Origin: a virus
Reading direction: 5' to 3' (one strand)
Length of the DNA stretch: 42,351 bases
IMG/VR virus record: IMGVR_UViG_3300005617_000504
Span: 1 to 42,351 of that record
The translations under genes were made by a program, and so were the position numbers. The notes under the pieces are model-generated. The model searched no databases and had not been told where the DNA came from. It saw only the letters and a list, made by a program, of their open reading frames with translations. Positions 1 to 42,351 of this stretch are shown here, piece after piece; within the stretch, counting starts at the first letter, position 1, and every line of letters starts with the position of its first letter.

Positions 1-374
1 AGAATATCGACCGCCAAATGCGGCAGGCGCGCCTCGCCGCGCGGCGTGAGCTTAAGCACACCCTGCGCGAGCGCCATGCTCTTATTGGGTGGAATGACGA
101 ATACGCAATTGGCACACATCGTCATCCCCTCCCTCGCCTCGGTGACCTTCATGCCGGTCGCTTTCGAGAGCAGATGGGTCAGTTTGCTCTCGTGTTTTGG
201 ATCGAGATGCTGCACTAGCAAGAAAGTCATCCCTGTGTCCGTCGGCAACTCCTTCAACAGCGCCGTGAGAGCTTCCAGCCCGCCTGCCGAAGCTCCGACA
301 CCTACGATTGGGAAAAAACTGACATTTCCTCCGGAAACAGCACCAGTTTTTGCTTTTTGGCTGCTTCTTGGCAT
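1..374 (-). CDS. CheB-type methylesterase domain protein (host, partial)
   Basis: A minus-strand frame opens at ATG 374 and runs off the window edge without a stop. The 124 visible residues begin MPRSSQKAK and then read FFPIVGVGASAGGLEAL, the nucleophile region of the CheB methylesterase fold (Ser29 in GASAGG), followed by LLVQHLDPKHES with the family His (His56) and VFVIPPN. In the family this domain removes methyl groups from chemoreceptors. The lack of an N-terminal receiver domain and the wording of the segment resemble the N-terminus of the large CheB-CheR-PAS fusion proteins, but the rest lies outside the window. It is read as a host gene flanking the prophage. The Shine-Dalgarno signal is weak. 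Confidence 0.8.
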   Translation of the reverse strand, partial: MPRSSQKAKTGAVSGGNVSFFPIVGVGASAGGLEALTALLKELPTDTGMTFLLVQHLDPKHESKLTHLLSKATGMKVTEAREGMTMCANCVFVIPPNKSMALAQGVLKLTPRGEARLPHLAVDI

Positions 375-645
375 ACCACCACGCTTCACGCACGAAGACT
401 AATCGCTTCTGTCCACCGGAAGCAAGACACGATACAAAAAGTGGGGCGTTTGCTCAGGGTGAGTTCAAGAATCGTCGCAAGAGCCGTAGCCGCCGAGGTA
501 ACGAGGCGGAATTGTTTTTCGCGCCGAAATCCGCCTCCTCACGTCAGCGGCTACCATTCTTGAACTCACCCTGGGCGTTTGCTAGGCGTGCCCCGTCAGC
601 CGGATACAAAACACCGGTCAGGATGACGTGGTCTTGGTCTGCTGT
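375..645. other. Host flank between CheB gene and phage left end
   Basis: No convincing gene is seen. The segment contains a MITE-like element (455-573). With that element and one copy of its 10-bp duplication removed, a minus-strand frame reads across the junction (…YPADGARLANAPLF…), so it may once have been the end of a coding region, but I do not recognise it. The segment does not encode the missing N-terminal part of the DUF1343 gene found on the other side of the prophage. Confidence 0.5.
455..573. mobile_element. MITE-like element, 18-bp terminal inverted repeats
   Basis: The 119-bp unit starts with CAGGGTGAGTTCAAGAAT (455-472) and ends with its perfect reverse complement (556-573). 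It is flanked immediately on both sides by the direct repeat GGCGTTTGCT (445-454 and 574-583), which fits a 10-bp target-site duplication. The interior contains a second, imperfect palindrome (GTAGCCGC…GAGGCGGA against its inverse near 530-554), so the whole unit could fold into one long hairpin. It is too short to code, so any movement would need a transposase supplied in trans. It lies in the host flank, outside the phage ends. Confidence 0.7.
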
Positions 646-695
646 AAATTCGAATGAGGTACACTACACATTGCAATAGGTTTGATATCGTCGGA
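646..695. repeat. Left transposable end (L), two transposase-site candidates
   Basis: Site 1 is 646-668 (AAATTCGAATGAGGTACACT then ACA). Site 2 is 674-695 (CAATAGGTTTGATATCGTCG then GA), separated from site 1 by 5 bp. Both recur inverted at the right end. In Mu, several transposase-binding sites at each end have different spacing at L and R, and the same asymmetry is seen here (5 bp here, about 100 bp at the right). Binding by the 33693-35822 product is inferred. Confidence 0.75.
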
Positions 696-1100
696 CCCCG
701 TTTGGGGCATCCTGCAGAGGCTGTGCAGGGTGTTTTTTCACCCCCTGCGGAAGGGTAGCAGTTTGTTGATGGCCTGTCGGCGGGCTTTACAGTCGTCACA
801 GTCCGCCAGAGCCGTCCCGAGCATTAAATCCAGCAGCCGTGCCCCTGGCTGAAGCACCATCGCCACCAGATCCCCCGCCCCTCGAATTGAGCGCCCGTTC
901 GGCGCCGCTTTTTCAACCCGCGCTGGGTCAGTTTTCGGCCCCGAAATTCGCTCAAAACGGTTAATTGAAAAAGGCATCTTTCCACGACCCAACTCTCACC
1001 ATCAATCGAGCCCAAAACCGATCCCAATTCCAAGCCCCGATCGTGCCTCCAATTCCCCCCCCAGCAGCGCCCGATTTCGCTGGCCAAAATCCATCCGGGT
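696..1100. other. Non-coding left arm with a hairpin
   Basis: No gene is supported. A hairpin formed by GCAGGGTG (725-732) and CACCCCCTGC (739-748), with a two-base bulge, has a loop of T residues. It could terminate leftward late transcription about 350 bp beyond the last late gene, or be part of the transposition end. The rest shows only scattered shadow frames. Confidence 0.4.
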
Positions 1101-4100
1101 TTAGCTCAGTGGAACGATCAGAAACGCCCCCTGCTCCGCGATCAATTGCAGCCCCAAACCCGAGCTAGGTCCATTCGCGCAATACGTCCCCTCGGTCATA
1201 TCCGCCGTGCGCCCGATATTATAGTCACTCCCCTGCAAACCAGGGGCCTCCAGCACACCGCTTTTGATAACCACACACTCGCTTACTTCTGGCGCCGCCT
1301 CGGACACCCAGCGAAAGAAGTTATCCTCGTCATCAAACCAAAATGCCGCCAGTTCCGGCTCATTCGGGCATCGATCCGCATCATCCGAATCCACCGTCTC
1401 ACGCTTCATTCGTTTCGTGTCCGTCAACCTGATCGCCAGAAAACCCGTGCTCCCGAGATTCACCAGATCGAGCACCTCAGCCGGAACCGCGCTCCAAAAA
1501 TCCGGATCAATCTCCGCCCGATATTCAACATCAATTCGGAAGCTCGCGATCTTGTACGGACAGCCGGTCAGGAAAGCCCCCTTGCTAGCCGCCACGGCCG
1601 TCCAATCAAACCATGCCCCCACCGATCCGAGCGTCCCGGACGGCGGTGCGCCCAAGCCATCCCCATATGCCGCGCTCAACCCACCCGTCGTGCAGATCGT
1701 CGATCGCAACTCCACCAGGTCCACTGTGCGCTCGCCTGTGTAAGAGTATTCCCGCGCCTTAAATAAGATCGGCAAATCCAATCGCACGCGATCCAGCAAA
1801 TTCACCGACTTCACCAGGCGCGAAAACACCTCAGCATACATGATCGAATTCGGCAACGGCCCAAAGCCCGATGCATCCAAGCGCTTGGCCAGCGGGAAAC
1901 AACCAATCTCCCGGCCGCCAAACGCCTCGAAGCACAAATTCTCAAACCGATAATCGTAAAGATTCCCGATCCCGGTCTGGCAGATGATATCCTGCGACGT
2001 AAGCCCGTCCACGAACCCCTCGCACATTGCCCTAAGATAAACCTCCGCCTGCAACATCGAATCGATCACCGCGCGGGTATCGTGCGACTCCATCACAGCA
2101 TTGTTGTCCTCGTAAACCTCGGGAACCAGGTGGCAAAAGAAAAAATGCGGGTAACAACAGCCGAAAGGATTGTCCGGCAAACTATCCACAGACGAGTTAG
2201 TCCCGCTGTCACCCACCTTCACCGTGCATTGCTTGGTGGGGTCCGCCAGGTGCAGCACGTACTCACGCACCGAATTGTCATCCGTCCGGTAATCCTCATT
2301 GATGTCCGGATCCGTCACATACACATTGCGGAGCTGCTGCACCTCACTTGCAGACCAGGTGCTCGGATCCGGATTGACCGACGCCGGCGCATCCGGATGC
2401 GATCGCAGCCTGCTCTTGAGCGTGACCTTGATGACCTGGTCCGGGCTCCAATCCTCCACTACACAGCTCTCGATCTCGTAAGGCGCTTCATACACCCGGC
2501 AACTCTTATAGAACTCCTCGCTGCCGCCCGAGCGATTCGCATTGAGCGTATAGTTATATTGGTCCGGGGCCTCCGGCGCGATGAACTGCGCCTGCACGCT
2601 CATTGGATTCCGAATGGGCGTGAACGTCACCGGATCCAGCTCGATGTTATGATTGTACGCGATGTGCCGCCGCAAAGCCGAGGGGGCTGATCCGCTGTAA
2701 AAATGGCACCGCTGACACCAAGCAAAATAATCGCTGTAAGCATCCGGCTTCCAGATCGAGGTGGCGCTCGGATGGTACCGTTTGGCCTCAATGAACGCCA
2801 CCCATTCATTGCTGAACCCCTTCTTCAGCGCGGCATGCCTGATTCCGTCATAAACGAACACCTGCGCGTCACCCGTGGCTTGGAATTCCGCCTCATTGGG
2901 GCCAGCGACGAACGTCTGATCATTCCCATAAAGTCCACCATCATACGCGATGCGGCCGTTAGTGGTGCGCACGATGTAAGTCTCCCCCTCGACTAAAGCA
3001 TCGGGCGCCAGGTTGTCCAACGGCGGCGCGATGTCCGCAAACATGTCCGCGCGGATGTTGTCCAGCCCGTACGCGAAGCGCTTAAACCGCAGCACACTCT
3101 TGCCCCCCGTCACTTCGTACGAGACCAGGTTCTGTCGGCGCACTATCCGGGTATGATCGCGACAGACCCGCCTGGCCGCGTCGAACACGGGATTATCATT
3201 CACCCATTCAGCAATGTCCCGCACGCCGGCCGCGCCCGCTGGATTGACGATGCAACCGTGCTGGAAAAAATCCTCACTGATCTCCTCCGCGAACGAACAA
3301 TCACGCCCGCGCCCATCCACACCGCCACCGGTGGCTGGGCCGCCGGCCGAGGCCGCCATGCGCGACACCAGATAGGCGTCCCACGGCTGCGGTTTGTATT
3401 CGAGTTGCTCGATGAACTCGAAACCGATCGAGCCCATGCCAATGAACCGCGCCGGCGTAGCCAGGCGCACTTTAAGCGGGGCCGGCGTCGGACAATCCTT
3501 CAGCCAGGCCATGGCCTCAGCATCGCCATTCTGATCGGGCGTCAATTTGAGCGATCTGATAACCTTCTCTCCATCGAGCACCTCGAGGCGGACCGGCTCA
3601 GCCAGATTCTTTGCTTTGGCAAACATCCCAGCCAAGACGAACCCCGGCCGATAAAAAACCTCCGTCGCACCCCCGGTAAACCGCCCGAACGTCCCATCCG
3701 GCACTGAGCTGCCGGCGAACTCAGCGCGCGGATAAAGCTCGAACAAGGTGTCCCCGATCGCCACCCCGAGCGCTGGCGCCAGGTAATACTGCCGCTTGTA
3801 AAACGCCTCATTATCGAAGGCGATCCGCTCGATGTCGAAATCATCCTTCGCGCGTTGGGCTGCTGACCCGCGGAAATCCACATCGAACGCCCATAACGCC
3901 CGCGCCAGGTGCTTGCCATCGGCATGCGCCAATCGCCCTTCGCCCGTATACGGTCCCTCGACCCAATCCGCCTTGGGGAAGACGTCGACGACATAATCGC
4001 AAAGCCCCGTGCCTGTCCCGACGAACACATAATAGGCGAATGGCGCGTCAGCGATCCCGATCACGTGCCCAGCCGCGTGCGCATCGGTGCCACAAGGGCA

Positions 4101-4829
4101 CGACCCCGCGTACGTGATCACCGGTTTATCGTCTACGATCGTCAGCGTGCCATGATGGGCTGGCACGACTACGGCCGATCGCAACCCGCTGAAAAAGATC
4201 TCATAACTGGGGATCCCGAGCCCTGTGGTATCCGTCGCACCACAATTCGAGAGCAGCTCCACCGGAGTGGGGAAAAACCCGCCGTAAGATTTGCCGTGCG
4301 GACTGAACCACGGCTGCACGATGCGAAGGAAATCCTGCGCTGCATCCAAGGCCGGCGTGTTTTGAGCGAACACATCTGGATCGTACGCGCCACGCTGTCT
4401 TTTGCCCGCCTCCCAGATCCCCTCGAGAGGCGGCAAATCCAGCGCCGGCCGCCATTCGATCCGATCTGTCAATCGAACATCCTCTGGATCCACGCCCGGA
4501 TTACCGAATATGAAAGCCATCATGGGATTTGCCAGATTCGCCCCTTCAGGCTCGCCCGGCCCGGTGACCGGCCAGGTCGTGCCCTGATGATGCTCCGGAT
4601 CCAGATGCTGATAAATATCGTAGAGCTCCGCTTGCGGCGGGAAAACAAACCCGCCTGCATCCGGATTGCGGACCTGGCGGAAGAGATTGAACCAATACAT
4701 CACGATCCGCCACGGAATCATTTGGAACGCGCGCAGCCGATCATTGATCGCCCGCGCCAGCTTATTGTGCTGTGTGGACGTGATCGGGTCGCCTGGGGCG
4801 ACATCGATCGCTTTCGTGAAAGTGAGCAT
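1101..4829 (-). CDS. Very large virion protein, probably tail tip or central fibre
   Basis: The product has 1242 residues, is the largest of the phage and is the last gene of the late operon, downstream of the tape measure and distal tail genes. That is where siphovirus-type phages carry their tail-tip or host-recognition protein; no named family is recognised. The protein is unusually rich in Cys for a virion protein. Around residues 705-727 it has a C2H2-like motif (Cys705, Cys708, His722, His727; spacing C-x2-C-x13-H-x4-H). The start is ATG 4829; a TTG two codons upstream (4835) is the alternative. A stop-interrupted small frame ends 2-8 bp upstream. Confidence is high for a gene and moderate for the tail role. 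Confidence 0.75.
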   Translation of the reverse strand: MLTFTKAIDVAPGDPITSTQHNKLARAINDRLRAFQMIPWRIVMYWFNLFRQVRNPDAGGFVFPPQAELYDIYQHLDPEHHQGTTWPVTGPGEPEGANLANPMMAFIFGNPGVDPEDVRLTDRIEWRPALDLPPLEGIWEAGKRQRGAYDPDVFAQNTPALDAAQDFLRIVQPWFSPHGKSYGGFFPTPVELLSNCGATDTTGLGIPSYEIFFSGLRSAVVVPAHHGTLTIVDDKPVITYAGSCPCGTDAHAAGHVIGIADAPFAYYVFVGTGTGLCDYVVDVFPKADWVEGPYTGEGRLAHADGKHLARALWAFDVDFRGSAAQRAKDDFDIERIAFDNEAFYKRQYYLAPALGVAIGDTLFELYPRAEFAGSSVPDGTFGRFTGGATEVFYRPGFVLAGMFAKAKNLAEPVRLEVLDGEKVIRSLKLTPDQNGDAEAMAWLKDCPTPAPLKVRLATPARFIGMGSIGFEFIEQLEYKPQPWDAYLVSRMAASAGGPATGGGVDGRGRDCSFAEEISEDFFQHGCIVNPAGAAGVRDIAEWVNDNPVFDAARRVCRDHTRIVRRQNLVSYEVTGGKSVLRFKRFAYGLDNIRADMFADIAPPLDNLAPDALVEGETYIVRTTNGRIAYDGGLYGNDQTFVAGPNEAEFQATGDAQVFVYDGIRHAALKKGFSNEWVAFIEAKRYHPSATSIWKPDAYSDYFAWCQRCHFYSGSAPSALRRHIAYNHNIELDPVTFTPIRNPMSVQAQFIAPEAPDQYNYTLNANRSGGSEEFYKSCRVYEAPYEIESCVVEDWSPDQVIKVTLKSRLRSHPDAPASVNPDPSTWSASEVQQLRNVYVTDPDINEDYRTDDNSVREYVLHLADPTKQCTVKVGDSGTNSSVDSLPDNPFGCCYPHFFFCHLVPEVYEDNNAVMESHDTRAVIDSMLQAEVYLRAMCEGFVDGLTSQDIICQTGIGNLYDYRFENLCFEAFGGREIGCFPLAKRLDASGFGPLPNSIMYAEVFSRLVKSVNLLDRVRLDLPILFKAREYSYTGERTVDLVELRSTICTTGGLSAAYGDGLGAPPSGTLGSVGAWFDWTAVAASKGAFLTGCPYKIASFRIDVEYRAEIDPDFWSAVPAEVLDLVNLGSTGFLAIRLTDTKRMKRETVDSDDADRCPNEPELAAFWFDDEDNFFRWVSEAAPEVSECVVIKSGVLEAPGLQGSDYNIGRTADMTEGTYCANGPSSGLGLQLIAEQGAFLIVPLS

Positions 4830-4836
4830 TGACAAC

Positions 4837-5040
4837 TTAGGAGCAGCTTGCGTTACGCGAAGTTTGGTCGGCTGCCGGGATCCTATGCTTGGCGCGCCAA
4901 CGCTTCATTCGTTCTCGGGCTTGGCGTCGAACTTTGGTCAGGTTGGCCGCGCGTCAACGCTGATTAGCCCAGCGCACCTTTTCGGGATTACGCCAGGCCC
5001 AACGCCTTTTGTTCTCTCGTTTCTCCCAGGACAATTTCAT
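4837..5040 (-). pseudogene. Small basic phage protein interrupted by TGA
   Basis: From ATG 5040 the frame reads 28 residues including KRRWAWRNPEKVRWAN, then an in-frame TGA (4954-4956), and continues without a break for another 38 codons (LTKVRRQARERMKRWRAKHR) to TAA at 4837. Both halves have the same Arg/Lys/Trp-rich repeat style (x-R-W-R-x-x-N-P-E-K-V-R) seen in small repetitive phage proteins of unknown role. This argues that a single gene has been split by a nonsense mutation. Only the 28-residue front part would be made unless the stop is read through. The tail-tip gene begins just downstream. Confidence 0.4.
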
Positions 5041-5128
5041 CCAGGTTGATAGTTACGCGAACCCATCACCACCATGGGCTCGGCGCCATTTTTTCTTAAC
5101 GTAACCGCGGCTGCCCGATCGCACGCGA

Positions 5129-6643
5129 TTATCCCCCGCACACCCGATCCAACGTCGTGAGCAATTTCTCCGGCGTCACCGGCTTGGACAACACCTCAGC
5201 GGGTTTAGCCTCAGCCAACTCCGCATTGTTATTCGCCCCCGTGATGCAAATGACCTTTATCGCGGGATCGATCGCGCGGATCTGCCGGATCAACGCCACT
5301 CCGCCGATGCCCGGCATCATCAAATCCGTGAGCAATACCGATATGCCCGAGCCTTGATCCCGGAACAAAGCGAATGCCTCCGCTTCCGTCGCCGCGGGCA
5401 ATACCCGATAATCGAACGACTGCAAAAGCGTCCGCGTCAACTCGAGCAATCCCAACTCATCATCCACCAGCAACACCGTGCGCCCCTGGCCCCGCGGCCA
5501 TTCCTGCGGCGCTTCGGTGCGCGAGGCCGGCGCCCGCTCCGACGCCACCGGTAAATACACCGAGAACTTCGACCCGATCCCAGGAATCGATTTCAAATCC
5601 ACAAACCCGTGATGCTCGCGCACCAAGATGAGCGTGTTCCAAAGGCCGATCCCCGTGCCCGCCTTTTTCGTGGTAAAAAACGGCTCGAAAATCTTCCCCT
5701 GCACCTCCGGCGACATCCCCGGCCCATTATCCGCCACACTGATCTCGACGAACCGGCCCGAGATCGAGTCAGCCGGCGCCGTAAGCGGCCGATAATTCTG
5801 CAACGTGACATCATGCGCCTCGATCTCGATCAATGGCCGCTCGGTCCGCGTGCCATTACCCATTAAGGCATCGCGCGCATTCACGCACAGATTCACGAAC
5901 ACCTGATGCAACTGCGTTTCGTTGCCGATCACCAGCGGCAATGGCACCGCCAGCCGCGGGCGGATCTCGATGTGCCTCGGGAACGTGCGCCCGATCAAGG
6001 CCAACAACTCATCCAGGAGCGGGACGATCGGCAAATGCCGTTGCTCAACCCCACCGCCGCGGATCAACGCCGTAAGTTGATCCAGAATCTCCCGGCTCCG
6101 TTCAGCGGCCCCCTGAGCCATGCCCACCAGCCGTTCATTTTCACCGGACAACCCCTCCAATTGGCCCACCGCCATCATGATCAACCCGTTTGTATTCCTC
6201 AGATCATGCGCGATGCCCGTGACGAGCTGGCACATGTTTTCGAACTGGCCGGCCCGGCTCAACTCGATCTTCGATCGGCGCTCGCGCCAGGCGCGCTGGA
6301 TGGCCTCCGCCAGCCGGTGCCGTTGATCTTTGCTGATATAATCCACCGCGCCGGCCTTGAGCGTCTCGACCGCTTGCTCCACGGTAATCGTGCCTGAAAG
6401 CACCAGCGCCGGCATTTCCGGCCGACGTTGCAGCACCAATTTCAACGCCTCCTCCCCATCGAACGATGGCAAACTGAAATCCAACAACGCCACATCCCAG
6501 GGCTGCCTCAGCGCATTTTCGAAATCCCTGCGCGACGCCACCCGTGTCACCTCCGGTTTACAGGGTAACCGATTGAGCGCGCGGACCGTAAGCAACGCAT
6601 CATTGGAATCATCCTCGAGCAATAGGATTTTAAGAGGGGTCAT
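5129..6643 (-). CDS. Hybrid histidine kinase: receiver - kinase - receiver
   Basis: The 504-residue product carries two-component domains. An N-terminal receiver (1-120) has Glu10/Asp11, phospho-acceptor Asp55, Ser83 and Lys105. An H-box (GIAHDLRN, His146) is followed by a HATPase domain with N-box [10 protein letters not shown] (Asn255), G1 DNGPGM, F-box FEPFF and G2 GTGIGL. A second receiver (390-504) has Asp394/Asp395, Asp440, Thr468 and Lys487. All catalytic residues are present. There is no membrane segment or sensory domain, so the N-terminal receiver is the likely input and the protein is cytosolic. It lies in the late operon between distal tail genes and the tail-tip gene, which is odd for a phage. 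ATG 6643 is chosen because the upstream 26 codons derive from a heptamer repeat. Confidence 0.88.
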
Positions 6644-6645
6644 CG

Positions 6646-6735
6646 GGCAGAAGGCGATGTGAAAGGCGAGAGGCAATAGGCGATGGGCGAGAGGTAATCG
6701 GCCCCATGGCCTAGCGCCCATCGCCTAGCGCCTTT
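6646..6735. repeat. Heptamer-type repeat (GGCGATA/GGCGAGA family)
   Basis: Tandem variants of a 7-bp unit (GGCGATG, GGCGAGA, GGCAATA, GGCGATG) lie just upstream of the hybrid kinase start. Related tracts occur at 9636-9660, 12071-12097, 15873-15903, 27066-27092, 30407-30437 and 32113-32152. Confidence 0.6.
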
Positions 6736-6790
6736 GGCCTGCTGGCATCCGAATTGCATTAGAAGATTCACTTGTTTGTTTTGACCTGCC

Positions 6791-6918
6791 GGGGTCGCGC
6801 GCCGGACATGTAAAACTGCCCACCAAAGTCGCGCGACCCCTTTGAATATCAGGCCGATCCGTTGCGTTTAACAGATCGGCGGGCGCGGGACCGAAACGCC
6901 GGAGCTACCGCGCCCGCC
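6791..6918. other. Three consecutive hairpins in an intergenic gap
   Basis: The 321-bp gap between 6643 and 6965 holds three perfect inverted repeats: an 11-bp stem 6791-6801 with 6830-6840 (GGGGTCGCGCG), a 7-bp stem 6853-6859 with 6874-6880, and an 11-bp stem 6878-6888 with 6908-6918 (GGCGGGCGCGG). The last two overlap by three bases. There are no T-tracts, so simple intrinsic termination is unlikely. An RNA element separating tail genes from the kinase gene is possible. Confidence 0.55.
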
Positions 6919-6964
6919 AATGCCTGGCGGTGCCTCAAAACCATTCACGATTTACGCGCTTCGA

Positions 6965-7180
6965 TCACAGCAACGCCATCTGCCCGGCTTTTTGGTCTGC
7001 CGTCGCTGGCGTGAAATCCATCAGCCGTTCCCAAGCCCGCACTTCCGCGCCGGCCATCTCGACTGCCAAACTCGGCGGCTCTGGATCAGCACCAGACAAC
7101 ATTCCAAGTCGCTCCTGAAAGCGATATTCCCGCTCGGCGGCAACCTGGGCCTTCGACCAAAGGTGGTCATTTACGCCCAT
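6965..7180 (-). CDS. Small protein of the tail region, unknown
   Basis: The product has 71 residues (MGVNDHLWSKAQVAAERE…) and is mostly helical and acidic, with no recognised domain. Its start overlaps the end of the preceding gene by 10 bp, which suggests translational coupling. It is the last tail-cluster gene before the hairpin-rich gap and the hybrid kinase gene. Possibly a small tail or assembly factor, inferred only from position. Confidence 0.5.
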   Translation of the reverse strand: MGVNDHLWSKAQVAAEREYRFQERLGMLSGADPEPPSLAVEMAGAEVRAWERLMDFTPATADQKAGQMALL

Positions 7181-7371
7181 CGCGCCACAACCGGCGCCGT
7201 GGATGGCTGGCCACGGCCGCGGCGCGTAGCGCGGCGGATCACACCGCGCGTAGTTGCATCAGTGGAAATGTCCGGTGACGTCTGCGGCTGGAGCCGCTCG
7301 ATCTCCTCATACAAATTGCGCAGATGCGTTGCCAGCACACCGCCGCCGCTTGGAATGGGTAGGTTATTCAT
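7171..7371 (-). CDS. Small protein of the tail region, unknown
   Basis: The product has 66 residues (MNNLPIPSGGGVLATHLRNL…) with a basic C-terminal half. ATG 7371 overlaps the stop of the upstream gene in an ATGA arrangement, and its 3' end overlaps the next gene by 10 bp, so it fits the coupled late operon. No family is recognised. Confidence 0.5.
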   Translation of the reverse strand: MNNLPIPSGGGVLATHLRNLYEEIERLQPQTSPDISTDATTRGVIRRATRRGRGQPSTAPVVARWA

Positions 7372-8234
7372 ACAGCTTCTCCGTAAACGAACTTGTTGAA
7401 CGCTTCGAACGCCCAATATTCCTGGGTGATCTGCCATTGACCGCGCGAGACCGGATCGGTCAACGGCCGCCGTTTCTGCCAGAAAAATCTCTCCAAGTTT
7501 GCCGCATCGATCAGGAGCGCCGTGGGATCATTCGCCAGTGTGGGCTCCAGCGCATTGAGCGTTTGATAAGTGAGCATTTTGCCCACGCGATCGTGACTCG
7601 CCTTGGCTGTAGTTGCATTCACAGCCACCGTCTCGGTTTTGCGCAGGACGTAATGGCTCACGGGAAACGATTGGACCCCTGAAGCCATCGCATCGATCAG
7701 GTTCTGCAGGACCGTCAGATCTTCGGTGCTGATTCCCGGCGTGCCTGTGAGCGAGCCGATAATGAATTCAGACGTCAAATCCACCGGATCGCCGTTTTCG
7801 TCCGTGGTAGTCCGTTGGCCTTCCGCCAGCGCTCGGGTATCGGCCACAAACCGGGCGCGTTTGGTCGGATCCGTAATCTTGAACAACACAGTCTGCACCG
7901 CGGGCAAAGCGAAGGGTTCAATCTCGACGTCATTCCCATCCAGCTTCCAGACGCGCGAGATCGGATCGGACGGAGTCAGGTTCGATTGGGCGCCGGAGCC
8001 ATCCACGACGGCGAATTCCGCCGAGACAATTGCCATCCCATCGAGCTCCTCCGTCACCTCGAGATCCGTGGCATAAGCGAGCAAGCCGCCCGCCTGGAGG
8101 CCAGCCGTGAGGAAAGCCGGGCATTTGCTGGTGGCCCCGCGCCAGGACCGGACCAGGCTCCAGCCCGTGCCCATGCGGAAGCGGCGTTTCGGCCGCTGCT
8201 CCGTCATCTCCAGGTTGCCAGCGAGTTGTTGCAT
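7368..8234 (-). CDS. Putative distal tail protein
   Basis: The product has 288 residues. Its start codon shares one base with the tape-measure stop (TAATG). The sequence is rich in beta-prone stretches (MAIVSAEFAVVDG, TVLFKITDPTKR), with a C-terminal segment ending FEAFNKFVYGEAV. The gene directly after the tape measure usually encodes a distal tail component that links tube and tip. That is the basis for the call; no family motif is recognised. Confidence 0.5.
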   Translation of the reverse strand: MQQLAGNLEMTEQRPKRRFRMGTGWSLVRSWRGATSKCPAFLTAGLQAGGLLAYATDLEVTEELDGMAIVSAEFAVVDGSGAQSNLTPSDPISRVWKLDGNDVEIEPFALPAVQTVLFKITDPTKRARFVADTRALAEGQRTTTDENGDPVDLTSEFIIGSLTGTPGISTEDLTVLQNLIDAMASGVQSFPVSHYVLRKTETVAVNATTAKASHDRVGKMLTYQTLNALEPTLANDPTALLIDAANLERFFWQKRRPLTDPVSRGQWQITQEYWAFEAFNKFVYGEAV

Positions 8235-9310
8235 TAGTCCAAAATGTTCCGGGTAACGGTGGTGTTGTTATCGATGGCCATCTTGATCGAATCGAGCTTG
8301 ATGTTCGCGGACCGCAACAGGCCGAGCTGGGTCTGGGCGAGCCCCTGCGCGCCGGCCGTCACATAGAGGCCCTGGCGGGCGAATTGATCCTGGCCGAGCG
8401 GGCTGATGGCGCGCTGAGCAATTTCTTTGCGCGCCTGCATCTCAGGGAAAGGCGTCACAGCACTCTGTTTCGCCTGGGGCCGATTTTCCTCCACGATCTT
8501 ATTGTAAAACTCATCCAAAATGCTTTGGCCGATCGCTTCGGCCATCTCCGGTTTGAACCCCAGCCGCAACGCCTGAAATTTGGCGGCGGCAGCGGCTACA
8601 TTCATGAACGCCTTCTCGAAAAAGCCGGAAATGTTGTCCGCACCGATCGTCAGATTCGCGATCAGAATCTTCCATTTGAGACTGATGACATCCAACTTAT
8701 CGCCCATCGCATCGAGCTTCTTGAGCGTGATGTCATCGAGCACCAGGCCCAATCGATAAGCCTCTTTCGCCAGATCGGAAAAGCCCTGAACAAATGCGGG
8801 CAACAAACTATCAGCCGATCGGCCCATTAACTGGAGCATATCCGTCAGAGTCCGGCCGCTTTGCCCTGCCCGTTGCACATGCTCGGCGATCTTACGAAAC
8901 ACATCCTCAACGCTTTTTGTCCGCAGATCCTCCAGGCTGACACCGAGTCGCTCGAAAGCTGTTTGCGCTTCATTACCGGGTTTGCCGCTGAGCGCCTCAA
9001 TGGTGGAGACCTGCATCCGCTTCAATGCCATCTCCACGTCGCCCATCGTGGCGCCAGTCTGTTTCGCGGCAAATGCGGCCTCCTGGAGGAACTCAACGCC
9101 GACGCCAAGTTTGCTGGCTGAATCATTAAACTGACTGGCATAATCAATCACCGACTTAGCCGAAAAGGCGAGCGCGCCACCGCTTAAGAATCCACCGAGC
9201 CGGCTCGTGAGTGCCCCGGTCAATTTGCTGTTCAGACTGGTGACCGTGTTCTGAATGACCTGGCCGAACCCCTGATTGTCCGCGCGGATATTGATTTTGA
9301 ATTCGGGCAT
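8234..9310 (-). CDS. Tail tape measure protein, short
   Basis: The product has 358 residues. It has the typical start of the family (MPEFKINIRADNQGF) and then long helical segments, including a GGALAFSAKSVIDYASQFND stretch like that found in minor tail/tape-measure proteins of many siphophages, and a hydrophobic central patch (WKILIANLTIGADNISGFF). Tape-measure length sets tail length at roughly 0.15 nm per residue, so this predicts a tail of only about 50 nm. It follows the chaperone-like gene by 2 bp and precedes the distal tail gene. Confidence 0.75.
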   Translation of the reverse strand: MPEFKINIRADNQGFGQVIQNTVTSLNSKLTGALTSRLGGFLSGGALAFSAKSVIDYASQFNDSASKLGVGVEFLQEAAFAAKQTGATMGDVEMALKRMQVSTIEALSGKPGNEAQTAFERLGVSLEDLRTKSVEDVFRKIAEHVQRAGQSGRTLTDMLQLMGRSADSLLPAFVQGFSDLAKEAYRLGLVLDDITLKKLDAMGDKLDVISLKWKILIANLTIGADNISGFFEKAFMNVAAAAAKFQALRLGFKPEMAEAIGQSILDEFYNKIVEENRPQAKQSAVTPFPEMQARKEIAQRAISPLGQDQFARQGLYVTAGAQGLAQTQLGLLRSANIKLDSIKMAIDNNTTVTRNILD

Positions 9311-9312
9311 TG

Positions 9313-9924
9313 CTAGTTGCGAGTTGTGGGGTTGTCAGTTGGGCGATGGCCGTTCCGGGCTTCGGCTTTGGCCTCTTCGATCACCTGGCGAACGGCCGCC
9401 AGGTCCTCCGGATCCGCCAGCTCAAGTTTGCCTTCCATTTCCCAGAGCCCGAAAAAGTCCCAAAACGCTTTTGCAAGCGGAATGCAGAGCGCCTGCAGCT
9501 CGCCATAACCGAGCCGCGACATCAGTGTCAGCTTGACCTGCTGCAGCGCAGGTGTGCCCGGAGCTTTTGCCCCTTCCTGTTCCCACCTGGTTGGCATACT
9601 GGAGGATTCACGGAGGTACTCGAACACCTGGTTGAGAGGCGATAGGCCATAGGCGAGAGGGAAAAACGCCATGCGCAGGCGGAACCAGGTGGGGAAAACT
9701 TGTGAGAGTTTCACCAGGCGCAGCGCTCGCGGATACGACCGCGAACAAAGCAGCAAGAACAATTTAAGATCGCCCGGACCAGGCACGGCGTTCCCAGTGA
9801 CAAATGGCGAGCCCAACCGCTCGAGCAACAGCGCATGGCCCAGAGTGTAATGGGCCATGCGCCGGCCCAGGACACGATACGTGTCCGGGTACAGCGCGCG
9901 GGCATATTTAGCGGCGGCATTCAT
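9313..9924 (-). CDS. Putative tail assembly chaperone
   Basis: The product has 203 residues and is helical. It begins MNAAAKYARALYPDTYRVL and ends with an acidic helix (LADPEDLAAVRQVIEEAKAE). Its place between the tail-tube candidates and the tape measure is the usual site of tail assembly chaperones, which bind the tape measure. No slippery sequence is evident at its end, and the tape-measure ATG follows 2 bp after the stop, so a programmed frameshift product is not supported. Residues in the middle (PLAYGLSPLNQ) overlap a heptamer-repeat tract at 9636-9660. Confidence 0.5.
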   Translation of the reverse strand: MNAAAKYARALYPDTYRVLGRRMAHYTLGHALLLERLGSPFVTGNAVPGPGDLKLFLLLCSRSYPRALRLVKLSQVFPTWFRLRMAFFPLAYGLSPLNQVFEYLRESSSMPTRWEQEGAKAPGTPALQQVKLTLMSRLGYGELQALCIPLAKAFWDFFGLWEMEGKLELADPEDLAAVRQVIEEAKAEARNGHRPTDNPTTRN

Positions 9925-9951
9925 GATTCAATTGGGTGGAACAGGGGGGGC

Positions 9952-9993
9952 ACAGGCGTCTCGCCTGTTCCTGTTCGGCGTCTCGCCGAACAG
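9952..9993. repeat. Paired GCG-nnn-CGC hairpins
   Basis: Two adjacent palindromes share a core but have different arms: ACAGGCG-TCT-CGCCTGT (9952-9968) and CTGTTCGGCG-TCT-CGCCGAACAG (9971-9993). The same architecture recurs at 17878-17918 and 33734-33772, with single examples at 20793-20815 and 30649-30667. They lie in the gap between two tail genes. Confidence 0.65.
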
Positions 9994-10038
9994 CTCATGG
10001 CTTGGGCGCGAGACGTAGCGGGCCGCCCGCGCTATCCG

Positions 10039-10458
10039 TTACAGCGACGGATTCCCGCCGTCGGTGACGACCACTTCCACGTTGCACGCGGCCGTGTCCG
10101 CCTGCAGATACATGACCGGATATCCCCCTGTCTGAAGCTGCATTCGCACTGGCCCATAGGGTTCGCCGGGCAGGATGATGCCCGCATCAACGTCCGTGGG
10201 CGTAACATCCTTGCGCAGATAAACCGTCACGAAGTTGGTTGCGTCGCGGTTGTAGAGCAGGACCCAATATTGCTTGGTCACATCCACGTCGCCAACGGAG
10301 AGAATCTCCTTCGCTGCGAAGCCGACTGATTGGACTGTGTGATGCATTTTGGATCCGGAACTCTGCATCGTCTGCACTTTACTGGTCGTCAGTGGGGCGA
10401 CCGAGACGTTGTTCTTGGTCGCTTTAAGCGATGCGCTTAGTGTGATTTCATTAGCCAT
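10039..10458 (-). CDS. Virion protein, probably tail-associated
   Basis: The product has 139 residues (MANEITLSASLKATKNNVSV…). A good Shine-Dalgarno (AAAGGA) lies about 5 bp before ATG 10458 and decides the start. The sequence is beta-rich with a DVTKQYWVLLYNRDATNFV segment, as in small tail-tube or decoration-like proteins. No specific family is recognised. Its position after the first tail-tube candidate and before the chaperone-like gene supports a tail role. Confidence 0.5.
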   Translation of the reverse strand: MANEITLSASLKATKNNVSVAPLTTSKVQTMQSSGSKMHHTVQSVGFAAKEILSVGDVDVTKQYWVLLYNRDATNFVTVYLRKDVTPTDVDAGIILPGEPYGPVRMQLQTGGYPVMYLQADTAACNVEVVVTDGGNPSL

Positions 10459-10489
10459 AATTTCCTTTGCGTTCTTGTTTGCGGTTGAG

Positions 10490-10927
10490 TTAGACCAGCG
10501 GCAGCGCGACAAAATCCGCGCCGTTTTGCACCTGGGCAGCTTCGAGACTCAGGCTGTGAAACTCGCCGATCCGGCCGTTATATGTGCCCCCTTCATAGTT
10601 CCAGTCACCGTCGAGCGCCGTGATCCCGCTGCTGGCGATCGTGATCAGCGAAAACATCTCTGTGGGCAGGACGGTATTCGCCTTGGCTGTGACGAGTGAG
10701 CTGGGCGTTGTATCATCGATGATGATCACCTCGAGTGTCACGCGCCGTTCGCGCGCCGTGCCGGCTTTGCCAATGATATCGCCATCGCCCTGCTGAAGTT
10801 GGGATTTGGTGAATTGATCCTGCAGTTGGTGACTCTGCATTTTGTTCTTGGCGGCCGTCAGCGCGCCAAAAGCGACTGTGCCATCGATGCCGTGTAGTGC
10901 TACTTTGCCCGCGAGTTTTCGTGCCAT
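10490..10927 (-). CDS. Putative tail tube protein
   Basis: The product has 145 residues (MARKLAGKVALHGIDGTVAF…). It contains alternating beta stretches (RRVTLEVIIIDDTT) and a C-terminal LSLEAAQVQNGADFVALPL. Position between the gp37-like tail-completion gene and the chaperone/tape-measure pair matches the major tail tube slot. No sheath gene accompanies it, so a non-contractile tail is implied. The assignment rests on context. Confidence 0.45.
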   Translation of the reverse strand: MARKLAGKVALHGIDGTVAFGALTAAKNKMQSHQLQDQFTKSQLQQGDGDIIGKAGTARERRVTLEVIIIDDTTPSSLVTAKANTVLPTEMFSLITIASSGITALDGDWNYEGGTYNGRIGEFHSLSLEAAQVQNGADFVALPLV

Positions 10928-10930
10928 AGG

Positions 10931-10955
10931 TTAGTTGATGGTTGATGGTTGATGG
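10931..10955. repeat. Heptamer tandem repeat (TTGATGG)n
   Basis: About three tandem copies of GGTTGAT lie exactly at the junction between two late genes, just upstream of the start of the 10490-10927 gene. Confidence 0.65.
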
Positions 10956-10967
10956 TGACCTGACCGG

Positions 10968-11447
10968 TTAGGTCTCATCTTCAAGGACCATGACGGTGCT
11001 GGTTTCAAACGTGATTTCGTATTCCTGTTCGCCAGGCGCTTCGGCCATTTCCAGGTTCCTGAACTCGAATGGTGTCCAGCCGCCGTTCTCCGGAGTCCAT
11101 CGCCGAAGCGCGGTAAGCACCTTGGCCGCCAAAGCCAACGCCGGCAGATGAGTGCCCGTGCTGCTGCGGTTCTGCAGGACGTTCTCCGTAGCGACGATAA
11201 TCACCGTGGCCCGCACGGCGTCGTCCCCGGCGTCGTCATCTGCGGCGATCCGCGGTGTGCGCACCGTGAGCGCGATCCCGAGCTTGATAAGGCGCGCCTC
11301 GAGCTCCGTGAGCACATCGCCCTTATCCTCGCGCACCACATCGATCGTATCCGGACCGCCGAACTCGCTCAGATCCGCCAGGCGCTCCGAGATATCCAGG
11401 TGCAACTGGCTGAACAGATCGAGGACTGATGGTTCGGTAATAGGCAT
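10968..11447 (-). CDS. Mu gp37-like tail protein (DUF1834 type)
   Basis: The product has 159 residues. The N-terminus (VLDLFSQLHLDISERLADLS) and the C-terminal beta strands (EYEITFETSTVMVLEDE) resemble Mu gp37-type proteins, thought to complete or terminate the tail at the neck. It follows the G-like gene by 2 bp, as in Mu, where G, gp36, gp37 and tail genes are grouped. Family assignment is from overall pattern and synteny rather than from a catalytic motif. Confidence 0.5.
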   Translation of the reverse strand: MPITEPSVLDLFSQLHLDISERLADLSEFGGPDTIDVVREDKGDVLTELEARLIKLGIALTVRTPRIAADDDAGDDAVRATVIIVATENVLQNRSSTGTHLPALALAAKVLTALRRWTPENGGWTPFEFRNLEMAEAPGEQEYEITFETSTVMVLEDET

Positions 11448-11449
11448 GA

Positions 11450-12070
11450 TCAGCTTGCCCTGGGTTTCAGATAATTCTCCACATCCGCCAGGAGCGCGGC
11501 TTCGATGTCTTTATCCGACGGGAGCGCTTTGGGATCCTTCGGCACCGTGACGCTCTTCACCAGCTTGTAATAGAAATGGAGCGTGGCGTTCCGGACCCCT
11601 TTGCGGGCTTTGCCGAACCCATCTCCGTAGGCCACCAGATAAGCGCCGCGTCTGGTCCGGAGCAGAAACAACCCTGGAATCAAACGGTCGGACGGCCGCT
11701 TGCCGTAGGCAGCCGCCTGCAGCGGGATCGCCAGGGCCTCTTTTTCTCGGGGGCGAATCGTCGCGCCGCGGTAATGGGTCATGAACGCCGGATCAGCGAT
11801 GGTGACCGTCGCGTCATGTTCGGTTGCGCCGGTGAACGACGTCGCATTGCGGATCCGGCGATCCCAGAAATGTTGCGTGGGCCAGCCGCGCCGGCGCGTC
11901 TTGAAATTCCCCGATCGGCCGTATTCAGCGAAATACTTCCTGAGCAATGCCTCGACCCGTTTGCCCAGGCGCTGCATCAGCGGCCGCAGAGGCGACACGC
12001 GCCGTAGCATCTCGCGCAACGCCGGCGTGGCGGTGTCTTTGGCGACCGTGACTTTGATAGGGAGAGGCAT
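11450..12070 (-). CDS. Phage virion morphogenesis protein (Mu gpG-like)
   Basis: The product has 206 residues. It is basic and follows the F-like head morphogenesis gene, the same neighbour as in Mu. The N-terminal segment (MPLPIKVTVAKDTATPALRE) and the repeated LLRRV/LGKRVEALLRKYF helices fit the virion-morphogenesis (gpG) family, which acts at the head-tail interface. ATG 12070 is preferred; the longer frame upstream is made of a heptamer-repeat tract (12071-12097). Confidence 0.6.
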   Translation of the reverse strand: MPLPIKVTVAKDTATPALREMLRRVSPLRPLMQRLGKRVEALLRKYFAEYGRSGNFKTRRRGWPTQHFWDRRIRNATSFTGATEHDATVTIADPAFMTHYRGATIRPREKEALAIPLQAAAYGKRPSDRLIPGLFLLRTRRGAYLVAYGDGFGKARKGVRNATLHFYYKLVKSVTVPKDPKALPSDKDIEAALLADVENYLKPRAS

Positions 12071-12095
12071 GAGGTGATAGGCGATAGGCGATAGT

Positions 12096-12899
12096 TCAGG
12101 TCGTCCATTCGGCGACGTCACCATCGATCTTCACCTTGTCCCCAAACCACTCGCTCAATTTGCCGGCCAGGTTCGGGTCCAGGCTGCTCACGTCGGCATT
12201 CAGGTTCTGATTGAAATCGGCGTCCTGGGCGACCGGCTTTTGGTCGGGCCCAATAACGCCCAGGTCCTCCGCTTCGGCGCGATCGACGTCATCGATCCCC
12301 ATGCCGCTGCCGAAATCAAATGGCGGCCACGGCCGGCCGAACCGACTCAGCTTCGTCCAGACTGGATCATTCTTCAGCGCGATCATGCGCCCATCAAAGA
12401 AACGGCCGCCGGCGGCGCGCCAACGTTCCGGCCAATTCTCGCGTGGAGCCCTGCGCGATTCGATCCGGAGGAATTCCTGCGCCGGGAACGCATCGAGCAG
12501 CTCGGGATCCTGCCCGATTTTCCAACGGCCGAACTCAGCCGCGTCCTGTGTCTGGAAATCATAGATGAGCTCGAGCCGCCGCCAGCTGGTGATATCAGTG
12601 ATATCGCCGGTGTCGCCTTCAGGCGCGCCCAGGGCCTGGCGCATCTCACTCACGAACTTCGAGCGGTCCATGAACGCGCGCGCCGGATTGTCGCGGCCCA
12701 GCGTGCTCCATTCCTTGAGTTTATCCTGGAACGTTTGCACCGTGCGCAGATCATCGACGCCGGCGGAGAAGAACGAGCGCTCGCGGATGGATAGATCGAG
12801 CGCTTCCCAGTCCTTCGTGCGCAATTTGGAGGCGACGGCCGTTTTGCCGGCCAGCCGGTCCACGGCTTCTTCGAACGGTTGGATGACGATATCAGGCAT
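12096..12899 (-). CDS. Head morphogenesis protein (Mu gp30/F-like)
   Basis: The product has 267 residues and matches the SPP1 gp7/Mu F type of minor head protein, which sits near the portal and takes part in head assembly. Visible features are the helical N-terminal half (VRTVQ-like KLKEWSTLGRDNPARAFMDR), the RLELIYDFQTQDAAEFGRW segment and the C-terminal WPPFDFGSGMGIDDV patch. In Mu this gene follows the portal gene directly; here it lies about 7.6 kb further downstream, beyond the capsid and three fibre-like genes. Confidence 0.7.
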   Translation of the reverse strand: MPDIVIQPFEEAVDRLAGKTAVASKLRTKDWEALDLSIRERSFFSAGVDDLRTVQTFQDKLKEWSTLGRDNPARAFMDRSKFVSEMRQALGAPEGDTGDITDITSWRRLELIYDFQTQDAAEFGRWKIGQDPELLDAFPAQEFLRIESRRAPRENWPERWRAAGGRFFDGRMIALKNDPVWTKLSRFGRPWPPFDFGSGMGIDDVDRAEAEDLGVIGPDQKPVAQDADFNQNLNADVSSLDPNLAGKLSEWFGDKVKIDGDVAEWTT

Positions 12900-12951
12900 G
12901 ATCTTTTGCCTCGAAGCAGACCGCGAGAAAAAGAAGTAGCAGAGTTTTCAT
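12892..12951 (-). CDS. Tiny hydrophobic peptide, possible
   Basis: A 19-codon frame, MKTLLLLFLAVCFEAKDHA, overlaps the stop of the upstream gene (ATGA at 12948-12951) and overlaps the start of the head morphogenesis gene downstream. It could be a translational coupler or a small membrane peptide. The short length makes chance likely. Confidence 0.25.
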   Translation of the reverse strand: MKTLLLLFLAVCFEAKDHA

Positions 12952-13385
12952 TTTGATCTCCGAACCATCCACCATGAGAGTGCAATCGTCACCGCCAAGC
13001 AGAGCGCCGAAACAAGCAGGCCGGTGCGCCACAGTTCTGGATTGTCGTTCATCATCGAAAGGTTGCAGCTCAGATTCACGGCCTGGATGACGCCGTAGAC
13101 CGTGACTAAAGCCACAAGAGCCGCTAGCGTTTTTGTTGGCGAAGTTGGCGCACACTTCCGATTCTGAAACTCTCTGCAACGAGGCGTGAAAATGTGCTTC
13201 ATCATCCGTTTGCAACGACGGCACCAAAAATGTCCTGTGCCAGTCAGCCAACTACCCCATTCATTACGCTCCCCGCACTTCTCGCACTCCGAATCCGTCA
13301 GCGCCGTTCCGCTTCTGGGTCTGATTTCCGTTTTGTAGGGAGTTACGCTCACTTGCACCTCCGCCATAGCCGACCCGAACGCCAT
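12948..13385 (-). CDS. Zinc-ribbon membrane protein, unknown
   Basis: The product has 145 residues. A zinc ribbon (CEKCGERNEWGSWLTGTGHF then CRRCKR) is followed by two hydrophobic segments (TLAALVALVTVYGVIQAV and LLVSALCLAVTIALSWWMV), so it probably sits in the inner membrane with the metal site in the cytoplasm. It overlaps the previous gene by 37 bp; a start at ATG 13367 would reduce this to 19 bp. No function is recognised. It lies in the fibre-gene island and may be a lysogenic-conversion gene rather than a virion part. Confidence 0.55.
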   Translation of the reverse strand: MAFGSAMAEVQVSVTPYKTEIRPRSGTALTDSECEKCGERNEWGSWLTGTGHFWCRRCKRMMKHIFTPRCREFQNRKCAPTSPTKTLAALVALVTVYGVIQAVNLSCNLSMMNDNPELWRTGLLVSALCLAVTIALSWWMVRRSK

Positions 13386-13540
13386 GTCAGCGCATTCCCA
13401 ACGAACGGCACCGATTCAAAAGACATCTCCGCGACCTGCTTGCGGTCCAGCAGTTCGCGCTCATACACCGATTCGTAAACGGCGTCGCCCACCTCGCACT
13501 CGGCGAGCATGCCTCGAAGTTGTTTGAACTTGCTGCTCAT
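13349..13540 (-). CDS. Small protein, unknown
   Basis: The product has 63 residues (MSSKFKQLRGMLAECEVGDA…). The start is in an ATGA overlap with the end of the upstream exported-protein gene. It has an acidic helical front and a basic tail (WRSGRLWRRCK). No family is recognised. Its overlap with the next gene suggests that the group 12892-14400 is translated as a coupled unit. Confidence 0.45.
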   Translation of the reverse strand: MSSKFKQLRGMLAECEVGDAVYESVYERELLDRKQVAEMSFESVPFVGNALTWRSGRLWRRCK

Positions 13541-14400
13541 TGCCGGTTGTAAACCTCTTGCACGTTATAGACCGCCTGGTAGTAAGCAGCCTGCTTCTCA
13601 TTCGGAATGCCGAAACCAAAGCAGTGATAGCTCAAAGCCCGGTCAGTCCACAGCGACGGGTTTCCCGCGCTCGACATCTCCGCGTGAACGATCACTTGCC
13701 CGCCCGCCAGTGCGCCCGCCGCAGCCGCCGCGCTGATCAGAATCGAAGCGCCGTTCTTGTAAATCGCCCTGGCATCAGAACGCCGCGTCGTGACGTAGAA
13801 ACCTCTCCCGGTTGTGTCCGCGACGGAAACCTGATTGGCCACCGTGCCGAGTTCAAGATATGTCGTGTTCGCGTAGGAAATTGGAAATCCTACGATTGTC
13901 GGTCCAACTGAGTAGGCGATGCCCATGCAGTAACCGGACTGCGACGAAGCCGTCCGGTTATAGACCGCCATGTGAAGGTTCGTGATGCTGGTCAACCCCG
14001 ACAGCCCCATTCCAGGCGACGGTGAATTCGGCACCAGATATTTTGTCGTCGTGTTGCCGGTCAACCCGGTAGCTTCCGCGTAGTCAGTTGAAACGAACGC
14101 TACCAGTTGATCGGGAGCGACCATCGTGCTGAACCAATCAACAATGATCGGGATGCACATTGCATTGGTCTGATCTCCCAAATAGATATTTGCCCTGCCA
14201 AGGTAACGGCGCACGTCCCATTTCCGCGTCTGCTGCATGAAGCGAGTGCCAGTCCGGTAGGCTTTACCGGTGATTGTTCCGCTGTTCGTGCCCACGCGCA
14301 CGCGCCACGCTTCCGCCTCCCAGTTGTAGGTGGACACCGGCGGGATTGCTGCGCTCGCGCAGACGACGCTCAGCAGCAGCCAAGGAAGGAAGCGTTTCAT
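13537..14400 (-). CDS. Exported fibre- or lectin-like protein
   Basis: The product has 287 residues. It begins with a clear Sec signal peptide (MKRFLPWLLLSVVCASA, cleavage near residue 17-18) followed by a beta-rich body. The C-terminal end (…FGFGIPNEKQAAYYQAVYN) is of a type seen at the end of concanavalin-like domains in tail-tip proteins of environmental phages. It overlaps the preceding fibre gene by 4 bp. A signal peptide is unusual for a virion protein and suggests export by the host cell. Confidence 0.6.
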   Translation of the reverse strand: MKRFLPWLLLSVVCASAAIPPVSTYNWEAEAWRVRVGTNSGTITGKAYRTGTRFMQQTRKWDVRRYLGRANIYLGDQTNAMCIPIIVDWFSTMVAPDQLVAFVSTDYAEATGLTGNTTTKYLVPNSPSPGMGLSGLTSITNLHMAVYNRTASSQSGYCMGIAYSVGPTIVGFPISYANTTYLELGTVANQVSVADTTGRGFYVTTRRSDARAIYKNGASILISAAAAAGALAGGQVIVHAEMSSAGNPSLWTDRALSYHCFGFGIPNEKQAAYYQAVYNVQEVYNRQ

Positions 14401-15908
14401 CGTTGAATGTTCAGGTTCGGAGTTCCGACCAAGGTCGAGTTGGTTGTCAGGTCGGTGTGCAGATAGATGTAGGAGACGGCATTGGCCTGCGTTTTGATTG
14501 TCGGTTGGCCGCCTGTGCCGCCGTCCTCCCATCCGACCACGCTGTTTGTCAGCTTCACCGTGTAGCCGCCAGTGCCGTCCTGCTGAAAGCAAACCGTGTA
14601 GGTCTTATAAGCGGTCTTGGCAGGAAGATTCGAGAAGGTTGAACTTCCGAGCAGACAGTTATTCGTCACCAAGAGATAGAACGATGCGCCGTTGGTTGTG
14701 CAATCCAGTCCGGTGATGTTCGTACCGCTCCAACCCAAAGCAGTCACGTCCGTCGTGACTCCGCTGCCGCTGCCGGTTGCTGTCAGCGTGCCGTCGTTTG
14801 ATAGCGTCAAGCCACTCAACGTCGCGTTGGTGACCGTGCCGTTCGTTAGAGCCACCAGCACCGCGGGCAATGGAATGTTCTGCAACGTGAATGTTCCATT
14901 TGTCAGAATCGTGATGCTGTTTGAAATCGTGATATGGCCGCCTTTGAGCACCGTGACGTTATTGGTCTGGACGACAATCGTGGTGTAGGTGTTCGTTCCC
15001 ACGCTGCCGTCGTTGCGGGTCATCCAGACCGGCAGCCCGTTCGTCATCGTCAGCGCCTGCCCGTTTGTTCCCGCTCCGAGATTGCGAAGGTGAGTCCCGT
15101 CGTAATAGTAAACATCGCCCGCCGCTGCGCTGAGCGCGCCGAGATCTTTGACGAGTGCCGAGAATCGGTTCGTGTCGAGCGTCCCACTGCCGATCTTGGC
15201 CGCGTCGAGCGATGGCAGATCCGCGGCGATGAGCGCCCGCAAGCTGGCCGCGCCAGTCGTGCCATCGGGAGTCGCGAGCACAAGATTCGAGGTTTGCCCA
15301 CCTGCCGCCGTCACCGCCAACAGCCCACTTGTCGTCACCGGGCTGCCTGACACCGACAACCACGACGGGACCGTCAAACCAACGCTCGTCACCGACCCTC
15401 CAGACCCGGTTGCCGATAGTGTTGTGCCGTCGAATGCGACCCCGGACCCGATTACCACCGCCGAGAGATTCGTGCCACTGTCAGTCCGGACCAACTTGCC
15501 AGGACCGACAACCAACGGCTTTGCATTGGCGTTGAACGTCACCGTTCCAACACTGAGCGGCCCGGTGATCGTCGCGCTGCTATCGCCAGCCGCGAATGAA
15601 ATCGCTGGGCCAACCTTGAAAATTTGGTTGTCATTGTCCCAAGTCAAAGCGCTACTGAACCCGATGCCGTTCGTGCCGATCGCAAATGGTATTCGCCCGT
15701 CCGTATAAGCCGCGCTCTGGCCGAAATGCAGCGTGCTGCCGCTTTTGACCAAGCCGTTGCCAGCGGGAACGATTATGAGATTCAATGCATTGGAATTGGC
15801 GGGGAAAAAGTTGGTTGGCGCGACGACGGCGCCGTTGGTATCCACGCTCACGCTGCGGACCTGTGCAAAAAGGGCGATAGGCAAGAGGCACCAGGCGATG
15901 GGGAGCAT
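14397..15908 (-). CDS. Tail-fibre-like protein with signal peptide
   Basis: The product has 503 residues. After a hydrophobic leader (MLPIAWCLLPIALFAQ) the protein is Thr/Ser/Gly/Asn-rich and repetitive, with the segment SLRALIAADLPSLDAAKIGS typical of phage tail fibres, and many short beta repeats (TNGTFTLQNIPLPAVLVAL, TNATLSGLTLSND). It probably forms a trimeric beta fibre. The leader is encoded by a heptamer repeat tract (15873-15903). ATG 15908 is chosen; the upstream 22 codons come from another intergenic repeat. A receptor-binding role is plausible, but the leader raises the possibility of cell-surface display instead. Confidence 0.65.
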   Translation of the reverse strand: MLPIAWCLLPIALFAQVRSVSVDTNGAVVAPTNFFPANSNALNLIIVPAGNGLVKSGSTLHFGQSAAYTDGRIPFAIGTNGIGFSSALTWDNDNQIFKVGPAISFAAGDSSATITGPLSVGTVTFNANAKPLVVGPGKLVRTDSGTNLSAVVIGSGVAFDGTTLSATGSGGSVTSVGLTVPSWLSVSGSPVTTSGLLAVTAAGGQTSNLVLATPDGTTGAASLRALIAADLPSLDAAKIGSGTLDTNRFSALVKDLGALSAAAGDVYYYDGTHLRNLGAGTNGQALTMTNGLPVWMTRNDGSVGTNTYTTIVVQTNNVTVLKGGHITISNSITILTNGTFTLQNIPLPAVLVALTNGTVTNATLSGLTLSNDGTLTATGSGSGVTTDVTALGWSGTNITGLDCTTNGASFYLLVTNNCLLGSSTFSNLPAKTAYKTYTVCFQQDGTGGYTVKLTNSVVGWEDGGTGGQPTIKTQANAVSYIYLHTDLTTNSTLVGTPNLNIQR

Positions 15909-15970
15909 CCGTGCTAATCCGTGAAATCCGTGTCTCGCTCGATACGGTGCTAATCTGTGAGATCCGTGTT
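15909..15970. repeat. AGACACGGATTTCACGGAT-family repeat, two copies
   Basis: Two imperfect tandem copies read CTAATCCGTGAAATCCGTGT and CTAATCTGTGAGATCCGTGT on the plus strand. They fill the junction between two fibre genes. Other copies are at 16590-16618, 17278-17349, 22498-22556, 24022-24056, 24600-24632, 27385-27502, 30375-30403, 31062-31083 and 32325-32357. Confidence 0.7.
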
Positions 15971-16588
15971 TCATGATTCGCCTGGGATAACGATGTTGAT
16001 CTGCTCGAACTCGGGCGGGCCGGCTACGTTCAATGTGTGATAGAGCCCGGTGTCGGTGTTCTTGAACTGCAGGTTGCCATTTTTGAGCCGGTAATTGTTG
16101 CCATAGATCGGGACCAGGCCGACCACAGCGATCGCCAGATCACCGGGTTGATCGAGTTGGAGCTGCTCCTGGCCGACTGCGCCGACCACCCACAGCGTAT
16201 GATACAAACCGGTATCGATGTTTTTGAGCTGCAGTTTGCCGGCGTTGTATTGGTAATTGGTCCCGCTCACCGGCAGAAACGTGGCCGGGACGTACACTGG
16301 CGACGTCGGCGCGGAGATGATCATCAGATCCCGGATATCGGCCGTGCCATCGCTTTCGGGGACCTGGATCCTGAATTTGTCGCGATTGTTGGTGCCGACT
16401 TGCACCAGATAAATCCCATGATCGAGCACCTGGCTGATCGCGCCATCCTCGTCAGCGACCACAGTGATGATCGGCGCGGTGAGAACGCCGAGCCCATCAA
16501 TAGCCGGGTTGGTTTCGCACAAGAACTTGACGGCTGTGCTCGCACGCGGCTGGTCCGCAGCGTCAATGAATGTGCCGGTTACGGTCAT
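15971..16588 (-). CDS. Fibre or baseplate-like protein with internal duplication
   Basis: The product has 205 residues. The N-terminal third (MTVTGTFIDAADQPRASTAV) looks like an Ig-like or prealbumin-type beta domain. The rest contains two copies of one unit, NYQYNAGKLQLKNIDTGLYH and NYRLKNGNLQFKNTDTGLYH, each followed by a similar strand pair ending in a Gln/Glu-rich strand and Pro-Gly. Such duplications are common in phage fibres and adhesins. No signal peptide is present, unlike the next two genes. It is the first of the three fibre-type genes. Confidence 0.55.
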   Translation of the reverse strand: MTVTGTFIDAADQPRASTAVKFLCETNPAIDGLGVLTAPIITVVADEDGAISQVLDHGIYLVQVGTNNRDKFRIQVPESDGTADIRDLMIISAPTSPVYVPATFLPVSGTNYQYNAGKLQLKNIDTGLYHTLWVVGAVGQEQLQLDQPGDLAIAVVGLVPIYGNNYRLKNGNLQFKNTDTGLYHTLNVAGPPEFEQINIVIPGES

Positions 16589-16589
16589 T

Positions 16590-16618
16590 TAGACACTGAT
16601 TTCACGGATTAACACTGA
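16590..16618. repeat. AGACACTGATTTCACGGAT-family repeat
   Basis: One copy lies between two late genes and also encodes the last residues (ISVNP) and stop codon of the gene at 16602-16859. Confidence 0.65.
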
Positions 16619-16859
16619 TGGGTTTGTCGTACTTGGATCCACCGCCTTCGTAGTGTTGAATTACTTTGCCGAGCCGCATGCGGGCGTCTTCCAGATGGCG
16701 GTAGGCCAGCGTGACATTGGCAAACAACTCACTCCTCGTTTCCCCGTTCAGAGCTGAACCGTTCAGGACAGAATGTTGCTTCAGCGCGTGAACACGCTTG
16801 GCAGTGCTGTCGATGTCCGAGCGCAACAGATCGCAGACTTCCTTTAGGTCATGCTCCAT
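16602..16859 (-). CDS. Candidate Acb2/Tad1-type cyclic-nucleotide sponge
   Basis: The product has 85 helical residues. The C-terminal half (ELFANVTLAYRHLEDARMRL then GKVIQHYEGGGSKYDK) has the pattern I associate with the Acb2/Tad1 helical-hairpin domain of small phage proteins. In that family the proteins bind cyclic signalling nucleotides and block CBASS or Thoeris immunity. ATG 16859 overlaps the gp36-like gene by 11 bp. The family call is from remembered pattern and is not certain; a generic small helical phage protein is the alternative. The last five residues and the stop derive from an intergenic repeat. Confidence 0.55.
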   Translation of the reverse strand: MEHDLKEVCDLLRSDIDSTAKRVHALKQHSVLNGSALNGETRSELFANVTLAYRHLEDARMRLGKVIQHYEGGGSKYDKPISVNP

Positions 16860-17271
16860 CCTGGTCTCCTGGTTGGAACGTATTGTTCGGTTCTTCAACT
16901 GACGGCTTTTGCGGGGTCACGATATCGCCGGTGGATGGGCTTACGGCCGTGTCGCCTTTGGCCACGCCTTTTAGGAATTCCTCGGCATCGTCGGCGGCTG
17001 GTTTGCGTTGTTCGGCGCTGCTGGTCTGGACGCGTTTGCACAGCCGATAGATCGCGATGTCCACCGCCGGATTAAGCACTTCAGGCGGAAGCCCGGCGGC
17101 ATCGAGCGGGACTTGTTTGCCCACAAACCCGCGCACGTAATCGGTCGTGCGAGCGAGAATGTCCGGGAGCGGATCGCTCTGCCCATCAGCAATGATCTCG
17201 CGATACTTCTCGACCTCAGCATTATTGAGGTCGTTCAGCACCTGCGCGGCGGTGAGAGCGGTCCAAGCCAT
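16849..17271 (-). CDS. Mu gp36-like head-tail connector (DUF1320 type)
   Basis: The product has 140 residues. The front part (LNDLNNAEVEKYREIIADGQ, then VRGFVGKQVPLDAAGLPPEV and DIAIYRLCKR) matches the helical pattern of DUF1320 proteins such as Mu gp36, thought to be adaptor proteins at the head-tail joint. The last 50 residues are low-complexity and acidic. It lies downstream of the capsid gene, as in Mu, but one exported protein gene intervenes. The end overlaps the Acb2/Tad1-like candidate. Confidence 0.65.
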   Translation of the reverse strand: MAWTALTAAQVLNDLNNAEVEKYREIIADGQSDPLPDILARTTDYVRGFVGKQVPLDAAGLPPEVLNPAVDIAIYRLCKRVQTSSAEQRKPAADDAEEFLKGVAKGDTAVSPSTGDIVTPQKPSVEEPNNTFQPGDQDGA

Positions 17272-17277
17272 CAGATT

Positions 17278-17349
17278 TTCGAGACACGGATTTCACGGAT
17301 TCTCACGGAGCGATGAAGCCTCTCCGTGAAAATCCGAGTTAATCGGTGT
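17278..17349. repeat. Inverted pair of AGACACGGATTTCACGGAT-family repeats
   Basis: A forward copy (GAGACACGGATTTCACGGAT, 17284 on) and a reverse copy (GAAAATCCGAGTTAATCGGT near 17326) face each other between the gp36-like gene and the exported beta protein gene. The pair could form a hairpin in RNA. Confidence 0.55.
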
Positions 17350-17838
17350 CTAGTTATTCACCGACCATGAGATGGAATTCGTGATCGCATTGGTGAGCGC
17401 GGTAGTGATCGTTCCCAATCGCCAGTAAGCGACGTTGTTGAACGTCGAAGCCGGGAAATTGGTGAACGCGATGTAATTGGTCGTCGCTGCGGTCAGGTTC
17501 ACCGTCAGGGTATAGGGCGTTGCAGCGGCCCAATTGGTGCCATCGTTCGAGACCTGGAAGTTCAGCGTGACGGCATTGGTTGTGGTGGCCGGGGTGAATG
17601 ACGCGAGAATGCCCAGCCCGCGATCCTTGCGCGCCGCTACAGCGGTGGAGTTCACCGTATAGGTGGTGTTCGAGGAGAGCGGACTGGTTGTCGTGATCGT
17701 GCCGCCGCTCGTGGGTGTGACTTGGGCGTGGACGTCCAGCGGTGGGATGAATAGGGGCGCAAATAGCCCAATGGTCAGCAATAGACAGACAATGCCGGCC
17801 ATGAGCAGGGCGAACTGATTTTTCAGGATTCGTTTCAT
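17350..17838 (-). CDS. Exported or membrane-anchored beta protein, unknown
   Basis: The product has 162 residues. A long hydrophobic leader (about residues 8-33, LLMAGIVCLLLTIGLFAPLF) is followed by a Thr-rich beta domain (TTNAVTLNFQVSNDGTNWAA) that resembles small Ig-like or decoration domains. It sits immediately after the capsid gene, where a head decoration protein would be expected, yet the leader predicts export or membrane anchoring. Either the leader is cleaved before virion assembly in an unusual way, or the protein works in the host envelope. Confidence 0.5.
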   Translation of the reverse strand: MKRILKNQFALLMAGIVCLLLTIGLFAPLFIPPLDVHAQVTPTSGGTITTTSPLSSNTTYTVNSTAVAARKDRGLGILASFTPATTTNAVTLNFQVSNDGTNWAAATPYTLTVNLTAATTNYIAFTNFPASTFNNVAYWRLGTITTALTNAITNSISWSVNN

Positions 17839-17877
17839 AGTCTTCAGTTTTGTTTTGGGTTCGGCGCGCGCGACGAG

Positions 17878-17918
17878 CTCATTGGCGAGTCGCCAATGAG
17901 AGCGGGCGAGTCGCCCGC
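17878..17918. repeat. Paired GCG-AGT-CGC hairpins
   Basis: CTCATTGGCG-AGT-CGCCAATGAG (17878-17900) is followed by GCGGGCG-AGT-CGCCCGC (17902-17918), downstream of the capsid gene. The second hairpin is identical to 33756-33772 inside the transposase gene. Confidence 0.7.
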
Positions 17919-17932
17919 GCCACCCAGTTGAG

Positions 17933-18874
17933 TTAGCTCAGATCGATGCGTTTGGCGGCGATGGTGCTGGTTTGTGCGATGTGCTCGCTCCAATCGATCA
18001 CGTGCGCGTCGTAAAACCCGCTCGGCGCCATCCACGATCGCACTGATTGCACTCCACCAGGGCCGACGGTGAAGTTCTTGAATGCGCTCGGGTCATACTG
18101 CGTGGGGGTGGGCATGCTGTAGGTGACCAGCACCTGGCCGGCGAGCAACCGCGCCTTGACCTTGGCCTGGCCGAGCTGCGCGGAGTTGTACGTGATCGCG
18201 TAAGCGGCCACATCCACCGGGATCGCGAGCACGCTGTTGAGCTGCTCGAGCGTGATGCCGCCCACTTGCACGCCGACTGCGCGGGCCTTGGCCTTGGGAT
18301 GATTGCGCAGGGTACGCCAGGCGGTGAGGCTCATGGTGACCTTGATGCCTTCCGTGCTGCCACAGGCGGTGGCGAGGTCATCGATGATCTTATCCAGTTG
18401 ATCGATCGGATCCACATCAGGATTGCTCCAGACTCCGATCGGCGCGGCTTCGGCTACTAGCGCGGCCAGAACGATGTCGCATACGTTGCGGACGTGACTG
18501 AGCGCGGTGACGTTGAGGAGGGCGCGGATCTTACCTTCATCCAGGAGTTGCTGGCTTACGGAATTGTCCGGGCCGGCCATGTTCCGTTCTTCCTTGTCCA
18601 CGGTCACCTCGAGCGCCTGCGGTTTGCAGTTGTAGAAGGCGTCGGTGGCCTCGAACATAATGCGTTTGGCTTCGCCGCCCAAGGGGCGTGCGGTGCTGTA
18701 CGTCTGGAACGCATTGAGGTCGTCGAACTTTTTGTATTGGCCGGTGGATCCGCCCACGACAACTGTCGGGGCGAGCCGCTCGGCTAGTTCCATCGCTCGG
18801 CGCAGGTCGTTCATGTGCCCCTGCGCAAACGTGGTGAGCTGCTGGTTCATTACTGCGGTAGCTTCTCGTGCCAT
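17933..18874 (-). CDS. Major capsid protein (HK97-like, by context)
   Basis: The product has 313 residues, the usual size for an HK97-fold capsid. It follows the protease/scaffold and DUF2190 genes, the Mu order for I, gp35-like and T. Typical features are a helical N-terminal arm, a central LDKIIDDLATACGSTEGIKV spine-helix-like stretch followed by TAWRTLRNHPKAKA (the pattern seen in many capsids where a residue-numbered 'row' helix precedes a beta strand), and a C-terminal FYDAHVIDWSEH. Forms the icosahedral shell. The exact Pfam family is not determined by eye. Confidence 0.75.
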   Translation of the reverse strand: MAREATAVMNQQLTTFAQGHMNDLRRAMELAERLAPTVVVGGSTGQYKKFDDLNAFQTYSTARPLGGEAKRIMFEATDAFYNCKPQALEVTVDKEERNMAGPDNSVSQQLLDEGKIRALLNVTALSHVRNVCDIVLAALVAEAAPIGVWSNPDVDPIDQLDKIIDDLATACGSTEGIKVTMSLTAWRTLRNHPKAKARAVGVQVGGITLEQLNSVLAIPVDVAAYAITYNSAQLGQAKVKARLLAGQVLVTYSMPTPTQYDPSAFKNFTVGPGGVQSVRSWMAPSGFYDAHVIDWSEHIAQTSTIAAKRIDLS

Positions 18875-18880
18875 AATGAT

Positions 18881-18910
18881 TTGTTAGTTGCTGGTTGCTG
18901 GTTGCTGATG
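18881..18910. repeat. Heptamer tandem repeat (GGTTGCT)n
   Basis: About three tandem 7-bp units (GTTGCTG) fill the gap between the DUF2190 gene and the capsid gene start, where the ribosome-binding site should be. No Shine-Dalgarno is seen. Confidence 0.65.
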
Positions 18911-18913
18911 AGG

Positions 18914-19306
18914 TTACGGCAGGATGACCGGGGCCAATGTGGCGGCCTCGAACAAGTCGCCCGCGGCGGCATCTTCCAAAGCCACGCCTACCACAACGCG
19001 CGCGGTGCCGGCGGCTTCGTCGGTCACGACTGTGCCGTCGTTTTTCTGTTCGAGCCGATCGAACTGCTTGATCGCTCCGCCGGCTTTGAGCCGGACCGAG
19101 CCGGATAACGCGCCGAGGACCCCGACGCTTGAGTTTTTCGCCGCCACTTCGCCATCCAGGATGACGCCGAAGGCGGGCACGGTTTTGGAATCGTTCAGCG
19201 CGTCCACGCCGGCGGCGGCTTTAACGAGGTAACCTTCCTTGCCCGAGTAATCGACGCCGGTAACAAGGATGACGTTGTTTTCTCTGCTGAATAATGCTGA
19301 GCCCAT
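18914..19306 (-). CDS. DUF2190-type head protein
   Basis: The product has 130 residues. The sequence (ILVTGVDYSGKEGYLVKAAA, then AFGVILDGEVAAKNSSVGVL and VVGVALEDAAAGDLFEAATL) follows the pattern of DUF2190 proteins, small beta-rich proteins next to the capsid gene in many phages and thought to decorate or stabilise the head. ATG 19306 is chosen; the longer upstream frame is a shadow of the neighbouring gene. Located between protease/scaffold and capsid, as in Mu-like phages. Confidence 0.65.
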   Translation of the reverse strand: MGSALFSRENNVILVTGVDYSGKEGYLVKAAAGVDALNDSKTVPAFGVILDGEVAAKNSSVGVLGALSGSVRLKAGGAIKQFDRLEQKNDGTVVTDEAAGTARVVVGVALEDAAAGDLFEAATLAPVILP

Positions 19307-19373
19307 AAGTTGGTTGATGGTTGTTCCGCGTAAAAGTCTGGCGCTCCTGGCGCCAGCCTCACGCGGCTTTGGG

Positions 19374-19892
19374 TTAATCTGTGATACCGAACAGTTCGGG
19401 TTTGTCGTTGCGCACGGCGTTCCAGGCTTCGCCGTAGGTGCAACGATTGCGCAATTGATATTCGCGCACGGTGCTTTCGCGTTCCTTGGCGGTCTTCGCT
19501 TCGTCGCCGGCACCCGCCTCTCCTGGCGGGGTGCTGTCCTTGCGGTTCAGCAACGGCTTATCTTTCCCGGCCTTGTCGTTTGCCATTGTGGGTTTGGCGA
19601 CGATGTCTTTGAGGAACTCGATGCGATCAGCGCGGTTCTTCATGTTGCTCAACACGGGCTTGAGCTTGGCGCGTTTGCCGTCGTCTTTGATTCCGTGCGA
19701 GTCCAGGTCGGCATCGATCTGTTCGGTGAGAAGTTCGCCGTTGGTCTTCTCCAGATCGGTGACGCGGTTTTTGAGCTGGGGCAGTTCGGCTTTGATGCCG
19801 TCCCGCTCGGTGATGATGCTGGTCACGGCCGCGAGGATCGCGTCTTCGCTCGCCTCGGCGGACAGACCAAGCTTTGCGGCTACACTGTTCAT
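19374..19892 (-). CDS. Nested scaffold protein (Mu gpZ-like)
   Basis: Inside the protease gene an in-frame ATG at 19892 is preceded at 3 bp by AAAGGA, a better ribosome site than most starts in this operon. It would make a 172-residue protein (MNSVAAKLGLSAEASEDAIL…) with the helical, charged composition of a scaffold and a long coiled-coil-like stretch (LPQLKNRVTDLEKTNGELL). In Mu, Z is made in just this way from within I. Supported by the site and by family precedent. Confidence 0.6.
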   Translation of the reverse strand: MNSVAAKLGLSAEASEDAILAAVTSIITERDGIKAELPQLKNRVTDLEKTNGELLTEQIDADLDSHGIKDDGKRAKLKPVLSNMKNRADRIEFLKDIVAKPTMANDKAGKDKPLLNRKDSTPPGEAGAGDEAKTAKERESTVREYQLRNRCTYGEAWNAVRNDKPELFGITD

Positions 19893-20504
19893 GGGTCCTT
19901 TCGTTGTTTGTTTGCTGCCCGCCTGGTGGCCCGTCCGGCCAGGACCCAGGCGATTACTGAGAGGGACCATCCCTCTCAAATTGGGTTTGTTCGTAAGCCC
20001 CGCGCCGCTCAATAGCAGCGGGCGGATTTTCATCTCGATCGTTTTGCGTTTCGCGTTCTTCAGCGGTGGCTCGATGAATTCCCAGCCTTCTGGCGGGAAT
20101 ACGCCGGACAGGAACCGGAATCGGCCGTTGCGGACCGCGGCCTCGCCTGTGTCGCTCCAGCGGATCTGCCACCAGGCGCCGGCAGACCGATTCTCCCAAG
20201 CTGTGATCCAGCCGGCGGCTTCGCTGGATTTGTTCAGGTCATCTGAGAAATGATCGAAATCAATGAGCAGCCCGGTGAAGTTCGGCTTGGCGACCAGGGC
20301 GTCGAAACTGTTCTTCATCGCGGTCAACGCTTTGTCATCGAGGATCTGCAGGGCCTTGCGGACCGTGCCGTCCGGCAGTTTCTCGATGTTCGGGAATTGG
20401 CCAATGGGCAGCCCGTGATACCAGCCATCGGCCGGGAGCGTGAACTTGCCGTCGGCGCCGCGGTTGGTGAGCGGCAGTAGTAAACTTGAATAGTCCTGGT
20501 TCAT
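19374..20504 (-). CDS. Mu gpI-like prohead protease with C-terminal scaffold
   Basis: The product has 376 residues, similar to the Mu I protein. The N-terminal half (LLPLTNRGADGKFTLPADGW, GLLIDFDHFSDDL, AGAWWQIRWSDTGEAAVRNG, FLSGVFPPEG) is the Mu-like protease domain, which cuts scaffold during head maturation. The His of DFDH and the Ser of FLSG are candidate catalytic residues. The C-terminal half is helical and charged, like a scaffold. Starts in an ATGA overlap with the portal gene. A nested start at 19892 would give scaffold alone. Confidence 0.8.
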   Translation of the reverse strand: MNQDYSSLLLPLTNRGADGKFTLPADGWYHGLPIGQFPNIEKLPDGTVRKALQILDDKALTAMKNSFDALVAKPNFTGLLIDFDHFSDDLNKSSEAAGWITAWENRSAGAWWQIRWSDTGEAAVRNGRFRFLSGVFPPEGWEFIEPPLKNAKRKTIEMKIRPLLLSGAGLTNKPNLRGMVPLSNRLGPGRTGHQAGSKQTTKGPMNSVAAKLGLSAEASEDAILAAVTSIITERDGIKAELPQLKNRVTDLEKTNGELLTEQIDADLDSHGIKDDGKRAKLKPVLSNMKNRADRIEFLKDIVAKPTMANDKAGKDKPLLNRKDSTPPGEAGAGDEAKTAKERESTVREYQLRNRCTYGEAWNAVRNDKPELFGITD

Positions 20505-22105
20505 ATCAGGGTGGTTTTTTTGCGCAGGTCGTCCACGACGGCGTTGGTCATCGATTCGGCTAACACTTCCTGGAGCGCGGCCGCGTACTCCGGCCGGGCG
20601 CGAACCTGGTCCGCCAGGTCGGGCACGTCTTTGAGGAGTTGCTCGAGTTCGCGTTGGAATTGGTCCTGATCAGTCGTTTGCAGGAGGGCTTCCAGCCGTT
20701 GGAAGATGGGTTGCAGACTGGTTGCACGGGCGCGGATGACGCGCTGCATGCCGGTGGACTGCTGGGCCGTTGATCGGTTGCGGAGTCCCAAGCCTGAAGG
20801 CGGGGCGCCTTCAGGAGCACCCGAGGCGGGCGCGCTCCCCGGAGCAGGCTGCGGCTTCAGTTCCAGCGTATAACCGGTCTTTTCTTTCAGCTCTTCGATG
20901 TCGCGCTGATATCCGGCCTGGGCGAGTTTGAATGTATTTTCAACTTCTTCTTTGATGTCCGCTTCGTCGCGTGGACAGAGTTCCCAATAAGCCAGGGCCG
21001 GTTCGCCTGCGTGCTCGCGCGAGAGAACGTCGGCATCGAATTGCTTCTGGAAAACTTCGTTCAGCTCGGCGGCTTCGCCTTCGGCGATCTCGTCGAACGT
21101 ATCTTCGTGCGCGCCGCCGGCCAGTGTGCCGCTGCCGCTCTCGGTGAGCATGGTGAGCTTGCCGCCTGTGCCGGCCAAGACCAGCTCCTCATCCTGATAC
21201 CGGATATGATCGCGGAACGGGTTCACGCCGCGGGGTTGATCGTTCGGTTTGTAATCGCTCCCGGCCGGTAACGCGCCGCTGCCGCCGGCAGCGATCCGCG
21301 TGGCGGCGTCTTCGTAGTCCTTTTCTTTGCCTTGCTGGATGTTGCCGGGCATCAGGACGACGCCGCTGGGGATGCCGTAGATCTCGATGAAACCGTCCCA
21401 ATCTTTTTGGGAGAGGTTCTTGCGCAGGTAACAGAGCAGGCCAACCTCATCGATGGCCATGTCGCACTCGCGAATGATGAATCCAGCCGGGTCAATGACG
21501 TTGGTTTTGAGCGCATCGAAGGTGCTGGCGCGGCTTTCTTTGTTGTACGCCCATGGGCCGTACAACCCGTCGCGCACCCAGGTCCATTGATCGAGTGGTT
21601 CGAGATGGATAATGTCGCCGTCGGGGCTGCGGTGCTTTTGCAAATGGCTGAACCCGCGGAACTCGGCCAGGGCCAGGAACGCGATCGCGCCGCTGAGGTT
21701 GTCAATGGCGTCATAGGCGGCGCGCAGGGTTTGTTTCTGGGCGTCGGCCTGGGCCTGGGTGGATCCGAGGGGCAGCTCGGCCACGGTCTTGATGTCCCAA
21801 TCCAGCTTTTGCAAGGCGGCCCGGCGCCGGATGATGAGCGCCCGATGTGTGGCGTTGCGTTTCTCGACCAGGCGGTACAGCCATTGCAGATCCGCGAATT
21901 CACCGCGTTGCCCGGCTTCCATGAGCGTGACGGATCTGGCAACGGTCAGGCCACGAAGTGGGTTGTACCATTCGCGCCAGCGATTTGTGCCACGGACTAG
22001 GCGCTCCATATCCAGCGCCGAGCCGGGGATCGCGGCCTGGACGCGGTTCAGGAGCGGCCAGGCGGCACTGACCAGGGCGGATTTGAGGTTGCGGAAAAAG
22101 GTCAT
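20501..22105 (-). CDS. Portal protein (Mu gp29-like, DUF935)
   Basis: The product has 534 residues. The order and wording (LTVARSVTLMEAGQRGEFAD, LQWLYRLVEKRNATHRALII, RRAALQKLDW, then DGFIEIYGIPSGVVLMPGNI) match the DUF935 portal family. The portal is the dodecameric channel for DNA entry and exit at one head vertex. ATG 22105 overlaps the stop of the zinc-finger gene (ATGA); longer upstream frames are shadows of that gene. A hairpin repeat (20793-20815) is translated near the C-terminus (PEGAPPSGLGLR). Confidence 0.85.
   Translation of the reverse strand: MTFFRNLKSALVSAAWPLLNRVQAAIPGSALDMERLVRGTNRWREWYNPLRGLTVARSVTLMEAGQRGEFADLQWLYRLVEKRNATHRALIIRRRAALQKLDWDIKTVAELPLGSTQAQADAQKQTLRAAYDAIDNLSGAIAFLALAEFRGFSHLQKHRSPDGDIIHLEPLDQWTWVRDGLYGPWAYNKESRASTFDALKTNVIDPAGFIIRECDMAIDEVGLLCYLRKNLSQKDWDGFIEIYGIPSGVVLMPGNIQQGKEKDYEDAATRIAAGGSGALPAGSDYKPNDQPRGVNPFRDHIRYQDEELVLAGTGGKLTMLTESGSGTLAGGAHEDTFDEIAEGEAAELNEVFQKQFDADVLSREHAGEPALAYWELCPRDEADIKEEVENTFKLAQAGYQRDIEELKEKTGYTLELKPQPAPGSAPASGAPEGAPPSGLGLRNRSTAQQSTGMQRVIRARATSLQPIFQRLEALLQTTDQDQFQRELEQLLKDVPDLADQVRARPEYAAALQEVLAESMTNAVVDDLRKKTTLI
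20793..20815. repeat. GCG-GGG-CGC hairpin inside the portal gene
   Basis: A perfect 10-bp stem (CCTGAAGGCG / CGCCTTCAGG) with a GGG loop, of the same design as the other GCG-nnn-CGC hairpins. It is in frame and encodes part of a low-complexity linker. Confidence 0.55.
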
Positions 22106-22488
22106 GGCTGAGCGTGAAGCATCTGGAGCATGGCGCGTGGAGCGTGGGAGGGGGTATGGACATCCATCCTTATCGTTCCAATGTCCGTAACTGCCTGTTC
22201 CGTGCGAAATTTTGATGGTTTTATCGATGGCGGCGGTGGGGATGAAATCCGGGGATGATCCTTCTCCCATCGGCGTGTGCGGCAAAGGTCCGAACAAAAG
22301 GCGGCGCCAGGGGTTTTGGGCGTGAAGAGGCCGGTGCATTCGCAACAGTGCCGTGGCTGAGGCCGGAAGATCCGCGGGCGCTCCGCTTTCCACCCATGGA
22401 TCCGGCAGAGGTCCGAGCAAACCTTCTTCGTCGCGCGTTTCGGCGTGAACGGCTTCCCGCAGACCGGGCATGGGATCGGGGTCTTCAT
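22102..22488 (-). CDS. Double zinc-finger protein
   Basis: The product has 128 residues. Two similar zinc-binding units are visible: CPVCGKPFTPKRATKKVCSD then LCR, and CCECTGLFTPKTPGAAFCSD then LCR. Each has a CxxC pair and a CxxxC pair, so one metal per unit, and they look like an internal duplication. The C-terminal third is disordered. It lies between large terminase and portal and overlaps the portal start in an ATGA junction. Binding to DNA or to terminase is possible but not shown. Confidence 0.65.
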   Translation of the reverse strand: MKTPIPCPVCGKPFTPKRATKKVCSDLCRIHGWKAERPRIFRPQPRHCCECTGLFTPKTPGAAFCSDLCRTRRWEKDHPRISSPPPPSIKPSKFRTEQAVTDIGTIRMDVHTPSHAPRAMLQMLHAQP

Positions 22489-22497
22489 GGGTGGACA

Positions 22498-22556
22498 CTG
22501 TGAAATCCGTGTCTCATCCGGCTCAGTGTTAATTCGTGAAATCCGTGTCTCATCCA
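22498..22556. repeat. Two AGACACGGATTTCACGGAT-family repeats (reverse)
   Basis: Two direct copies, GTGAAATCCGTGTCTCATCC at 22500 and 22537, separated by about 17 bp. The second contains the stop codon of the large terminase gene. Confidence 0.7.
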
Positions 22557-24016
22557 GCCAGGCTCCTTTCGCGGCGATCGGCGATCACCCGGCTGTGCCT
22601 GGTGTTCTCCGGGACAATGATTCGGCCGACGACGCTGGGCATCGAGCCGGCCCGGTTGCATAGCGCCAGGCCAGTGCAGCGATCGGCGTGGCCGTCTTCA
22701 GTGTGCGGCGCGCGATAGGTGACTGTGCCGGCGGCCGTCACGACTCGGTTCATCGAGTGCAGGTCCTCGCGAATGATGCGGTTGATCGGGATCAACCATT
22801 TGCGCCCTTCGAATTTCATCTTGAGTTTGCTGAACAGGTCAACCTTGATGGGGTTGCTGATCGTCACTAATTCGATCTTGCCGAACCTGTCCGCTTCCAG
22901 TTTCCATTCGCCGAACTCTGCGACCAGGTAATCGCCCAGGCCAACGCCAGGCCCCGTGTAATCCAAACAGACCCGGCGCGCTTTCTTGATGCGCGGCCTT
23001 AAGTGCTCGACCTGGTCCGGCGTGCTCATATTTTCCAGGCAAAGAACTTCTTTGGTGATCTGCATGTCCGCGACGGCTTCGGCTGACCAGGCGACGGTCA
23101 GATTTTTTTTACGGCCGAAATCGATGCCGATGTCCACCGGGAAGGGCGATGTGCTCAGCCAATATTCGAAATCGATTGCCTCAGTGGCTTCGGCGCTTTC
23201 GCAGAGGCCAATGAGTTCGTAGGGCAAGAGGACGGTGGCTTTGTCGAGGAATTCCAGCGGGTCATATTCAATTGCCCAACCTTCAGGATCATCGAGTGCG
23301 GCGCGGAGTTCCTCGATGTCGATGGGCAGGCCCTGGGCGACGGCATCGGTAATAGTGATCTTGTGGCAGCTCCATTTGGCGTCCGGCCCGCCAAAGTTTT
23401 TCGACCATAGATCGTGAAATTTGTTGCCTTTGCCGTTCGGCGTGGAGATGAGGCGGCACTTCTTCTGCCCGCCCCGCAGCGGATTGGTAATGCTGGGCAG
23501 GATGGCGCGCCAGGTGGCATCCGGATTTTCAAAGAAGGCAAACTCGGTGAGCAGGATATTCGCGGAGAAACCACGGACAGTGTCGGGTTTGCCAGGGACG
23601 GCGATGACGCGTGAGCCGTTCGGGAAAACGATGGTGCTGGATTTGAGGAGTGTTTCGGACCCGCCTTCGCGTTCTTCGATGACGTCCTCGATGGCGAGCT
23701 TGTAGGCCTCCGTCCATTCGCGCCATTTGAGAAACGATTCAACGGCCTGGCGTTCGGATGGCGCGGCAATGAGCCATGAGGTTTTGTCACCGTTCAACTC
23801 GCGTTGGTAACAGTCACGGATGCCTTCCTCAGCGCTGGTGAAGTCTTTGCCGACCTGGCGCGCCATGAGCCCGATCTTAAAACGCGAATCGTCATCCGCC
23901 CATTTGCGTTGATAAGGCAGGAGCAAATCGCGCGGGGAAGGATCGGGACCGGCATTGGGGCTTTGCGCATTGGCCTTTCTGCCAGTCCCGCCCTCGTTCT
24001 GGTTTGGTGAAATCAT
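22550..24016 (-). CDS. Terminase large subunit (Mu gp28-like)
   Basis: The product has 488 residues. The motor half has a Walker A-type segment (ARQVGKDFTSAEEG, residues 52-65), a Walker B-type ILLTEFAFFE (Glu158) and a coupling motif LISTPNGKG. The nuclease half begins VDIGIDFGRKKNLTVAW (Asp295/Asp299) and has the later acidic residue in VCLDYTGPGVG. The enzyme cuts phage DNA and pumps it into the head; in Mu-type phages it cuts in host DNA beyond the ends. ATG 24016 is chosen, since the longer frame upstream is a shadow of the gp27-like gene. Confidence 0.88.
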   Translation of the reverse strand: MISPNQNEGGTGRKANAQSPNAGPDPSPRDLLLPYQRKWADDDSRFKIGLMARQVGKDFTSAEEGIRDCYQRELNGDKTSWLIAAPSERQAVESFLKWREWTEAYKLAIEDVIEEREGGSETLLKSSTIVFPNGSRVIAVPGKPDTVRGFSANILLTEFAFFENPDATWRAILPSITNPLRGGQKKCRLISTPNGKGNKFHDLWSKNFGGPDAKWSCHKITITDAVAQGLPIDIEELRAALDDPEGWAIEYDPLEFLDKATVLLPYELIGLCESAEATEAIDFEYWLSTSPFPVDIGIDFGRKKNLTVAWSAEAVADMQITKEVLCLENMSTPDQVEHLRPRIKKARRVCLDYTGPGVGLGDYLVAEFGEWKLEADRFGKIELVTISNPIKVDLFSKLKMKFEGRKWLIPINRIIREDLHSMNRVVTAAGTVTYRAPHTEDGHADRCTGLALCNRAGSMPSVVGRIIVPENTRHSRVIADRRERSLAG

Positions 24017-24021
24017 CAGCT

Positions 24022-24056
24022 CAATTCCGTGATAATCCGTGTAATCCGTGTCTAGC
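24022..24056. repeat. AGACACGGATTTCACGGAT-family repeat (reverse)
   Basis: CCGTGATAATCCGTGTAATC then CGTGTCTAG, lying between large and small terminase genes. It encodes the final stop of the small terminase gene. Confidence 0.6.
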
Positions 24057-24597
24057 TCATGCCGAAGATGGCGCGCAGGCGCGTCTGCTTTTCTTCGGGT
24101 GAAAGCTTCTTGTCGCTGGTGACCACCTCCGCTTCCTCTGCTTGCTTGGCTTTCTGCTCGAGGATGGCCAGGCGGCGTTCTTCCAGGCCCCGATCGGCGC
24201 GTTGTTCCTGCACTTTCAAATAGGCCATCACCGGTTTCATGCAGTCGCTGGCGGTCTTGAGCAGCTCGGGGTTGGCTGTCGCCTGCAGGCTGAGTTGCAT
24301 GATCAGGACCCGATGCAGTTTGATCAGGGTCTCGACTTCCGGCGGGGCGTCCTTGGCGAATTGTTTCTCCACCTGTTTCACCGCTGCAGCGCCGGAGCTG
24401 ATCCGGTCCAGGACTCGGTCCTGCAATCGTTGTTGCTGGCGTTTCTCCCACCAGTCCGAGAGTAAGGATGGCGAGACTGAAAGTTTGTAGCGCTCGAGCA
24501 AACGGCCGCAGGCTTCCTGCAGGGTGACCTTGTCGTCGAACCATGCCTCCAGCTCCGCGCTGTGCGGATCCAATTTCGATTTTTTCTCTTTGGGCAT
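24052..24597 (-). CDS. Small terminase subunit-like protein (Mu gp27, DUF3486)
   Basis: The product has 181 helical residues. The N-terminus (KLDPHSAELEAWFDDKVTLQ then EACGRLLERYKLSVSPSLLS) is a helix-turn-helix region typical of DUF3486, followed by long helices (LIKLHRVLIMQLSLQATANP). In Mu-type phages gp27 is the probable DNA-recognition subunit working with gp28, which lies directly downstream. A repeat copy occupies the ribosome-binding region; no Shine-Dalgarno is visible before ATG 24597. Confidence 0.78.
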   Translation of the reverse strand: MPKEKKSKLDPHSAELEAWFDDKVTLQEACGRLLERYKLSVSPSLLSDWWEKRQQQRLQDRVLDRISSGAAAVKQVEKQFAKDAPPEVETLIKLHRVLIMQLSLQATANPELLKTASDCMKPVMAYLKVQEQRADRGLEERRLAILEQKAKQAEEAEVVTSDKKLSPEEKQTRLRAIFGMS

Positions 24598-24765
24598 TCA
24601 AGACACGGATTTCACGGATGAACACGGATGCCGCCCAGCGCCAGCCCGCCCAGATCGGGCTGGTCGCTGTCTTTGCAATTCGCCGCGCAGACCCAACAAC
24701 CTGGGACGATTGTCTCGCAGCACGTGAACTGCGTAACGGCCGCTCCGCAGTTCAATCGGTTTCAT
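24598..24765 (-). CDS. Small basic protein, doubtful
   Basis: The frame from ATG 24765 gives 55 residues (MKPIELRSGRYAVHVLRDNR…) and ends in a stretch coded by an intergenic repeat (24600-24632). A TTG at 24786 would make an overlap with the preceding stop. Position in a tightly packed operon favours a real gene, but the composition is repeat-like, so it may be spacer. Confidence 0.3.
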   Translation of the reverse strand: MKPIELRSGRYAVHVLRDNRPRLLGLRGELQRQRPARSGRAGAGRHPCSSVKSVS

Positions 24766-24782
24766 TTTTTTTAAGAATGCGT

Positions 24783-25046
24783 TCAAATTTGCATCACTTT
24801 GTGTTTGCCCTTCGGCGTCAGGGTCCAGCTCATGGTGTGATCCATCTCGTCTTCAGTGCCATGGATGTAACCGTTGTGCTCGAGCTCGCGTTTTGCTTCA
24901 TTGATGTCGCCCACGCTCGGCTCGCGGCCGGCGGCGCTTTTGAACGCCTGGCGCCCGCTCTCGATCAACACAGCGTCGGGCATCGGCGCGCCGTCCATCC
25001 GCTTGAGGGCTTGCAAGAGAAACTTTTTCAGGTCGGCCTTTGTCAT
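24783..25046 (-). CDS. Small winged-helix-like protein, unknown
   Basis: The product has 87 residues (MTKADLKKFLLQALKRMDGA…). Two helices are followed by a possible wing (GYIHGTEDEMDHTMSWTLTP KGKHK), as in small winged-helix domains. It lies just before terminase genes with only an 11-bp-scale heptamer tract upstream (CGATTTG units, 25045-25070). No family is recognised. Confidence 0.5.
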   Translation of the reverse strand: MTKADLKKFLLQALKRMDGAPMPDAVLIESGRQAFKSAAGREPSVGDINEAKRELEHNGYIHGTEDEMDHTMSWTLTPKGKHKVMQI

Positions 25047-25060
25047 TTACGATTTGCGAT

Positions 25061-25573
25061 TTATGAGTCCGTGGCTGGCGCCGGGATCGTCTCGCGGAAT
25101 TTGTGATAGGCGGCTGCCGTATCCGAAATCGGTTCCCTTGCTTCCTTGAGTTTAGCCCTGCGATAGGTCGCGTCGCTGCCGGCGCCGGTCCGGTGCAGCT
25201 CGCCGCGGTTGCTCATATCGAGTAGATTGACAGAGACGCTATTGAGCCGGTCTTCGAGCTGTGGGGCCGCTTTTCTGATCTCCACGCGAACGGCCGCTGC
25301 ATTCATTGCTCCGACTGATTTGCGAAAGACTTCGCGAATGGCGTCCACGACTTTGAAACGCCGCTGCGGTCGGGGACCGACCGCGGTCCGTTCGGCTTTC
25401 GGCTTGCGGCCGGAGTTCGGTTTGCGATGGGTGCCGTTGCGGGCTATTGGCATCAGCGCCGGCAAAGCCTGCCCGTCGTCGCGGAAGAGCTCACGCAGTT
25501 GCTGGCTCATCCGTTGCAGTTCCGCGATGCGCGATTCGATGGCCGCGATTGTTCCCTGGATATGTTCGTTCAT
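25061..25573 (-). CDS. Protein with coiled-coil and winged-helix-like region, unknown
   Basis: The product has 170 residues. An N-terminal helix (IAAIESRIAELQRMSQQLRE) suited to a coiled coil is followed by a basic linker (RKPNSGRKPKAERT) and a region RRFKVVDAIREVFRKSVGAM with NSVSVNLLDMSNRGELHRTG, which looks like a winged-helix DNA-binding fold. ATGA overlap with the response regulator gene indicates coupled translation, so the two may act together. The function is unknown. Confidence 0.55.
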   Translation of the reverse strand: MNEHIQGTIAAIESRIAELQRMSQQLRELFRDDGQALPALMPIARNGTHRKPNSGRKPKAERTAVGPRPQRRFKVVDAIREVFRKSVGAMNAAAVRVEIRKAAPQLEDRLNSVSVNLLDMSNRGELHRTGAGSDATYRRAKLKEAREPISDTAAAYHKFRETIPAPATDS

Positions 25574-26034
25574 AATCTCTCTGTCGATCCGTTCGCTGCG
25601 GTTCGGTTGATGCGCTGTGTGTCATGGGCGATGCGGGCGGCATGCTCCAAACCCAGCAGGCTCTCTTTGTGCAAGACGGCGCGGCAGATCGCGCCGAAGA
25701 TCTGTTCGCCATCCAGGTCGTCACGCCCTTTCACGATGTAACCGGCCGCGCCGGCCCGGATGGTCTCGGCCACGAATTCCGCACTGTCCTGGCCGCTCAC
25801 GATCACAATGGAGGCGGAGCGTGTGATCTGGGAAAAGGTGTTGAATGTGTCCGGCCAGCGTGAGTCGGGCAGGGTCAGGTCCAGGAGAATGCACCAGTAG
25901 TCCGTAGCCAGCGCCTGATGTATGCCCGAGGTGAGTGTGGAGGCGACGTCCACCTCGGCAAATGGGGCGAGGCGCTCGCGCAACGCGGCGGCGTAGCCGG
26001 CGTTGTCTTCGATTAATAGGAGCCGTTCTTTCAT
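25570..26034 (-). CDS. Response regulator receiver protein
   Basis: The product has 154 residues. A single receiver domain has all key residues: Glu9/Asp10, phospho-acceptor Asp52 (ILLDLTLPDS), Ser80 (IVSG) and Lys102 (YIVKG). About 30 residues follow with no recognisable output domain. It would accept phosphate from a histidine kinase; the phage's own hybrid kinase (5129-6643) is a candidate partner, though host kinases are equally possible. It overlaps the 25061-25573 gene by 4 bp. Receiver proteins are rare in phage late operons. Confidence 0.85.
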   Translation of the reverse strand: MKERLLLIEDNAGYAAALRERLAPFAEVDVASTLTSGIHQALATDYWCILLDLTLPDSRWPDTFNTFSQITRSASIVIVSGQDSAEFVAETIRAGAAGYIVKGRDDLDGEQIFGAICRAVLHKESLLGLEHAARIAHDTQRINRTAANGSTERL

Positions 26035-26048
26035 TGGTGGCCCTGCAC

Positions 26049-26420
26049 TCACTTTGGCCGAAGGGCTTTGCTGACAAACCCACGCAGCTCGCTCACGGCG
26101 GCCAGGACTTCGTCCACGCGTTTGTGGATGTTCTGCGCGCGGGCTTCGGCAGCGGCCTGGTTCACTTCTTTGTCGTGCGCCATTTCGCGGCGGACTTCGG
26201 TGATCGATTCGCGCAGTTCCCCAGCCAGCGCATCCACGTCTTCGCGGACGTCTTTCAGTTCGCGTTGGGTGACGTAATCGCCTTTGACCTGGTAGGTGTC
26301 GCGCGGGGTGGGCGTTTCCTTGAACCGGTCCAGGAGGCGCATGACCTGGTTGATGCCCATCACCACGGCGACCAGGCAGCCAAGCCAGCCAGCAAGTTCC
26401 AGTGGTGTGGGGGTGGGCAT
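26049..26420 (-). CDS. Membrane-anchored coiled-coil protein (holin/spanin-like slot)
   Basis: The product has 123 residues. One N-terminal membrane segment (LAGWLGCLVAVVMGINQVM) is followed by a long charged coiled coil (RELKDVREDVDALAGELRES…), a topology shared by inner-membrane spanins and Mu gp25-type proteins. It lies in a cluster of small membrane proteins between dTMP kinase and terminase, the likely lysis area. The exact role is not determined. Confidence 0.5.
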   Translation of the reverse strand: MPTPTPLELAGWLGCLVAVVMGINQVMRLLDRFKETPTPRDTYQVKGDYVTQRELKDVREDVDALAGELRESITEVRREMAHDKEVNQAAAEARAQNIHKRVDEVLAAVSELRGFVSKALRPK

Positions 26421-26451
26421 TTCCCATTTGCGATTTACGATTTACAAAGCC

Positions 26452-26631
26452 TCAGCGCTCCACTTTCCATTCGGGGCCGTCGAAGTCCCCATCGCGCAAC
26501 AGATCGATCTTTTTGAGCTGCGCTTTTTGGGTTTCCACGGAGATTTCACCGGCTGCAACGCCGGATGCGATGGCGGCCAACGCTTCCTTCAGGATCGCGA
26601 TGGCACCGCTGGCGATGATGATTGGATCCAT
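26452..26631 (-). CDS. Small protein, unknown
   Basis: The product has 59 residues: a hydrophobic N-terminal half (MDPIIIASGAIAILKEALAA) and an acidic C-terminal half ending GDFDGPEWKVER. It is flanked by heptamer repeats on both sides (26424-26448 and 26636-26680). It could be a small membrane-associated lysis protein. No family is recognised. Confidence 0.45.
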   Translation of the reverse strand: MDPIIIASGAIAILKEALAAIASGVAAGEISVETQKAQLKKIDLLRDGDFDGPEWKVER

Positions 26632-26635
26632 AGGT

Positions 26636-26680
26636 CAGTAATCAGTAATCAGTAATCAATGGTCAGTGGTCAGTTGGGCG
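26636..26680. repeat. Heptamer tandem repeat (CAGTAAT)n
   Basis: Three exact CAGTAAT units are followed by variants CAATGGT, CAGTGGT and CAGTTGG. The tract encodes the last residues of the lipoprotein gene (26656-27099). Confidence 0.7.
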
Positions 26681-27099
26681 GTCCGGTAACGATTGGCTTC
26701 GGCGATTGCGGCCTGGAGTGTGTCGAGCGCTTTCTGCAGCGCTGATCGGGTTTCGGTGGTCGGGTTGCCGGCGTAGCTATCGCGCACGGCTATGGCTGAC
26801 TTGAACCAGTCCGATGCGCCGGCGCGGATTTTATCGGCCGCCTGCTTGATTTCAGGCGTGCCGCTGAGTGCCTGCCGATTGTCATACTCCCATTTTACGA
26901 AGGCATGCAGGCCGTCGTAAGCGGTGGCGATGGCGAAGTCCGCGTCATACAGAACGCGATCGGGTGTTTTGAGTTCGCCGGTGGCAGTTACGCCGCCGTA
27001 AGGGCTGGGATTGTCCGGGGTGCCTTTACTCAGCGTACCGCAGCCGGCCGCGAGGAGCAGAGCGAGATAGGGGATAGGCGATAGGAGTTTCATTTTCAT
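26656..27099 (-). CDS. Lipoprotein, possible outer spanin
   Basis: The product has 147 residues with a lipoprotein signal: MKMKLLSPIPYLALLLAAGC, where LAAGC is a lipobox and the Cys (residue 20) would be lipidated. The mature part is helical and probably periplasmic. Overlap of 4 bp with the holin-like gene suggests a lysis cassette in which this would be the outer-membrane spanin, but it is longer than most and lacks a typical Pro-rich region. A heptamer tract (27066-27092) encodes part of the signal peptide. Confidence 0.5.
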   Translation of the reverse strand: MKMKLLSPIPYLALLLAAGCGTLSKGTPDNPSPYGGVTATGELKTPDRVLYDADFAIATAYDGLHAFVKWEYDNRQALSGTPEIKQAADKIRAGASDWFKSAIAVRDSYAGNPTTETRSALQKALDTLQAAIAEANRYRTAQLTTDH

Positions 27100-27344
27100 T
27101 CAGCCTTTGGTTGCTCGGGCAGTGAATCCTGGATGGCTTCGATGTGTTGGTGAACGTGTTCGAGGGCTTGGTTGGTTTTGCTAACGCCCATCCGGAGGAA
27201 GGTCAGGCCCAGGAAACCGAACATGCCCATGATCTCTTCGCTGGGGGCTTTGCCGGTGAACTGGCAGACGGCCAGATATGCGATCGCCGCCGCGGCCACC
27301 AGGTAGGTCTTTTTGCCGGAGATGAATTCAATGAGCTGGTTCAT
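27096..27344 (-). CDS. Holin-like small membrane protein
   Basis: The product has 82 residues with two hydrophobic segments (TYLVAAAAIAYLAVCQFTG and IMGMFGFLGLTFLRMGV) separated by a short acidic turn, and a charged C-terminal tail. This is the layout of many phage holins, which form the lethal lesion in the inner membrane. ATG 27344 is preferred because the longer upstream frame consists of intergenic repeats. No endolysin gene was recognised nearby. Confidence 0.5.
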   Translation of the reverse strand: MNQLIEFISGKKTYLVAAAAIAYLAVCQFTGKAPSEEIMGMFGFLGLTFLRMGVSKTNQALEHVHQHIEAIQDSLPEQPKAE

Positions 27345-27698
27345 GGTCTGTTTGGGGTAACCGCAGATGAACGCTGATGAACGCAGATCGGGACTGACAC
27401 TGATTTCACGGATGGGCACGGATGGGGGCGGGAGCGGGTTCCGTGATAATCCGTGGAATTCGTGTCTGCGAGGCTTCCGTGATAATCCGTGGAATCCGTG
27501 TCTGAAATCGACGGCTCGGATGTTGGTGGATGATCTGTTGGCTCCTGGACCGAGCCGCGAGCTGCAGGCAGCAGCGCCTCCTGTGAAGCTCTGCAAAACC
27601 GTTTGGGATGTTCAGCCAACATGCGAGACAAGTCTCGCATGGGGCGCCACCCCACGGTGGGAATTAGGAGAAGGGCTGAGGGCTAAAGGCTGAAGGAA
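27345..27698. other. Repeat-filled intergenic region
   Basis: This 354-bp gap holds no supported gene. It contains one forward and two reverse copies of the AGACACGGATTTCACGGAT family (27385-27502), short 8-mers AACGCTGATG/AACGCAGAT, and a perfect 10-bp hairpin CATGCGAGAC-AA-GTCTCGCATG (27620-27641) just downstream of the dTMP kinase gene that could end transcription, although no T-run follows. Confidence 0.55.
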
Positions 27699-28397
27699 TC
27701 AAATCGGGTCGCCGCCCAACATGACCAGGGTGGAATTCAGCTTTTCCTTGATCTGTTCGTCAGAGGCGGTGGCAAGCCCGGCAGCGATGCGCTCAGTGTA
27801 ACGGCGGGTAAACTCAGCGACAATGCGACCGCATAACACCAAGGGGAACTCCGTCCCATCCAGCAAAAAAAGATACGGCTTGTTGATCTTCCTGAAAATC
27901 GCACGGGCTTTAGTCAACGTTCCAGTGTTCTCAAAATGGTTGGCCCGATCGCCACGAGTTCGAATTCGCTCCAGAGAGGTTTCAGGACTGATATCCAGGA
28001 CGACCAGCAAATCCGGCTCGGGCGCGAAGGCTTCGTTGAGTCTTTGAATTTCCTCGGGGGCCATCCCGCGCGCGCCCTGATAGGCCATGCTGGAAAAATA
28101 ATATCGGTCCACGATGACAATGCGCCCGGCTTCCAACTCTGGCTTGATGAGTCGAGAGACATGCTCCTGGCGATCCTTTACGAAGCCCTCTATTTCTTCC
28201 TGGAGAGACAAGCGGCCAGTGACAGCCGAGTCGCGTAATATCTGGCCCCAATAACCCGTGGTCGGCTCTTTGGTCCTGATGACGGCTAATTTTCTGGCCT
28301 GAAGTTTTTCCTGAACCCAATGGGCCTGCGTAGTCTTGCCGGCACCGTCTATGCCCTCAATCGCGATAAGAAACCCTGGGAATTGGTGTGCGCTCAT
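27699..28397 (-). CDS. tmk: Thymidylate (dTMP) kinase
   Basis: The product has 232 residues. It has the P-loop EGIDGAGKTTQ (residues 14-24), the EPTTG nucleotide-base segment, the DRYYFSSMAYQG signature (Asp97-Arg98-Tyr99) and a lid-region Arg cluster (RIRTRGDR). It phosphorylates dTMP to dTDP with ATP and would boost dTTP for phage replication. The start MSAHQFPGF at 28397 fits family length; a start at 28433 adds 12 unneeded residues. It is on the leftward strand near the central switch, separated from its neighbours by non-coding DNA. Confidence 0.88.
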   Translation of the reverse strand: MSAHQFPGFLIAIEGIDGAGKTTQAHWVQEKLQARKLAVIRTKEPTTGYWGQILRDSAVTGRLSLQEEIEGFVKDRQEHVSRLIKPELEAGRIVIVDRYYFSSMAYQGARGMAPEEIQRLNEAFAPEPDLLVVLDISPETSLERIRTRGDRANHFENTGTLTKARAIFRKINKPYLFLLDGTEFPLVLCGRIVAEFTRRYTERIAAGLATASDEQIKEKLNSTLVMLGGDPI

Positions 28398-28515
28398 GAG
28401 TGCAGTCTGCGAGTGCTGAGTAGGCCCGAGCAAGAATCTCTTATTGATCTTGTCCTCAAAAGCGATGACCGAATTTCAAGCAAAAGTTATCAACACCGTT
28501 ATTCACCGCCTTACT

Positions 28516-28548
28516 AACAGGCTGGCGAACAGGTTGCCAACAGGTTTT
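28516..28548. repeat. Three AACAGG iteron-like repeats
   Basis: AACAGGCTGG (28516), AACAGGTTGC (28528) and AACAGGTTTT (28539) are spaced 12 and 11 bp apart, about one helical turn. They lie upstream of the leftward dTMP kinase gene in a non-coding stretch (28398-28642), so they may be an operator or protein-binding array. Confidence 0.45.
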
Positions 28549-28642
28549 GCACCGGATTCTAAAGAACTGAATTCAACAGGAGTAACGAAGATCAAGAAGG
28601 CCGAGTTTCATTTGCGACGGCGGAAACCGCGATGGGTAGCCC

Positions 28643-28915
28643 TCAGATCACAGGGAACTGGAACGGAATTTTGCGATTACTTTCCCCTTCACCATAAGCC
28701 ATCGCCACATATTTGTGAGGAATTCTCAGCTCCAGCCCTTTCAAGTCTTCCGGTGTCTCAAGCGTCACTCTTAAATACTGCCCATCAAAGTTGGCGCTGG
28801 TGGCGCTTATCTCCAGAACCGACAGATCACCGAATTTGATGGCTCTGGAAAATACCGCAAGTGCTCGATACCAGACATCATTCTCCGGCACGTCCAACAG
28901 GATCACATATTTCAT
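28643..28915 (-). CDS. Unknown protein of the switch-proximal cluster
   Basis: The product has 90 residues (MKYVILLDVPENDVWYRALA…) with mixed alpha and beta prediction and no motif that I recognise. ATG 28915 is 3 bp after the stop of the 38-residue membrane protein gene. It belongs to the short leftward operon that begins with the ribbon-helix-helix regulator. Confidence 0.5.
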   Translation of the reverse strand: MKYVILLDVPENDVWYRALAVFSRAIKFGDLSVLEISATSANFDGQYLRVTLETPEDLKGLELRIPHKYVAMAYGEGESNRKIPFQFPVI

Positions 28916-28918
28916 AAT

Positions 28919-29035
28919 TCATTTCCGGGCACGGGGCTTTGGGGAGGAGCGGAAGCCGCGATAGATGGCCTGCATCAGGATGCTGCCCAGGATCACGCCC
29001 AATACCACCAGCGGAATGGTTAGCCAAATGGGCAT
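28919..29035 (-). CDS. 38-residue single-span membrane protein
   Basis: The frame reads MPIWLTIPLVVLGVILGSIL then MQAIYRGFRSSPKPRARK. It has one strong membrane helix followed by a basic tail, so the C-terminus would be in the cytoplasm. It lies between two leftward genes with gaps of 11 and 3 bp. Small membrane proteins beside a repressor often act in superinfection exclusion, but that is inference. Confidence 0.5.
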   Translation of the reverse strand: MPIWLTIPLVVLGVILGSILMQAIYRGFRSSPKPRARK

Positions 29036-29046
29036 CAGCGTGCGAG

Positions 29047-29634
29047 CTACAATTCCGGAGTGCGCTCGGTCATCATCCTTAAAAATCTGTTACTCTCCTC
29101 CTGAGCCAGGACCAGCCGCTTGAGATACTGATAGACGAAGACGGGAAAGAGGATCCAAAGGACGACTAAAATCAACCCCAGGACTCCAATCGCTATGCAG
29201 ATCACCATTCCGAATACGGTCGATGTCCAGTCCGGTTCCTGCACCGAAACCCGCTCGGAGGTTCGCTCACTGTTTACGCTGGAAATCTTTGGCGTGGGCA
29301 GCGTGGTTTTGATTTTTCGCAGTGCAGCTACTCTATCCATCTCGATTTTGCGCGCAGCTTGTTGCTCTGCCTCCACTTTTTGAGCGGCGGCAGCTTCGGC
29401 TTCGACCTGGAGCCGAATCTGCGCATAGATACGGCTCCATTCCTCAGGTGTGTGAGTCTCAACGGCCGCAGCTCTGGCGGCCTCTTCACGCATCTTTTGC
29501 TCACGCTCCTTTTGGGGATCGTTATTCGCGCCGGTGAGATACAGCCCCTTCCGCGAGAATCTGTCGCCAGAATATTGAGCTTGGATTTGGGGCATGGCAG
29601 TGCAGAGCAGGGCCAATAACAGAATTGATTTCAT
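29047..29634 (-). CDS. Exported membrane protein, unknown
   Basis: The product has 195 residues: a Sec signal peptide (MKSILLLALLCTAMPQIQAQ), an Ala/Glu-rich helical middle (QVEAEAAAAQKVEAEQQAAR), and a strong membrane segment near the C-terminus (TSTVFGMVICIAIGVLGLIL, VVLWILFPVFVYQYL) with a short charged tail. The helical part would be in the periplasm. It starts 2 bp after the regulator gene, so it is probably expressed in lysogens; superinfection exclusion is one possible role. Confidence 0.55.
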   Translation of the reverse strand: MKSILLLALLCTAMPQIQAQYSGDRFSRKGLYLTGANNDPQKEREQKMREEAARAAAVETHTPEEWSRIYAQIRLQVEAEAAAAQKVEAEQQAARKIEMDRVAALRKIKTTLPTPKISSVNSERTSERVSVQEPDWTSTVFGMVICIAIGVLGLILVVLWILFPVFVYQYLKRLVLAQEESNRFLRMMTERTPEL

Positions 29635-29636
29635 TC

Positions 29637-29930
29637 TCAGTGTTTGTAGCTAGCAGATTTTGTTCTCTTCTCAGACTCGTTCCAAATTTGGGTCCCTGAT
29701 GCACCTGGGTATTTTCGCTGCTTAGGCTTCGGTCCACCTTTGCCTTTGCGATCAGGGGCATTTACTTCAGCCGCACTCACATCAATTCCCAACGCTCGCA
29801 GCTTGTCCAAAAGGGCATCGCGAACGAACTGGGATCGGTTTAGAGGTCCGCGTGCCTTGTCAATTTTGCTTACCAGTGAACGGCTGCAACGGCAGCCGAT
29901 CAGTTTGTGGCCTTCGGGGTGGTCAGACAC
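29637..29930 (-). CDS. Ribbon-helix-helix regulator (leftward), candidate repressor
   Basis: The product has 97 residues from GTG 29930. A short beta strand (HKLIGCRCSRSLVSKI) is followed by two helices (NRSQFVRDALLDKLRALGID), the pattern of ribbon-helix-helix (Arc/MetJ/CopG-type) DNA-binding proteins, with a basic tail (RKGKGGPKPKQRK). It is the first gene left of the divergent control region, facing another protein of the same type at 30009. It may be the lysogeny repressor that replaces Mu c. A 7-bp hairpin lies early in its coding sequence (29881-29898). Confidence 0.6.
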   Translation of the reverse strand: MSDHPEGHKLIGCRCSRSLVSKIDKARGPLNRSQFVRDALLDKLRALGIDVSAAEVNAPDRKGKGGPKPKQRKYPGASGTQIWNESEKRTKSASYKH

Positions 29931-29956
29931 AGCCTATCTGTAGCATCCCTGAAAAT

Positions 29957-29998
29957 TTCTTCAAGAATATTATTGCAACTGAGTTAAACTTAGTTTAA
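29957..29998. promoter_or_regulatory. Divergent operator/promoter region with two palindromes
   Basis: The 78-bp space between the two regulator genes is AT-rich against a GC-rich background. It holds TTCTTCAAGAA (29957-29967) and TTAAAC-TTA-GTTTAA (29984-29998). A possible rightward promoter is TTGCAA (29973-29978) and TAATTG (29996-30001) with a 17-bp spacer, overlapping the second palindrome; it would start transcription very near ATG 30009. The palindromes are plausible operators for ribbon-helix-helix dimers. Confidence 0.6.
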
Positions 29999-30008
29999 TT
30001 GTGTTCGC

Positions 30009-30212
30009 ATGAGTAAGGACCGGAAACTTCGACGGGGCATCGTGCGGGCTGAGGATTCCACATTCGTCGGCGCACGCGTGCCGTTGTTCGTCGTCGAGGC
30101 CCTAGATAGGGCTGTGGCTGTCCTGGACACGGATCGCTCAAAGTTTCTGCGCATGGCGCTGCAGGAGAAGATCGCGCGGACGTCGCAGTCGGCCGGGAAG
30201 GGGGCGCGATGA
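30009..30212 (+). CDS. Ribbon-helix-helix regulator (rightward)
   Basis: The product has 67 residues. The segment STFVGARVPLFVVEALDRAV then LDTDRSKFLRMALQEKIAR has the beta-helix-helix pattern of small ribbon-helix-helix regulators. It is the first gene of the early operon and diverges from the other regulator, so it may play the part of Mu Ner/Cro, opposing the repressor. There is no Shine-Dalgarno upstream; together with the promoter guess, this hints at a leaderless message. Confidence 0.6.
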   Translation: MSKDRKLRRGIVRAEDSTFVGARVPLFVVEALDRAVAVLDTDRSKFLRMALQEKIARTSQSAGKGAR

Positions 30213-30376
30213 GTGGCGGCCTGGCTGCTCGCGGGTTGGCGCGCGCATACGCGCGCGGGCGGGAACAGGTCCGCCGGCTTAATCAGGCGCGTGTGGATGA
30301 GATGAAGGCAAACGTGCTGAACGAGCTGCGCAAGCATCGCGCTGAGACGCGAAAGAATTGGAAGGGCTCACGATGA
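30209..30376 (+). CDS. Small basic protein, unknown
   Basis: The product has 55 residues (MSGGLAARGLARAYARGREQ…), Arg-rich and helical. It begins in an ATGA overlap with the regulator gene and ends in another with the following frame, so it looks like a coupled member of the early operon. No family is recognised. Confidence 0.45.
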   Translation: MSGGLAARGLARAYARGREQVRRLNQARVDEMKANVLNELRKHRAETRKNWKGSR

Positions 30377-30684
30377 GACACGGATTTCACCGATCAACAC
30401 GGATGGGCCTATCACCTATCGCCCATCGCCTATTGCCTGATGTTGATTTTGGCTGGGGTAAGGAGTCGGCGATCAATCAGGCCCGGTTGACTCAGCCGGG
30501 CCAGTACGACTTTCGCTGGATTTTCTCTCAGCCAAGACCTTGCTGGTCGGGCATTCCCTCACCGCGAAGCGCGACAACCACCCGCACCCCAGCCCACCAC
30601 GGCCCGCGCAGCGCCTGGCTGCGCGCGGCCAGGGCGGGAAATATGAGTCACCGGCGAGACGCCGGTGCCGCCCTGTCCAAATGA
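30373..30684 (+). CDS. Repeat-bearing frame, possible gene
   Basis: A 103-residue frame starts in an ATGA overlap and ends in an ATGA overlap with the next gene. Its first 22 residues are coded by an AGACACGGATTTCACCGAT repeat and a heptamer tract (30375-30437), and its C-terminus by a GCG-AGA-CGC hairpin (30649-30667). Only the middle (FGWGKESAINQARLTQPGQY, DFRWIFS) looks protein-like. It may be a small gene extended by repeats, or spacer kept in frame. Confidence 0.35.
   Translation: MRHGFHRSTRMGLSPIAHRLLPDVDFGWGKESAINQARLTQPGQYDFRWIFSQPRPCWSGIPSPRSATTTRTPAHHGPRSAWLRAARAGNMSHRRDAGAALSK
30407..30437. repeat. Heptamer tandem repeat (CCTATCG)n
   Basis: CCTATCA, CCTATCG, CCCATCG and CCTATTG units lie in the early operon inside the 30373-30684 frame. 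This is the reverse-strand form of the GGCGATA tracts of the late operon. Confidence 0.65.
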
Positions 30685-30899
30685 CTTTTCCAATCCCATG
30701 CACGGCCCCGGTTGATTGGGTGAAGGATGGCCGGACGCTGTTCTTCATCAGCAAGCAGCAGGGCGATGTGGTGGCGGTGCCGGCGGATCTGGTCTGTGTT
30801 CAGATTGCGATTCCGCCGTCGCGCGGGATAGGGGTGGCGTTCGTCAATGGCGCAGATAAACGGCTCCTGTGTGCTATCAGATTTTTTGGGTTCAACTGA
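30681..30899 (+). CDS. Small early protein, unknown
   Basis: The product has 72 residues (MTFPIPCTAPVDWVKDGRTL, FFISKQQGDVVAVPADLVCV…). It is beta-rich with no recognised motif. It begins in an ATGA overlap and is followed after 2 bp by a membrane protein gene. Long upstream frames are repeat or shadow sequence. Confidence 0.5.
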   Translation: MTFPIPCTAPVDWVKDGRTLFFISKQQGDVVAVPADLVCVQIAIPPSRGIGVAFVNGADKRLLCAIRFFGFN

Positions 30900-30901
30900 G
30901 C

Positions 30902-31063
30902 ATGACTTTGGAAATGGCTTTTGGGTTGTTGTTGTCGGCCGGGTTGTTGACCTGGGGGTTGCTGCGCTGGATCCGGTTGATCGAGGCGGTGGCTAAATCA
31001 TGGTTGCCCAGGCGCCGGCACTCGCGCCTGGTCGAAAAGTTGTTTTCCAGGATGCTCAAATGA
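30902..31063 (+). CDS. Small membrane protein
   Basis: The product has 53 residues: one membrane helix (AFGLLLSAGLLTWGLLRWI) and a basic tail (WLPRRRHSRLVEKLF). It overlaps the next small membrane gene by an ATGA junction. The pair resembles two-gene small membrane modules in temperate phages; the function is unknown. Confidence 0.5.
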   Translation: MTLEMAFGLLLSAGLLTWGLLRWIRLIEAVAKSWLPRRRHSRLVEKLFSRMLK

Positions 31064-31224
31064 AGACACTGATTTCACGGATGGTGAGCTTCAATTTCGT
31101 GCTGATCGGCGCTTGGGTGCAGGGCTCGATTTTGCCGTGGAATGTGTTCGGTCTGGTCTTGTTCATGGTCGTCTTTTTTCTCGGGTATTTGGCGGTTCTT
31201 TACATGGAGCGAATCAAGCGATGA
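31060..31224 (+). CDS. Small two-span membrane protein
   Basis: The product has 54 residues with two hydrophobic stretches (FNFVLIGAWVQGSIL and FGLVLFMVVFFLGYLAVLYM). The first eight codons (MKTLISRM) are made of an AGACACTGATTTCACGGAT-family repeat. It is in ATGA overlap on both sides. The function is unknown. Confidence 0.5.
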   Translation: MKTLISRMVSFNFVLIGAWVQGSILPWNVFGLVLFMVVFFLGYLAVLYMERIKR

Positions 31225-31727
31225 ATCGGATGCAGGAAAAGTTAACCGATGCGGTCACCGCCGAGACGCCTCCCATGCCGCCCACGGCTGAGCAGCCAAC
31301 TTTGGTGGCGCGATATCTGCAGGTCGCGTCGATCGTGCGCCGGGATATGTGGCGGTTCGACCTGAACAAGCAGCATCGGATCGTTGGGGGCATAATCCTG
31401 GAGCTGAGTTTCGGAATGGGGCGCGAGTCGGTGAAGATCAATCGCCTGCGGGTCTTCTGCGATTTAACCGGGCTGGATCGCAGCGAGATCAGCAAAGCGC
31501 TGGATCAATTGCAGCGGATGCGGATCGTAAACGCGCGCAGAATCGCTGAGGTGATGGAATACCAGGTGGAGCCCGATAGCGATCATTGGCGCTGTCAGCC
31601 GTTGTTAACGGATAAGAAATCTCTGGAGACTTTGGAATGGGTCGAAGCGCTCAATCGCCATGTGCTGGATGATGTCCAACGTGTGCCTGTGGAAGCGCCT
31701 GAGCCGCCCGCGAATTGGAACGAATAA
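31221..31727 (+). CDS. Winged-helix protein, replication/regulator-like
   Basis: The product has 168 residues. The central part (INRLRVFCDLTGLDRSEISK, ALDQLQRMRIVNARRI) has the look of a winged helix of the phage replication-initiator N-terminal type or a MarR-like fold. ATG 31221 starts in an ATGA overlap. In the early operon it may regulate or help replicative transposition. The acidic, Pro-rich tail (VPVEAPEPPANWNE) has no known role. Confidence 0.5.
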   Translation: MNRMQEKLTDAVTAETPPMPPTAEQPTLVARYLQVASIVRRDMWRFDLNKQHRIVGGIILELSFGMGRESVKINRLRVFCDLTGLDRSEISKALDQLQRMRIVNARRIAEVMEYQVEPDSDHWRCQPLLTDKKSLETLEWVEALNRHVLDDVQRVPVEAPEPPANWNE

Positions 31728-31826
31728 ATGAACCCAACCACTTTCGCAGCGCTGGTCGGCGCGATTGAGAAAAGCTCAAGGCGGCCGGGCTCTGATTTGC
31801 GTTCAGCGGGTGAGGTTTTCTCATGA
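31728..31826 (+). CDS. 32-residue early peptide
   Basis: ATG 31728 immediately follows the previous stop and the stop overlaps the next start (ATGA). It reads MNPTTFAALVGAIEKSSRRP then GSDLRSAGEVFS. The tight fit favours translation. No function is recognised. Confidence 0.4.
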   Translation: MNPTTFAALVGAIEKSSRRPGSDLRSAGEVFS

Positions 31827-32326
31827 CTACTCCAGTTCAACGGCGGCTGGATCTGCGCGCGCGCGATGGGTCGCGTTTGCTCTTCATCAGGCCGATGCTC
31901 GGGATGGAGTCGGTGAAGGCCATCCTCGATGTGAGTGAGGATGATGTCCTGGATCTGATCGCGGATGGGCAGTTGCGTTGGGCGTGGAATTTGCGCGCCA
32001 CAGGTGACAAGGCGTTCGTGCGGGTGTGGGCCAGGTCGGTGACGTGTCACCTGGTGCCAGGGTCGCAGCCGAGTGAACCGGAATCGATGGATGAGGTGAT
32101 CGGGGAGTTGCTGCCCCTATCGCCTATCGCCCAGCGCCTATCGCCTCCGATCCGTGCAACGGAGTTACAGCGCCTTTTCAATGTGTCTTCCGGGCATGTG
32201 CTCAACCTTTTGTCCGCTGGTGAATTGAAGCTGGCGCCGCGGAGTGTGTGCCGGGTGGGGCCGGGTGGCTCGCCGGAGATCACGCGGGAGAGTGTGGTGG
32301 AGTTGCTGAAGGGGAGGACGCTATGA
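31823..32326 (+). CDS. Tandem excisionase-like DNA-binding protein
   Basis: The product has 167 residues. Two similar units are seen: SVKAILDVSEDDVLDLIADG then QLRWAW, and ATELQRLFNVSSGHVLNLLS then AGELKLAP. Each looks like a small MerR/excisionase-type helix-turn-helix plus wing. They are joined by a linker (LLPLSPIAQRLSPPI) coded by a heptamer tract at 32113-32152. It probably binds DNA at two adjacent sites, perhaps the control region or phage ends. ATGA overlaps at both borders. Confidence 0.55.
   Translation: MTTPVQRRLDLRARDGSRLLFIRPMLGMESVKAILDVSEDDVLDLIADGQLRWAWNLRATGDKAFVRVWARSVTCHLVPGSQPSEPESMDEVIGELLPLSPIAQRLSPPIRATELQRLFNVSSGHVLNLLSAGELKLAPRSVCRVGPGGSPEITRESVVELLKGRTL
32113..32152. 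repeat. Heptamer tandem repeat inside a coding region
   Basis: CCTATCG, CCTATCG, CCCAGCG and CCTATCG units, in frame in the linker of the tandem DNA-binding protein. Confidence 0.65.
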
Positions 32327-32370
32327 AGACACGGATTTCACGGATTAACACGGATCCATTGAGCCCATGA
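32323..32370 (+). repeat. AGACACGGATTTCACGGAT repeat forming a 15-codon frame
   Basis: The repeat is inserted between two genes so that it creates a mini-frame MKTRISRINTDPLSP. Its ATG overlaps the stop of the upstream gene and its stop overlaps the start of the downstream gene. It may let ribosomes pass across the repeat by reinitiation. Confidence 0.5.
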
Positions 32371-32780
32371 AGTCTGAAGAAAATTCAGATGGCCTGGCTG
32401 AATCGCGCGTGTCGATGTTGCGATCGATTAAGGAGCGGTCTGCGGATGAGATCCAAGAGCTGGCTATGCTGGAGGATTATTTGATCTGGAAATCGCATGC
32501 CGCAGATCGGACTGCAGCGGTTGAAGCCGAACGGCGCGATCGGATGCGCAAGATGCTCGAGCGTGAGGAGAAAAACCCGAATGCGGATCATTGGGCGGAG
32601 GGGAGCAGTGCAGACTCAGTCCCGGCAAGTATCCGGAAACAGTTCGCAGAGGAGAGGCCTGCGCCACCACGCGCTGCCCGGCGCAGATCATCGAAGTCGG
32701 CAGCGGCAACAGCATCATCTTCGACGGCCGTACAACCTGGGCCCGACAACCCACAACCCACGGAGGATAATGGTTCTTGA
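32367..32780 (+). CDS. Helical early protein with disordered tail, unknown
   Basis: The product has 137 residues: a charged helical half (MLRSIKERSADEIQELAMLE) and an Arg/Ala/Ser/Pro-rich C-terminal tail (PAPPRAARRRSSKSAAATAS) that is probably disordered and may bind nucleic acid. It overlaps the next gene by 11 bp. No family is recognised. Confidence 0.45.
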   Translation: MKSEENSDGLAESRVSMLRSIKERSADEIQELAMLEDYLIWKSHAADRTAAVEAERRDRMRKMLEREEKNPNADHWAEGSSADSVPASIRKQFAEERPAPPRAARRRSSKSAAATASSSTAVQPGPDNPQPTEDNGS

Positions 32781-33696
32781 TCGACGCAAAGGAGAGGCCA
32801 CCGGTTTCTCAGGAAAACGTCCGCCAGACGAGACCGAGACCAAGCAGCTCCCCCCTCAACACCGCGAATCTAACGGGTTTTTGCCTGTTTGCAAGGAGGG
32901 CGATGACCAGGTCGCCAGGCGTTTGACGGAGATGTTTCGCGATGCGCAGGCGGCCCTCTGCCGGTTCGTCGCCTTCGGATTGTACGCGTTCGAGGTCAAG
33001 GAGGGTCTCAAACACGGCGAGTTTGGCCCCTGGATAAAGGAGCATTGCCCGGATATCCCATGGCGGACGGCGCAGCACTATATGGCTATCACCAAGGGAC
33101 TTCTGTATGCTTGCGGGTCTCTGGTCGAGGATTACATTCAAATGCGCAAGCGTTGCGCATTTGCCCAGGGCGGGGAATTGATCCTCAAAGACCCCGCGGA
33201 TCTTCCTGAGTTAGTCCGGCCGCTGGCGGCCAAGATGCGATCGCTGATCGAGGGCAAAACGGCGCGCCAACTTTTCCTGGAATTCAAGACGGCTGATGAG
33301 CATGACGGCGAGCCGATCGTCCGGCGGCCTGGCATCGGCGATAAGCAGTGGGAGAAGTGGATGTGGGAGTTCCACGTGGAATTGATCACGGATGGCATTG
33401 TGCCTGGACGGCGTGAGGTGCCATCGAAGTTGCTGACCGAATTCGCCAAATACCAAATCTCCGGCCGCGTCGCGAAGATGTTGTCGCCTGAAGAAGCGGC
33501 CATGATCCGGCGGGAGGAAGTGGGCTTGAAGATCGATGCGCTGATGCGCGCGATGGAGGAGTTGATCGGTGAGGATGGCAATCCGCCGCGGTTGCCGTTG
33601 CTCGATGCGGATCGCGCGCAGCTCGCGCAGCTTGAGGGCCGCAGAATCAAATTGGGTGAGGCGATCAAACTCGCGAATAAGGGGAGGAGAGGATGA
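32770..33696 (+). CDS. DUF3102-like phage protein
   Basis: The product has 308 residues. A good Shine-Dalgarno (GGAGG, 32762-32766) precedes ATG 32770. The part FVAFGLYAFEVKEGLKHGEF, GPWIKEHCPDIPWRTAQHYM then AITKGL follows the DUF3102 pattern of phage and plasmid proteins (helical, with a helix-turn-helix-like WRTAQHYM). The C-terminal half is helical and charged. Placed directly upstream of the transposase with an ATGA overlap, it may assist DNA transactions; the role is unknown. Confidence 0.55.
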   Translation: MVLDRRKGEATGFSGKRPPDETETKQLPPQHRESNGFLPVCKEGDDQVARRLTEMFRDAQAALCRFVAFGLYAFEVKEGLKHGEFGPWIKEHCPDIPWRTAQHYMAITKGLLYACGSLVEDYIQMRKRCAFAQGGELILKDPADLPELVRPLAAKMRSLIEGKTARQLFLEFKTADEHDGEPIVRRPGIGDKQWEKWMWEFHVELITDGIVPGRREVPSKLLTEFAKYQISGRVAKMLSPEEAAMIRREEVGLKIDALMRAMEELIGEDGNPPRLPLLDADRAQLAQLEGRRIKLGEAIKLANKGRRG

Positions 33697-35822
33697 ACGA
33701 TAAGCCCGAATCTTTCTCGCGCGCAACGATTCCGCTCGGCGAGTCGCCGAGCGGGGCGGGCGAGTCGCCCGCGCTACCCATCCGAAATGATCCAGAGTTG
33801 CTCTCGAAGTTGCGCCCGCGTGTGCGCGAGAAGGTGCTGGCTTTGCTGGAAGCGTTTGACGTCATCGATGCCGCGGCGCCTAAACTGAAAATGGAGACTT
33901 GTCGCGCTCTGGCGGAGAAGCTCGGCCATCAGCGCGGGCTCACGGCGCATGTGCTGTATGGCAAATATTGGTTGTTGAAACGGGGTAACTCGCAATTTCC
34001 CGCCGGTGATTGGCGGTTGCTGGTGGATCGGACGCAGGCGGGCAAGCTCTGGCAGCAGGATAGGGTGCGTGTGCCGGTGGCGACGATCGAATATTTTCAG
34101 TCGCTCTGCGCGCGCAAGCAACGCGGCAAAGCGCTCGAGGCGCATGTGGAGCTGGTGGATCAGTGGCGGCGCTGGCGCGCTGGGGATGAGTCGGCGGCGA
34201 TCCCTGGTTATCTGTCTTGTCCTCCGGCGGATCCAAAGACTGATCTTCCGAAGGGTTGGACTTTTTCCAATCTCGTGAGGTTACGGCCCACGCACTACCA
34301 ACAGAAGCTCATTAACATCGGGCCGAAAGCGGCGGCGGAGTTTCGGCCTCAAATCCCGCGCACGCGCGCGGGGCTGGAGGTGGGCCAGTATTATCTGTTC
34401 GATGATAAATGGCTGGATTTCAAAGTGAACACGCCGGGGGCGCGCGAGGGGTCGCGATTGCTGTCGTTCTTCGTTCTGGATCTTTTCAGTGCGTGCAATT
34501 TCGCGAGGGGGTTCAAGCCGGCGCTCGAGAATGAAATCACGGGTATACAGGAGCGGTTGAAGGAGCAGGAGATGCTTTGGCTCACGACGCACGTGCTCTG
34601 CACGGAAGGGTATCGGCGCGCGGGCACGACGCTCATTTGCGAGGGTGGCACGGCGCGGATCCGGGAGCGTGAGGCGGAGATTTTTGCGCGGTATTCGGGC
34701 GGGGCGATCGTCGTGCAGGTGGGGGCGACGAGTAAGGCGCCGGCGTTTGCCGGGTTTTTCGATTCGGCGGCGCGTGGGAATTTCCGGTTCAAGGCGCAGC
34801 TCGAGTCTTTCTTCAATCTGCTCGGGAATCGGACGGATGATCAGGTGTTGTTCCGCGGCCAGGTGGGCAGTAATGCGCGGCTCAATTGCCCGGAGGAATT
34901 GGCCGGGCGGGAGCGGCATAATAATGATTTGATCGTGGCGTTTCAGGGGTTGCCCGCGGACGTGGCGCGCCGGTTGGTGTTGGATTTTTTACCGTTGGCT
35001 GAGGCGATCGATCTGGTGAATTCGGTCTGTCATCGGATCAATGGCCGGACTGAGCATGACCTGGAGGGGTGGCGCGGGGCGGGGTTGATCACGCAGGAAT
35101 GGCGGCCGTCGCCGCATGTGGATTTTCTGCCGGCGTCGGCACTGGAGGCGCTGCCGATGGAGGATCAGAGGCGGATCGCTGATTATATCGGGCTGGTTCC
35201 GAATCTGACGCGGGAGCGCAAGCTTTCGCCGTTCGAGGTGTGGCAGGGGGGACGGCGTGATTTTGTGCGGCTCCCATTGGCGGCCGCGGCGGAGGTGCTC
35301 GGGGCACTCGACGGCCATGAGCGGCCGGTGCGCAATAGTCTGTTGGCCTGGGCTGAGCCGTTGATCGATCCGGATGAGGAGGTGGTTTATGAAGCGATTG
35401 TCCGGGATGGGAACGGGTCGGAGCGGTTGTTGCGAGATGGGGAGAAGTTCTTGGTGCGGGTGAATCCGCTCATGGCGGATCGGGCGTTCGTTTATGACGC
35501 AAGAAACGGGTTTCTCGGTGTGTGCCGGCGTTACGGCCGGACGCGGCCGGATGATGTGGCGGGGTTGGAGCGGGCGTTCGGGCGCCAGGCGCATATCGAG
35601 GCGCTTGCATTGAAGGAGGCGAAACGGATCGGCGCGCCGATCGTGCGGGCGGAGTTGGCCAGGCGCCGGCAGAACGCCACCTTGTTAGGTGGAGAACACC
35701 CCTCGCCAGCGCCGGCGCTGACATCGAGCGCGACGTTGGATGATTTGCCTGAAGCGGTGAGTTCGCACAGCGAGGAGGTTTCGCTGGCGGAGGATCAGTT
35801 GCGGGCTTTGGAGGAGTTGTAA
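33693..35822 (+). CDS. Mu A-type DDE transposase/integrase
   Basis: The product has 709 residues, close to Mu A (663). A strong GGGGAGGAGAGG leader lies before ATG 33693. An N-terminal DNA-binding region is followed by an RNase H-type core: first acidic site in YYLFDDKWLDF (Asp237/Asp238), second in LICEGGTARI, and the third in FKAQLESFFNLLGN (Glu371). The second position, normally Asp before Asn/His-Gly, is Glu317 here. A C-terminal beta-rich domain and acidic tail follow. It would cut phage ends and join them to target DNA with the ATPase encoded next. Residues about 15-27 are coded by two hairpin repeats. Confidence 0.85.
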   Translation: MNDKPESFSRATIPLGESPSGAGESPALPIRNDPELLSKLRPRVREKVLALLEAFDVIDAAAPKLKMETCRALAEKLGHQRGLTAHVLYGKYWLLKRGNSQFPAGDWRLLVDRTQAGKLWQQDRVRVPVATIEYFQSLCARKQRGKALEAHVELVDQWRRWRAGDESAAIPGYLSCPPADPKTDLPKGWTFSNLVRLRPTHYQQKLINIGPKAAAEFRPQIPRTRAGLEVGQYYLFDDKWLDFKVNTPGAREGSRLLSFFVLDLFSACNFARGFKPALENEITGIQERLKEQEMLWLTTHVLCTEGYRRAGTTLICEGGTARIREREAEIFARYSGGAIVVQVGATSKAPAFAGFFDSAARGNFRFKAQLESFFNLLGNRTDDQVLFRGQVGSNARLNCPEELAGRERHNNDLIVAFQGLPADVARRLVLDFLPLAEAIDLVNSVCHRINGRTEHDLEGWRGAGLITQEWRPSPHVDFLPASALEALPMEDQRRIADYIGLVPNLTRERKLSPFEVWQGGRRDFVRLPLAAAAEVLGALDGHERPVRNSLLAWAEPLIDPDEEVVYEAIVRDGNGSERLLRDGEKFLVRVNPLMADRAFVYDARNGFLGVCRRYGRTRPDDVAGLERAFGRQAHIEALALKEAKRIGAPIVRAELARRRQNATLLGGEHPSPAPALTSSATLDDLPEAVSSHSEEVSLAEDQLRALEEL
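33734..33772. repeat. Paired hairpins inside the transposase gene
   Basis: GCTCGGCG-AGT-CGCCGAGC (33734-33752) and GCGGGCG-AGT-CGCCCGC (33756-33772) are translated as LGESPSGAGESPALP near the transposase N-terminus. The second hairpin is the same as at 17902-17918. Confidence 0.7.
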
Positions 35823-35827
35823 CATTT

Positions 35828-36964
35828 ATGAGTTTAGAACGTAATGCGGTGTTGGAGTTGGAGGATGTCGAGGTGCCGGCGCGGCGGGGGCATTCACCGC
35901 CGGCTGAGCGGGATCAGGATCGGCCGCGTGAGATCAATTTGAGCGGTGATACTGTCACGATCAAGACGGCTGATTATCCGGAGGAGCAGCGGAGCTTGGT
36001 GCGTTGGCTTTTCGCCTGGGCCAAGGAGCAGGGTTGGAGTTGGAAGGATCTGGAGGGGAATTCCAAGCTGAGTGTCACGACGCTTTATCGGGTATGGACG
36101 GGTAAGTACCGGTACCCGGCCAATCACGCGAAGGCGGGGGATTTGATCCCGCTGGATGGCATCTGCGAGCGGATCGCGCATTTCAAGGCGCTGGCTGAGG
36201 AGCGGGCGACGTTGCGGCGGTTGCCTTTCGTGGAAACAAGTGTGTTCAAGCGGATCGATAGGTTGTGCCGCGAGACGTTGGTGATGCAGTCGATCTCGAT
36301 GATTTATGGGGAGTCGCAGATCGGCAAGTCTTGGGCGCTCAAAGAGGTTGCCCGGCGGAATAATCATGGGAATACGCCATATGTGCTTACGCCGGCCAGC
36401 GCGGGTGTGCAGGGGTTGATCCAGGCGATCGGCGATGCATGTCATATCACGGGGCGGACCAGCTTCGCTGTGTTGCGTGAGCGGGTGACGAATTTCCTGG
36501 ATGATTCGAAGTTGCTGATCATCGATGAGGTGCATGAGATTTTCATTTCCTATTATCGCGATTCGCGGCTGCGGTGCCTCAGCGTTCTCCGCCAGATGCA
36601 GGAAATCTCCGGCTGTGGGCTGGTGCTCTGCGGCACGAATGTATTCCGGCATGAGCTGGAGCAGGGTGAGTTTGCACAGTCTCTGAAACAGCTCCGTAAA
36701 CGGGGTATTTTGGAGTTGCAGCTTGAGCCTGTGCCCAGCGCGAAGGATCTGGAGTTGATCGCGGGGCATTACCGGCTGGGGGCGCCCGCGGGTGAGGCGG
36801 CGGAGTTGGTGGGCTGGATCGGCAAGGAGTTTGGCTTGGGCAAATATACCAGGTTCCTGGCGCGGGCGTCGCAGCTCGCCGCCAAACGCGGGGAGCGGTT
36901 TGCCTGGCGGCATTTCTGTGATGTGGTCGCGATCGCGAATCGAATGAAGCAGGAGGCGAAGTGA
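35828..36964 (+). CDS. AAA+ transposition ATPase (Mu B/TniB-like)
   Basis: The product has 378 residues. An N-terminal helix-turn-helix region (LFAWAKEQGWSWKDLEGNSK, LSVTTLYRVWTGK) precedes an ATPase core with Walker A GESQIGKS and Walker B LLIIDEVHE, then a sensor-type LVLCGTNVF. In Mu-type systems this protein coats target DNA, recruits and activates the transposase and gives target immunity. It is larger than Mu B (312). It lies 5 bp after the transposase gene, the expected pairing. Confidence 0.88.
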   Translation: MSLERNAVLELEDVEVPARRGHSPPAERDQDRPREINLSGDTVTIKTADYPEEQRSLVRWLFAWAKEQGWSWKDLEGNSKLSVTTLYRVWTGKYRYPANHAKAGDLIPLDGICERIAHFKALAEERATLRRLPFVETSVFKRIDRLCRETLVMQSISMIYGESQIGKSWALKEVARRNNHGNTPYVLTPASAGVQGLIQAIGDACHITGRTSFAVLRERVTNFLDDSKLLIIDEVHEIFISYYRDSRLRCLSVLRQMQEISGCGLVLCGTNVFRHELEQGEFAQSLKQLRKRGILELQLEPVPSAKDLELIAGHYRLGAPAGEAAELVGWIGKEFGLGKYTRFLARASQLAAKRGERFAWRHFCDVVAIANRMKQEAK

Positions 36965-37193
36965 ATAATCGTAAGTTGTCAGTTGTGGGTTGTGGGTTGT
37001 CGATTTTGTGCGGCACAAACCGCGAGAAGGTAGTCGGTAGTCTCGGCAGGAAAGGAACAGCCTGCGGGCCGGGGCGCCCACAAGCCCCAGGCGCGCTCAT
37101 GGCCGCAAGTCCATGCTCCATGACTGCGCGCTGCCCCCGAAGCTGGGTCGGAAACCAGTTTTGTGCCGCACAGGTTTTTATTGGAGGTGGTCG
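36965..37193. other. Repeat-filled gap in the early operon
   Basis: The gap contains a heptamer tract (GTTGTCA/GTTGTGG units, 36968-37000) and two copies of TTTTGTGCSGCACA (near 37003 and 37159). A continuous frame of 78 codons crosses the gap, with a GTGA overlap at its start and an ATGA overlap at its end, but its composition follows the repeats. I see no convincing protein. Confidence 0.5.
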
Positions 37194-37499
37194 ATGACTC
37201 CTGAGATTGCGGCTTGGATCGAATCTGACGTTCTGAGGCGGCAAGCGATCATGGAGGATATTCTTGATGAACGTGGCCGGCAGGAGGCGTTGGTGCGTGA
37301 TGGGGAGCTGCCGTTCACTTGCGCTGATCCGAAAGTGCCAGAGTTGCGCAAATTGCCGGTGCTCATGGAGGAGGTGGGCGAGGTCGCCGCCGAGCTCCAA
37401 GGCGATGCGACGGAGCGCGAGCGGCTTTACAATGAGTTGATCCAAGTGGCAGCCGTCGCCGTGGCCTGGGCGGAGTCGCTCAAGGAGGGCGGGCAATGA
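37194..37499 (+). CDS. MazG-like nucleotide pyrophosphohydrolase
   Basis: The product has 101 residues. The segment LPVLMEEVGEVAAELQG (metal-binding Glu59, Glu60, Glu63) followed by YNELIQVAAVAVAWAESL (Glu81, with Gln84 where the classical enzyme has Asp) is the pattern of small phage MazG-like proteins of the all-alpha NTP-PPase superfamily. Members hydrolyse (d)NTPs or alarmones. Here it may adjust nucleotide pools or the host stress signal. A Shine-Dalgarno GGAGG (37183-37187) precedes ATG 37194. Confidence 0.7.
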   Translation: MTPEIAAWIESDVLRRQAIMEDILDERGRQEALVRDGELPFTCADPKVPELRKLPVLMEEVGEVAAELQGDATERERLYNELIQVAAVAVAWAESLKEGGQ

Positions 37500-37942
37500 A
37501 CCTGAAGATCCAAAAGGATCAGTGGAACAATGAAACGCATTCGGGGCCGTTGTTTCCGGGCGCTGAGGATCGCCAATTTGCCTACCAGGGCGAGAGCGTC
37601 CGCGGCGGCATGACCATTGAGCTTCACATTAGCGGCTTGCCCCCGCACAGAGCCGAAGGAAAGCTGAACCATGAATTGGAGGAGTCGGTTTATTCCGCGT
37701 ACAGACTGACGATTGAGCGCAGCACCGGGAAGGCGCTCTATTTCAAACTCTCGGGTATCAGGAAAGATATCGTTGAACAGCGCAAGGCGAATGGGTTCGC
37801 CGTTACCGAGGATGTCCTGGCCAAGACTCTGACGTTTGGTGAGCTGGCAAATATGATCTTCTCCTCAGGCGCGCAGGTGTTTTATGAGCGCGAGTCGTTT
37901 CCAAAGTCTGTGGAGGAGGAACTGCGGAAATGCTATCGATGA
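37496..37942 (+). CDS. Early protein, unknown
   Basis: The product has 148 residues (MNLKIQKDQWNNETHSGPLF…) with a beta-rich first half (GGMTIELHISGLP) and helical second half. ATGA overlaps occur at both borders. No known domain is recognised. Neighbours are nucleotide-pool and anti-restriction genes, so an accessory early role is likely. Confidence 0.5.
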   Translation: MNLKIQKDQWNNETHSGPLFPGAEDRQFAYQGESVRGGMTIELHISGLPPHRAEGKLNHELEESVYSAYRLTIERSTGKALYFKLSGIRKDIVEQRKANGFAVTEDVLAKTLTFGELANMIFSSGAQVFYERESFPKSVEEELRKCYR

Positions 37943-38169
37943 AAGTTTCCACGATCAAACCAGCCCTCAAGTTGAAGGGGGAAGCGTCGCGGTTCAAAAC
38001 GCTGGCTGAACAGGCGGCGCTGCGGGCGCTGGTCGGCCCGGTGGATAAACGGCCAGAGGAGGAAAAACTCGCGCGCGAGCATGCGCTGCGCTCGGAAACT
38101 TTTGCCACGGCGGCAAAGCTGGTCGAGGCGAACGCTCCGGATCAACAATGCCACGACAAAGGCCACTGA
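37939..38169 (+). CDS. Small helical early protein, unknown
   Basis: The product has 76 residues from ATG 37939 (MKVSTIKPALKLKGEASRFK…), in an ATGA overlap; an ATG at 37930 would add three residues. It is charged and helical. No family is recognised. Confidence 0.45.
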   Translation: MKVSTIKPALKLKGEASRFKTLAEQAALRALVGPVDKRPEEEKLAREHALRSETFATAAKLVEANAPDQQCHDKGH

Positions 38170-38203
38170 ACGCTCCGGATCAGCGACCCGGCGCAACAAA
38201 AGT

Positions 38204-38563
38204 ATGAATACGACCAAACCGGCTCCGCCGGGTTCGCTGCATCCGGTGGTTAGCCCGCTTCCGTGCCCGTTCTGTGGCTCGACCCGAATAACCGTGGAGT
38301 GGGAACCGTGCCCGCCACTCGACGCGACCGACACCAACCGCCGATGGTTCGCAGAGTGCATGGACTGCTCTTGCCAAGGGCCGTTCTGCCAGAAGGAACC
38401 GCAGGTCATATCGGCTTGGAATAAAGTCTCCGGCGAAGTCGCCTGGCTGGATCTCCGCTCGGTGCGTGATGCCGCCCGCCGGCTGGGCGTCGTCTTGAAG
38501 TTCTATCAACCAGGGCGAGCTCCTCAGAGTCGCCGTTTTCCACAGATTTGCCCAAACCTCTAA
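38204..38563 (+). CDS. Lar-type restriction alleviation protein
   Basis: The product has 119 residues. Cys21-Pro-Phe-Cys24 in LPCPFCGSTRITVEW and Cys52/Cys55 in FAECMDCSCQGPFCQ, followed by SAWNK, match the zinc-ribbon pattern of the Lar/RalR-type restriction alleviation family (CPFCGG…C..C…GP…A…WN). In lambdoid and Rac prophages such proteins lessen type I restriction by acting on the host enzyme. The C-terminal 40 residues are an extension. It is an early gene, as expected for an anti-restriction function. Confidence 0.7.
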   Translation: MNTTKPAPPGSLHPVVSPLPCPFCGSTRITVEWEPCPPLDATDTNRRWFAECMDCSCQGPFCQKEPQVISAWNKVSGEVAWLDLRSVRDAARRLGVVLKFYQPGRAPQSRRFPQICPNL

Positions 38564-38575
38564 CCCACAAACCCA

Positions 38576-39103
38576 ATGACCATTGTAGAAATCGAATCTC
38601 TCACCAAAGCGTTCGCTGATGTGCGCAACGAGTTGGCCGACGTTGTCGGTGTCTTAAATCTCCAGATCGAGAACGCCAAGCGCAAGCACTTGGCCGATAT
38701 CAAACGCCTGGTCGCTCGCTGCGCGGATAAACATGGCGCGCTCAAGGCCGCGATCGAATCGGCGCCGGGCTTGTTCGATAAGCCGCGCACGGCTGTCTTC
38801 CATGGGATCAAGGTCGGGTTCCGCAAGAGCTCTGGTTCGGTGGATTGGGAGGATGATGAGCAGGTGGCCAAGCTGGTCGAGAAGCATTTCCCCGAGCAGC
38901 TCGATTTGTTGGTGAAGACGTCGCGTAAGCCGATCGCCAAGGCGTTGTTGCAATTGAGCGTGGCTGAGCTGAAGAAGATCGGCTGCACGGCCGAGGAAAC
39001 GGGTGATGTGGTCGTGATCAAGCCCACCGACTCGGAGGTAGATAAAATCGTCAATGCGCTGCTCAATGATGCGACGGAGGAGGCGGCTGAGGAGGCGGCA
39101 TGA
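38576..39103 (+). CDS. Mu Gam-like host-nuclease inhibitor
   Basis: The product has 175 residues, the size of Mu Gam (174). An N-terminal helical hairpin (IENAKRKHLADIKRLVARCA) is followed by the Gam core FHGIKVGFRKSSGSVDWEDD, KLVEKHFPEQLDLLVKTSRK and PIAKALLQLSVAELKKIG. Gam is related to Ku; it binds the ends of phage DNA and protects them from host exonucleases. The gene lies in the early operon as in Mu. Confidence is high. Confidence 0.88.
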   Translation: MTIVEIESLTKAFADVRNELADVVGVLNLQIENAKRKHLADIKRLVARCADKHGALKAAIESAPGLFDKPRTAVFHGIKVGFRKSSGSVDWEDDEQVAKLVEKHFPEQLDLLVKTSRKPIAKALLQLSVAELKKIGCTAEETGDVVVIKPTDSEVDKIVNALLNDATEEAAEEAA

Positions 39104-39339
39104 GTTTGTTCCTTGGATATGTGAATCGCTGGGGCCGGGTCGTTGTGAAGCCGTTCAACATGGCGGATCAAATCGATGCAATGGGTTCTCCGTCTGTTGT
39201 GGCGGTAATGCCCGGCATTGAAGCTCTCACCTACGACGAAGCGTTGAGCGAGGCCAATCGAAGAGTGAAGGCCGGTGAGGTGGTGAAAACTTTCGCGGCA
39301 TCAGGCAATCCGCAACCCATAACTGACCAAACTCAATGA
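39100..39339 (+). CDS. Small early protein, unknown
   Basis: The product has 79 residues (MSLFLGYVNRWGRVVVKPFN…). It starts in an ATGA overlap with the Gam gene and ends in another with the next gene. The back half (ALTYDEALSEANRRVKAGEV) is helical. No family is recognised. Confidence 0.5.
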   Translation: MSLFLGYVNRWGRVVVKPFNMADQIDAMGSPSVVAVMPGIEALTYDEALSEANRRVKAGEVVKTFAASGNPQPITDQTQ

Positions 39340-39683
39340 ACATTGAAGCTCAAACTCTGGCTGATCCCGGTGCGGAAAATATCGATTGCTGGGCGCTGGT
39401 TGAAATCTTCGGCCATACCAAAGTGGCTGGGAGGGTCACTACTCGCAAAGTCGGCGTCAACGTAATGATCCAGGTCGATGTGCCGAAGAACCAGGCTGAG
39501 TTCAGTCATTCACAATTGTTCAGTCCCTCCGCGATTTTCTCGATCAATCCGACGACGGAGGATTGGTGCAGGCGATGGGCGAAGGCCGCCGCGTCTTACG
39601 ATCGGAATCCTTTGCCGTATATCCCCGCCGAACCGAAGGCGATCGAGGGTGGGTTGGAGCCGGAGCTCCATGATCAAAGTTGA
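39336..39683 (+). CDS. Conserved-type phage protein of unknown function
   Basis: The product has 115 residues. The segment WALVEIFGHTKVAGRVTTRK then FSPSAIFSINPTTEDWCRRW is a pattern I associate with a widespread family of unnamed phage proteins (FGHTKIAG…VDVPE…PSAIYxINP). No biochemical role is known to me. ATGA overlap on the left and a 6-bp gap to the PolX-like gene on the right. Confidence 0.55.
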   Translation: MNIEAQTLADPGAENIDCWALVEIFGHTKVAGRVTTRKVGVNVMIQVDVPKNQAEFSHSQLFSPSAIFSINPTTEDWCRRWAKAAASYDRNPLPYIPAEPKAIEGGLEPELHDQS

Positions 39684-39689
39684 GGGCTT

Positions 39690-40199
39690 ATGTCTCTGTC
39701 TCTCAGCCAGGCCGAAAAGCTCGCCAAAAAAATCCTGGCGGAGCTTTCGCCGTTCTGTGAGCGGATCGAGATCGCCGGAAGCATCCGACGCCGGCGGCCG
39801 GCGGTGAATGACATCGATATCGTGGCGCTGCCGGCCTTCGACCAGGTGAATGCGTTGCGTGAACGGGTGCTCCGCAATACTTCGCCGATCTCGGATGGCA
39901 AGGAGATCATTCTCACGCGCCTTTCCAATGGTGTGCAGCTCGATTTGTGGATTGCTGATCGGCCTCATAGGGATTTGTTCAGTAAGCGGCCGACGAATTT
40001 CGGGGTGTTGTTGCTGAGCCGGACAGGATCTAAGGAGCATAATATCTGGCTTTGTCAGCGGGCGGAATCACTCGGGCGCCGGCTGAATCCGCATCACGGG
40101 GTCTTCGAGCAGCGCCGGTGCCTGGCCAGCGCGTCTGAAGAGGATGTGTTCGCGGCGTTGAATCTGGATTTTATCCCGCCAGAACGGAGGGAGCGATGA
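39690..40199 (+). CDS. Minimal PolX-type nucleotidyltransferase
   Basis: The product has 169 residues. The palm motif GSIRRRRPAVNDIDIVALP (Gly30-Ser31, Asp41 and Asp43) and the third acidic residue in LSNGVQLDLWIA (Asp85) give the full catalytic triad of the DNA polymerase beta superfamily. LLSRTGSKEHNIWLCQRAES matches the thumb region. The usual 8-kDa and fingers domains and the PHP domain are missing. It could fill gaps left by transposition, or nucleotidylate another substrate; the first is only a suggestion. Confidence 0.75.
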   Translation: MSLSLSQAEKLAKKILAELSPFCERIEIAGSIRRRRPAVNDIDIVALPAFDQVNALRERVLRNTSPISDGKEIILTRLSNGVQLDLWIADRPHRDLFSKRPTNFGVLLLSRTGSKEHNIWLCQRAESLGRRLNPHHGVFEQRRCLASASEEDVFAALNLDFIPPERRER

Positions 40200-40232
40200 T
40201 GTCGAATGCCGGTATCGTGGAGTGAATGTGCC

Positions 40233-40784
40233 ATGACGGAAAAGCAGGAGAAGTTGTATTGGCGTGAGTGGGCTGCAGTGCGCGCGGCCTGGCCGGAGGC
40301 GGATCGGCATGAGTTGCACGCGCGCGCGCTCGGGACGGATAAGTCGCATCGGATTTTTTCGAATGCGGATTTTGATCGTGTGCTCGCCCAGTTTCGCGCT
40401 GTATCGCGCCCGACTGATGTTGATGCGCAGCTTCGCCAGCTCCGCCAGGTGCGCATGCGGTTGATCTGGAAGATCACGGTGGAGCAGGTGGCGTTGCTCT
40501 CGGTATTCATGGATGGGACCCATGAGACTGAGCGACAGGCCTCGGCGGAGAATTATGTTTTGAGCGTGATGCGGGATCGGTTTCACACCGATCGCATCGA
40601 GAGCCTGACCAACGGCCACGGCGATGAACTTGGTCAACTCGAAATGCTCCGCGATACCCTCGCCGCGCGGATCAATGAGCTGCGAAAAAAACGCGGGTTG
40701 ACTGGCCATGAATTGGCCAAAGTTGCCGGCCAGAAATGCGCCTGCAAAGAGTGCTCGCGCCAACGCCTGGATGAAGCCGCTTGA
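40233..40784 (+). CDS. Conserved early protein, GemA-like in position
   Basis: The product has 183 residues. The first half (YWREWAAVRAAWPEADRHEL, HARALGTDKSHRIFSNADFD then RVLAQFRAVSRPTD) has the helical pattern with a KSxxxFxxxDFxxVL element comparable to GemA/DUF1018-type proteins of Mu-like phages, but similarity is loose. The C-terminus carries CACKECSRQRLD, a possible metal site. It lies near the end of the early operon; GemA modulates host gene expression in Mu, so a similar role is only a guess. Confidence 0.45.
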   Translation: MTEKQEKLYWREWAAVRAAWPEADRHELHARALGTDKSHRIFSNADFDRVLAQFRAVSRPTDVDAQLRQLRQVRMRLIWKITVEQVALLSVFMDGTHETERQASAENYVLSVMRDRFHTDRIESLTNGHGDELGQLEMLRDTLAARINELRKKRGLTGHELAKVAGQKCACKECSRQRLDEAA

Positions 40785-41109
40785 GCAGCCCGAATTGTTC
40801 CCGCCAAAGGGGCCAAAAATAAGCGAAACAGACGTGGGGAAATTGCTTCAATTTTTGGCTGGAAACGGCTGGCTGGCGGGCAGGCAAATCCAGGCTGTTT
40901 TGGGGTGGCAGGAACGCTATCTCCGGGGGGTCGCCAACGCCAGCCGCGGGAGGGTCCTTTCTTACCCCGGATCGCCAGGCTACAAGCTCACCAAAGAGGC
41001 CACCAAAGAAGAGGTCGATGCGGCCGATATTTTGGGGCATCAGGCGAATGAAATGCGGCGACGCCTGATCGAGATCCGTAACGTTTTCTATGGACGCCGT
41101 CAGGCTTGA
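40771..41109 (+). CDS. Winged-helix-like protein, last early gene
   Basis: The product has 112 residues. The segment VGKLLQFLAGNGWLAGRQIQ, AVLGWQERYLRGVANASRGR then VLSYPGSPGYKLTKEATKEE looks like a winged-helix domain with a GYKLT wing, followed by a helix (HQANEMRRRLIEIRNVFY). The pattern is common in phage proteins beside Mor/C-type activator genes. It may be a late-gene activator. Overlaps the previous gene by 14 bp. Confidence 0.5.
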   Translation: MKPLEQPELFPPKGPKISETDVGKLLQFLAGNGWLAGRQIQAVLGWQERYLRGVANASRGRVLSYPGSPGYKLTKEATKEEVDAADILGHQANEMRRRLIEIRNVFYGRRQA

Positions 41110-41210
41110 AAAGCGTCGGAGGGGTTTACAGTCTGCACACGCGTTGCAGTCTCGTTTCACACACTTTGCGGCTGGCTGCAGAAATGCACCTCGAACGCCG
41201 TTTGAGAGCC

Positions 41211-41354
41211 TCCAACGATATCAAACCTATTGTTTTCCGCCCATTTTGCCTCGCTGTGTGTGGAACCTCACTAAGGCCGCGTTTTCGTCCTAAAGCCTTG
41301 ATTTCCGCTGATCTTCGGCCAACTCTGCCGATGTAGTGAACCTCGTTCGAACTT
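41211..41354. repeat. Right transposable end (R), transposase-site candidates
   Basis: Inverted copies of the left-end sites: 41332-41354 (TGTAGTGAACCTCGTTCGAA then CTT) and 41211-41232 (TCCAACGATATCAAACCTAT then TG). A third, weaker site around 41258-41273 (TGTGTGTGGAACCTCACT) resembles site 1. The distance between site 1 and site 2 is about 100 bp, against 5 bp at the left. The rest of 41110-41210 is non-coding. Confidence 0.72.
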
Positions 41355-41934
41355 GACGCGCGGCTTCAACACGGACCTCACGGTGATCCGGGTCGAGGGC
41401 TGGACACGCGACCTCTGGTTCGACCAGACCGAGCTGCCCTGGACCAATCCGTCGCCCAACATGCGCAATCTGACCGAAGCAACTCTCTACCCGGGCGTGG
41501 GCCTGCTCGAGAGCGCGGTTTCAATCGGTCGCGGCACCGACACGCCATTTGAAGTTATTGGCGCGCCTTACATCGAGGACGTGAGGCTCGCGGCGGAGTT
41601 GAACCGGGCGGGATTGCCCGGAGTGCGGTTTGTGCCGATTCGTTTCACGCCCAAGGCGAGCGTGTTCCAGGACAAAGCGTGCGGCGGGGTCCACATCATA
41701 ATCACGGACCGTGACGCCCTGAACGCGGTGGACGTGGGCATGACCCTGGCGCTGACCTTGCAGCGGCTCCATCCAAACGAGTTCGCCCTGGAAAAAGTGC
41801 AACCCCTGTTGCGGCACACATCGACCATTGATGCCATCCGGGCGGGCAAATCACTAACGGACATCAAGCAATCCTGGACGAACGATCTTAACGAATTCAA
41901 AAAACGGCGGGAGAAATTCCTGATTTACAAGTGA
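41353..41934 (+). pseudogene. DUF1343 (NamZ-type muramidase) 3' fragment, host
   Basis: The 193 residues (NTDLTVIRVEGWTRDLWFDQ…) match the C-terminal half of DUF1343 proteins: LPWTNPSPNMRNLTEATLYP, SIGRGTDTPFEVIGAPYIED and the terminal KKRREKFLIYK. NamZ removes N-acetylmuramic acid from the non-reducing ends of peptidoglycan fragments. The N-terminal half, about 200 residues with its signal peptide and part of the catalytic site, is missing: the frame enters directly from the phage right end. The missing half is not present at the left flank either. Confidence 0.8.
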
Positions 41935-42351
41935 GGAGTCAGCGGATTGGGGTATTCAGCCCGTCGCGTTGCAGGGTTTCACCCATCTTCCAGTTCCTTC
42001 TCCCGTCGGTTATCACTCAACGCTGAGAGATTTGAGCGTCGAGCGGGCGCGCGATATAGCAACATGAACTGGAAAATTTTGGTTCGGCCGACTGACCCTC
42101 CCTATCCTCAGCCAGTCGCCAACCCCTCCCGGGGCTTCGAGTTTGGGTCCCGGGGGGCTTCTCATGTCAGTCCAGCACAGTCGAGATGTTCGGAAGCGGC
42201 ACACCACAATCGATTGGAGAATGTTTGAAAACAAATCCTGACTCGAGTTACGGCATCGAAAGGGCGCATTTTGAAACCGCCACCGCCGGGCCGCGGACCG
42301 TCCCGGTCCGCAGCAGCATAGCTGGTGGAAAGGCTCAGGAATGCTCCAGAC
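41935..42351. other. Host intergenic sequence with a hairpin repeat
   Basis: No supported gene. It contains a perfect 8-bp hairpin GCGGACCG-TCC-CGGTCCGC (42293-42311), probably a dispersed repeat of the host. The preceding sequence includes short C/G runs (CCCTCCCGGGGCTTCGAG) without clear structure. Confidence 0.5.

Follow-up and report, generated by a model that had tools for sequence, protein, structure and literature searches.

The gene at positions 5129..6643 on the minus strand of the window (the whole 42,351-nt stretch of DNA analyzed, from IMG/VR virus record IMGVR_UViG_3300005617_000504) is a real open reading frame encoding 504 aa from an ATG at 6643. An in-frame ATG upstream, at 6721, would give an alternative product of 530 aa; homology begins at 6643. 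The encoded protein is a hybrid histidine kinase of the order REC-DHp-CA-REC, as indicated by its Pfam domains, its invariant residues, and an AF2 model with LvrB as the top match. Pfam found two Response_reg domains (9.8e-33 for the protein, best stretch at residues 390-498). The second Response_reg stretch, together with the alignment, places an N-terminal input receiver at residues 5-123 (6275..6631), with phospho-acceptor D55 and with K105. It is followed on the same strand by the αS helix and a DHp domain carrying H146 in the motif GIAHDLRN (6044..6262; alignment and AF2 model), by the catalytic ATP-binding domain HATPase_c (5543..5926; Pfam, residues 240-367, 3.9e-18), and by a C-terminal receiver at residues 390-498 with D440, T468, and K487 (5150..5476; Pfam and alignment).

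We assessed residue invariance in an alignment of three viral homologues, namely the window kinase, the kinase of sister phage G002, and a kinase from contig L048. Invariant in all three are D11, D55, and K105 of the first receiver; H146-D147 and N150 of the H-box, which include the D/ExxN phosphatase motif; N255 of the N-box and D305-G307-G309 of G1; F319-E-P-F-F; G329-T-G and G333 of G2; and D394-D395, D440, T468, and K487 of the second receiver. The translation therefore contains each hallmark of a hybrid histidine kinase: the H-box His, the N, G1, F, and G2 boxes, and a fused receiver with its D, T/S, and K. Pfam and the alignment thus agree with the initial annotation, which described a complete receiver-kinase-receiver protein with every catalytic residue intact and no membrane segment; no long hydrophobic stretch was seen in the translation. 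Its further remark that the protein has no sensor is misleading and gets the mechanism wrong, as the N-terminal REC is the input domain in Rec-controlled kinases.

The prototype of these Rec-controlled kinases is LvrB of Leptospira, in which phosphorylation of the N-terminal receiver was shown experimentally to bring the αS helices into a coiled coil and free the catalytic domain (PMC13269768). The αS lengths of Rec-HKs are reported to favor multiples of seven (PMC13269768). By sequence and AF2 model, the window kinase is of the LvrB type: its REC lies directly N-terminal to DHp-CA and is joined to it by a helix, with no other sensor. LvrB (PDB 8vc9) is its best PDB match both by sequence and by the fold of the AF2 model (pLDDT 71), in which residues 105-165 form one continuous helix. 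Over residues 1-366 the alignment to the NCBIfam LvrB model is collinear; the score for LvrB family NF047466 is 129.4 bits, below the curated cut-off of 500 bits. The two proteins share the N-terminal REC, the continuous α5/αS helix, the DHp-CA core, the lack of a membrane segment, and a heptad-compatible spacing. LvrB, by contrast, lacks a C-terminal receiver, is encoded on a bacterial chromosome, shares only about 27% identity with the window kinase, and has an αS helix two heptads longer. From the receiver Lys to the phospho-accepting His (K105 to H146 in the window kinase), the spacing is 41 residues in all three viral kinases. LvrB has 55 and most host Rec-HKs have 48 or 55, values equal to the viral 41 modulo 7; a parallel host series runs 43/50, and one host exception (49) fits neither. 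Judged from these spacings, the viral kinases stay in register and have the shortest linker in the main heptad series.

The surrounding DNA is that of a Mu-like transposable phage. Its minus strand encodes a Mu I-like protease, Portal_Mu, terminase, the major head protein, and the tape measure, and its plus strand encodes MuA/MuB-like transposition proteins and Gam. This assignment draws on the MuA/MuB-like genes, the Mu-type portal and protease, the terminal inverted motifs, and the host DNA outside them. Transcription of the early operon runs away from the late operon, in contrast to phage Mu. Verrucomicrobia genomes, chiefly of subdivision 3, contain relatives of the head protein.

The early-side phage end (41216..41360, plus strand) was located by G001, an otherwise identical phage contig that diverges exactly at 41360. 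The same inverted motif occurs at both ends (CGATATCAAACCTATTG ... TGTAGTG-ACCTC-TTCGAA), its late-side copy (TGTAAATTCGAATGAGG...) lying at 643..690 (plus strand). Because of the G001 divergence and the shared motif, we placed the late-side end at ~643. The two ends enclose the kinase, which therefore lies within the phage, about 4.5 kb from the late-side end. It is on the minus strand, like the Mu-like late genes among which the initial annotation placed it. Outside the phage, positions 1-389 of the window belong to a host CheB methylesterase gene; a search of 320 genomes of the host order with this flank, run without a positive control, gave no match. Beside CheB, at 452-576 in the host flank, is a MITE-like nested inverted repeat with arms of 27 and 36 nt. 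No 5-bp target duplication was found, the sequences at the two ends being TCTGC and GCGCG, and since these flanks are unlike, the contig is probably assembled from different insertions.

Directly downstream of the kinase is a large minus-strand gene (1101..4829) whose cysteine-rich product measures about 1242 aa; the sister phage has it at 75% identity and in unchanged order. The product has no family or PDB match and no usable fold match (AF2 pLDDT 30). The kinase had been described as lying between distal tail genes and the tail-tip gene; the tail-gene setting is borne out, and the tail-tip label is unproven, there being no matches to support it.

Among phage relatives, the 37-kb contig G002 (head protein 93% identical) is the closest that is long enough to show the kinase site, and it is the sole independent phage with same-site conservation; the near-identical contigs G001 and G004 stop short of the site. 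In G002 the kinase occupies the same site, flanked by the same neighbors, and is 50% identical. By the Nei-Gojobori method, dN/dS between the two phages is about 0.28 for the kinase (dS 1.56) and 0.11 for the adjacent large gene (dS 1.61), with dS near 1.6 being close to saturation. Given this dN/dS and a dS like its neighbor's, the kinase has probably travelled with its neighbors and been maintained under purifying selection. Its GC3 fits the phage's late genes. Three contigs whose head proteins are 42-54% identical lack the kinase (G006, 41.6 kb; G007, 38.8 kb; G021, 37.3 kb). The kinase was thus gained or lost within the wider group and is dispensable. No relative turned up when the kinase alone was searched by exact patterns; profile and HMM searches did find relatives. 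Many BLAST "phage" matches proved to be mislabelled bacterial contigs, for example with glnL/atoS neighborhoods.

Trees were built from the kinase core and the C-terminal receiver. The window and G002 kinases form one clade on a long stem among kinases of the host order (98 SH-aLRT in one tree, 100/99 in another), so that the proposed comparison with host kinases sets the phage pair apart from all those sampled. The host phylum has many chromosomal REC-HK-REC proteins of 500-560 aa, several of them encoded next to a single-receiver gene whose product is about 150-180 aa long. No close host kinase was sampled, the best being about 36-40% identical. The trees fit an old rather than a recent capture from a Verrucomicrobia host.

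A third viral kinase, 487 aa with the REC-HK-REC order and 32% identical to the window kinase, is encoded on the 7.5-kb contig L048. Its gene immediately follows tail-like genes, with a terminase gene of unrelated type nearby, in another phage family; the contig also has a homologue of the window gene at 13537-14592. In relatives of L048 (85-90% identical terminases), the kinase is absent from the available sequence, and in four of them the flanking tail gene is also present, with no kinase between it and the terminase gene. The L048 kinase joins the phage pair on a long branch with weak support (92/73), which suggests a shared viral kinase lineage. A fourth candidate, L050/G025, was set aside, as it has several long kinases aboard and looks like a bacterial fragment.

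Several known systems resemble the window kinase in part. NCBIfam CckA and PRK13557 models, of the DHp-CA-REC type, cover residues 120-500, but all matches are far below curated cut-offs, and CckA is membrane-bound, has PAS sensors, and is far longer. The chromosomal REC-HK-REC proteins of Verrucomicrobiota (L167, L168, L169, and L128) share the three-part architecture and the length of 500-560 aa; they are 36-40% identical at best, and usually have a longer αS (48 or 55 versus 41). Kinases of eukaryotic DNA viruses (EsV-1, Feldmannia virus, and giant viruses) are virus-encoded and some are hybrid, and scattered "histidine kinase" entries come from uncultured tailed phages (BFVD; PHROG 5982, 20458, and 10912), but these have another domain arrangement and other hosts. 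Among the viral kinases found, none is described as co-inherited at a fixed site in the tail region of a transposable phage, and we found no use of the phrase "phage-encoded histidine kinase" in the literature searched. The CheY-like CDS-30 of Alteromonas phage V22, listed as a class II AMG, is likewise a signaling receiver carried as an auxiliary gene by a tailed phage, but is a 149-aa single-receiver protein with no kinase (PMC7289586). Viral histidine kinases are thus already known; the novelty here is that the kinase is a Rec-controlled hybrid and that a transposable phage has kept it at a fixed site.

With moderate confidence, we take the gene to be functional and resident in a Mu-like Verrucomicrobia phage, encoding a soluble Rec-controlled hybrid kinase that would act as a relay or drain in a host phosphorelay. 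This reading rests on the intact domains, the position inside the phage, the conservation, the purifying selection, and the Rec-HK architecture with its spacing. The protein is best read as a relay step because it has a receiver at each end and no output domain, and its most likely role is that of a soluble relay plugging phage development into the host phosphorelay. The proposal in the initial annotation that it rewires host phosphorelays during lytic growth is plausible on the same domain content, that is, input and output receivers with no DNA-binding or enzymatic output.

Activity, partners, direction of phosphoryl flow, and timing are what we infer in the following scheme. D55 of the N-terminal receiver would be phosphorylated by a host kinase or phosphodonor, whereupon the continuous α5/αS helix would become a coiled coil and free the CA domain, as in LvrB. 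The freed CA domain would phosphorylate H146; D440 in the C-terminal receiver would take the phosphoryl group next and hand it to a phosphotransfer protein or regulator of the host. H146 could double as a phosphatase (HDLRN). While the phage late genes are on, an extra relay step, or a drain, would thus be inserted into the host phosphorelay.

The likeliest phage-encoded partner would be a lone receiver protein of 154 aa encoded near the terminase genes (25570..26034, minus strand), the only other receiver found in the phage. Its phospho-acceptor residues are intact, it is 63% identical in G002 (dN/dS 0.20, dS 1.40, Nei-Gojobori), and the AARIAHD motif of its C-terminal tail is kept in both phages. 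The kinase and this conserved receiver echo the host pairing of REC-HK-REC with a single-receiver gene. It remains a candidate, and the pairing is a guess, because the two genes are about 19 kb apart. The lone receiver is not claimed here to be a truncated kinase. Although it has an AHD motif and is similar to host REC1 domains, its K-to-H spacing of 35 is off the heptad series.

The flanks of the kinase bear on a second reading, which we hold to be possible but distinctly less probable: that the gene is a moron for lysogenic conversion, under its own regulation and expressed from the prophage, altering host behavior to the host's benefit. Unlike its packed neighbors, the kinase has ~320 bp of structured non-coding DNA upstream and ~290 bp of non-coding DNA downstream. 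Within the former, between the last tail ORF and the kinase, is a conserved structured element (6780..6938, minus strand) recognized by conservation, folding, and inverted repeats. Its hairpins have arms at 6875-6888/6908-6921 and 6791-6801/6830-6840, with a further hairpin in the middle. Over 92 bp it is 94.6% identical to G002; although non-coding, this stretch ranks near the top of the 92-bp windows in the genome pair for conservation. It folds better than shuffles (MFE z = -4.2; z = -2.4 in the sister phage), and in its third stem pairing is kept despite changed sequence, that is, compensated. The element matched no Rfam family above threshold, and its hairpin loop sequence occurred in 0 of 320 host genomes. 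L175 was rejected as a second carrier of the hairpin because its 20-nt match falls in a coding region of an unrelated phage. A 38-nt inverted repeat immediately preceding the kinase start codon (6664..6740, minus strand) is not conserved in the sister phage.

The element may control the kinase separately from the tail genes, and this keeps lysogenic conversion alive as an explanation. So do the accessory nature of the gene, missing from distant relatives and from between the same terminase and tail genes in L048 relatives, and its derivation from a host signaling family. Against it, the kinase is on the late strand among late genes, and no sigma-70-like promoter was found in 4600-7600, a scan that covers Verrucomicrobia promoters poorly. 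No terminator-like site was seen at the kinase borders.

The initial annotation also raised recent capture, in which a host kinase was passively inserted and has no phage role. The host order is rich in close architectural homologues that could have supplied such a gene, but we reject this origin as very unlikely: the 50% identical sister copy at the same site, its dN/dS of 0.28, and a dS equal to the neighbor's all speak against it, as do the long stem, the phage-like GC3, and the lack of a near host relative. A passive insertion was expected to be missing from close relatives and to group tightly with one host gene; neither is the case.

Slightly less probable still is that the kinase is made late, travels in or with the virion, and resets signaling in the host cell at infection. 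Its distal tail gene setting here, and its place adjoining tail and terminase genes in L048, would suit such delivery, but operon position is weak evidence and no signal, fusion, or virion-association motif was seen. That the kinase is a host gene outside the prophage, on a contig that does carry host signaling DNA in the CheB of its first 389 bp, we reject as the least credible reading of all, given that the phage end motif separates CheB from the kinase, that an independent phage repeats both the gene order and this motif, and that Mu-type phages insert almost at random.

It is unusual for a Rec-controlled hybrid kinase to be maintained by a phage and co-inherited at one fixed place. Known routes by which phages reprogram their hosts are proteases, sigma factors, quorum sensing, and toxins; this kinase, if active, would give a phage a means of reading or driving a phosphorelay of the host with no need for a membrane sensor. 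To our knowledge, hardly any phages of the host phylum have been studied. Phosphotransfer profiling in vitro could test the idea directly, given the simple architecture and the conserved lone receiver. More speculatively, and with rather low confidence, Verrucomicrobia phages may own a specialized short-linker REC-HK-REC lineage that passes from one phage family to another, unrelated one and comes to rest next to tail genes. In the Mu-like genus, this kinase would pair with the lone receiver as a phage-owned phosphorelay timing late development or lysis to host state.

Elsewhere in the window, short repeats of AGACACGGATTTCACGGATTAACACGGAT and its complement are dispersed in about a dozen copies, mostly at gene junctions and some of them paired. 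They lie at 15904-15972, 16591-16629, 17282-17320, 22519-22551, 24022-24054, 24601-24639, 27395-27504, 30376-30414, and 32327-32365.

Follow-up and report, generated by a model that had tools for sequence, protein, structure and literature searches.

The hairpin gene and its operon

The window, that is the whole stretch of 42,351 nucleotides analysed here (IMG/VR virus record IMGVR_UViG_3300005617_000504), carries a head operon on its minus strand. Starting from the upstream end, profile matches identified the large subunit of the terminase (22550-24625; phrog_2, E 1.2e-31), the portal protein (20501-22498; phrog_113, E 8.6e-22), the head maturation protease (19374-20504; phrog_328, E 3.1e-22), a head scaffolding or decoration protein (18914-19513; phrog_673, E 7.8e-6) and the major head protein (17933-18874; phrog_1005, E 9.7e-33). 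They are followed by a gene encoding a secreted-looking protein of 162 aa (17350-17838), which has a homologue in a second, divergent phage (L083, 6103-6642, minus strand; 49% identity over 123 aa), and by a Mu gp36-like head-tail adaptor gene (16849-17271; PF07030, E 1.9e-7; phrog_195, E 7e-10). The end of the gp36-like gene overlaps by 11 nt the start of the gene studied here (16602-16859, minus strand; ATG at 16859, stop at 16602-16604), whose 85-aa product we call P0001. The next gene downstream (15971-16588, minus strand) may encode a tail protein, considering a weak match (phrog_1718, E 0.0062). The initial annotation had placed the small gene just after gp36 in a late operon, and the overlap confirms that it follows the gp36-like gene. 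Elsewhere in the window, 2 genes of the plus strand (33693-35822 and 35828-36964) resemble by eye those of a MuA-type transposase and a MuB-type ATPase, which would make the virus a Mu-like transposable phage.

We consider the open reading frame of P0001 to be real. Its AlphaFold2 monomer model is a confident helical hairpin (helices 5-28 and 39-70, mean pLDDT 89.3) without a single strand in the 85 residues, in agreement with the helical protein described before. P0001 alone had no relevant match in Pfam, PHROGs, NCBIfam or PDB sequences. In particular, PF24729, the model of the Acb2/Tad1 hairpin, did not match it even at E ≤ 10; therefore, the HMM search suggested with the initial annotation as a check of an Acb2/Tad1-like identity gave nothing for the protein taken alone, and by the refuting criterion set there the identity would fail at the level of the single protein.

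An intergenic repeat at the end of the gene

The gene was also said to have had its tail rewritten by an intergenic repeat. A repeat copy (16591-16619) indeed supplies exactly codons 81-85 (ISVNP) and the stop of the hairpin gene, but the rewriting itself is unproven. The stretch from LEDA to the C-terminus of P0001 measures 30 residues, which is the commonest length class in its family (A1, see below), and the 4 loci from 2 other contigs that cover the gene (L001, L002, L010 and L060) are 100% identical to the window.

The repeat belongs to a short family (around AGACACGGATTTCACGGATTAACACGGAT) found in both orientations and mostly in intergenic gaps of the phage, for example at 15904-15972, 16591-16629, 17278-17350, 22519-22551 and 24022-24054, and also at 24601-24639, 27395-27504, 30376-30414, 31060-31082 and 32327-32365. 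Its 20-nt core occurs 6 times in the window, where 0 matches are expected. With up to 2 mismatches, the repeat was found at 4 places in a single one of the 79 genomes searched from the phylum of G003, a metagenome-assembled genome that also carries an A1 gene, and was absent from 81 genomes of another phylum. Between the gp36-like gene and the 162-aa gene, 2 opposed copies (17278-17350) fold into a strong hairpin (-32.7 kcal/mol, z -5.0). The listed start of the open reading frame at 14397-15974 falls within a further copy (15940-15974), and its true start is therefore probably downstream.

P0001 belongs to a large family

We searched IMG/VR with degenerate DNA patterns for the overlapping peptides RHLEDARM and LEDARMR(x)GK, which recovered 82 and 80 stretches, largely the same loci, while a third pattern had 100 stretches reported. 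As the recovered loci encode alignable proteins, the C-terminal motif singled out in the initial annotation is not a chance pattern. We aligned P0001 with 61 of 72 distinct segments and named the resulting set of 62 sequences A1. The segments left out were identical to P0001 (L001), near duplicates (L059, L090), unrelated by eye (L039, L052), distant (L030) or short at the N-terminus (L009, L014, L034, L053, L058).

Conservation in A1 is concentrated in few places. The second helix contains RHLEDARMRLGK (residues 54-65 of P0001, 16665-16700), with 5 invariant columns (E57, D58, A59, M61 and R62, 62/62), and R13, L51, R54, L56 and G64 are each kept in 61/62 members, R13 (codon at 16821-16823) lying in helix 1. 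The C-terminal tail GGxSxYDK, which reads GGGSKYDK in P0001 (residues 72-79, 16623-16646), is also strongly kept, with G72 in 55/62 and S75 in 56/62 members; position 77 is Tyr in 44/61 and Phe or Trp in 7/61.

A profile of A1 found 148 matching domains at E ≤ 1e-4, duplicates included, among 25,197 open reading frames of 175 loci. In GTDB genomes, A1 was found on 7 contigs, labelled Kiritimatiellia, Bacteroidetes, Verrucomicrobia, "bacterium", Gemmatimonadetes, Fibrobacter and Patescibacteria. On the contrary, tblastn with P0001 and 3 other members gave no match in 50,697 phage records, and screens of cultured phages would therefore miss the family. A1 is a large family, and its known members all come from uncultured phages or metagenome-assembled genomes. 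Our literature search found no paper with the A1 motif strings or with PF24729/DUF7681.

Kinship with the Acb2/Tad1 hairpin

As indicated by its name, PF24729 covers the hairpins of both Acb2 and Tad1 in one Pfam model. When A1 members were scanned singly, 48/62 matched PF24729 at E ≤ 1 (best 2.6e-6), and the next Pfam family was matched by 2/62. Scores above the curated cut-off of 27 bits were obtained for L013 (27.9 bits, E 2.6e-6) and for one further member, found in the L149 record (27.3 bits), while most members stay below it. As these scores are far under the 70.3 of T4 Acb2, A1 is remote and not part of the core of the PF24729 model. A bridge between both groups is provided by L133, which contains ANVTLAIRHLEDA and reaches 41.2 bits with PF24729, the match spanning model positions 2-57 of 58. 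Since L133 was picked through the A1 DNA motif, only its PF24729 score, and not its A1 score, counts as independent. Among 288 Verrucomicrobia-side genomes, PF24729 matched in 4 and A1 in 3; one of those PF24729 matches (L115) is an A1 member, and another (L117), in a long open reading frame, appears fortuitous.

A short amphipathic helix motif could resemble the C-terminal helix of PF24729 by chance, without any homology, and the lack of a match for P0001 itself would fit this explanation. Several results argue against it besides the 2 members above the cut-off and the bridge. A profile made of 14 Acb2 proteins reached at least 6.6 bits in 54 of 101 A1 open reading frames versus 15 of 13,136 others, and among these 15 one (L008:6098-6358) is a canonical hairpin protein. 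In shuffle controls with this profile, 50/62 A1 members scored higher than each of 50 shuffled versions of themselves, and 2 of 2,000 shuffles of P0001 reached its score. Other comparisons were weak, and those by hhalign and of the fold would fit a chance likeness. The hhalign comparison of A1 with Acb2 gave a probability of 6.8% (P 0.005), covering the C-terminal helix only with M61 in register with M75, and other subsets gave P values from 0.0023 to 0.3. In the reverse direction, the A1 profile detected Acb2 open reading frames weakly (L099, E 0.91; L097, 1.8; L094, 3.9), and among PDB sequences it matched mostly coiled-coil or helical proteins and no Acb2 or Tad1 chain. Structure comparison was unspecific: T4 Vs.4 matched the P0001 model with a Z of 7.6, at rank 38 of the listed PDB entries and among unrelated helical hairpins, and the viral structure library BFVD had no match to the model below E 0.43. 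An arrangement of 2 long antiparallel helices, as predicted here, is common, and the comparison of folds gives no preference to Acb2. Taken together, sequence evidence makes it very probable that the hairpin domain of A1 is homologous to that of Acb2/Tad1, and a chance likeness appears highly improbable.

For helix 1, a correspondence seen by eye (IDLINSIK of Acb2 with IEAINGLR of L013) was not reproduced by MAFFT, and we therefore do not claim that R13 equals the Lys of Acb2. No description of the role of this Lys (K26) was found in print.

Comparison with Acb2 and Tad1

Acb2 (T4 Vs.4, PaMx33 p26, JBD67 gp34) and A1 are both small phage proteins with a helical hairpin, predicted in the case of A1, and both have a C-terminal helix with the pattern L-A-x-x-x-L-x-x-A-x-M and a basic residue 4 positions further on. 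They differ in residues that matter for the ligand. The N-terminal GY segment of Acb2, in which G7 and Y8 are each conserved to at least 90% among the 14 Acb2 sequences, is missing from P0001 and A1, and T4 Y8 is needed for the binding of cyclic dinucleotides according to PMC12657218. In the register of M75 with M61, F82 of Acb2, a base-stacking residue, corresponds to Q68 of P0001, a position that is Gln in 57/62 A1 members. Unlike Acb2, A1 has an almost invariant ANxxLAYRHLEDA(R/S)MRLGK, a motif far more strictly conserved than that of Acb2, and its GGxSxYDK tail was seen in none of the 14 Acb2 sequences. Tad1, as described in PMC12043709, has an N-terminal beta-sheet domain before 2 long helices. 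A1 is the hairpin only, without this domain, and is set apart from Tad1 by this description. P0001 is thus filed neither as Acb2, as the Tyr and the Phe are missing, nor as Tad1, as there is no beta-sheet domain.

A RyR fusion and genes close to A1

We scanned for PF24729 and for RyR domains in 50 A1-bearing records each, chosen by us from a larger set. A canonical PF24729 protein above the cut-off was found near the A1 gene in 3/50 records, those of L015, L008 and L007, where it scores 61.4, 62.7 and 30.2 bits and lies about 0.3, 1.0 and 1.7 kb from A1, respectively, always on the same strand. The RyR scan revealed a fusion in 1/50 records, in which the L045 protein carries a RyR domain (PF02026, 44.7 versus a cut-off of 27.4 bits) behind its A1 hairpin; a second record holds a sub-threshold copy with a stop. 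We aligned the RyR domain of L045 to gp78 of DyoEdafos (RyDEP) and found H75, W78, H100 and D117 all kept, the 4 ligand or catalytic residues given as those of the RyDEP pocket in a 2026 preprint (PMC13232231), which also describes phage RyR proteins that degrade or sequester 2'cADPR and 3'cADPR and so defeat Thoeris. RyDEP itself has a fold separate from that of A1, and a Pfam search found PF02026 absent from P0001; within A1, the domain was seen in L045.

These results bear on the possibility that A1, although a true homologue of the Acb2/Tad1 hairpin, is no sponge and has some other partner (a host or phage protein, a nucleic acid or a housekeeping nucleotide). The homology evidence would hold in this case too, and such a role would agree with the loss of the Tyr known to bind the ligand and with a different conserved surface. 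As the RyR fusion and the co-localised canonical hairpin genes point instead to immune-signal biology, we regard it as rather unlikely.

Genomic position of A1

The location of the gene among head genes, with its overlap with the gp36-like gene, suggests another explanation. P0001 could be a small morphogenesis protein of the head operon, such as a helper of the head-tail connector or a packaging accessory, that shares a common helical-hairpin fold, and a near-invariant motif stricter than that of Acb2 would fit a structural partner as well. The L083 phage repeats part of the arrangement, with the order major head protein, 162-aa-like protein, gp36-like open reading frame (putative, by eye), another open reading frame and A1. 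Neighbour scans covered 70 of the 99 proteins upstream of A1 genes and 75 of the 101 downstream, and among them were again portal and terminase proteins as well as head-tail adaptors and major head proteins. The position is nevertheless not fixed, since ParB-like, methyltransferase and HNH genes were also among the neighbours and since the A1 gene of L111 lies upstream of the terminase.

Moreover, a counter-defence gene can occupy this very block. The Acb2 of Beetrevirus JBD67 (59.6 bits) is encoded between the major head protein and the head-tail adaptor, the same capsid-gene block in which the window gene lies, and the same family of head-tail adaptor adjoins acb2 in SS2019XII and in a Leptolyngbya phage. 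The acb2 gene of JBD67 is a genetically studied counter-defence gene, as stated in PMC13083879, citing Huiting 2023. Considering also the RyR fusion and the clustering with PF24729 genes, a purely morphogenetic role seems improbable to us.

A proposed immune-signal sponge

On balance, we favour the reading that A1 forms a new branch of the Acb2/Tad1-hairpin superfamily, one that bears a tail, and that it probably acts as a sponge of nucleotide signals. The initial proposal of an Acb2/Tad1 link thus finds support at the level of the family, in the gene neighbourhood and in the RyR fusion, but not in P0001 itself, which remains unmatched, nor in the profile-profile and fold comparisons, which are weak and unspecific. 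As the N-terminal Tyr is missing from A1, naming the protein Acb2/Tad1 proper is too strong, and Acb2/Tad1-hairpin-like fits better.

In the mechanism that we infer, from oligomerisation to ligand binding, ligand identity and anti-defence function, the hairpin protein would be made from the head operon and would assemble into a small oligomer. This oligomer might then sequester a nucleotide-derived immune messenger, either a cyclic oligonucleotide of CBASS or a cADPR isomer of Thoeris, and the capture of the messenger would keep the host effectors off, resulting in counter-defence. As A1 lacks the N-terminal Tyr segment of Acb2 and conserves the GGxSxYDK tail instead, its pocket would be built differently, and the tail possibly stands in for the lost tyrosine. 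Considering the RyR fusion of L045, cADPR-type signals are reasonable first candidates for the ligand. A more specific version, which we put forward as a tentative and somewhat doubtful possibility, is that A1 is a very widespread sponge family of uncultured phages with a rebuilt pocket, in which the GGxSxYDK tail and the helix face carrying RHLEDARMRLGK would bind an ADP-ribose-type or cyclic-nucleotide signal. In L045, the hairpin would capture this signal and the RyR domain would destroy it, in a catch-and-cleave manner.

If A1 members are indeed sponges, a large unnamed family of uncultured phages would provide a set of proteins whose capture of immune signals can be tested. The hairpin-RyR fusion would join the sponge and the signal-cleaving enzyme types in one polypeptide.

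Other A1 proteins

A1 hairpins were also seen in longer proteins. In L073 (151-903, minus strand), one open frame encodes an N-terminal domain that by eye resembles a cysteine-peptidase-like protein of phages, for which Pfam gave no match, followed by an A1 hairpin. The 270-aa protein of L156 (431-1240, plus strand) combines an A1 hairpin with a weak C-terminal match to Multi_ubiq, below the cut-off (E 0.0041). Finally, L121 and L122 are 2 A1-related proteins (AIRHLEDASMRL) of one genome, each lying beside a homologue of the window gene at 12096-12899, which suggests that they belong to related prophages.
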